NCBI GenBank assembly: GCA_022340685.1
Contig: JAJDNN010000041.1
Coordinates: forward strand, 1-35,539
DNA from: Pseudomonadota bacterium
Lineage (GTDB): Bacteria > Pseudomonadota > Gammaproteobacteria > UBA6429 > Thiohalophilaceae
Direction: 5' to 3'
Length of the DNA stretch: 35,539 nucleotides
The notes under the pieces are model-generated. The model ran no database searches and was not told where the DNA came from. It worked only from the letters and a program-made list of their open reading frames with translations. Below, piece after piece: positions 1-35,539 of the stretch. The position numbers were made by a program, and so were the translations under genes. Each line of letters begins with the position of its first letter. The stretch's first letter is position 1.

Positions 1-1
1 G

Positions 2-607
2 CATGGTTTCAGAACAGGTGGTGGCCAACGTGGCGTTCACATGAAAGGCCAGGATCACCACGCCAAAATCATGATTAAACTTGAGGATGCCTACAACGGC
101 GCAGAACGGGCCATCAGCCTGCGTGTCCCGGAAGTGGATGCCAACGGCCATGTCGTCACACGCGAGCGCACCCTCAATGTCAAAATCCCCAGGGGCATCA
201 CCCGCGGACAGCGCATCCGGTTGCGTGGTCAGGGAGCCCCTGGTATGGGCCAAGGCGAAGCTGGCGATCTCTATCTGGAAGTGGAATTCGAACCACACCC
301 GTTCTATCGGATTGAGGGCCGCGATATCTATATTCATCTCCCCATCACACCCTGGGAGGCTGCGCTGGGAAGCAATGTATCCATACCCACACTGGGTGGG
401 AAGGTCGATATGAAGATTCCGGCTGGCTCACAGTCCGGTAAGAAGTTGCGCCTTAAGGGCCGTGGTTTGCCAGGCAAACCGGCCGGTGATCAGTATGCGA
501 TCCTGGAAATCGAAACACCCCCTGCCAGCACTGAAGCGCAGAAAGCGCTGTATCAACGCATGCAGGATGAAATGAACTTCAATCCGCGCCGCCGGTTGGG
601 AGTGTAA
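2..607 (+). CDS. cbpA: DnaJ/CbpA-type co-chaperone, C-terminal part (5' truncated by window edge)
   Basis: The frame is open from base 2, beyond the listed ORF start. DnaJ C-terminal substrate-binding motifs are present (VKIPRGITRGQRIRLRGQGAPG, GDLYLEVEFEPHPFYRIEGRDIY, PITPWEAALGSNVSIPTLGGKVDMKIPAGSQSGKKLRLKGRGLP). It is followed directly by a cbpM-like gene. Confidence 0.92.
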   Translation, partial: HGFRTGGGQRGVHMKGQDHHAKIMIKLEDAYNGAERAISLRVPEVDANGHVVTRERTLNVKIPRGITRGQRIRLRGQGAPGMGQGEAGDLYLEVEFEPHPFYRIEGRDIYIHLPITPWEAALGSNVSIPTLGGKVDMKIPAGSQSGKKLRLKGRGLPGKPAGDQYAILEIETPPASTEAQKALYQRMQDEMNFNPRRRLGV

Positions 608-610
608 GCC

Positions 611-925
611 ATGACGAATAAACTGAACCTGTCTGTGGAAGTGCTCGATGAGTCCTGCGAGATAAGACTGGCGGAGCTGTGCCAGGCCTGCGCTGTCCGC
701 GCCGAGACCATTATTGCCATGGTTGAGGAAGGGTTACTTGAACCACGAGGCTCAACACCGGTTGAATGGCGTTTTAGTGGCCCGACCCTGCGGCGGGTCG
801 AAATCACCCTGCGCCTGCAACAGGACCTGCGTGTCAATCTTGCCGGTGCCGCACTGGCGGTTGAACTCCTGGAAGAAATCGAACGCTTGCGGGACCGGTT
901 ACAAAGGCTGGACGAAAATCGCTAA
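611..925 (+). CDS. cbpM: CbpM-like chaperone modulator (MerR-fold)
   Basis: 104 aa, 3 bp after cbpA, with the pattern ...LAELCQACAVRAETIIAMVEEGLLEPRG...RRVEITLRLQQDLRVNLAGAALAVELLEEIERLRDRL. Confidence 0.85.
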   Translation: MTNKLNLSVEVLDESCEIRLAELCQACAVRAETIIAMVEEGLLEPRGSTPVEWRFSGPTLRRVEITLRLQQDLRVNLAGAALAVELLEEIERLRDRLQRLDENR

Positions 926-958
926 AAGCAGGTCCGGTCGGGGTCTGTAACAGCGATG

Positions 959-1768
959 CTAGTATCCATTCATACCGGATTGCTGTTCACCTGAGCCGGA
1001 ATCCGCACTCGCAAAATGCACGTGGCCGGCCGGAACAGCATCTAAGTCCGGATCTTCCAGACCGCGCAAACAGTCAACCTCAAACCAGAGCAGTATCTCC
1101 GCAGTACCCAACTCGGCATCCCAGTACGGCTCGCTGCATACTCTGGCACCAAGTTGCAGAAAACTTCGTAACACTGCCGGCAACACGATATCATTCGTCA
1201 ATTGTGCATCGGTACCACGTAACCGCACCCGCGGTTTGACCAGTTCCGCAGGTAGCGCAAAACGCGACTGGCTCAGGGAGTGCACCAGAGTCTGGACAAA
1301 TCTGTCACCACCATACAGCGGTAAACTGATACGCGTGAAAAATCCTTCGCAACGCGAGTGGATGACAAGTCCACGCAGCGCGATGTACATCATTTGTAGA
1401 ATCATTCCGGGTTCATAACCAGCCAGAATATACGGCTGATCAAGTTCCATACAGGCTGTTCGATCAGTCAGTAAAGCGGACAAATCGAAGCATGTTTCCG
1501 CCTCAAAACCATTTGTCGTTATTGCCTGCTCCGATGTCAATACTTTCATCATGGCGACTATTTCACCCGTAGCATTGTCCGTCACCATAAGATAGACACC
1601 ATGCTGATCGTACAACGTTGCCAAATTACGCACACAATCCTGTGAGTGCGATACTTCTCGAATACGTTGCCTGAAAGCAAGGCATTTATTACGCGTATCA
1701 TCGTCTTCCGCAAGCGTAATAGAAAAACGTGTTGCAAAGTGCGAAGGTATTACCTGCATCGAATTCAT
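959..1768 (-). CDS. OlsB-like GNAT N-acyltransferase (ornithine-lipid/hemolysin-type family)
   Basis: Acyl-homoserine/OlsB-like GNAT architecture (VYLMVTDNATGEIVAMMKVLTSEQA...FDLSALL...CMELDQPYIL). A Pho-box-like promoter lies upstream. Confidence 0.6.
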   Translation of the reverse strand: MNSMQVIPSHFATRFSITLAEDDDTRNKCLAFRQRIREVSHSQDCVRNLATLYDQHGVYLMVTDNATGEIVAMMKVLTSEQAITTNGFEAETCFDLSALLTDRTACMELDQPYILAGYEPGMILQMMYIALRGLVIHSRCEGFFTRISLPLYGGDRFVQTLVHSLSQSRFALPAELVKPRVRLRGTDAQLTNDIVLPAVLRSFLQLGARVCSEPYWDAELGTAEILLWFEVDCLRGLEDPDLDAVPAGHVHFASADSGSGEQQSGMNGY

Positions 1769-1825
1769 ATATTTATACCTGTTCTATTGGTCATGAATAC
1801 AGACTAGATAGTGAAAATGATATGA

Positions 1826-1856
1826 ATATTACAGTTGTATGACAGTTCGATGACTT
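1826..1856 (-). promoter_or_regulatory. Putative Pho box plus -10 upstream of the OlsB-like gene
   Basis: Minus strand AAGTCAT-CGAA-CTGTCAT, then 7 bp, then TAATAT. Two 7-bp direct repeats with a 4-bp spacer, compared with the PhoB consensus CTGTCAT-N4-CTGTCAT. Confidence 0.65.
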
Positions 1857-1890
1857 ACTTCGAGTGACATTCTGGAATTCAGGTTATATT

Positions 1891-3081
1891 TCAAACTGCC
1901 ATTGCTTCCAGTTCTGTATACGATTCCACTAATGCCTGATAGTGCCCAACAAGCTGTTCTGCAAAAATCGTCGCACACCATTGACTGACATATTCCTTGC
2001 CGGTATCTGACAGATGTACGCCCAATGCCCTGTTTCGTAGCACACGTTCCACCTTGCTGGAAAAATCATGTACATCATCCTGCGCTATCAGACAACCTTT
2101 CCCATCCTCCAGAACATCACGTGTTCCCATGATCGCCGTTGAGACAACAGGCGTGCCAGCCGCCATTGCTTCCAGTAAGACGAGGCCTTGTGTCTCGGTG
2201 CGCGACGCAAATACAAACGTATCCGCCGCACGATAACAGTCCTGTAGTTCAGTCGCACGATCAAGGTAACCAACAAACATGACCTGGTTATCCAGACTTT
2301 CCTGCCGTATCTTTTGTTTCAGCCCGTCAAGCAGAGGACCTTCTCCTGCGATTACCAGCAGGATGTCCGGCATTCTTTCTTTTAAATTTTTTAATACATC
2401 AATAAGAAATCCGATATTCTTCTCGACAGCGACACGGCTAATTGTAATCATTACCGGTCGATCAGCGGGTATGCCATGTTTACTCCTAAATCGACTCCCA
2501 TCACCCTGCCTGTATGCATTCAATGGAATTCCAGTGGGCAAGACTGACATGTTGGTTGTTACGCCGTAACCAGACAAAACTTCCATCATTGCGGTAGAGG
2601 GCACGAATACCTGGTTGCTCTGATTACATTGACTCGCGCTAATGCGTTTCGCCAGCCCGCCCTTTAGTCTTTTCGGAATAAATGGGAAATAGTGATACAG
2701 ATATTCCTCGAAAAATGTGTGATAGGTGGTTATTACGGGAAGATCAAGATTTCGACCAAGCCAAATCCCAAGGTAATGTGCAACAAATGGAGTTTGGATA
2801 TGGACAAGATCGTAATTTCTAAGAGCGAGCTTTGGTAACAGACTGCGAATTTTACTTCTACGCATATATCGGTCCTCAGGATCGAGGGGCACTCGTCTGG
2901 CGGGAATTCGTATTATGTCCTCATCCAGATCAACAGAAATCACTCTTTGTTTGGTGTAGTCTGGCGCAATTAGCGTGACCGAATGACCAAGCTGGTTAAG
3001 TTCATTTATAAAAGTCTGGATGGATGTTGAAACTCCATTAATTCTCGGGAAATATACATCTGAAATCATCAGGATGCGCAC
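1891..3081 (-). CDS. GT4-family glycosyltransferase (candidate diacylglycerol glycosyltransferase)
   Basis: N-terminal MRILMISDVYFPRINGVSTSIQTF, GT4 C-terminal EX7E region (SRTETQGLVLLEAMAAGTPVVST). Confidence 0.85.
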   Translation of the reverse strand: MRILMISDVYFPRINGVSTSIQTFINELNQLGHSVTLIAPDYTKQRVISVDLDEDIIRIPARRVPLDPEDRYMRRSKIRSLLPKLALRNYDLVHIQTPFVAHYLGIWLGRNLDLPVITTYHTFFEEYLYHYFPFIPKRLKGGLAKRISASQCNQSNQVFVPSTAMMEVLSGYGVTTNMSVLPTGIPLNAYRQGDGSRFRSKHGIPADRPVMITISRVAVEKNIGFLIDVLKNLKERMPDILLVIAGEGPLLDGLKQKIRQESLDNQVMFVGYLDRATELQDCYRAADTFVFASRTETQGLVLLEAMAAGTPVVSTAIMGTRDVLEDGKGCLIAQDDVHDFSSKVERVLRNRALGVHLSDTGKEYVSQWCATIFAEQLVGHYQALVESYTELEAMAV

Positions 3082-3091
3082 AATCTATTCC

Positions 3092-3625
3092 TTACATAAT
3101 CGCCAGGATCGCCAGGACCATACCAAGCAGCACACCAGCCAACACATCTGTAGGATAATGCAACCCCAGAACAACACGGGATATGGCAACCAGAATTGCG
3201 AATGGGATCACTACCCAGAATAAGCCGGGAAAGTAATGTACCAGGACCATAGTGAAGGAAGTTGCGTGCAGCGTGTGTCCGGATGGAAAGCTGTATTTAT
3301 CCAGCGGTGCAGTACCAAGCTGAATTCTTTCGTCAACGATATAGGGCCGCGGACGTTCAGTCCCTACCTTGATTACTTTATAAATCAAAACACCAATCAT
3401 ACCGACGACAGCCATACGTATACTTACATTCAAACCCTGCGCGCCATCTGTCAATGGAAGAATGGCAATGATCGTATACCAGAAAATACCATCGCCGAGA
3501 CGGCTGACTAACGCAAAAAACCTTTCTAACCCCCGCTTTCGGCTTACTCGATTACACAATCGACAACCCGCCATATCCAGAATCGAAAAGAACTGGGCAA
3601 TTGAGTTAATATTTATTGTGCTCAT
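3092..3625 (-). CDS. PAP2-family phosphatase
   Basis: PAP2 signature: KxxxxxxRP-like (KVGTERPRP), PSGHT, SRVVLGLHYPTDVLAG. Confidence 0.9.
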   Translation of the reverse strand: MSTININSIAQFFSILDMAGCRLCNRVSRKRGLERFFALVSRLGDGIFWYTIIAILPLTDGAQGLNVSIRMAVVGMIGVLIYKVIKVGTERPRPYIVDERIQLGTAPLDKYSFPSGHTLHATSFTMVLVHYFPGLFWVVIPFAILVAISRVVLGLHYPTDVLAGVLLGMVLAILAIM

Positions 3626-3636
3626 GGTGTTTTTTA

Positions 3637-4449
3637 TCAGGCGGCAACGGGATCAGATGTAATATTGACGTGATTAACATTCAGGGTAACTTGCTGCTCA
3701 GTCCAGTGAATCAGTTCCATTTGACCATTTTTCTGCTCGACCAAGGCGGTGCAGTTTTCCACCCAATCACCATCGTTACAGTACAGAATATTTCTAACCT
3801 CCCTGATGTCGGCATGGTGAATATGACCACACACGACACCGTCAAAACCACGTTTGGCAGCATCCATACAAACAACTTCGGCAAAATTATTTATATGCTC
3901 CATCGCATCTTTCACCTGTCGCTTGACGAATCCTGATAGTGACCAATAAGGGAATCCAAACGTCCTTCGAATCAGCGAAATCTGTCGGTTACAGTATAAA
4001 AGTGCTTCGTAACCCAGATTGCCAATGTAATTCTTGACGCCACGACATTTCATAATTGCGTCATAGGCATCGCCATGCACCAACAGCATCCGCTTTCCAT
4101 CTGGTGCAACGTGGGTGTACTCGTGGTGGATTTCTACATTCCCAAATACCATGCCGGCATATTCACGTAATTGTTCATCGTGATTACCGGGGATATATAT
4201 AACCCGGGTCCCCTGTTTTGCCTTGTCGAGAATAGTGCGAACAATGTTGTTGTGTGACTGGGGCCAATACATGGTTCTCTTTACGGACCACAAGTCGATA
4301 ATATCTCCGATTAGATACAGGATGTCGCTCTCTGTAGTTTTGAGAAAATCAAGAAGATATTCTGCCTTGCAACCCTTGTAACCAAGGTGGATATCCGATA
4401 ACCAGATAGAACGGTACTTACGTGGCTTTAGTTTTTGTATGGTGCCCAT
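3637..4449 (-). CDS. Calcineurin-like metallophosphoesterase (LpxH2/PlcP-like)
   Basis: Metallophosphoesterase motifs SDIHLG, GDIIDLW, GNHDE, LVHGD, GHIHHAD. Lies between PAP2 and GT4 genes. Confidence 0.85.
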   Translation of the reverse strand: MGTIQKLKPRKYRSIWLSDIHLGYKGCKAEYLLDFLKTTESDILYLIGDIIDLWSVKRTMYWPQSHNNIVRTILDKAKQGTRVIYIPGNHDEQLREYAGMVFGNVEIHHEYTHVAPDGKRMLLVHGDAYDAIMKCRGVKNYIGNLGYEALLYCNRQISLIRRTFGFPYWSLSGFVKRQVKDAMEHINNFAEVVCMDAAKRGFDGVVCGHIHHADIREVRNILYCNDGDWVENCTALVEQKNGQMELIHWTEQQVTLNVNHVNITSDPVAA

Positions 4450-4509
4450 AACAATTCTCCACCAAGTTTCATATAAGGCTAGGCACCTCGTATGACACTT
4501 CAGAGTAAG

Positions 4510-5688
4510 TTATGTGAAATTTTCATGACGTGTAACCAGGCACTGATATAATACGGATTCAAATTGCCTGACAATGCCACTCCAGTCATGCGCTTCCACA
4601 TGTGTACGAGCACGACTACGAACCATAGCCAGTTTTTTGTCATCGGCTACCAGATTTCTGGCAGCATTTATATATCCCGTCTCATCACCACATGAAATCG
4701 TGAAACCATTTTCGCCGTTTCTGATATGCTGCCTGGCCGCTGCATAATCATAAGCAAGCACCACAAGACCGCTGGCCATGGCTTCCAAAGTCACGTTACC
4801 AAACGTTTCGGTCAGACTGGGAAAAAGAAACATATCTGCAGAGGCATAAAGAGCCGCCAGTCTTCGACCACGCTGCATTCCACAAAACACCACGTCCGGG
4901 TTTTGACGTACCAGCTGTTTATACAGGGGGCCATCTCCAACTACCACGGCTTTGACATTTGCGTTCATCTTCCGCATGGCACGATAACTGCGAATAAAAA
5001 GGTCTATATTCTTTTCCGCTGCCAATCTCCCCACATATAGAATGACCAGGTCAGTCTGCTTAGCACCCCAACCACACCGGATTGATTCTTGCCGCCTTTG
5101 TGGCATAAACAGGCTGCAATCTACCCCGCGAGTAAGAACCTGTACATTTCGGAAGCCAGCCTGTTGTAATTCAACCTGCATCGCCGGATTTGGCACCAGT
5201 GTGGCCAGACTGCGATTGTGAAAATTACGTAGATATTCGAGGACCTTGCGACGGACAAAGCCAAGTCGGTAATACCGCATGTAATTTTGAAAGTTGGTGT
5301 GAAAACCGCTGATAACCGGTATTTCCAACTGCTCAGCAGCAGAAATAACGGATCTGCCGAGCGGACCCTCAGTTGCAACATAGATGACATCTGGCCGGAC
5401 ATCACGCCATATCGAAAGTAATCGTTTCCGGGATGGCAGTCCAAAATGCAGGCCTTGATACCCTGGTATCGGCAAACCAGGTACCAGTATCACTGCCGGC
5501 TTGTCACAACAACCTGGACGGTCTAGTGGTTGTTGCTTTGGACGCACCAGTGAAACCCGATGGCCATTAACCAGCAATCCTGTAACGAGCCGCTGCAGAG
5601 TCATCGCCACCCCATTTACTTCCGGCGGATATGTCTCGGTCACCATGCAGACATGCAGGGTGCGCATGACCTCGCACTTGGCATCCAT
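4510..5688 (-). CDS. GT4-family glycosyltransferase (candidate Agt-like lipid glycosyltransferase)
   Basis: TETYPPEVNGVAMTLQRLV, LYVGRLAAEKNIDLFIR, SLTETFGNVTLEAMASGL. Confidence 0.87.
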   Translation of the reverse strand: MDAKCEVMRTLHVCMVTETYPPEVNGVAMTLQRLVTGLLVNGHRVSLVRPKQQPLDRPGCCDKPAVILVPGLPIPGYQGLHFGLPSRKRLLSIWRDVRPDVIYVATEGPLGRSVISAAEQLEIPVISGFHTNFQNYMRYYRLGFVRRKVLEYLRNFHNRSLATLVPNPAMQVELQQAGFRNVQVLTRGVDCSLFMPQRRQESIRCGWGAKQTDLVILYVGRLAAEKNIDLFIRSYRAMRKMNANVKAVVVGDGPLYKQLVRQNPDVVFCGMQRGRRLAALYASADMFLFPSLTETFGNVTLEAMASGLVVLAYDYAAARQHIRNGENGFTISCGDETGYINAARNLVADDKKLAMVRSRARTHVEAHDWSGIVRQFESVLYQCLVTRHENFT

Positions 5689-5721
5689 GATTTAAGATTA
5701 TCCTGATACCATATGACGTTT

Positions 5722-5752
5722 TTTATACCGCAAAATGACAATTCAATGACGG
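5722..5752 (-). promoter_or_regulatory. Putative Pho box plus -10 upstream of the GT4-PlcP-PAP2-GT4 operon
   Basis: Minus strand CCGTCAT-TGAA-TTGTCAT, then 7 bp (TTTGCGG), then TATAAA; the spacing is identical to the site at 1826-1856. Confidence 0.68.
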
Positions 5753-5822
5753 CAGTCATATTCTCAACCAGCCTGGATTCAGGATATAGTCGAAACTGTT
5801 TACCAGAACATGAGATGGCACT

Positions 5823-6080
5823 ATGAGCGAAAAACAAATCTATTCTCTGACTATCCACTATGTGACTGGCAAGTCACAAAAATTTGCATTTCGTCAGCAG
5901 GATGAAAATTCAAATATTACCCGCAATATCGAGTCACTCCAGGCGGCGGGTCAGTTGATTCTCATGCTGAAAGACAAAATGCTGTGGATTCCCATGTCGA
6001 GTATCGAGCGCATGGAACTGATACCGGCACCCCGTGCCTGGCCCGCAAACACCATTCACGGTGCGGTTGAAGTGAAGTAA
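5823..6080 (+). CDS. Small hypothetical protein (85 aa)
   Basis: Complete ORF in a frame not covered by other genes, in an intergenic context divergent from the GT operon. Confidence 0.6.
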   Translation: MSEKQIYSLTIHYVTGKSQKFAFRQQDENSNITRNIESLQAAGQLILMLKDKMLWIPMSSIERMELIPAPRAWPANTIHGAVEVK

Positions 6081-6099
6081 TCTTCTCAGCCCGAGGTTG

Positions 6100-6166
6100 C
6101 CGCCCAAAAAAGTCGGACGGGCATCTGGGAATTTGCCACCAACCAGACTATCCCTTTTTTGGGCGG
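6100..6166 (+). terminator. Long-loop inverted repeat / possible terminator or structured RNA
   Basis: Perfect 13-bp arms CCGCCCAAAAAAG (6100-6112) and CTTTTTTGGGCGG (6154-6166), followed by TCTTTTA. Confidence 0.45.
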
Positions 6167-6272
6167 TCTTTTACATGCCGTGGCACTACATCCCGGGTGA
6201 ATGCGTATGCTATCCTTCTGGTCAATGGTTGTTTAATCCTGGGTTTGCCGCAATAAAAACTGGACAATTCTT

Positions 6273-7061
6273 ATGTTGAAAATACTCATACGCACTGCTC
6301 TTGCCATTCTGCTCAGTCTGGCATATCCGGCACAACAGCTGCTGGCAGCAGATACCAGCAAGGTACTGAAACTCGCTTCAAGCTCGTGGCCGCCCTATGC
6401 CGATCAAACCATGCCCGAGAAAGGCGCCGGCATGGACATTGTGACCCAGGTCCTCAAACGCGCCGGTTATTCAACCGAGATTACCATCGGACCCTGGCCA
6501 CGGGTTCTGCAAGGTGCCTCTATCGGTATTTACGACGCGATAGCGACGGCCTGGTATACCCCCGAACGCAATAAAACCCTCTACTTCAGCGATCCCTATT
6601 TTGAAAATGTCATCCGTTTCGTCAAACTGAGGAATCGACCGATAAAATTCCGCTCGCTGGCTGATTTAAATGGCCTGCTGGTGGGCTACGTAACTGACTA
6701 TGCCTATGGCGAGGAATTCAACGCGGCGACCAACTTTGTCAAAATACCCAGCAATCATGTCATTCAGAACCTGTTGTTACTGCAGCGCGGCAGGATCGAC
6801 CTGACTCTGGGGGACCGCTGGGTTATTCGGAACGAACTGACCAACTATCTGCCCAACTCCATCAGTGATTTTGAGTTTGTCGGCCAACCTGTGGCCAAAC
6901 GCCAGATGCATATGGCAGTTAGCCGTTCCCGTCCCGACCACAAGCAAATTGCCGAGGCATTCAATAAGGCATTGAAAGAGATGCGGGCTGATGGCAGTTA
7001 CGAGAAAATTCTGAACAAGTATCGAACCAGACTGGCTCCCCTGGCGGAATCACCCCTGTAA
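6273..7061 (+). CDS. Periplasmic solute-binding protein, SBP_bac_3 family
   Basis: Signal peptide, then LKLASSSWPPYADQTMPEKGAGMDIVTQVLKRAGY...GPWPRVLQGASIGIYDAIATAWYTPER...FSDPYF. Confidence 0.87.
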   Translation: MLKILIRTALAILLSLAYPAQQLLAADTSKVLKLASSSWPPYADQTMPEKGAGMDIVTQVLKRAGYSTEITIGPWPRVLQGASIGIYDAIATAWYTPERNKTLYFSDPYFENVIRFVKLRNRPIKFRSLADLNGLLVGYVTDYAYGEEFNAATNFVKIPSNHVIQNLLLLQRGRIDLTLGDRWVIRNELTNYLPNSISDFEFVGQPVAKRQMHMAVSRSRPDHKQIAEAFNKALKEMRADGSYEKILNKYRTRLAPLAESPL

Positions 7062-7080
7062 TCAAAGGTATTTACCCCAG

Positions 7081-8115
7081 TTACTGGAATAGTCCTGCTG
7101 TCGGGGTGGCGTGAGGACGATTTCGATAGGCGCTTGGGGAAACCCCCTTCCAGCGGCGAAATGCCCGGTTGAAATTACTGGGGTCCGAGAAACCCAGCAA
7201 GTAGGTAATCTCACTGATTGAATAGCTTTTATCAGCCATATACTGGCCAGCCAGTTCCTTTCTGGTATTTTCCAACAATTCACGATAACTGGTTGACTGC
7301 TCACGCAACTTTCGTTGCAAGCTGCGTCGGCTGAGGTTAAGTCTACCGGCAATATGATCTTCGGTAACGTGGCCAGAGGGCAGACTATCCGTAATAGTGA
7401 CCTTGACCTGGGTTACGATATCACTCCGATCCATGTTGGCAATATAACGGGACACAACTTCATCGTTAACCCTCGCCAGTTCGGTGTTCCCGGTTGGCAG
7501 TGCGGCTTCAACAGATTTCGCATCCATCACCACCTGATCATGTTTGGCATTAAAAATTACCGGACACCCGAAATGGGTTTCAAATTCCGCATGACACGCC
7601 GGTTGGGCATGGGTAATTTCGACCTGAAGTGGATTGAATTTTCCATCGCAGCTTGTGCGGCACATTCGAAGTAGAACAGCGAATGCCAGATCAACCTGTG
7701 CTGGATGTTCAATCCCATCGTGGCGCGGTAGAACATCACCAAAGCGTAATGTGTAAGTATCTTGCTCCTGCTTGAAATACAGCTTGGCCACATTGCTGAC
7801 GATTTTCAGGTAGCGCTCCAGACGTTCGAAGGCTTCTTTTAAACTATGACTCGCCAACCATGCATAGCCCAGCGCGTGCAAGGTTGTCGGATGCCAATGT
7901 TTTGAAGCTTTCAGACCAAAACACTCATCCCCCGTCGCATCGGCAGCCAGATGAAACAACCGCGCAATAGCCGTGTATTGATAACGGGCGTTGGGATCTT
8001 TCAGCAGTTCCGGATCCAGACCAGCCTGACGGAACAGCGGTCGATAATCGACTCCGTAGTCTTCCAGGCCCCTGGCAACCTGCAGTATCCAGGATGTAAG
8101 TGTCGTTCCTATCAC
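7081..8115 (-). CDS. AraC-family transcriptional regulator (AraC-type arabinose-binding N-terminal domain)
   Basis: C-terminal HTH GHVTEDHIAGRLNLSRRSLQRKLREQSTSYRELLENTRKELA...SISEITYLLGFSDPSNFNRAFRRWKGVSPSAYR. Confidence 0.93.
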   Translation of the reverse strand: MIGTTLTSWILQVARGLEDYGVDYRPLFRQAGLDPELLKDPNARYQYTAIARLFHLAADATGDECFGLKASKHWHPTTLHALGYAWLASHSLKEAFERLERYLKIVSNVAKLYFKQEQDTYTLRFGDVLPRHDGIEHPAQVDLAFAVLLRMCRTSCDGKFNPLQVEITHAQPACHAEFETHFGCPVIFNAKHDQVVMDAKSVEAALPTGNTELARVNDEVVSRYIANMDRSDIVTQVKVTITDSLPSGHVTEDHIAGRLNLSRRSLQRKLREQSTSYRELLENTRKELAGQYMADKSYSISEITYLLGFSDPSNFNRAFRRWKGVSPSAYRNRPHATPTAGLFQ

Positions 8116-8186
8116 CTGTTAATCCACACTAGAACCGGTAGTCTCTGCCGCCTGTTGATATTCTGGCCCGCGCATGTATGTTCTCC

Positions 8187-8209
8187 AAATAGTAATCATT
8201 GCACTATTT
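8187..8209. promoter_or_regulatory. AT-rich dyad upstream of the AraC gene
   Basis: Perfect inverted repeat AAATAGT-N9-ACTATTT. Confidence 0.4.
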
Positions 8210-8258
8210 AATTTTAGTATAGTTATACCCTTTATCGATTCACGTCAAAATCAATCTG

Positions 8259-8287
8259 AAAAAATGCCCCGGTTCGGGGCATTTTTT
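8259..8287 (-). terminator. Rho-independent terminator (possibly bidirectional) at the end of the 8289-21471 gene array
   Basis: AAAAAATGCCCC-GGTTC-GGGGCATTTTTT stem-loop immediately after the stop codon of the 8289..9287 gene. Confidence 0.9.
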
Positions 8288-8288
8288 A

Positions 8289-9287
8289 TTACCAGTAATA
8301 GGGGCGCGGCGGGTACCCGCCCGGACCATAGTACGGGGGATAACCCGGGTAGCCCCGGTAACCCCAGCCACGGTATGGCGGGCGCTGTAACATCGGGCCC
8401 GTGTTCTCCCCGTTCCCGGCACGCTCCTGCATAGCCGGTGGTGTGGACTGGTTCGCCCAGTCCGGTCGTTGCACAGGTTCCCAGACGGGTGGACGCGTTG
8501 CCCAGTCCGGTCGTGCGGGCGGCTGGCTAGGGCGATCCTCCACCCAGTCAGGCCGTTCCGGGGGAGTCGGGCGATTCGCCCAGTCCGGTCGTTCCCGTAC
8601 TGGAGGACGTGAGGCCCACTCCGGCCGAGCGGGTGGCTGAGCTCGGCGTTGTGCGTCTACCCAGTCAGGCCGTTCCGGCGGGTTCGGGCGATTTGCCCAG
8701 TCCGGCCGGGCCGAAGGTTGCATGCCGGTAGATGAGCCTGCTTCCCCGTCTGCGTTACCGTCAGACTGGTCTGACGTCGATACCGGTCCACGTGCTGTGT
8801 AGGGACCCCACGGGCCCGGTGCCATCATCGGATGACGCGCGTTACCATTCGCACCAGCGGGTCCGGCCATACCCGGATACATCGGAGCAGGTTGCTGGGC
8901 TGTCGCTTGTGTGGCATCGCGCCGTTCATACCAGACATACAAAGACAGAATAATAATCACCAGAATGACGACAGAACCCATGATCATGCCTGACAGGGGT
9001 ACCGCCGCTGGCGTCTTTGGTTTCTTGCTATCTGGCATTACCCCCATGTCATGCAGCTTTTCATTCAGTTTTTCACGCTTGCTCTTGTCGGCACTGCTGA
9101 CTGCACTGGCAGTCGTACTGGCAGCTACCCCTGCCCCCGCCGCTGTCGAGGTATCGGTGCTTTTCTGACTGGTTGTTTTCTTACTCACCGATTTCTTTTT
9201 AGCCACCGTCTTTTTCTTGCTGGCCTTTTTCTTGGTCGGACTGGCTGCAGCAGCACCGCCCGGCTTGTCTTTATCTTCTTCAATCAT
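8289..9287 (-). CDS. Single-pass membrane protein: Lys-rich N-terminus, one TM, C-terminal PARPDWA/PERPDW repeats
   Basis: KKKASKKKTVAKKKSVSKK N-terminus, TM MGSVVILVIIILSLYVWY, repeats such as ARPDWANRPNPPERPDWV, G/Y/P-rich C-terminus. Strong terminator follows. Confidence 0.75.
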   Translation of the reverse strand: MIEEDKDKPGGAAAASPTKKKASKKKTVAKKKSVSKKTTSQKSTDTSTAAGAGVAASTTASAVSSADKSKREKLNEKLHDMGVMPDSKKPKTPAAVPLSGMIMGSVVILVIIILSLYVWYERRDATQATAQQPAPMYPGMAGPAGANGNARHPMMAPGPWGPYTARGPVSTSDQSDGNADGEAGSSTGMQPSARPDWANRPNPPERPDWVDAQRRAQPPARPEWASRPPVRERPDWANRPTPPERPDWVEDRPSQPPARPDWATRPPVWEPVQRPDWANQSTPPAMQERAGNGENTGPMLQRPPYRGWGYRGYPGYPPYYGPGGYPPRPYYW

Positions 9288-9327
9288 GATATTAGTCTCC
9301 CATACTCTGGATATTGGTTACTCATAC

Positions 9328-10917
9328 TTAATGTTTCAGTTCAGATTCGTTTGCGGAATCTGTTACGTCGGGATCCCTGCTTTCTGTGGGCAAAGCGTCT
9401 GGCTCGGTGGTCGGGGTATCCTTCACCTCTGTTTTGACTTCAGTTTCAGCCGCTACTTGCATGACATCTGAACCATCACCTTTACCAGAGGGACTGGTAA
9501 AACGATCATTCAGCGACTGGATATGTTCGTCTGCGGCTGCAATGATGGCATGCAATTTCCGATGTACCCGACGTCCCCAACCCACCGGGTTAGGACGAAA
9601 GACGCTGCGCCACCAACGTGTGTTTTTCCGGAACGCGCGGCCCAGCATTTCAGCTTCTTCATCACTGATTGCTGTCTTGCGCAGGTAGCGTAAGGTACTT
9701 CTGGCAGCCCAGTGACGGGACAGGCCATGCACCAGTAATACAAATATGAATACAACGAGCCCAGCCACAGCCATGCGGCGGGGCGTTTCGATTATCAAAT
9801 CCTGCCAGGGCGCATAAAACTGCAACCCGTTCCAGTAACCCGCTTTTACGGACAATGCAATCAGTACGCCCATTATCAGTAGCCAGACAAACACATTCCG
9901 CCATACAGTACCTCGCAGCCAACGAGATAGTAACTGTTGTAATTGCGGAATCCGCACTTCATCGATTATTCGGGCGGTTTTTTCCAGGGCATCTGTGATC
10001 CGATAAGCCCGCTCATCACGCACCTGTTCCATACGTGTATAAATCTCGTCCAGATCTTCCTTGCACTTGCGTTCATAACGCTCGCGTAGTGCTGCATCAT
10101 CAATCGGGTTAGCTACCGTCTGGTTGTAAATATTATAGAATTTTCCAGCGGTCAGTCCTTCTTGCGCCAGGGCACGCTGCCAGGCTCCTACCACATCCTC
10201 GGGGTTATCTTCCCGCGAAGTCGTATCAATCTGGTTAAGGATATACAGGAACTTGCTTGAGTCATGACGTTTAATGGTATTACCAACCAGGTGGGTCAAT
10301 GTGTCCTGCATGGCACCAGGCTCGGGATGCCTCGCATCGAAAAACACCAGCACCAGATCAGACAAATCAATTATATGATCAGTTATTCGAAGCGTAGCTG
10401 TTCGTTGCGAGTCGGCATCAAAACCGGGGGAATCAATGATGATCCTGCCGCGTAGTTGCTCACTGTTACAAGTCTTTAGTTGCAGATAGGCATCGACGCG
10501 GTCACCTTCACCTTCTGCCACCTTGTCCAGCTCTTCACTGAACTGGTAAAACGGAAAGCGCGGATCCGCGTCAAGCGCAACACCTGGCAAATTACGGCTT
10601 TGCGGATCGCTCGAATAACAAATTACAGTGAACTTGTCGTCCACAGCCTGGTTACCGGTTTCCTGCAGTTCCCGCCCCAGATACTGATTAATGAAAGAAG
10701 ACTTACCCGCAGAAAATGTACCTAGCACTGAAATCAGTGGCCACCATGGAATCATCGCTGCATAGGACTGATTGCGTGCCAATAAACCGGTACGCCACGC
10801 AATACGATCCAGCTGCCGATATTTTCTGACCACCTTTACCAGCAGCGGATTTTCATCTCGCAAATGCTTTTCCAGATTATGCAGCCGTTCTGCTACATCT
10901 TTATCGACTCCAAACAT
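9328..10917 (-). CDS. EHD/dynamin-like GTPase with TM segments
   Basis: P-loop GTFSAGKSS, G3 DSPGF, G4-like NQID, LVLVFFDARHPEP; two hydrophobic segments (VFVWLLIMGVLIALSV, MAVAGLVVFIFVLLV). Confidence 0.85.
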   Translation of the reverse strand: MFGVDKDVAERLHNLEKHLRDENPLLVKVVRKYRQLDRIAWRTGLLARNQSYAAMIPWWPLISVLGTFSAGKSSFINQYLGRELQETGNQAVDDKFTVICYSSDPQSRNLPGVALDADPRFPFYQFSEELDKVAEGEGDRVDAYLQLKTCNSEQLRGRIIIDSPGFDADSQRTATLRITDHIIDLSDLVLVFFDARHPEPGAMQDTLTHLVGNTIKRHDSSKFLYILNQIDTTSREDNPEDVVGAWQRALAQEGLTAGKFYNIYNQTVANPIDDAALRERYERKCKEDLDEIYTRMEQVRDERAYRITDALEKTARIIDEVRIPQLQQLLSRWLRGTVWRNVFVWLLIMGVLIALSVKAGYWNGLQFYAPWQDLIIETPRRMAVAGLVVFIFVLLVHGLSRHWAARSTLRYLRKTAISDEEAEMLGRAFRKNTRWWRSVFRPNPVGWGRRVHRKLHAIIAAADEHIQSLNDRFTSPSGKGDGSDVMQVAAETEVKTEVKDTPTTEPDALPTESRDPDVTDSANESELKH

Positions 10918-10957
10918 TACTTTTATTCCCGTTACTGAATTTGGCTAAGCCCTGTAT

Positions 10958-11446
10958 TCACCAGGGCATAAAGCTGTTCATGAATGACATGGGCCGCGAT
11001 ACGCTCTGGTTCATGATCGACATATCGTAGCGTATTTGATTGATAGACATATTCATGCCGCGCATACTGACGACCATATCGCTCATCGAGGCATTCTGTG
11101 AATCAAGGGTCTGGGTCATTAGCACCATATTCTGAGATATCGAATCCATCTTGACCGAGATTGACGCCATATCCTGCGCCATACTATGCGCATCCTTGGT
11201 CAGGCTATAAATAAGAAAGAACCCATACCCGGCCAGAATGATAAATGCAAATAACGATGGATAGACGATCATTTCCCAACGTTTGGCGCTGGCCAGAAAT
11301 GCATCGGCCAATCGCTCCAGATGCAGGGCGCCGCCCTCCATATAATTCTGGGCATCGAGGTTATCGATATCCTTACCGAGCTTCTCGTCAGGATTGGTCG
11401 ATTCATTCACGTAACTATCCTTCATATCACCAATTATATTTGCCAA
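10958..11446 (-). CDS. Hypothetical membrane protein with predicted coiled coil
   Basis: One TM (YPSLFAFIILAGYGFFLIYSL) followed by a Met/Ser/Asn/Gln-rich heptad-like tail. Confidence 0.65.
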   Translation of the reverse strand: MANIIGDMKDSYVNESTNPDEKLGKDIDNLDAQNYMEGGALHLERLADAFLASAKRWEMIVYPSLFAFIILAGYGFFLIYSLTKDAHSMAQDMASISVKMDSISQNMVLMTQTLDSQNASMSDMVVSMRGMNMSINQIRYDMSIMNQSVSRPMSFMNSFMPW

Positions 11447-11558
11447 AACATCACCCTAAATTTCTTTTTTTCGGTCTTGTTCCAAACTTCCCGTTATTCT
11501 GGATGGGCAACACGCAGACTGCCCGTCTTTAGCTTCGTTGACTGCTTCGCTCGAAAAC

Positions 11559-12437
11559 CTAGTTTGTTTGCTTCATGTCCTGTTCCAGTTTTTCCGCAAG
11601 ATCAGGATCCAGGCCTTTCAGGACACGTACCAGATAACCTAACTGCCCGGTCTGTCCTGACTTCAACAGGCGTGTCGACGCCGCATAATAAGCGGTGCCG
11701 GCCAGTTCCCATTTGCCCATGGAGTAATATAGATTGCCAAGCTCACCATACAGATCCGGATTTTCCGGGCTAATTTCGATCAGATCTTTGTAAGCTGCTT
11801 CGGCCTCTCCATATTGGCGATTCCAAAATGCCTGCCGCGCCTGTCTGATCAGCTCGTGTTCCAGCCTGCCCTTGTCCTGCACGTCGGTCTTGTCCCCGAC
11901 CCCGGGCTGATCAATAACCTGTTGCGATTGTGAATCAGATGTCGGTCCCGGCAGACTGGCCGCTGCCATCATGTCACTGCTTGCTGTTGCTGCCGGAGGT
12001 GGCGTCGTCACACCTGCTTGTTGTTCGGGAGACGCCGGTGCTTCGGTCGCCACCTCGGACGGTATTTCAGCCAGATCCGTTGTTTCAACTTCCGGCTCCA
12101 TTCTGGCCCCGGTTGTCATTTCGCCGGGCGCTTCAACCGCAGCCTCCCCCGGTCCACTCACCACAGTTTCTGTAGATTCAACGACAGTCTCGCCTTGCTC
12201 CATCGGGGTTTCGGTAGTTTCAACTTCAGGCTGGACATTTTCTACCGCTGTTTCTGCGGTTTGCGTCTCAGCGATAGTAGTCGATGCTGGTTGCCGATCG
12301 TTTACCCAACTCTCGACATCTTCGTATATTGCATCTACTTCAGGCATAAGTTGATCACGATAATAAAAAGCCAGCACCACAGCGGCTACGATAATGATCA
12401 CCAGGCTATAACTAAGCAAAGTTCTGATTGCATACAT
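11559..12437 (-). CDS. Membrane-anchored TPR protein
   Basis: N-terminal TM, Glu/Thr-rich linker, C-terminal TPR (QARQAFWNRQYGEAEAAYKDLIEISPENPDLYGELGNLYYSMGKWELAGTAYYAAS). Confidence 0.75.
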   Translation of the reverse strand: MYAIRTLLSYSLVIIIVAAVVLAFYYRDQLMPEVDAIYEDVESWVNDRQPASTTIAETQTAETAVENVQPEVETTETPMEQGETVVESTETVVSGPGEAAVEAPGEMTTGARMEPEVETTDLAEIPSEVATEAPASPEQQAGVTTPPPAATASSDMMAAASLPGPTSDSQSQQVIDQPGVGDKTDVQDKGRLEHELIRQARQAFWNRQYGEAEAAYKDLIEISPENPDLYGELGNLYYSMGKWELAGTAYYAASTRLLKSGQTGQLGYLVRVLKGLDPDLAEKLEQDMKQTN

Positions 12438-12451
12438 ATTTTAAAATTCCT

Positions 12452-13117
12452 TTAGGCTGACTTGCGTCGTTTCTTGCCATCTTTATAATCGGGATAAAGC
12501 GCCCTTGCGAATTCTTCAAATTCACTGGACGCCTTGCTTCGGGCTGATAATTCAAACACACCGAGTCCCTCGCTCAGAGAACGGCGATAAATTGTGCGTT
12601 GACACAGCCGGTATGGCAGCACTTCGATTCCCGGCAACATGCCCAACGCTTCCTCGGTTTCATCGGATTCCCGCACGGCACGGTGGGTATCTGCGCGATT
12701 TACGAAGGCGCTAACAACAGGCCTAGTTTTCACATCCGCAATCGCTTCTTCGATGATTTTTAAAAACTTCTGCGTTGCCCAGACATCCGGCTGACTCGGC
12801 GGAACCGGAATTAGCACGGTGTCTGCCACTGACAGTGCGGCTTTCATACCTTCCATGTTTGCAGCGCCAACATCCACCAGCACTTCCCCCGGATGATATT
12901 TTAACTGCTCTTTGAGATTACCCTCACCCAGGTATACCTGTAACGGTGGTGTATATCCCTCCTCACGGCGTACTTCACCCACATCACTCAAGGTGCATTG
13001 TGGATCGAGGTCATATGCCACCACAGGCTGAGCTTTGGATTGCAGCCACATGGCAAGATTGAATACCACGGTGCTCTTGCCTGAGCCGCCTTTGAGATTG
13101 GCAATTACTGTAATCAT
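12452..13117 (-). CDS. ParA/MinD-family ATPase (orphan, no adjacent ParB)
   Basis: Deviant Walker A with signature lysine NLKGGSGKST, YDLDPQ, DVGAANMEG, PVPPSQPDVWATQ. Confidence 0.9.
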   Translation of the reverse strand: MITVIANLKGGSGKSTVVFNLAMWLQSKAQPVVAYDLDPQCTLSDVGEVRREEGYTPPLQVYLGEGNLKEQLKYHPGEVLVDVGAANMEGMKAALSVADTVLIPVPPSQPDVWATQKFLKIIEEAIADVKTRPVVSAFVNRADTHRAVRESDETEEALGMLPGIEVLPYRLCQRTIYRRSLSEGLGVFELSARSKASSEFEEFARALYPDYKDGKKRRKSA

Positions 13118-13146
13118 CTCTGTCGTCCTGTCAATTAGCCTGGCAA

Positions 13147-13926
13147 CTAACGGCCCGGCCCACTCACTGGTTCCGCAGGCATATCAATCTGTTTGTAATC
13201 TGACGGAACTTCAAACAACTTGCCTGGTTGCTTGCCAAAATTGATATCCTTTAATTCGCGCAAATATCCCCCCGGTAATTCTTCTCGAATGGCAATTTTC
13301 AACTGTACATCATGCCATTGCAGGGAGCGCGAACGTTGACCATTGGTCTGGATAGTAGCGACCTCCCATTTCTCGGTCATACGACCATTGACTTTTTCCT
13401 TGCCCAATAAATTCATTTCAGACATCGATCCATCCGGGTAGAGCTGTCTTACCGGCAAACGTTTTTGTTTATCAAGCCAGACCAGGCTGCGTAATTCACG
13501 TCCTTGATTCTTACTGATAAACTCCCATTTTTCAGCAGCCCTACCATTGACATTTTCTTCACCCAGTTTAACGCACGTGACATTTGTTACGCCTTCACAG
13601 GGGGTAACATCCGTTTTTTTTGCGCGGGTTTCGGGCAAGTCAACCGACGCGCCTGTTTGTACTACGTATTCCTTCCGGGCAGGATTCAGCATAATCCGGG
13701 TTTTTTCTTTCTCGCGGACGATTTCCACGAATTTCTGCCCATTCATTTCATATTCGCTGCGAACCGCGTCCGCACCGACATAAATCTTGGCCTTCATGAC
13801 CGGACGATCCGGCGTCTGTTGCACAGCGGTTGCTGAGAACTGGATTACCTGGCTCGCGGCCTGTGCCGTAATAAACCAGAGAAAAACACCTGCGCCAAGC
13901 AGTAAAGGGCGCCAACATGTTTTCAT
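13147..13926 (-). CDS. Secreted hypothetical protein (DUF4412-like) with internal duplication
   Basis: Signal peptide from Met13 of the listed ORF (MKTCWRPLLLGAGVFLWFITAQAAS). Two ~53-aa homologous repeats, LGEENVNGRAAEKWEF.. and LGKEKVNGRMTEKWEV... Confidence 0.65.
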   Translation of the reverse strand: MKTCWRPLLLGAGVFLWFITAQAASQVIQFSATAVQQTPDRPVMKAKIYVGADAVRSEYEMNGQKFVEIVREKEKTRIMLNPARKEYVVQTGASVDLPETRAKKTDVTPCEGVTNVTCVKLGEENVNGRAAEKWEFISKNQGRELRSLVWLDKQKRLPVRQLYPDGSMSEMNLLGKEKVNGRMTEKWEVATIQTNGQRSRSLQWHDVQLKIAIREELPGGYLRELKDINFGKQPGKLFEVPSDYKQIDMPAEPVSGPGR

Positions 13927-13997
13927 TTCGTTCATCTCCATATCTGACACAGAGTCATACACTAACGCTTATGCCAAAAATACAAACTCAATAAATA

Positions 13998-14030
13998 TGA
14001 GGGGGCACACGTCCGTGTGATATCCCCTCA
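13998..14030 (-). terminator. Stem-loop downstream of the sulfur-globule-like gene
   Basis: Minus strand TGAGGGG...CACACG-GA-CGTGTG-CCCCCTCA. Confidence 0.55.
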
Positions 14031-14037
14031 ACTGGTC

Positions 14038-14427
14038 TTACTTGGCCGGAGCCTGTTGCTGTGGGGCAGGTGCACCGTAACCCTGACCGTAACCACCGTA
14101 GCCAGGACCATAACCACCGTAGCCAGGACCATAACCACCGTAGCCCGGACCATAACCACCGTAACCCGGACCATAACCACCATAGCCCGGACCATAACCA
14201 CCGTAGCCCGGACCGTAACCGTAACCAGGACCATAGTAATCACGGCCATAGCCGTAACCACGGCCGGTACCACGGCCACTCATGTTGAACGACATATTGC
14301 CGTCACCCCAGCCGTCACCCGAACCATCCCATGGGCCACCGCCCCACCAAGCATTGGCAGCAGAGAGTGGCAGTGATGCGGCACCGACGATGGCAGCTAT
14401 GCCCAGTGCAGTTTTCAGTTTGCTCAT
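14038..14427 (-). CDS. Sulfur globule protein-like secreted Gly/Tyr/Pro-rich protein
   Basis: Signal peptide ending ANA, then [35 protein letters not shown], then tandem GYGPGYG repeats; resembles the CV1/CV2 (Sgp) proteins of purple sulfur bacteria. Confidence 0.75.
14080..14235 (-). repeat. 21-bp tandem repeat encoding YGPGYGG units
   Basis: Repeated ccgtagcccggaccataacca units within the sulfur-globule-like gene. Confidence 0.9.
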
Positions 14428-14626
14428 TTTACTTTCCTTCTTAAATTTAAAGAATTAACGACATGGCAGGCCATGTCACCCTGCTCCCAGACTGCATGAG
14501 ACATGAACGCAGGGAGCCCCGCTCATCTCCTCTATCACAACAATATGATTTATAAACCAGTTTCACATTGCATGTGTTGTTTCAGGTCAAGACAAATCCG
14601 ATTTATCACTCTTCACCTTTACCCTA

Positions 14627-15241
14627 TTACCAGATCCCCGGCCCCAGTCCGATCCCCGGGCCATACAGGCCTAACGGTGTTAACGGACCCAGCATGCCGA
14701 GGGGCCCGCCCAGCCCTGGATACATCAAGCCCGGCGCGCCCAGCTCGTACAGGCCAAGATAGGGATCGCCCAGGCCGCCCGGACCATACGGTGAATTCAT
14801 GCCAGCCATGCCAGTTCTGACCGGGGTCGGATACAGATAGGCTGGCGGCTGATAAAACTGCGCATTTACCCACGGGTTGCCACTGTTACCGGTGCGGCGG
14901 GAATCGTCCGCATAGTCATATGCCTGCACCGACCAGGGATTTCCGGTTTCCACGTCCCGCGGCAGTGGATCGGGTCGCGTGTCGCGATATTCATCCCGTT
15001 GCGGAAAACCGTAGGGATCATAGTGCCGGTTGTCGACACTCCAGCCTGACTGCGAACCGGTCTTTTCCCATATTTTCTCCTCCGAGTAGCAACAGGTCGG
15101 ACCGTTATTACGGTCAGTGCCATAGATATTGGTCTGTGCTGACTTGCTATACGGGCCCGCCAGGAGTGGGCTGACGATTCCTGCAATGAGGACAATACCC
15201 ACTGCCAGCAGACTAGATTGCCAATACCTCATCGTGTTCAT
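14627..15241 (-). CDS. Secreted hypothetical protein with Pro/Gly/Leu/Tyr-rich C-terminal tail
   Basis: Signal peptide SLLAVGIVLIAGIVSPLLAG; low-complexity C-terminus (GGLGDPYLGLYELGAPGLMYPGLGGPLGMLGPLTPLGLYGPGIGLGPGIW). Confidence 0.65.
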   Translation of the reverse strand: MNTMRYWQSSLLAVGIVLIAGIVSPLLAGPYSKSAQTNIYGTDRNNGPTCCYSEEKIWEKTGSQSGWSVDNRHYDPYGFPQRDEYRDTRPDPLPRDVETGNPWSVQAYDYADDSRRTGNSGNPWVNAQFYQPPAYLYPTPVRTGMAGMNSPYGPGGLGDPYLGLYELGAPGLMYPGLGGPLGMLGPLTPLGLYGPGIGLGPGIW

Positions 15242-15263
15242 GGTTGTTTACTGCCTGAATTCA

Positions 15264-16172
15264 CTATCGGGCACCCGGTGTCTGGCTGTTCGGTGGATTG
15301 TCATAGGCATTCTGGCCAGGTGCAGCCCTGTTGGGCCCACCGGGTCCGTATGGGTATTGCGGTACTGCCCAGCCAGAATTAGCCGGCGGCTGGTTCGGTC
15401 CCGGGCCCCACTGGGGCTGGGCCGGTGGCTGGTTCGGTCCCGGGCCCCACTGTTGCCGGGCCGGCGGCTGGTTCGGTCCCGGGCCCCACTGTTGCCGGGC
15501 CGGCGGCTGGTTCGGTCCCGGGCCCCACTGTTGCTGGGCCGACGGCTGGTTCGGACGCTGGGCCCAGTCGGGCCGGGCCGGTGGCTGGTTCGAACGCTGG
15601 GCCCAGTCGGGCCGGGCCGGCGGCTGGTTCGGTCCCGGGCCCCACTGTTGCTGGGCCGGCGACTGGTTCGGACGCTGAGCCCAGTCGGGCCGGGCCGGCG
15701 GCTGGTTCGGTCCCGGGCCCCACTGTTGCTGGGCCGGCGACTGGTTCGGACGCTGGGCCCAGTCGGGCCGGGCCGGCGGCTGGTTCGGTCCCGGGCCCCA
15801 CTGTTGCTGGGCCGGCGGCTGGTTCGGTCCTGGGCCCCACTGGGGCTGGGGCGGGCGCATCGGTCCAGGCCGATAGGCCGGTGGCGAGCCTGATTCCGCG
15901 TGCACTTCAGCATGAGCCTCATAGGACCCGCCATGGGCGACAGGCGGTGGTGGCATAATCGGTTGCATGGGTCGGACAGGCATTGCCGGCGCAGTTTCCG
16001 TGTCCACATACCGATAAGGCCCTGGGGGGGGTGGCGGTATGGCAGCCGTTCCTGCTGTCGTGTCATCCGTGCGGTCCGAAGCCTTGTCCTGTGCGATTGT
16101 GATTAAACTCACACCTGCGATAGCCAAACCCAATGTCAGGGCACCCAAGGAATTTACAATCTGGTCTTTCAT
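15264..16172 (-). CDS. Secreted Pro/Gln-rich protein with 13-residue tandem repeats
   Basis: Signal-like N-terminus; about twelve 13-aa units alternating QQWGPGPNQPPAR and PDWAQRPNQSPAQ. Confidence 0.75.
   Translation of the reverse strand: MKDQIVNSLGALTLGLAIAGVSLITIAQDKASDRTDDTTAGTAAIPPPPPGPYRYVDTETAPAMPVRPMQPIMPPPPVAHGGSYEAHAEVHAESGSPPAYRPGPMRPPQPQWGPGPNQPPAQQQWGPGPNQPPARPDWAQRPNQSPAQQQWGPGPNQPPARPDWAQRPNQSPAQQQWGPGPNQPPARPDWAQRSNQPPARPDWAQRPNQPSAQQQWGPGPNQPPARQQWGPGPNQPPARQQWGPGPNQPPAQPQWGPGPNQPPANSGWAVPQYPYGPGGPNRAAPGQNAYDNPPNSQTPGAR
15380..15850 (-). repeat. 39-bp tandem repeat array (~12 units, two unit types)
   Basis: Recurring ggcggctggttcggtcccgggccccactgttgccgggcc and ggctggttcggacgctgggcccagtcgggccgggcc units. 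Confidence 0.92.
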
Positions 16173-16191
16173 AGCATTACCTTTAATTTGT

Positions 16192-19100
16192 CTAGTCCGT
16201 CTTTAACTTGATACCACGACGCTTGTGTGGCCGGTTGCCTGCCGGTTTCGGCTTTTCACTCGCCTTGCCGGGTGAGGTTTTTTCCTGTGGCGGCGTTTTT
16301 TCCTTGGCCGGCGCTATCTTGCGATGGGCGGTTTTTTTCCTGGTCGTCTTTTTCTTGACCGGCTGCTCGGGTTCCGCTTTTGTCGCGGCGGGCTTGGTTG
16401 CGGATGATTGTGCAGTACCTGGCTTGTCTGCGTTCGGCGCCGCGGCACCGCTGTCACCATCTCCGCCGCTGCCGGTCGGGGGAGGTGAAGATGGGGGTGG
16501 CGTCGGCGCGGGGCCGTTGTCATCCGGTCCGGGTTCAGACCCGCCTCTGTATTTCTCCAGCAAGCCGACGATGATGGATGACAACAACAGGTAGATACCG
16601 CGCACGATATAGAATATCCAGAACGCCGCGCCTACCACCTTGCTGTAGATACGCATCCACAACGGCATCGGCGGCAGTTCAGGCTCGGCTTCAACTTCGC
16701 AACTCACTTCCTCAGCGTGAATATCGTAGCCTTCCGATTGCGCTATCAGATAGAACTGTTTCTGTGCGCTGATACAACCCAGCGGGATAACCACCAGGGT
16801 CAGGATTGTGGAAACACCGGCCCCGAACAACAGGCTGACAGCCATGCCCTGGAAAATAAAATCGGACAAAATTGCGGCTGCACCGGCCATCAGGGTCAGG
16901 GACGTAATAAAGATGGGCCTCATCCGGGTTTGCCCCGCCAGAATAACTGCTTCACGAATGTCTTTGCCATTCTCGACTTCGTGTTTGACGAATTCGACCA
17001 GCAGAATCGAGTTACGCACAATAATTCCGGCCAGAGCGATGAATCCAATCATCGAGGTGGCGGTGAATTCGGCGCCCATAATCCAGTGGCCCGGAATAAT
17101 CCCGATCAGTGTCAGTGGAATCGGCGCCATGATCAGGCCGGCCAGTTTGAAGTTCTTGAATTCCCAGACAATCAGGCCGTAGATCAGGACCAGCGCTGCC
17201 ATAAAAGCACCGCCCATGTCACGGAAGGTCTCATAGGTCACCGTCCATTCACCGCCCCATTCGAAACCTGATTGATTGTCATCTTCTGGCGGTCCGATCA
17301 AACCCCATGGCATGCCGGTAATTTTCACTCCGTCCGGTGCGGTGTATTTTTCCAACAGATCCTCGACCCCAAACATGCCATAGATGGGGGCTCCCAACCG
17401 ACCTTCCATTTCCCCGGTGACATATTCAACCGGACGCAGGTCCTGATGATAGATAATGGGTTGCTCTTTGGCGCGAATAAACCGGCCCAGTTCCCGCAAC
17501 GGCACGGCGCCCCCGTCCGAGGTTGGTATTGGCAGGCCGCCCAGACGCTCGACCTGGGAGCGGATCGGTAATGGCACCTGGATAATGATGTAGGTTGGTT
17601 CGCGTACGGCACCACGCTTGATGTCACCCAGCTTGTAATCGCCCATCGCCATCGACAGGTTGTTATTAATGGTGTCAACCGAGATACCTCGCCGGACTGT
17701 CTTGTCCATATCCACATTGAACTGCCAGTATTCAAACGGCTCCGCCATGTAGTTGTCCACATCGACAATATTCGGTACTTCCTCGAATAATGCGGTCATC
17801 TCGGTGGCCAGTTGGCGCCGGGTTTCCGATGTCGGACCGTATATTTCCGCTACGACTGTTTGCAACACAGGCGGCCCGGGTGGCATTTCGACAACCTGTA
17901 TCCTGGCCCCCATCTCCTTGGCAATCGGGGTCAGGGTATGGCGGGCGAATTCGGCGATATCATGGCTGCTGCGGTCACGATCATTCTTGTCCAGCAGCAT
18001 GACCTGGATGTCCGCCTGCCATGGTTTGTCGCGCAGGTAGTAGTGCCGCACCATACCGTTGAAATTGAACGGGGAAGCGGTGCCCACATAAGTCTGCAGG
18101 TCTGTCACTTCGGGTACTACACGCAACTCCTCGGCCAACCGCGAAGTGACGTTGGCAGTCACAGCCAACGCTGTCCCTTCCGGCATGTTGATAACCACGT
18201 TAAACTCGGGTTTGTTGTCAAACGGCAACATCTTGACGACCACGGACTGGGTATAGAACAGCATGCAGGAAAGCAGCGTGGCTGCAATCAAACCAAACAG
18301 GAACATCAGACCGATAGCCCGATTGGTGCACAGGGGTTTCATGAATGGCCGATAGAAGCGGCCAACCATACCGCGGAACTTTTCTTCCCGGTGTTCGGCT
18401 TTTTTCAGCGCCTCCAGCTTCGGGCGCACCCGCATGGCCATCCAGGGAGCGAATACAAACGCGGCAATCAGAGAGAAGAACATCGCTGATGCTCCCAGCA
18501 CCGGGATAGGACGCATGTAGGGCCCCATCAGTCCACTGACAAAACCCATCGGGAGCATGGCCGAAATAATCGTCAGTGTTGCCAGGATGGTCGGGTTGCC
18601 GACTTCACGCACCGCATCGATGGCAATGTCCATCGTCGTTTTGCCCGCGGTCAGCCATCGTCGAAATATATTTTCCACCACTACCGTTGCGTCATCGACC
18701 AGGATGCCAATGGAAAACACCAGCGCGAACAGGCTGACCCGGTCGATGGTGTAATTCAATATCCAGGCCGACCAGATGGTCACCAGAATTACAATTGGAA
18801 TAATTATTATCACTACCGACGCAGCACGCAGCCCCAGTCCGATCAGGCACAAGATGCTCACGGCCACCGCCGCCTCGAACAGCGCCTTTAAAAGTTCGTT
18901 GACCTTGTGGTCAGCCGTCTTGCCATAATCCCGCGTGATTTCGACATGCACGTTGTCCGGGATCAGGGTGCCCTTCAGCGATTCCAGTTTCTTGATGATG
19001 TTTTTTGAAACCGTCACCCCGTTGGTATCTATCTTTTTCGCCACCGCGATGGTCACTGCCGCTTCTGCAACCGCATTACTATCTTCTTTGGCCGCACCAC

Positions 19101-19995
19101 TGTAGTAATTAACAATCTGTTTTGTTTCTGCGGGCGCCATGAAGACACGCGCGACATCCCGCACATAGATCGGTACACCGCTGCGTACTCCGACCACCAG
19201 CCGCGACACATCATCAGCACTGTGAATAAAGGCGCCGGTATAGACCGTCATTGCCTTGTCGTCGCCCACAACGTTACCCGCCTGCTTTTCCGAGTTGGCG
19301 CTGGTGATAGTGTGGGCGATTTGTTGCGGGGAAATACCGAATCCGGCGAGTCGCTCTGGCAATATTTCTACCCGGATCCGTTCGGCACGTCCGCCGACTA
19401 CGAATCCTTTGCCGGTGTTGGGAACTTCATTCAGCCGTTGCAGAACATCAAAACCCAGGGTTCGCAGTGTGCTGTCATCCACATCCCGGGACCACATCGT
19501 CACTGTTACGGTGGGAACGTCGTCAATGCCTACCGGCTTAACCAATGGCATGGATACATCCGGCGGGATCTTGTCCAGGTTCGACTGGATTTTGTCGTGG
19601 ACCTTGACGATGGACGGGCCCATTTTCTCACCGACATAAAAACGCACGGTAACCATCGCGCCGCCGCGCTGCGTCCCCGAATAGACATGACGCACACCGG
19701 GAATCTCGCTCATTAACCGTTCCAGCGGCTCGGTAACCAGACTGGCAACCTGTTCTGCTGAGGCCCCCGGATACTGGACGAACACATCCACCATGGGTAC
19801 AGAAATTTTGGGATCTTCCTGTCGCGGCGTAAAAAACAGGCCCAGCAAACCGATCGCCAGGAAGGCCATCATTAGCAAGGGGGTAACAGGTGAATTAATA
19901 AACTGCTTGGTGATGCGACCAGCCAGGCCCAGATGTTCTTTATCCAGTTCGGGCTCTTGTTGCGGTTGGTTATTGGTGTTGTTGTTTTCAGTCAT
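16192..19995 (-). CDS. RND-family transporter permease with extended Pro/Lys-rich C-terminal tail
   Basis: AcrB-type sequence (PQEDPKISVPMVDVFVQYPGASAEQVASLVTEPLE, GILVDDATVVVENIFR, LAGIIVRNSILLVEFV), 1267 aa, tail rich in P/K (PVKKKTTRKKTAHRKIAPAKEKTPPQEK). Confidence 0.93.
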   Translation of the reverse strand: MTENNNTNNQPQQEPELDKEHLGLAGRITKQFINSPVTPLLMMAFLAIGLLGLFFTPRQEDPKISVPMVDVFVQYPGASAEQVASLVTEPLERLMSEIPGVRHVYSGTQRGGAMVTVRFYVGEKMGPSIVKVHDKIQSNLDKIPPDVSMPLVKPVGIDDVPTVTVTMWSRDVDDSTLRTLGFDVLQRLNEVPNTGKGFVVGGRAERIRVEILPERLAGFGISPQQIAHTITSANSEKQAGNVVGDDKAMTVYTGAFIHSADDVSRLVVGVRSGVPIYVRDVARVFMAPAETKQIVNYYSGAAKEDSNAVAEAAVTIAVAKKIDTNGVTVSKNIIKKLESLKGTLIPDNVHVEITRDYGKTADHKVNELLKALFEAAVAVSILCLIGLGLRAASVVIIIIPIVILVTIWSAWILNYTIDRVSLFALVFSIGILVDDATVVVENIFRRWLTAGKTTMDIAIDAVREVGNPTILATLTIISAMLPMGFVSGLMGPYMRPIPVLGASAMFFSLIAAFVFAPWMAMRVRPKLEALKKAEHREEKFRGMVGRFYRPFMKPLCTNRAIGLMFLFGLIAATLLSCMLFYTQSVVVKMLPFDNKPEFNVVINMPEGTALAVTANVTSRLAEELRVVPEVTDLQTYVGTASPFNFNGMVRHYYLRDKPWQADIQVMLLDKNDRDRSSHDIAEFARHTLTPIAKEMGARIQVVEMPPGPPVLQTVVAEIYGPTSETRRQLATEMTALFEEVPNIVDVDNYMAEPFEYWQFNVDMDKTVRRGISVDTINNNLSMAMGDYKLGDIKRGAVREPTYIIIQVPLPIRSQVERLGGLPIPTSDGGAVPLRELGRFIRAKEQPIIYHQDLRPVEYVTGEMEGRLGAPIYGMFGVEDLLEKYTAPDGVKITGMPWGLIGPPEDDNQSGFEWGGEWTVTYETFRDMGGAFMAALVLIYGLIVWEFKNFKLAGLIMAPIPLTLIGIIPGHWIMGAEFTATSMIGFIALAGIIVRNSILLVEFVKHEVENGKDIREAVILAGQTRMRPIFITSLTLMAGAAAILSDFIFQGMAVSLLFGAGVSTILTLVVIPLGCISAQKQFYLIAQSEGYDIHAEEVSCEVEAEPELPPMPLWMRIYSKVVGAAFWIFYIVRGIYLLLSSIIVGLLEKYRGGSEPGPDDNGPAPTPPPSSPPPTGSGGDGDSGAAAPNADKPGTAQSSATKPAATKAEPEQPVKKKTTRKKTAHRKIAPAKEKTPPQEKTSPGKASEKPKPAGNRPHKRRGIKLKTD

Positions 19996-20046
19996 ATCTG
20001 CGCCTGGCTCGCTCCCGCTGCCTGCCGGTTAGCCCAAAAAGTGGGC

Positions 20047-21420
20047 TCAGTTTTTGTGTGCCGGTTGCTTGGACCAGTTGGAATTCATTCCCGGCGGCGG
20101 GTTGGAATACAACCGTTCCCCGATCCGAATGCCAGACAGAACCGCAACGGTGTATTGGTCCAATTGTTCCCCAAGTCGTATCAAGCGCAATTCGGTCTCG
20201 TTGTCACCGTTAACGATATAGACCGCCGGCAAACTGCCACGCCAGATGATGGCCGAGGTAGGAATCACCGGTAAATTGCTCACCGGCACACTGGTATCCG
20301 GGAAACTCACCTCAGCGTACATCCCCGGTCCGCCCGGGACGCCCTTGGGCAGATCCAGTTTGACGGTCACGGTATGCCGCTGCGGGTCCGCCAGGGGGTA
20401 GATTTGTGAAATCCGCGCATTGACTTCCTTGTCTCCCACATCCAGCGTCGCCGGCACAATCATGCCGGTTTGCAGGCCGGGCATCAGGCGTGCTGGCACT
20501 TCAACCTGGATTTGCAAATCAGTCGTATCCGCGTAAGTCATCAATGGCGTACCCGGCTGCACGGTATCGCCCACTTCAACCAGCTTCCTGAGGATGACCC
20601 CATCAAAAGGCGCGATGGAACGGGTATCCAGCAGTCTGGCATCCACTTCATCGATCTGTGCCTGAACGGCCATCACCTGGCTGCCTGCCTGGCTGACCCC
20701 GGTTGCACTGGAATACAGATCCGCCTGGCGCTCAATCCAGGGGTTACCGTATAACCACGGATTGGAATAATAGTTGTTGTAATAATTATTACCCCCGCCG
20801 CCCCCGCCCATTCCGAAGAACCGGTCAAACATCTGGGGGAAATAGCCACCACCACCGCCTGTCGCGGCCTGGGGCGGAACAAAGTATTTCTGGAATTTTT
20901 GTCCCGGGTTCCAGACATTCTTCGTGTACTGGACCCGTGAGTTGCGATAACCCGCCGCCATATTGTTCAATTGGGCGACGGCGGCCCGGCGCTTGGCAAG
21001 CAGGTCATCATCATCCAGTGCAACCAGTACTGAATTGATCTTGAGATGATCCCCCGCCTCGCCAGCAATGTACTGGACCCGCCCCGGCAGCTGGGCAGTC
21101 AGGGTGACTTCCTTGTAGGAAATCACCGAACCGCCCAGTTTCACATGCGCCCCGACCGGGCTGCTCATGACTGTTATCACATCGTTCGAAACGGAGGACT
21201 GCCTGGAGTAAGGAGCGGAAGGTTGCCGGGTATGGGCTGAGAAGCCATACGGATTGGTCTGTGATCGGCTCTCCCTGAAATCATCCCTCGAATAACTGGA
21301 ATAGCCGTTGTTATTGTTATTTGTCTGGTAGGAATGGTCAGTTCCATTATGGGCGCCTGCCAACAGCGGCAGGCTGCCTGCCAGAACCAGCACAAAACAC
21401 TTTTTAACAGTGCTTTTCAT
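20047..21420 (-). CDS. RND periplasmic adaptor (HlyD/AcrA family) with Gly/Asn/Tyr-rich insertion
   Basis: Lipoyl/barrel motifs (GRVQYIAGEAGDHLKINSVLVALDDDDLLAKRRAAVAQLNN, APFDGVILRKLVEVGDTVQPGTPLMTYAD). Start placed at MKSTVKKCFVLVLAGSLPLLAGA. Confidence 0.88.
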   Translation of the reverse strand: MKSTVKKCFVLVLAGSLPLLAGAHNGTDHSYQTNNNNNGYSSYSRDDFRESRSQTNPYGFSAHTRQPSAPYSRQSSVSNDVITVMSSPVGAHVKLGGSVISYKEVTLTAQLPGRVQYIAGEAGDHLKINSVLVALDDDDLLAKRRAAVAQLNNMAAGYRNSRVQYTKNVWNPGQKFQKYFVPPQAATGGGGGYFPQMFDRFFGMGGGGGGNNYYNNYYSNPWLYGNPWIERQADLYSSATGVSQAGSQVMAVQAQIDEVDARLLDTRSIAPFDGVILRKLVEVGDTVQPGTPLMTYADTTDLQIQVEVPARLMPGLQTGMIVPATLDVGDKEVNARISQIYPLADPQRHTVTVKLDLPKGVPGGPGMYAEVSFPDTSVPVSNLPVIPTSAIIWRGSLPAVYIVNGDNETELRLIRLGEQLDQYTVAVLSGIRIGERLYSNPPPGMNSNWSKQPAHKN

Positions 21421-21496
21421 CATAGCTAAATCATCCTTTACACATCGCCAGGCGCGCGCGAGTAACTGCAAGCTTGTTCAAGGATGGACCGCGTGC

Positions 21497-21895
21497 CTAG
21501 CTCACCCGGCCCATTACGGCAAAGCTCTTGATAAAAGGGCCAGCCATGCGTGGGTCTTTAATCATAGCAGCATAGTCACCAACCTTAAATTTTAACTTGC
21601 GGGATGTGTAGGCCATCCCCAGTCCCATCATGCCCGGTGGCTTTTTGGACCATTTTTCCCAGTCCGCAGGTGTCGCGCGCAAATCCCAGCTGAGGGTCTG
21701 CCCGTTGTATGCGGCCCCGTCGGTTGCCTCGCCATTTTCCACAATCAATACCCCGCGCGGGTCATCTTCGCCATCAAAACCATAGCCAATGGCTGAATTG
21801 AAGCCGATTTTCTGCAGGGCGTCCTTTAAATCCTTTTCCGCATTCCAGGCGTCCTTGAATTTTTTCATCCAATCCTCTGAGAACATGTCAGCCAT
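21497..21895 (-). CDS. SCP2 sterol-binding domain protein
   Basis: WNAEKDLKDALQKIGFNSAIGYGFDGEDDPRGVLIVENGEA...KWSKKPPGMMGLGMAYTSRKLKFKVGDYAAMIKDPRMAGPFIKSF. Start placed at internal Met24. Confidence 0.72.
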   Translation of the reverse strand: MADMFSEDWMKKFKDAWNAEKDLKDALQKIGFNSAIGYGFDGEDDPRGVLIVENGEATDGAAYNGQTLSWDLRATPADWEKWSKKPPGMMGLGMAYTSRKLKFKVGDYAAMIKDPRMAGPFIKSFAVMGRVS

Positions 21896-21940
21896 GATGA
21901 ATTTCCCCCGATTAGTATGTTGAAGTAGGACAGATATATA

Positions 21941-21956
21941 AGCATGTGGCATGCCA
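21941..21956 (-). promoter_or_regulatory. Putative sigma-54 (-24/-12) promoter of the SCP2 gene
   Basis: Minus strand TGGCATGCCACATGCT, GG-N10-GC spacing, compared with consensus TGGCAYGN4TTGCW. Confidence 0.7.
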
Positions 21957-21995
21957 AAACACAAGCTATTGATTTAACTGCACTTTTTATGTTGA

Positions 21996-22130
21996 TGTTG
22001 CAGCATAAAATAATTTTGATTGTGCTAAATAGGCGTCCTAATATTCAGACAATCAACGGGTTACACCAAAATCAGGGCGTTGCAGCTTGTTGCAACACAT
22101 CCGTTTTACTGCAACACTTTGCATCAACAC
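21996..22130. promoter_or_regulatory. Cluster of TGTTGCA-type sites between the SCP2 gene and the sigma-54 activator
   Basis: TGTTGCAGCA (21996-22005), GTTGCAGC (22079-22086), perfect palindrome TGTTGCAACA (22088-22097), CTGCAACA (22109 onwards). Confidence 0.55.
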
Positions 22131-22151
22131 CCACCCACAAGGTCATTCGGT

Positions 22152-23501
22152 ATGCGCGAGGAATCCGGCTTCATGCCACTGCTGGAAGCAGTGGTCTCCT
22201 ATATCGATGAGGGTGTCATTATTGCCGACCAAAAAGGCCAGGTCGTGTACCAGAATCCCTCCGCTGGTCGACTGCTGGGACTCCCCGGGAACGAACCCAT
22301 CCGGCGCTTGAACGATATCGGTAAATTCAATCTGCAACGGGCAACGCTGAAAGCCGCCATCGATGCCGGCGAGGTAGATGCCGCCGGCAAACCCAGTGGG
22401 AATTTTGTCAGCTTTGAGCAACGCCTGAATGTTGACGACAGTTATCGCTACCTGGAATTTCACAGTGGACTGGTAGCCGATCCGGCCCACAAACAGCATT
22501 TACGTCTGGTGTTGATCCGCAACCGAACAGAACAACGCCGCCTGGAGGCTGTGTTCAAATCGGGGCCACAAGAATTCGAAACCCGCGATCCCCGAATGCT
22601 GGAAATCGTGGATCGGGTCCAGCAAATCGCCTTAACCACGGCTTCTGTGCTTTTGCAGGGTGAATCGGGCACGGGTAAAACGCATGTCGCACGCATGATT
22701 CACAGTGCCAGCAACCGCGCCAACCACCCCTTTGTTGAGCTCAATTGCGCCGCTATCCCGGAAACCCTGATTGAATCGGAGCTGTTCGGGCACATCAAAG
22801 GCGCTTTCACCGGTGCAGATCGGGATCGCGTTGGCCGCTTCCAGACCGCCCACCTCGGCACCCTGTTCCTGGACGAGATCAGCGAAATCCCGCTGCATCT
22901 GCAAGCCAAGTTATTACGCGCAATTCAGGATCAGGAATTCGAAATGGTGGGGTCTGACAAACCGGTACGCGTCAATGTCCGTATCATCGCGGCATCCAAT
23001 CGCAACTTGCGTGACATGGTAGACAACGGAGACTTCCGTGCCGATCTGTTCTACCGCCTCGCCGTGATCCCGCTGACCATACCCGCACTGCGGGACAGGC
23101 CGGGCGATATTCCGCTGTTGACAAACTATTTCTGCTCCCGCCTCACAGCACGCGGCTATCCCGCCGATACTCAGTGTCACCCTGACGCCATGCGGATGCT
23201 GATGAACTATCCCTGGCCGGGGAATGTGCGAGAACTGGAGAACGCCGTGGAGCACGGCATTATTTGTGCGGAAAAGGGCGTGGTACTCCCGGAGAGTCTG
23301 CCCCAGGATATTTGTGACTACTGTGCATCAGGCAAGGCGCACAACACTGCCACCCAGGAACAGGAATCCGACTTTCAGCAGCAGGCCGAAATCCGAAACG
23401 CACTGAAACGGGCTAATGGGAGCAAGGCCATGGCGGCCCGTATCCTTGGCATTGACCGCACCACCCTGTGGCGTCGTATGCAGCGGCTGGGGATTCACTG
23501 A
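22152..23501 (+). CDS. Sigma-54-dependent activator with PAS domain and Fis-type HTH
   Basis: PAS-like N-terminus ([30 protein letters not shown]), [19 protein letters not shown]-terminal [33 protein letters not shown]. Start chosen at MREESGF. Confidence 0.92.
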
Positions 23502-23581
23502 AAAGAAACAAGAACGAAGCCGGATTGCAGGCGCCCTGAGACAGGCTACCTGCGGCCCAACTCAGTATTGAGAGGGAATAC

Positions 23582-23686
23582 TCAACAAATTGGCTTGTTG
23601 CACCCACGTATTTTGCACAGGGTAACGAGTACCAGGACGACAGCGGCCGCAATTACGATACCGATTATTGTGAGTGTGTCGAGCAT
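23582..23686 (-). CDS. Putative 34-aa single-TM small protein
   Basis: Reads MLDTLTIIGIVIAAAVVLVLVTLCKIRGCNKPIC*. SD-like AAGGA lies ~9 nt upstream of the ATG. Below the length cutoff of the ORF track. Confidence 0.5.
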   Translation of the reverse strand: MLDTLTIIGIVIAAAVVLVLVTLCKIRGCNKPIC

Positions 23687-23717
23687 GATGCATTCCTTAA
23701 ACTAATTAATCATTTTC

Positions 23718-23740
23718 TAATATAGTGCTTTTCTATATTA
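23718..23740. promoter_or_regulatory. AT-rich operator-like dyad
   Basis: TAATATAG-N7-CTATATTA perfect 8-bp arms upstream of the small ORF. Confidence 0.45.
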
Positions 23741-23773
23741 AAACAAGCTTATTTTCTAATACGTCTGCCGCGA

Positions 23774-23789
23774 TGCGATCTGCATCACA
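23774..23789. promoter_or_regulatory. CRP-like site
   Basis: TGCGA-TCTGCA-TCACA, 9 of 10 matches to TGTGA-N6-TCACA. Confidence 0.4.
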
Positions 23790-23857
23790 GTAAATGTGAG
23801 TAATTACTAACTTCGACCGCGTGGTATCACGCTGCCCAGTATCTAGCCCTCTACACG

Positions 23858-23875
23858 ACAGACCGGTTGGTCTGT
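23858..23875. promoter_or_regulatory. Palindrome ACAGACC-GGTT-GGTCTGT (TetR-type operator-like or hairpin)
   Basis: Perfect 7-bp arms with a 4-nt centre. Confidence 0.4.
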
Positions 23876-23902
23876 ACTGATTCAATGCGCGCTACGGCAC
23901 GC

Positions 23903-24535
23903 TCAGGCCGATTCAGGGTCAGTGGTATCGGGATACCATCGCTGCAGATCCTGGTATCGATCAATATCCCATAAGGTCGCCAGCTCGTCCCAGCGTAAAC
24001 CTCTAGTTCGCAACCGATCGCGGGTTTGCTGCAGAACCTGTGCGCTGCCCCACTCTATTTGCTCGAAGACAGAGGCCTCAGCCCGGCGCATACCAATCAT
24101 CACATACCCACCATCTTCAGCAGGTCCCAGTACCGCGTCAGACTGGTCCAGCTTCTGAAACGCCTGGTGCAAATAGCCGCAATCCATGACGGGGCAGTCA
24201 GTGCCAATTAACACCACCCGATCACAGTCGGTCAGGGTAGAGTCCAGTGCGTGGTACATACGTTCGCCCAGGTCCCGGCCTGTTTGCGCAACCCGCCGAA
24301 CGCCAAGCTTCTCCAATTCCAGAAACAAAGCATGTTGCAGATCGGGACTGCAGTACAAATCCACCGGCGCCAGCTGACTGGCCAATGCCATCCGCACGGT
24401 GCGACGTGTGAGTTGGCTGTGAAGTTCGGCCGCGGCGTTTCGACTCAACGCAGGTACCAGCCGGGTTTTTACCTTGCCGGGCACCGGAGCCTTGGCAAAG
24501 ATCAGAATACGTGCAGCGGGGTAACGATATGTCAT
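23903..24535 (-). CDS. TIGR04282-type glycosyltransferase (arsenosugar/rSAM-selenodomain-associated transferase 1, DUF2064)
   Basis: ARILIFAKAPVPGKVKTRLVPALS...LIGTDCPVMDCGYLHQAFQKLDQSDAVLGPAEDGGYVMIGMR. Start at MTYRYP gives an ATGA overlap with the upstream gene. Confidence 0.88.
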   Translation of the reverse strand: MTYRYPAARILIFAKAPVPGKVKTRLVPALSRNAAAELHSQLTRRTVRMALASQLAPVDLYCSPDLQHALFLELEKLGVRRVAQTGRDLGERMYHALDSTLTDCDRVVLIGTDCPVMDCGYLHQAFQKLDQSDAVLGPAEDGGYVMIGMRRAEASVFEQIEWGSAQVLQQTRDRLRTRGLRWDELATLWDIDRYQDLQRWYPDTTDPESA

Positions 24536-25230
24536 GGTCGGTGGCGCACCGGGTAATAAATCGCCGCCAGTCGCCGCGGCGGCACGCCAAGAAAGTAGGC
24601 CAGGCGTAACATCCACATCAGCAACACCGTTCGCAGAATACCGGCCTGCTCCCAGCGTCGGCTGGATGTCACGACCGGGACTGACAGGCAGACGGGACGG
24701 GAAATCTTTCGCAAGCGGCGACTGATCGCAATATCCTCCATCAAAGGAATGTCGGGGAATCCGCCGACCTGCTCGAATACATGGCGGCGAACGAACATGG
24801 CATGATCACCGGTCACTATTCCGGTCAGACAGGAACGCAAGTTCATCATGCGTTCGATAAGCCGGAACATAACCCGCCGCCCGGACAAGCGAACGTTAAA
24901 CCGACCCCACTGTCGGTCGCCGCCTGCCAGGGCCGCCTTTATCAATGCCGTTGCCGTCGACGGCAGGCGGGTATCAGCATGCAAGAACAGCAACACCTCA
25001 CCCTGCGCCACGGCCGCGCCCGTATTCATCTGGCAGGCTCGTCCCGCTGACGCTTTCAGAACCCGATCCACATACTGGCTAGCGAGCCTCCGGGTTGCAT
25101 CACGGCTGCCACCATCAACGAGGATCACTTCTACCCCGTTATTTCGCCATGCCTGTAAACTGGCAAGATTGTCGGCGATTGCAGCAGCTTCATTCAGCAC
25201 CGGGATGATGATCGAAACGGAAGGCGTCAT
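24532..25230 (-). CDS. TIGR04283-type GT2 glycosyltransferase (rSAM-selenodomain-associated transferase 2)
   Basis: VSIIIPVLNEAAAI...VILVDGGSRDATRRLA...GRACQMNTGAAVAQGEVLLFLHADTRLP...GDHAMFVRR..F...PLMEDIAISRRL. Confidence 0.88.
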   Translation of the reverse strand: MTPSVSIIIPVLNEAAAIADNLASLQAWRNNGVEVILVDGGSRDATRRLASQYVDRVLKASAGRACQMNTGAAVAQGEVLLFLHADTRLPSTATALIKAALAGGDRQWGRFNVRLSGRRVMFRLIERMMNLRSCLTGIVTGDHAMFVRRHVFEQVGGFPDIPLMEDIAISRRLRKISRPVCLSVPVVTSSRRWEQAGILRTVLLMWMLRLAYFLGVPPRRLAAIYYPVRHRP

Positions 25231-26411
25231 CGGACCGAGGAGGACAATTCACGGACTCGACTGAGCCGGACCAGGATAAAAATTGACACCAGTGACATAC
25301 CCGCCGCGGTGAAAAACGCCTGCGTTTCACCCCACCATTGCCACAGGGCGCCAAACAGAACTGCACCCGGCAGTGCGGCCAGGCCGACCACCATGTGATA
25401 CAACCCGAAAGCGGTCGCCTTGTGCTCGGCCGGTGCCACATCACCTATCAAGGCCCGTTCGGCACCTTCAGTAAATGCGAGACTGGCAGCATATGCCAGA
25501 AAACCGCCCCATACAGCGAGAGGATGGTTATGGGTAAGCGCCAGTACAATCAGAATCACAATGCGTGCACTCCAGCCAATTACCAGCACCGGAATCCTGC
25601 CAAGGTGATCCGAAAGGCTCCCGGCAGGGGCGGAAACCAGAGCTTTGACGCCGCTGGCCGCCGCCCAGATCAAGGGTACCCAGGCCAGTATCAGGCCCCG
25701 CTCCGTGGCCCAGAGCACCAGAAAGGCCTCGGGAACGGCCGCCAGTGCAAGACCGCCCGCCGCCAGGATCAGTCCGCGCAAATGAGCCGACAAAAGGCAC
25801 CATTTCAATGGCGGTAATGATTCTACTTTCACCGGGCGAGAAGGTGTCGTCTTCAGTCCGAAAACCAGTAACAGTATTACCAGTGCACCGGGCACCATCG
25901 ACCAGAGAAAAACATGTTCCATACTGACTTGCAGGCTTAACAGGCCAAACGCCAGCAACGGTCCGAGCATGGCGCCGCCGTTATCCAATGCGCGGTGAAA
26001 ACCAAAGGCACGTCCACGATGTCGGGTCGGGGTTGTGGCTGCGATCAGGGCGTCCCTGGGTGAGGTGCGCAAACCCTTGCCAACCCGATCACCAAAACGC
26101 AGCATGAGCACCCAGCCCCAGCTCAATGCGAGACCGATGAGCGGCCGCGCAGCATTGGACACTGTATAGCCACCCACTACCAGGCGCTTGGCATTCCAGC
26201 CCCGATCCGCCAACCGCCCGGACACGAGCTTCAGCAAACTGGCGGTCGCTTCCGCTACACCTTCCACTAGTCCCACCACCGCCGGCCCGGCCCCGAGAGT
26301 GGCCGTTAAAAACAGTGGCAACAGCGGCGTGATCATCTCGCTGGCGGTATCGTTCAGGAACGAAACCAGGCCCAGAATGATCACGGTACGCGGAAGGAAC
26401 GCTGGCTTCAT
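25227..26411 (-). CDS. MFS transporter
   Basis: SFLNDTASEMITPLLPLFLTATLGAGPAVVGLVEGVAEATASLLKLVSG, RFGDRVGKGLRTSPRDALIA; multiple TM segments. Confidence 0.92.
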   Translation of the reverse strand: MKPAFLPRTVIILGLVSFLNDTASEMITPLLPLFLTATLGAGPAVVGLVEGVAEATASLLKLVSGRLADRGWNAKRLVVGGYTVSNAARPLIGLALSWGWVLMLRFGDRVGKGLRTSPRDALIAATTPTRHRGRAFGFHRALDNGGAMLGPLLAFGLLSLQVSMEHVFLWSMVPGALVILLLVFGLKTTPSRPVKVESLPPLKWCLLSAHLRGLILAAGGLALAAVPEAFLVLWATERGLILAWVPLIWAAASGVKALVSAPAGSLSDHLGRIPVLVIGWSARIVILIVLALTHNHPLAVWGGFLAYAASLAFTEGAERALIGDVAPAEHKATAFGLYHMVVGLAALPGAVLFGALWQWWGETQAFFTAAGMSLVSIFILVRLSRVRELSSSVR

Positions 26412-26471
26412 AGCCTGGCCTGGAGCAACCTAACCCGTTGCCAAGTTCCGCAGCGTATCATTGCAGTGGTC

Positions 26472-27437
26472 TTATTGATTCAGGGCGCCGCCACAACTGC
26501 TACCTTGCCCGGCGGTACAGCCATAGCAATGATCGGCAATGACAACAGGATTGCCGTCCAGTTGTTCGGTCCGGAGATTGCGAATATGCGTGCGGGATTT
26601 ACCGACCAGATTAAGTGGCAGTTTCAGCATCTGGTTAAAGTCGCAATCGTACAGGTAACCCTGCCAGTCCACGCTGATCAGATTCCGGCACATTACGGTG
26701 TCAAGGTTGGCATCAACATGGGCACCTTTGAGTAACTGCATATATTCGTCGAACTGGCCCTTGGAAATCAGCATGCTGCCAAACCGTTTGATGGGCATGT
26801 TGGCAATGGTAAGCAAATGGTTGAAGCGGATACCGAAGCGTTCACCCAGCTCGCGCTTGTAATCCGCTTCCAGCTGACACTGCGGTGGCGGCAAATAGGG
26901 ACCGGTGGGATTGTAAACCAGATTCAGGATCAGTCCGGAATCAGTCTGGCCATAGCCCTGCGCGTTCAGTTTTCGTATCCCCTCAATACTGCCGGCATAC
27001 ACACCTTTACCGCGTTGTCCGTCCACGTTGTCCTGCAAGTAGCAAGGCAGGGACGCGAAGATTTCCACCTGATGGGTCGCCATAACGCTGGCCAGATCGT
27101 CCTGCTCCGGCTCGTTTAGAACAGTCAGGTTGCAGCGATCCATGAGGTGCACACCCCGTGCGCGTGCCTGTCCGACCAGGTAACGAAAATGGGGATTCAG
27201 TTCCGGCGCACCGCCGGTCAGGTCCAGTGTCTTGACGCTGCTGCGGGATAAAAATGTCAGCACGTCATCCACTGTCTCCCGGGTCATGATTTCCTTGCGC
27301 TTTGGCCCGGCGTTGACATGGCAATGCAAGCACTGCTGGTTGCACAAATAGCCCAGATTGACTTGCAGAACTTCCAGCCTCGTCCGCCGAATGGGGGGGA
27401 AATCGGTCGCGCGAAGTAACGGGAGTGTGGCGTGCAT
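26472..27437 (-). CDS. arsS: ArsS-like radical SAM protein (TIGR04167 type, Cys form of the selenodomain)
   Basis: Radical SAM CNQQCLHCHVNAGPKRKEIMT, DLTGGAPELNPHFRYLV; C-terminal CYGCTAGQGSSCGGA. Confidence 0.88.
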   Translation of the reverse strand: MHATLPLLRATDFPPIRRTRLEVLQVNLGYLCNQQCLHCHVNAGPKRKEIMTRETVDDVLTFLSRSSVKTLDLTGGAPELNPHFRYLVGQARARGVHLMDRCNLTVLNEPEQDDLASVMATHQVEIFASLPCYLQDNVDGQRGKGVYAGSIEGIRKLNAQGYGQTDSGLILNLVYNPTGPYLPPPQCQLEADYKRELGERFGIRFNHLLTIANMPIKRFGSMLISKGQFDEYMQLLKGAHVDANLDTVMCRNLISVDWQGYLYDCDFNQMLKLPLNLVGKSRTHIRNLRTEQLDGNPVVIADHCYGCTAGQGSSCGGALNQ

Positions 27438-27443
27438 TGTTTC

Positions 27444-27929
27444 CTACGACTCGTCAGTAAGCAATTGCTGTGACGACCTCAGCAGCGCCGCGAGGTTGCG
27501 GCGTGACGTCAGTGCAACCGACTGGTCGGAAAGCTGTCGTTCATGAAACAATAAATGTGAAATCAAACGTTGTTCCTGAAACAGCACCTGTTCGGGCTCA
27601 GGATCAAACGGCTGCTCCCGCGTTACTCTGGCAATCCAGCCCAGGTTCACGCCCCGCCCATCATCCAGCACCAGCATGTGCGGATACAGTCGCCGCGACG
27701 GATCCGGTGCTGGAAAATCGATGACTTGCAGCAAGACATGGGGTTTGTTATCCAGCATGACGGCAATATTGATATCGCTGAATTTTACTTCGACCAGAAA
27801 CACAGTCTGCCCGCAGTGTTCACGCAGTTGCCGGAGCTGGCGATCGTAGTCGTGCGACGGCCACAGGCCACCGCTGAAAAGTTCCTCTGCCGTGGGAACA
27901 ACCAGGGACGAATCCGATGTCGTGTGCAT
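27444..27929 (-). CDS. Hypothetical protein in the rSAM cluster
   Basis: Start at MHTTSDSS (Met37 of the listed ORF), close to the stop of the upstream methyltransferase gene. Confidence 0.6.
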   Translation of the reverse strand: MHTTSDSSLVVPTAEELFSGGLWPSHDYDRQLRQLREHCGQTVFLVEVKFSDINIAVMLDNKPHVLLQVIDFPAPDPSRRLYPHMLVLDDGRGVNLGWIARVTREQPFDPEPEQVLFQEQRLISHLLFHERQLSDQSVALTSRRNLAALLRSSQQLLTDES

Positions 27930-27942
27930 AGTGGCCTCCACC

Positions 27943-28590
27943 TCAGTGTCCCGATTTAACCAGCCCGACACACAGAAATCCACCCCACGGCAACCACGGC
28001 GCGAGCAGTGGTTCGAGACCCCGCCCCAGTATGCCACCGCCCGGGAACAGCACTGCCGTTTGAAATCGCACGCGGATCGGGGTCGGTGTCAATTCCCGCA
28101 CCCAGTCATGCACCGCGCTCCGGTCATCCCAGCGGGCGCCGGCATATCCGGAACTATGCAGTTTCTGGAGATGCAGCATACTGCGCCGGTTCAATACGCC
28201 CAGCACCACGCCACGCCGGCTGACTCGCCACATCTCGCTGAGCGCCAGGCTTGGTTCAGATATAAAACACAGGCTGGTGATGGCCGCACAATAATCGAAG
28301 CTGCCAGCGGCAAACGGCAACCGCCGGGCATCGGCTTGCAGATATTCAATCCGTCCATCCTGCTGCCGGGCGAAGTCCAACATGGCTGGATCTGGATCAC
28401 TACCGGTGACCTGTAAGCCGGCCCGGGCAAAACGGCGACTGAAATAACCCGTGCCACAACCCACCTCCAGCAAACTGGTACCCGTGACCGGTTGCAGCAA
28501 CTGCCGCAGCAGGGAAAATTCCCGTCGCCCGATCCAGCGTCCCCGTGGCGTGTAATACCAGGCATCATAGGCTGCTGGTTCAAGTGGCAT
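27943..28590 (-). CDS. Class I SAM-dependent methyltransferase
   Basis: LLEVGCGTGYFSRRFARAGLQVTGSDPDPAMLDFAR...ADARRLPFAAGSFDYC. Confidence 0.9.
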   Translation of the reverse strand: MPLEPAAYDAWYYTPRGRWIGRREFSLLRQLLQPVTGTSLLEVGCGTGYFSRRFARAGLQVTGSDPDPAMLDFARQQDGRIEYLQADARRLPFAAGSFDYCAAITSLCFISEPSLALSEMWRVSRRGVVLGVLNRRSMLHLQKLHSSGYAGARWDDRSAVHDWVRELTPTPIRVRFQTAVLFPGGGILGRGLEPLLAPWLPWGGFLCVGLVKSGH

Positions 28591-28601
28591 GGCGAACCCG
28601 G

Positions 28602-30023
28602 TTAGGGCAATAACCGATTAATCCACCTGACAAGCGTGCGCGTACTGCGGCTGAACAGCTTCTCGCCAAAATAGGTGTTGACCACCCGGCGATGAATCTG
28701 CGACCGGGTCGGATAGGCGTGTATGGCAGCGGAAATGTCGCTGATCTTCGTGCCAGTCTGCATGGCCAGCACTAGCTCATGCAACAGTTCACCGGCCTGC
28801 GCGCCCAGAATGGTCGCTCCGACGACCCGCCCCTTACGAACCAGCAGCTTGATGGAACCGGCCGTGGCCCCTTCGGTCAGGGCGCGGTCCACCTGGCTGA
28901 AGGGGAAGCGCAACACCCCCACCTCGATGTCCTGTTCCTGCGCCTGTGCTTCAGTCAGGCCGACACTGGCCAGTTCAGGATCGGTAAAGGTAACCCGCGG
29001 TACGATGCGGTAATCGACCTGCTTGGGAAAACGAAAAATGGCATTGCTAATCACGATTCCGGCCTGATATTCAGCCATGTGGGTGAAAGCATATGGTCCG
29101 CATACATCACCGCAGGCATAAATATGCTTTTGCGAGGTGCGCATGCGGCGGTCCACCTCGATGCCACGTTTGCTAAATTGCACACCCGCCGCCTCCAGCC
29201 CAAGTCTGTCGACATTGGCCCGGCGGCCGGTTGCCACCAGGATTTGATCCGTCACCAGCCGTAAACCCTCACTTCCCTCAACGAGGATCCCCTCACTACC
29301 ATGGGACACCCGATCAACTTCCACGCCAGTGTGGACGGTTATGCCCTCCTGTTTCAAACAGGCCTGCAAGGCATCGGTCAGTTCCATATCTTCCTGCGGC
29401 AATAAATGCGCTCCGCGTTGCAGGATCGTCACCTGGCTGCCAAGCCGGGCAAACGCTTGCCCCATTTCCAGTCCGATAGGCCCGCCCCCGATTACCGCCA
29501 GCCGCTTTGGCAGTTCCGGCAGGGAAAACAGATCCAGGTTGGTAAGATAACCCGTGTCCTCCAGACCGGGAACCGGCGCAATGAACGGCCAGGAACCAGT
29601 GGCGATCACGAAGCGCTTGCCTTCGACGTATTGCCCGTCGACCTCGACGCGATGTGAATCGACGAACCGCGCTGCGCCAAAAATCACCTCGCAACCATAG
29701 CTGCGGAAGCGCTCCGGATCATCATGTTGCTGGATGTGCTCGACAACCTCCCGGATGCGCCCGTTGACGGCTGCCATGTCGACCTCGGGTTCCACCGAAG
29801 TCAAACCCACCTCGGCAGCGTGACGCATTTCATACGCTACCTTCGCTGTGTGAATCAGGGTCTTGCTCGGTACACAACCATGATGCAGGCAGTCGCCACC
29901 CAGTTTGTCCGCCTTTTCAATCAGCATGACATTAAGCCCCAGTTGCGCGGCGACACTGGCCACCACCAGGCCACCGGCGCCGCCACCAATAACAACCAAA
30001 TCCTGTACCTCTCTGTTTTTCAT
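28602..30023 (-). CDS. FAD-dependent pyridine nucleotide-disulfide oxidoreductase (mercuric reductase/dihydrolipoyl dehydrogenase-like)
   Basis: GGGAGGLVVASVAAQLG, redox-active GGDCLHHGCVPSKT, ATGSWPF, YACGDVCGPYAFTHMAEYQAG. Confidence 0.93.
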   Translation of the reverse strand: MKNREVQDLVVIGGGAGGLVVASVAAQLGLNVMLIEKADKLGGDCLHHGCVPSKTLIHTAKVAYEMRHAAEVGLTSVEPEVDMAAVNGRIREVVEHIQQHDDPERFRSYGCEVIFGAARFVDSHRVEVDGQYVEGKRFVIATGSWPFIAPVPGLEDTGYLTNLDLFSLPELPKRLAVIGGGPIGLEMGQAFARLGSQVTILQRGAHLLPQEDMELTDALQACLKQEGITVHTGVEVDRVSHGSEGILVEGSEGLRLVTDQILVATGRRANVDRLGLEAAGVQFSKRGIEVDRRMRTSQKHIYACGDVCGPYAFTHMAEYQAGIVISNAIFRFPKQVDYRIVPRVTFTDPELASVGLTEAQAQEQDIEVGVLRFPFSQVDRALTEGATAGSIKLLVRKGRVVGATILGAQAGELLHELVLAMQTGTKISDISAAIHAYPTRSQIHRRVVNTYFGEKLFSRSTRTLVRWINRLLP

Positions 30024-31330
30024 TCCGTTTCCTGTTGCGTGGAGGGTGGCTGTAACGCTCGTCGCTGGCGAAAGACCTCATAGGCGATCGGTTGCGTGTT
30101 TTCATATCCGATACGTTTGCGCCGGCTTTCCGCCAGCAAGTGATAGCGCACGACAACTTCAACCGCTACCGCCTTACTGTTGCGATTTACCTCCAGATGA
30201 TAGCTGTGGGGTTGCCAACGTGGCAGGCGCGTATCCCAAAGATCAATGATAAAGGGGCGCCACAGAATAGTACGCTTGATTAGATGCTCCTCTTGTTCCA
30301 CAACCTCCCCATGAGAATCAAGCAAGCGCAATTGCACACTGAGATGGCGATCTGGCGTGCCAGTCGGCAGGTAATGTGCCGCACCGGTATTGACGATGGT
30401 GAAGGTAACGCGTCGTCTGTCCGGTGAATCGGTCGATTCCTCCACCAGGCCGGCCCGCAGCGCGCTTTTTACCATGGTCGGATCATGCCCGCCGCGCCAC
30501 AGGTGACGTCGCGTATCATGCATTTCACCACCCTCGACCAGGGGCCGCCTGACCAGCGGCATGTGGCACTGAACACAACCAAGCTCTGACGACTTTTCAA
30601 CCCTGACCTCACCACTGCGACCGATTATCTGTCCGGTCGTCATTTTATCCAGTGGCACCTGTTCCTCGAACGAAATCAGTCTGTTCAATTGCAGCCGCTC
30701 CCCCGGCGTAGGGACTTCACCCTGACTGCTTTTGATTTCTGCCACCGTACCGCAGGGCGGGAAGCGGAAAAAGGTATCCCAGCGCTCTCCTTCCACGACG
30801 TGGCAACGCACACACACCTGATTGGGGTCCTCGATTTTCTTCACCGGGTGCGGGGCATTGACCAGCCCCTGCACGCCAACGATTTTGCCATCCCGCAAAT
30901 GACAGGCCGCGCATGTCACACCTTCGTGTTGCAGCACGGGGTCAAAATCGGGGTTGTCTCCCAGGATGGGGTCCCATTTATCCTTGTCACGGTAACCCTG
31001 CACCTTGCGAGGCTGTTGACGGTCCAGCGGCGTATGACACAACCGACACACATGCTGTGAATCGTCAAATTTCCAGTCTGTCTGGAAATAGGGATCGGTC
31101 CAGGCCTGGCTGTGTATTGTGGTTTGCCATTCCGCGTAGAATGCCGGGTGACACGAACCACATTCAGCTGCACTCAAATTATCATTAAGCAAGGTCGGGG
31201 CATCCGTGGTGTCCACCGGCCAGGCGAAACGATCGTCCACAATAAAGATATTCATGGGTCGCACAAATCGCCAGGCGAGGAATGTCACCAGGACAAGCAC
31301 ACCAAGGATGATTAGGTTTTTCTTTTTCAT
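30020..31330 (-). CDS. Membrane-anchored multihaem c-type cytochrome (5 CXXCH)
   Basis: CGSCH, CRLCH, CAACH, CVRCH, CVQCH plus an N-terminal TM; ATGA overlap with the downstream gene. Confidence 0.92.
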   Translation of the reverse strand: MKKKNLIILGVLVLVTFLAWRFVRPMNIFIVDDRFAWPVDTTDAPTLLNDNLSAAECGSCHPAFYAEWQTTIHSQAWTDPYFQTDWKFDDSQHVCRLCHTPLDRQQPRKVQGYRDKDKWDPILGDNPDFDPVLQHEGVTCAACHLRDGKIVGVQGLVNAPHPVKKIEDPNQVCVRCHVVEGERWDTFFRFPPCGTVAEIKSSQGEVPTPGERLQLNRLISFEEQVPLDKMTTGQIIGRSGEVRVEKSSELGCVQCHMPLVRRPLVEGGEMHDTRRHLWRGGHDPTMVKSALRAGLVEESTDSPDRRRVTFTIVNTGAAHYLPTGTPDRHLSVQLRLLDSHGEVVEQEEHLIKRTILWRPFIIDLWDTRLPRWQPHSYHLEVNRNSKAVAVEVVVRYHLLAESRRKRIGYENTQPIAYEVFRQRRALQPPSTQQETE

Positions 31331-31371
31331 ACCCCGTGTGCTTGCCTGTCATTACGCATTGGCTATAACGG

Positions 31372-32301
31372 CTATTCCCACTCCATTTCCCGAAAAACCC
31401 GGTGCGCATTTGGTCCCTTGAGCTCATTGTAGAATTTCAGATAACGAAACCGCGACTGGTCGATGCGACTGACCGACTCCAGCCCGGCACCACTCTCGAG
31501 CAGATCATTTACACCCAGACGCAGGGCAACCAGGTAATCATAAGTATCCGCTCTGGCCTGTTTGAGGTCGGTGACATGCCCATGTCCGGGCACGATAAAG
31601 GCAGGTTGTAATGCCGCCAGAGTCTCGTAGGCGTGGATCCAGCCTTTGGAATTCGAAACCGAACCCACGGTCAGCATGCGTTCCACATAAACTATGTCGC
31701 CACTAAAAACGACCTTTGTTTGTGGTAACCAGACAAAGGTGTCACCCGGAGTGTGGGCCGGCCCAATCTGGCGCAACTGGAACTGGACTCCACCGACAGT
31801 GATATCAAGCTTGTCCTGAAAGGTCCTGTCGGCATAAATTTCCCGGGTACCGGCCATCCCCTGCTTGCCAACCAGATTTTCCAGCACCTCCAGTTGCCTG
31901 CCGGCGCGGGCCTTCTGATCGGCCACTGTGGCGACAGCAGCTATGATCTTCGCGCCCTGCCGTTTGAAATAATCGTTACCATGCCAGCGCTGATCCTGAC
32001 CACCTGTATTAATGACCAGGACCACCGGTTTTTTTGTGACGCGATGAATGGCCGCGTCAATCCTGGCAGCGCCCTTGTAGCTCCCACCCGAATCGATCAG
32101 TACCACCCCTTCGTTCGTGACAACAAAACCAAAGGTAGCATTGTTGCCGAGATTGGCCGATGAACGCTGCGCCAACTCACCCACGATAGCGTAGACCCCG
32201 TCGGTGACTTTTTGCACTGACAAGGGAGACGCATGCCCCCCTGAAATGGACAAAAAGAAAAGCGTAACAGCAAGTATTTTTCGAACAAGGCCAGAAATCA
32301 T
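31372..32301 (-). CDS. MBL-fold (SoxH-like) periplasmic metallohydrolase
   Basis: Signal peptide; VTDGVYAIVGE, VLIDSGGS, AHTPGDTFVWLPQTKVVFSGDIVY, PGHGHVTD. Confidence 0.85.
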   Translation of the reverse strand: MISGLVRKILAVTLFFLSISGGHASPLSVQKVTDGVYAIVGELAQRSSANLGNNATFGFVVTNEGVVLIDSGGSYKGAARIDAAIHRVTKKPVVLVINTGGQDQRWHGNDYFKRQGAKIIAAVATVADQKARAGRQLEVLENLVGKQGMAGTREIYADRTFQDKLDITVGGVQFQLRQIGPAHTPGDTFVWLPQTKVVFSGDIVYVERMLTVGSVSNSKGWIHAYETLAALQPAFIVPGHGHVTDLKQARADTYDYLVALRLGVNDLLESGAGLESVSRIDQSRFRYLKFYNELKGPNAHRVFREMEWE

Positions 32302-32325
32302 AATTCCTCCTGTGTCAGGCTCGGG

Positions 32326-32553
32326 TTACAACCCGATCAATGTAGCTTTCTCATCCCACTGCCTTACCATTTCAATTATTGTCGTTGCGTTTAACGTTTC
32401 CGGGTTATAGGCAATGGTCAGTTCGTGTGCATGTTGCGGGCTGAAATGGACTGACACCACGCTATCGTGGTCACCCAGTACCTCTTCAATCCTGGCGCGT
32501 TTTTCTGCAGACAAGTTGGGATGAATATGAACCATAACGTCGACAATGTTCAT
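32326..32553 (-). CDS. Small HMA-like protein lacking the CXXC motif
   Basis: 75 aa with an apparent beta-alpha-beta-beta-alpha-beta pattern; no Cys residues. Confidence 0.6.
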   Translation of the reverse strand: MNIVDVMVHIHPNLSAEKRARIEEVLGDHDSVVSVHFSPQHAHELTIAYNPETLNATTIIEMVRQWDEKATLIGL

Positions 32554-32675
32554 GGCAAACCTCCTCTACCGGTATCCGGCGTGCTAGTTATAGTTGATCA
32601 AAATCCGCCTCCGCGTCATGCGATGGGCTTATCTTTTGTCGAACGCTTCAATACTGGTGAGATTCACCTGTACTG

Positions 32676-33650
32676 CTATAGATGGTGTTCCTGCACCGGG
32701 TAGCCATGCTGGTGCCAGTCCGTCATGCCACCCTTCACGACGTGCACGTCGGCAAAGCCGTTTTGCGCCAGGATCCGTGCCGCCCTGGCGGATCGGCGAT
32801 CGGTACGACACACAATAGCAACCGGTTTTTCAAGATAGTCAGAGAGTTTACTGAGTCTGTCAGACAGTTCTTCCAATGGAATATTTTGTGCTACCGGAAT
32901 ATGACCCTGTTCACCAACAAAGTCTGCCGCAGTTCGCACATCGAGAACCAGCACATCATCACCGGCATCCAGCCACTGTTTAAGTGCCTCCACACCCAGC
33001 ATGGGGCCACTTCTAAGCTTGTTAACCAGACGCGGCAGAAACGCCACCACTGCCAGCAAGGCCAGCGCCAGCAGGCCTTTTTGAATCAGCCCCTGTTCCC
33101 CTGCCACGGCTTCGCGCCCCACATAACCCAGATAGGTATAAGCAATGGCGCCGGGCAGCATGAACAGGTAGGAGGCAATCACGTAATGGGACAGCTTGAT
33201 GCGCGTCAAACCCAGCGCGTAATTCAGCAGGTTGAAGGGAAACAACGGCACCAGTCGCACGAAGGCGACGAAATGCCAGCCTTCGTTTTCCACGCCTTCC
33301 TTCAGTTGCCTGATACGGCCACCGGTTTTACGCTCCACCCAGTCGGAAACAAGATAGCGGGCAATCAGAAATGACAGGGTTGCACCGAGTGTTGCACCAG
33401 TAAGATTATAAAAGGTACCCATCACCGGTCCGAATAACGCACCGCCCGCCAGGGTCAGGACTGAACCGGGCAGAAAGAATACCGTACCCAGGGCATAGAT
33501 CAGCATGAACAAAATGGGGCCGGCCGCACCCGCAGCCTTCACCCAGTCCTCGACTGCCGCCACATCGAACTGCTTACGATAAATCAGCACCAGAGCAATA
33601 CCGACGACCAGCAGCATCAGTAAACCAAAACGCAATATTTTTGCTTGCAT
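32676..33650 (-). CDS. TVP38/TMEM64 (DedA-like) membrane protein fused to C-terminal rhodanese domain
   Basis: FLPGSVLTLAGGALFGPVMGTFYNLTGATLGATLSFLIARY, LVPLFPFNLLNYALGLT; C-terminal rhodanese VLVLDVRTAADFVGEQGHIPVAQNIPLEEL...IVCRTDRRSARAARIL. Confidence 0.93.
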   Translation of the reverse strand: MQAKILRFGLLMLLVVGIALVLIYRKQFDVAAVEDWVKAAGAAGPILFMLIYALGTVFFLPGSVLTLAGGALFGPVMGTFYNLTGATLGATLSFLIARYLVSDWVERKTGGRIRQLKEGVENEGWHFVAFVRLVPLFPFNLLNYALGLTRIKLSHYVIASYLFMLPGAIAYTYLGYVGREAVAGEQGLIQKGLLALALLAVVAFLPRLVNKLRSGPMLGVEALKQWLDAGDDVLVLDVRTAADFVGEQGHIPVAQNIPLEELSDRLSKLSDYLEKPVAIVCRTDRRSARAARILAQNGFADVHVVKGGMTDWHQHGYPVQEHHL

Positions 33651-33765
33651 TAATGTTTCCCGTTCTTGATGGCATTTTAAACCGAGCCAGGTGATTCATC
33701 TGGCAGAGCTATTAACTCCTTGTTCTCATCCTTAAGCGGGAACGGGTGCCGATGTCATCACAGGA

Positions 33766-34656
33766 TCATTTCGTTTCACGTTCCATTTGCTCATTTGCTG
33801 CCGTCTCCGTCCATTCCCGACGATTGATGGCATAACCCGTAATCTTTCCGATAAACGGCAGGGCCAGCATGCCGGGTAACCAGGACACAAGTTTCGGCTC
33901 GCTGTATTTGTGAATGCCGATGGTCATGCCCTGATGGCCAGCCCGGGGCTGATCCCGGTAGGTGCCGAACAGGCGATCCCACCACGGCAGGTTGAAACCG
34001 AAATTGCTGTTGGCCTCGTCATCTTCCACCGAATGATGCACACGGTGCATATCCGGTGTAACAACAATCCAGCGCAATATCCGATCCAGACGCGTGGGCA
34101 AACGCACGTTGCTGTGGTTGAACATGGCGGTAGCATTGAGCAGCACTTCAAAGATCACCACGGCCACTACCGGCGGGCCCAGCACCACGATGGTGGCGAA
34201 CTTGATCAGCAACGACAGTAGGATTTCAATCGTGTGAAACCGGGCGCCGGTGGTGACATCGAAATCCGGATCGGCATGATGCACCCGGTGCAGCCGCCAC
34301 AAGGCCGGTACCGCATGCACCATCACATGCTGCAGGTAAATGATGAAATCCATCACCACAATCGACAGAACCACCGCCAGCCAGTACGGCACGGCATAAT
34401 AGTGCAGCAGGCCCCAGCTCTGCTCGGCGGCGAACCCGGCAACACCGACGGCCGCGGCAGGAAAAATCAGCCGGGCCACAAAACTGTTGAAGAACACCAG
34501 GCCCAGATTATTGAGCCAGCGGACAGATTTGGACACGGTCAGTTCGCGCCGGGGCGCCAGGATTTCCCAGCTTCCCATCAGCACCAGCATGCCGAAAAAG
34601 AATCCCATCCGAATGGACTTCTCGTTCGTCATGACAAACTCCTCAATGCTCATCAC
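33766..34656 (-). CDS. Sterol desaturase / fatty acid hydroxylase family protein
   Basis: His boxes LQHVMVH, LHRVHHADPDFDVTTGARFH, HRVHHSVEDDEANSNFGFNLPWWDRLFGTY. Confidence 0.93.
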   Translation of the reverse strand: MMSIEEFVMTNEKSIRMGFFFGMLVLMGSWEILAPRRELTVSKSVRWLNNLGLVFFNSFVARLIFPAAAVGVAGFAAEQSWGLLHYYAVPYWLAVVLSIVVMDFIIYLQHVMVHAVPALWRLHRVHHADPDFDVTTGARFHTIEILLSLLIKFATIVVLGPPVVAVVIFEVLLNATAMFNHSNVRLPTRLDRILRWIVVTPDMHRVHHSVEDDEANSNFGFNLPWWDRLFGTYRDQPRAGHQGMTIGIHKYSEPKLVSWLPGMLALPFIGKITGYAINRREWTETAANEQMERETK

Positions 34657-34677
34657 CCCAATCCTCCAGAATCACGC

Positions 34678-34745
34678 TTGTACAACCTATGCCACGGGCT
34701 ATAATGAGTAAAGATAATCTACTATTCAATTAATTTCTTGAATAG
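34678..34745 (+). promoter_or_regulatory. Sigma-70 promoter and operator-like dyad upstream of the ArsR-rhodanese gene
   Basis: TTGTAC-N16-TATAAT (34678-34705); dyad CTATTCAA-N8-TTGAATAG (34722-34745). Confidence 0.65.
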
Positions 34746-34764
34746 ATTAGCGGAAATGCAAAAT

Positions 34765-35439
34765 ATGTCAAGCAACAACTTCAAACACGATCTTTTCAGC
34801 CAGTTCGCCCGGATCGGCAAGGCGCTGAGCAACGCCAATCGCCTGGAATTGCTGGAATTCCTGGCCCAGACTGAGCGCAGCGTGGATGAGCTGGCCAGAG
34901 TCTCCGGACTGAGCGTTGCCAACACGTCCCAGCATCTTCAGCAGCTGCGCCAGGCGGGGCTGGTAACCTGCCGCAAGAATGGCCTGAACGTGTTCTACCG
35001 GATCAGCGGTGACGATGTCATCGAGCTGTTCAGCAGTCTACGAGGGGTAGCAGAGCGACATCTGGCCGAAGTTGAACAACTGGTAAATACCTACCTGACC
35101 GTGAAGGATGAACTGGAACCAGTGCCGGCGCAGGAATTGCTGCAACGGGCTCGCGACGGGCTGGTCACGGTACTGGACGTCCGCCCCCCCGAGGAATTTG
35201 CTGCCGGACACCTGCCCGGTGCCATCAATATCCCGCTCAACGAGCTGGAGGTGCACCTGACCGATCTCGATCCGGCCCGTGAAGTGGTCGCCTATTGCCG
35301 GGGCCCGCACTGCGTGCTGGCCTTCGATGCCGTCGCCCGCCTGCGGCAGCAGGGCTTGCAGGCAAGACGCCTGCAGGACGGCTACCCTGAGTGGAAAACC
35401 GCCGGCTTGCCGGTGGAAGCTTCCCGCAACGAATCGTGA
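34765..35439 (+). CDS. ArsR-family HTH regulator fused to a rhodanese domain
   Basis: HTH ALSNANRLELLEFLAQTERSVDELARVSGLSVANTSQHLQQLRQAGLV; rhodanese VTVLDVRPPEEFAAGHLPGAINIPL...VAYCRGPHCVLAFDAVARL. In-frame starts also at 34738 (TTG) and 34756 (ATG). Confidence 0.92.
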   Translation: MSSNNFKHDLFSQFARIGKALSNANRLELLEFLAQTERSVDELARVSGLSVANTSQHLQQLRQAGLVTCRKNGLNVFYRISGDDVIELFSSLRGVAERHLAEVEQLVNTYLTVKDELEPVPAQELLQRARDGLVTVLDVRPPEEFAAGHLPGAINIPLNELEVHLTDLDPAREVVAYCRGPHCVLAFDAVARLRQQGLQARRLQDGYPEWKTAGLPVEASRNES

Positions 35440-35490
35440 CATCGCCTGTCCCCAGCCTGACACTGAATAAAAACAAGGAATGCCCACGTT

Positions 35491-35539
35491 ATGCAAACAC
35501 AACCCGAATTTCTGACTTTGCGCAAACATCTCGAACAGA
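35491..35539 (+). CDS. Start of a further CDS (truncated by window edge)
   Basis: ATG preceded by AAGGAA; frame MQTQPEFLTLRKHLEQ remains open to the window end. Confidence 0.5.
   Translation, partial: MQTQPEFLTLRKHLEQ

Follow-up and report, generated by a model that had tools for sequence, protein, structure and literature searches.

A conserved gene array of sulfur-oxidizing gammaproteobacteria joins a sulfur-globule-type protein to an RND pump and a ParA-type ATPase

In the DNA stretch analyzed here (the window, 35,539 nucleotides), 12 co-directional genes place an SgpA/SgpB-family protein inside a widely conserved array, together with an RND-MFP pump, a ParA-type ATPase and several secreted and membrane proteins. 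Putative sigma-54 signals precede the array, and its RND permease was detected only in genomes with sulfur-oxidation genes. We infer that the array may assemble and space periplasmic globules. That it specifies a membrane-spanning machine building and organizing periplasmic sulfur globules in sulfur-oxidizing gammaproteobacteria has, in our judgment, about an even chance of being correct.

An earlier note on this DNA described eleven co-directional minus-strand genes ending in one strong terminator. Both the 11 ORFs (8289-21471) and the hairpin were confirmed; gene L, located upstream, is the twelfth gene. The gaps between the array genes are 14-112 bp, except for 199 bp before gene G. The features are as follows.

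8259..8287, minus strand: intrinsic terminator of the array, AAAAAATGCCCCGAACCGGGGCATTTTTT, located past the final stop codon (-19.4 kcal/mol, z -3.6)
8289..9287, minus strand: A, cytosolic KLxDMGVM motif, TM helix (92-122) and Pro/aromatic-rich RPDW repeats
9328..10917, minus strand: B, EHD-like dynamin-superfamily GTPase with two TM helices (Dynamin_N, 4e-14)
10958..11446, minus strand: C, TM helix and coiled coil, ending in FMNSFMPW (PW terminus in 44 of 50 homologues)
11559..12437, minus strand: D, N-terminal TM helix, acidic linker and TPR (domain and TM calls; 50 loci)
12452..13117, minus strand: E, orphan ParA-type ATPase with KGGSGKST (NF041546, 9e-38)
13147..13962, minus strand: F, secreted DUF4412/RseB-like protein (Pfam DUF4412 1.5e-8, MucB_RseB 2e-4)
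14038..14427, minus strand: G, SgpA/SgpB-family sulfur-globule protein (G-family HMM against the Allochromatium vinosum Sgp proteins)
14627..15241, minus strand: H, secreted Gly/Pro/Tyr-rich protein with W as last residue (relatives in loci L025/L045 and L027/L046)
15264..16172, minus strand: I, secreted Pro/Gln-rich protein with PPARPDW repeats (signal-like N-terminus, composition)
16192..19995, minus strand: J, RND permease (ACR_tran, 467 bits)
20047..21471, minus strand: K, periplasmic adaptor (MFP) of the RND pump (TIGR01730 above cut-off; in 57 loci)
21497..21895, minus strand: L, soluble protein with predicted SCP2 fold (ATG at 21895, 21964 in the ORF list; AlphaFold pLDDT 83)
21941..21957, minus strand: putative sigma-54 promoter upstream of L, TTGGCATGCCACATGCT, GG-N10-GC (-24/-12)
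21996..22116, strand unassigned: putative upstream activating sites, TGTTGCA / TGTTGCAACA / TGCTGCAACA
22080..23501, plus strand: M, divergent regulator with PAS, sigma-54 activator and Fis HTH domains (Pfam)

Domain searches identified MFP (TIGR01730), RND (ACR_tran), ParA (NF041546-like), TPR, Dynamin_N and DUF4412/RseB-like domains. A scan of the whole window yielded no Rfam family and no tRNA. The -24/-12 promoter was present in 11 of 12 homologous regions (shuffles: mean 0.39, maximum 3), and the 12 M-L/K intergenic regions contained 28 TGTTGCA-type sites where 1.9 were expected. Gene M, whose true start is probably near 22149, is divergent and adjacent to the array in related loci too. 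From sequence evidence, the array is predicted to be under a sigma-54 promoter with a cognate activator.

The gene set is kept in about 50 further loci, in dozens of genomes from many families, showing that the grouping exceeds chance; the synteny that the earlier note suggested looking for is broad and not limited to close relatives. We then used 229 gammaproteobacterial genomes as a distribution sample, with dsrA and soxB as sulfur-oxidation markers. A J orthologue was present in 46 of them, from 35 families. All 46 carried dsrA or soxB, compared to 58 of the 183 genomes lacking J (Fisher p 1.6e-19), and the same held for 35 of 35 J-positive families (p 3e-15). The host genome of the window carries both markers. 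J is thus confined to genomes that have rDsr, Sox or both. The earlier note named conservation of the set in lineages lacking globules or inclusions as a refuting result; every J-bearing genome carried sulfur-oxidation genes. The 58 sulfur-oxidizer genomes without J show that sulfur oxidation itself does not depend on J. Complete oxidation is predicted by SoxC, which was found in 4 of 41 J-positive, soxB-positive genomes versus 9 of 34; at p 0.07, SoxC absence is only suggestive as a sign of globule formers. A search for pufM, aimed at purple sulfur bacteria, detected none in the 51 dsrA-positive genomes. In one related locus (L034), genes for OsmC, a YeeE/YedE-type Sulf_transp protein and a rhodanese lie downstream of the array.

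The link to globules is now far better supported than when the earlier note saw a resemblance to sulfur globule proteins. The G-family HMM matched A. vinosum SgpB (E 1.8e-18) and SgpA (E 1.7e-15). This homology goes beyond composition (z 7.5-8.5), since 0 of 2000 shuffles reached the real score. G consists of 36% Gly and 15% Tyr, with a hydrophobic stretch at 6-24, and has the N-terminal signal peptide and Gly/Tyr-rich repeats of such proteins. A Sec-type precursor, an AWWG start, a GDxxFNMS/SFNMS core, Gly-Tyr repeats and an APAxxQ-type end are common to G and A. vinosum SgpA/SgpB. By its sequence, G is a true member of this family. In A. vinosum, SgpA and SgpB are periplasmic coat proteins of the globules.

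A. vinosum is the classic purple sulfur bacterium, a proven globule former that stores sulfur inside the cell and is genetically tractable. Its genome, reached via the published sgpD terminator, contains an array at chromosome positions 2,013,757-2,021,769, in the order MFP (K), RND (J), low-complexity protein, DUF4412 (F), ParA (E) and coiled coil (C). The Sgp proteins that we located elsewhere in this genome had masses of 13.0, 12.6 and 11.0 kDa, which are the published masses of SgpA, SgpB and SgpC (PMC10386293). In contrast to G, which lies inside the array of the window, the A. vinosum genes sgpA-D are all outside the K-J-F-E-C array, showing that sgp co-localization is not universal.

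The pump has the hallmarks of HAE-type RND exporters: J is a complete RND permease that has the aspartate pair of TM4 (Asp434-Asp435, invariant in the alignment), and K supplies the MFP. J, which scored far under the cut-offs of known RND subfamilies, belongs to an uncharacterized one. Its C-terminal tail is long and ends near RRGIRLK, a motif kept in 48 of 53 sequences. Domain searches found no outer-membrane channel gene among the array genes; a shared TolC encoded elsewhere may serve. L, found in 40 related loci, had no sequence-family match in profile searches, and its predicted structure matched sterol carrier protein 2 in Foldseek (E 7e-7, TM 0.65-0.77), supporting an SCP2 fold. F has a conserved Cys pair in its alignment; neither F nor c8 matched a solved structure.

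These proteins also fit a different role, export of envelope lipid or a hydrophobic metabolite in sulfur oxidizers. Here L, the RND-MFP pump and LolA/RseB-like F would supply the outer membrane with a lipid or pigment, or defend the cell against sulfide/polysulfide, and the sgp genes would adjoin the pump only because both are induced by reduced sulfur. The SCP2 fold of L, the DUF4412/RseB-like nature of F, the distance of J from known drug pumps and the unlinked sgp genes of A. vinosum are consistent with this explanation. It nevertheless leaves unexplained the aromatic/proline-rich secreted proteins, the ParA and the SgpA/SgpB-family gene in the operon, and we consider it unlikely. Secreted low-complexity proteins between J and E/F, equivalent to I by position, were present in 41 of 47 loci.

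We also compared these proteins with SgpD, since A. vinosum sgpD adjoins an MFP and RND exporter (PMC10386293). That locus (L208) resembles the window in that the gene of a secreted globule protein adjoins those of an RND-MFP pair. However, its exporter is not a J orthologue (322 versus 2062 bits), and I of the window is not an SgpD homologue (z 0.4; 300 of 1000 shuffles scored equal or better). Among proteins in the I-like position, those of L032 and L033 outscored every shuffle in the comparison with SgpD, and those of L030, L034, L038 and L039 did not, arguing against a relation at the family level.

E resembles ParA-type cargo-positioning ATPases (ParF, McdA-like) in being small and orphan, with a deviant Walker A (KGGxxKST) and C-terminal motifs. 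In the family alignment, KGGSGKST is invariant save for one position, RRSxSEG is conserved, and the nearest solved structure is ParF. ParF/McdA-like systems use a ParB/McdB-type adaptor, whereas no match to a ParB/McdB-family adaptor was found in the array. Membrane proteins would have to serve instead, and A, C, D and the tail of J are candidate partners. The N-terminal KLxDMGVM motif of A is conserved in its homologues.

B was called EHD-like in the earlier note, and profile and fold searches backed this: its best matches were EHD4 (2e-6 by profile, 1e-11 by fold) and EHD2. B shares the dynamin-type G domain of EHD ATPases. In contrast to these, which carry a C-terminal EH domain, B had no EH/EF-hand match and has two C-terminal TM helices instead. 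The proposal that it defines the system did not hold, because B also occurs outside it: 19 of 55 B-bearing genomes lacked J, and 8 of these 19 lacked dsrA and soxB. We therefore rejected B as a system marker. In genomes without J it is solitary, often near nadA; 10 J-positive genomes lack it, and in A. vinosum it is unlinked to the array. Since B stands alone in genomes that lack sulfur oxidation, and is unlinked in A. vinosum, it is accessory. The core consists of ParA, RND, MFP, the secreted low-complexity proteins, DUF4412 and the coiled-coil protein.

This behavior of B, alone near nadA, missing from those 10 genomes and unlinked in A. vinosum, is what would be expected if there were no single machine, and ParA and the dynamin-like GTPase, doing general work, just happened to lie next to a sigma-54-regulated sgp/pump operon. 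E does not behave in this way. It is about as frequent as J in related loci (57 for E, 55 for J), which differ in gene arrangement, it lies beside C and F even in A. vinosum, and only short gaps separate the genes in the window. We regard an incidental grouping as improbable.

Some sulfur oxidizers deposit sulfur outside the cell (PMC10386293). The proline/aromatic-rich low-complexity secreted proteins might bind, wet or attach to such solid sulfur at the surface, with pump and ParA polarizing a surface structure. This is very doubtful, as the array encodes neither an outer-membrane channel nor type I/II secretion, SgpA/B coat globules in the periplasm, and the array is present in A. vinosum with its internal sulfur.

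A globule-building machine could work as follows. When reduced sulfur is oxidized, the divergent PAS/sigma-54 activator would turn the operon on. The Sgp-type proteins and the others rich in aromatic residues and proline would be exported by Sec and form a coat on the nascent sulfur phase. Together, the SCP2-fold carrier, the RND-MFP pump and RseB/LolA-like F would pass a hydrophobic ligand, either a lipid or the sulfur, into the periplasm where the globule is growing. Bitopic A, C and D would anchor the coat to the inner membrane, and the orphan ParA would space globules along the nucleoid via the cytosolic tail of a membrane protein (A, C or D). Where present, the EHD-like GTPase may shape an inner-membrane invagination around the globule. 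The fullest version, a dedicated organelle-type machine that is ParA-positioned, RND-fed, Sgp-coated and in many lineages enclosed by the EHD-like GTPase, is put forward tentatively, at somewhat below even chances.

By analogy, magnetosome (mam) clusters group membrane proteins, a partition-type organizer and cargo-specific proteins for one inclusion. They differ in cargo and compartment, and no mam gene was identified in the array. No description of the array system was found in the searchable open literature; apart from the SgpD note, no paper found in it connected sulfur globules with an RND pump, a ParA or a dynamin. Although sulfur globules were first seen over a century ago, to our knowledge descriptions are limited to the coat proteins and to the enzymes making or consuming the sulfur. 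In the conserved array, an Sgp-type coat protein is grouped with a pump, a ParA and a membrane-shaping GTPase. Its presence in tractable A. vinosum makes the nucleation, coating, placement and daughter-cell sharing of globules testable by deletion and tagging. If the proposed role is true, sulfur globules would join the few bacterial inclusions that have organizing machinery of their own, in bacteria that are central to symbioses and the sulfur cycle.

The window corresponds to contig 159 from a metagenome-assembled genome of 2.2 Mb and 87% completeness. Twelve minus-strand genes run through it from L (starting at 21895) to A (ending at 8289). An earlier note had described eleven of them, and its gene calls, strand, terminator and domain assignments were all correct; L and the divergent regulator gene M also belong to the unit. 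The genes are as follows.

M, 22080-23501, plus strand: sigma-54 activator with PAS, sigma-54 AAA+ and Fis HTH domains
L, 21497-21895, minus strand, first gene of the array: SCP2-fold protein
K, minus strand: MFP
J, 16192-19995, minus strand: RND component
I and H, minus strand: secreted, low-complexity proteins
G, 14038-14427, minus strand: secreted, Gly/Tyr-rich protein
F, minus strand: secreted, DUF4412/RseB-like protein
E, minus strand: ParA
D, minus strand: TM-TPR protein
C, minus strand: TM-coiled-coil protein
B, 9328-10917, minus strand: dynamin-superfamily GTPase with two TM helices
A, 8289-9287, minus strand, last gene: TM protein with RPDW repeats

Intergenic gaps are short except for the 199 bp preceding G, and a strong hairpin terminator directly follows A. 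The 199-bp gap (14428-14626) holds an inverted repeat, which may serve the coat-protein gene as an additional promoter or a processing site. Opposite G, a 119-aa open frame (14017-14376) was judged a by-product of the Gly/Tyr repeats rather than a gene. The M-L intergenic region contains a sigma-54 promoter of the form GG-N10-GC, along with sites of the TGTTGCA type. Such a promoter was found in 11 of 12 homologous M-L/K intergenic regions (shuffles gave 0.39 on average and at most 3), which together hold 28 TGTTGCA-type sites (1.9 expected). Sigma-54 control of the array is predicted from sequence rather than from transcripts.

The earlier note had proposed a search for conserved synteny. Using profiles built from the window proteins, we found that the gene set recurs in many sulfur-oxidizer lineages, in two arrangements. 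Full-length relatives of B were present in 14 of 58 near genomes and on hundreds of public genome contigs, mostly from named sulfur oxidizers (Sedimenticola, Thiodiazotropha, Thiohalobacter, tubeworm and clam symbionts). In arrangement I, M and L-K-J-(low-complexity)-G-F-E-D-C-B-A are ordered as in the window; a gene for a membrane DUF302 protein (c8), absent from the window, often comes next. In arrangement II (Sedimenticola, Thiodiazotropha, tubeworm symbionts), B is divergent from L-K-J-(low-complexity)-(F)-E-c8; with these profiles F was recognized in the Sedimenticola loci and not in those of Thiodiazotropha and tubeworm symbionts. Two small genomes (G138, G254) retain L-K-J-x-F-D-C and have neither B nor E. 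Of 47 loci, 41 encode one or more secreted low-complexity proteins between J and E/F (81 proteins; Pro 14%, Gly 11%, Tyr 7%, Trp 3%). Those beside J in arrangement II (L049-L121) carry (Y)RFRP repeats, with FRP at 5.9 per 1000 residues versus 0.23 in other ORFs (~25-fold). Of 50 C homologues, 44 end in PW, and a KLKDMGVM-type motif on the cytosolic side is common to the A homologues.

J was surveyed across 229 genomes sampled from the whole class. Its orthologues separate cleanly by score (full-length at least 1560 bits; other RND pumps ~1250 or less); one partial J at the edge of a contig (G218) was included because it adjoins B. J was present in 46 genomes from 35 families and was limited to sulfur oxidizers: dsrA or soxB occurred in all 46 (each in 41), versus 58 of 183 genomes lacking J (Fisher p 1.6e-19). 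By family, in a hand tally from tables, the counts were 35/35 versus 41/~133 (p 3e-15). The window's host genome has both markers. SoxC turned up in 4 of the 41 soxB-positive genomes with J and in 9 of the 34 without it (p 0.07), suggestive at most of depletion. In locus L034, genes for OsmC, a YeeE/YedE-type transporter and a rhodanese follow the array. The long low-complexity C-terminal extension of J ends in a near-invariant RRGIRLK-type peptide (48 of 53 proteins) that resembles a docking motif; given a hydrophobic segment near residues 1120-1139, this tail could lie on either side of the membrane. A second, tail-less J subfamily (~1090 aa, 1740-1940 bits; L162-L166, L169-L172 and G269, Magnetococcales) has its own MFP and no F, E, D or C neighbors.

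The earlier note had also called one secreted protein sulfur-globule-like, and comparison with Allochromatium vinosum upheld this. The A. vinosum genome was located by the published sgpD terminator (sole match among 210 genomes of the order). Its SgpD matches the published 22-residue signal peptide and following Trp (PMC10386293), and three Gly/Tyr-rich secreted proteins near the expected positions have precursors of 13.0, 12.6 and 11.0 kDa, as published for SgpA, SgpB and SgpC (PMC10386293). In the fetched A. vinosum stretches, SgpB (1.8e-18) and SgpA (1.7e-15) were the only matches to the G-family profile, with E-values scaled to a database size of 5 million. The window G outscored 2000 of 2000 shuffles against each of these; against SgpC it did not outscore all shuffles. 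Thus, by sequence, G is a member of the SgpA/SgpB family, beyond mere compositional likeness.

A. vinosum itself carries K-J-(222-residue secreted protein)-F-E-C together (L211:8758-16770; sequence upstream of K masked), the secreted protein having an RFRP motif. B lies elsewhere (C1:1268872). The exporter adjoining sgpD scored 322 bits; it is another RND pump, and the idea that it represents J was rejected.

Among solved structures, B comes closest to EHD4 and EHD2, both in profile comparison (2e-6) and when its predicted fold is compared (1e-11; model pLDDT 78). It has no EH domain and carries two TM helices. The EHD/dynamin-like assignment of the earlier note is supported by both searches, whereas B as a defining part of the system is not supported: 19 of 55 B-bearing genomes lack J, and 8 of these also lack dsrA and soxB. 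There B stands alone, apparently often adjoining nadA (from ORF length and synteny in arrangement II). B is best regarded as an accessory that the array has recruited. Downstream of the array, at a distance of one or two genes and near c8, lie genes for short B paralogues (240-270 aa; L023, L024, L038-L043) that resemble B over its C-terminal membrane region alone and have no GTPase domain.

A separate unit of arsenosugar-biosynthesis type occupies 23903-28590 (minus strand), with an ArsS radical SAM protein (TIGR04167, 460 bits), two glycosyltransferases (TIGR04282, TIGR04283), an MFS transporter and a methyltransferase.

Every protein family in the array is already known. The open literature searched did not tie sulfur globules to RND, ParA or dynamin proteins, save for a remark on the exporter beside sgpD; A. 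vinosum transcriptome and proteome papers may already note parts. We rate the system as new in composition and infer its function as follows. Sec would secrete the coat proteins, and the SCP2 carrier, the RND-MFP pump and RseB-like F would deliver a hydrophobic ligand to where the globule forms. A link between the periplasmic coat and the inner membrane would be provided by A, C and D; ParA (E) would space the assembly, and B would shape the membrane.
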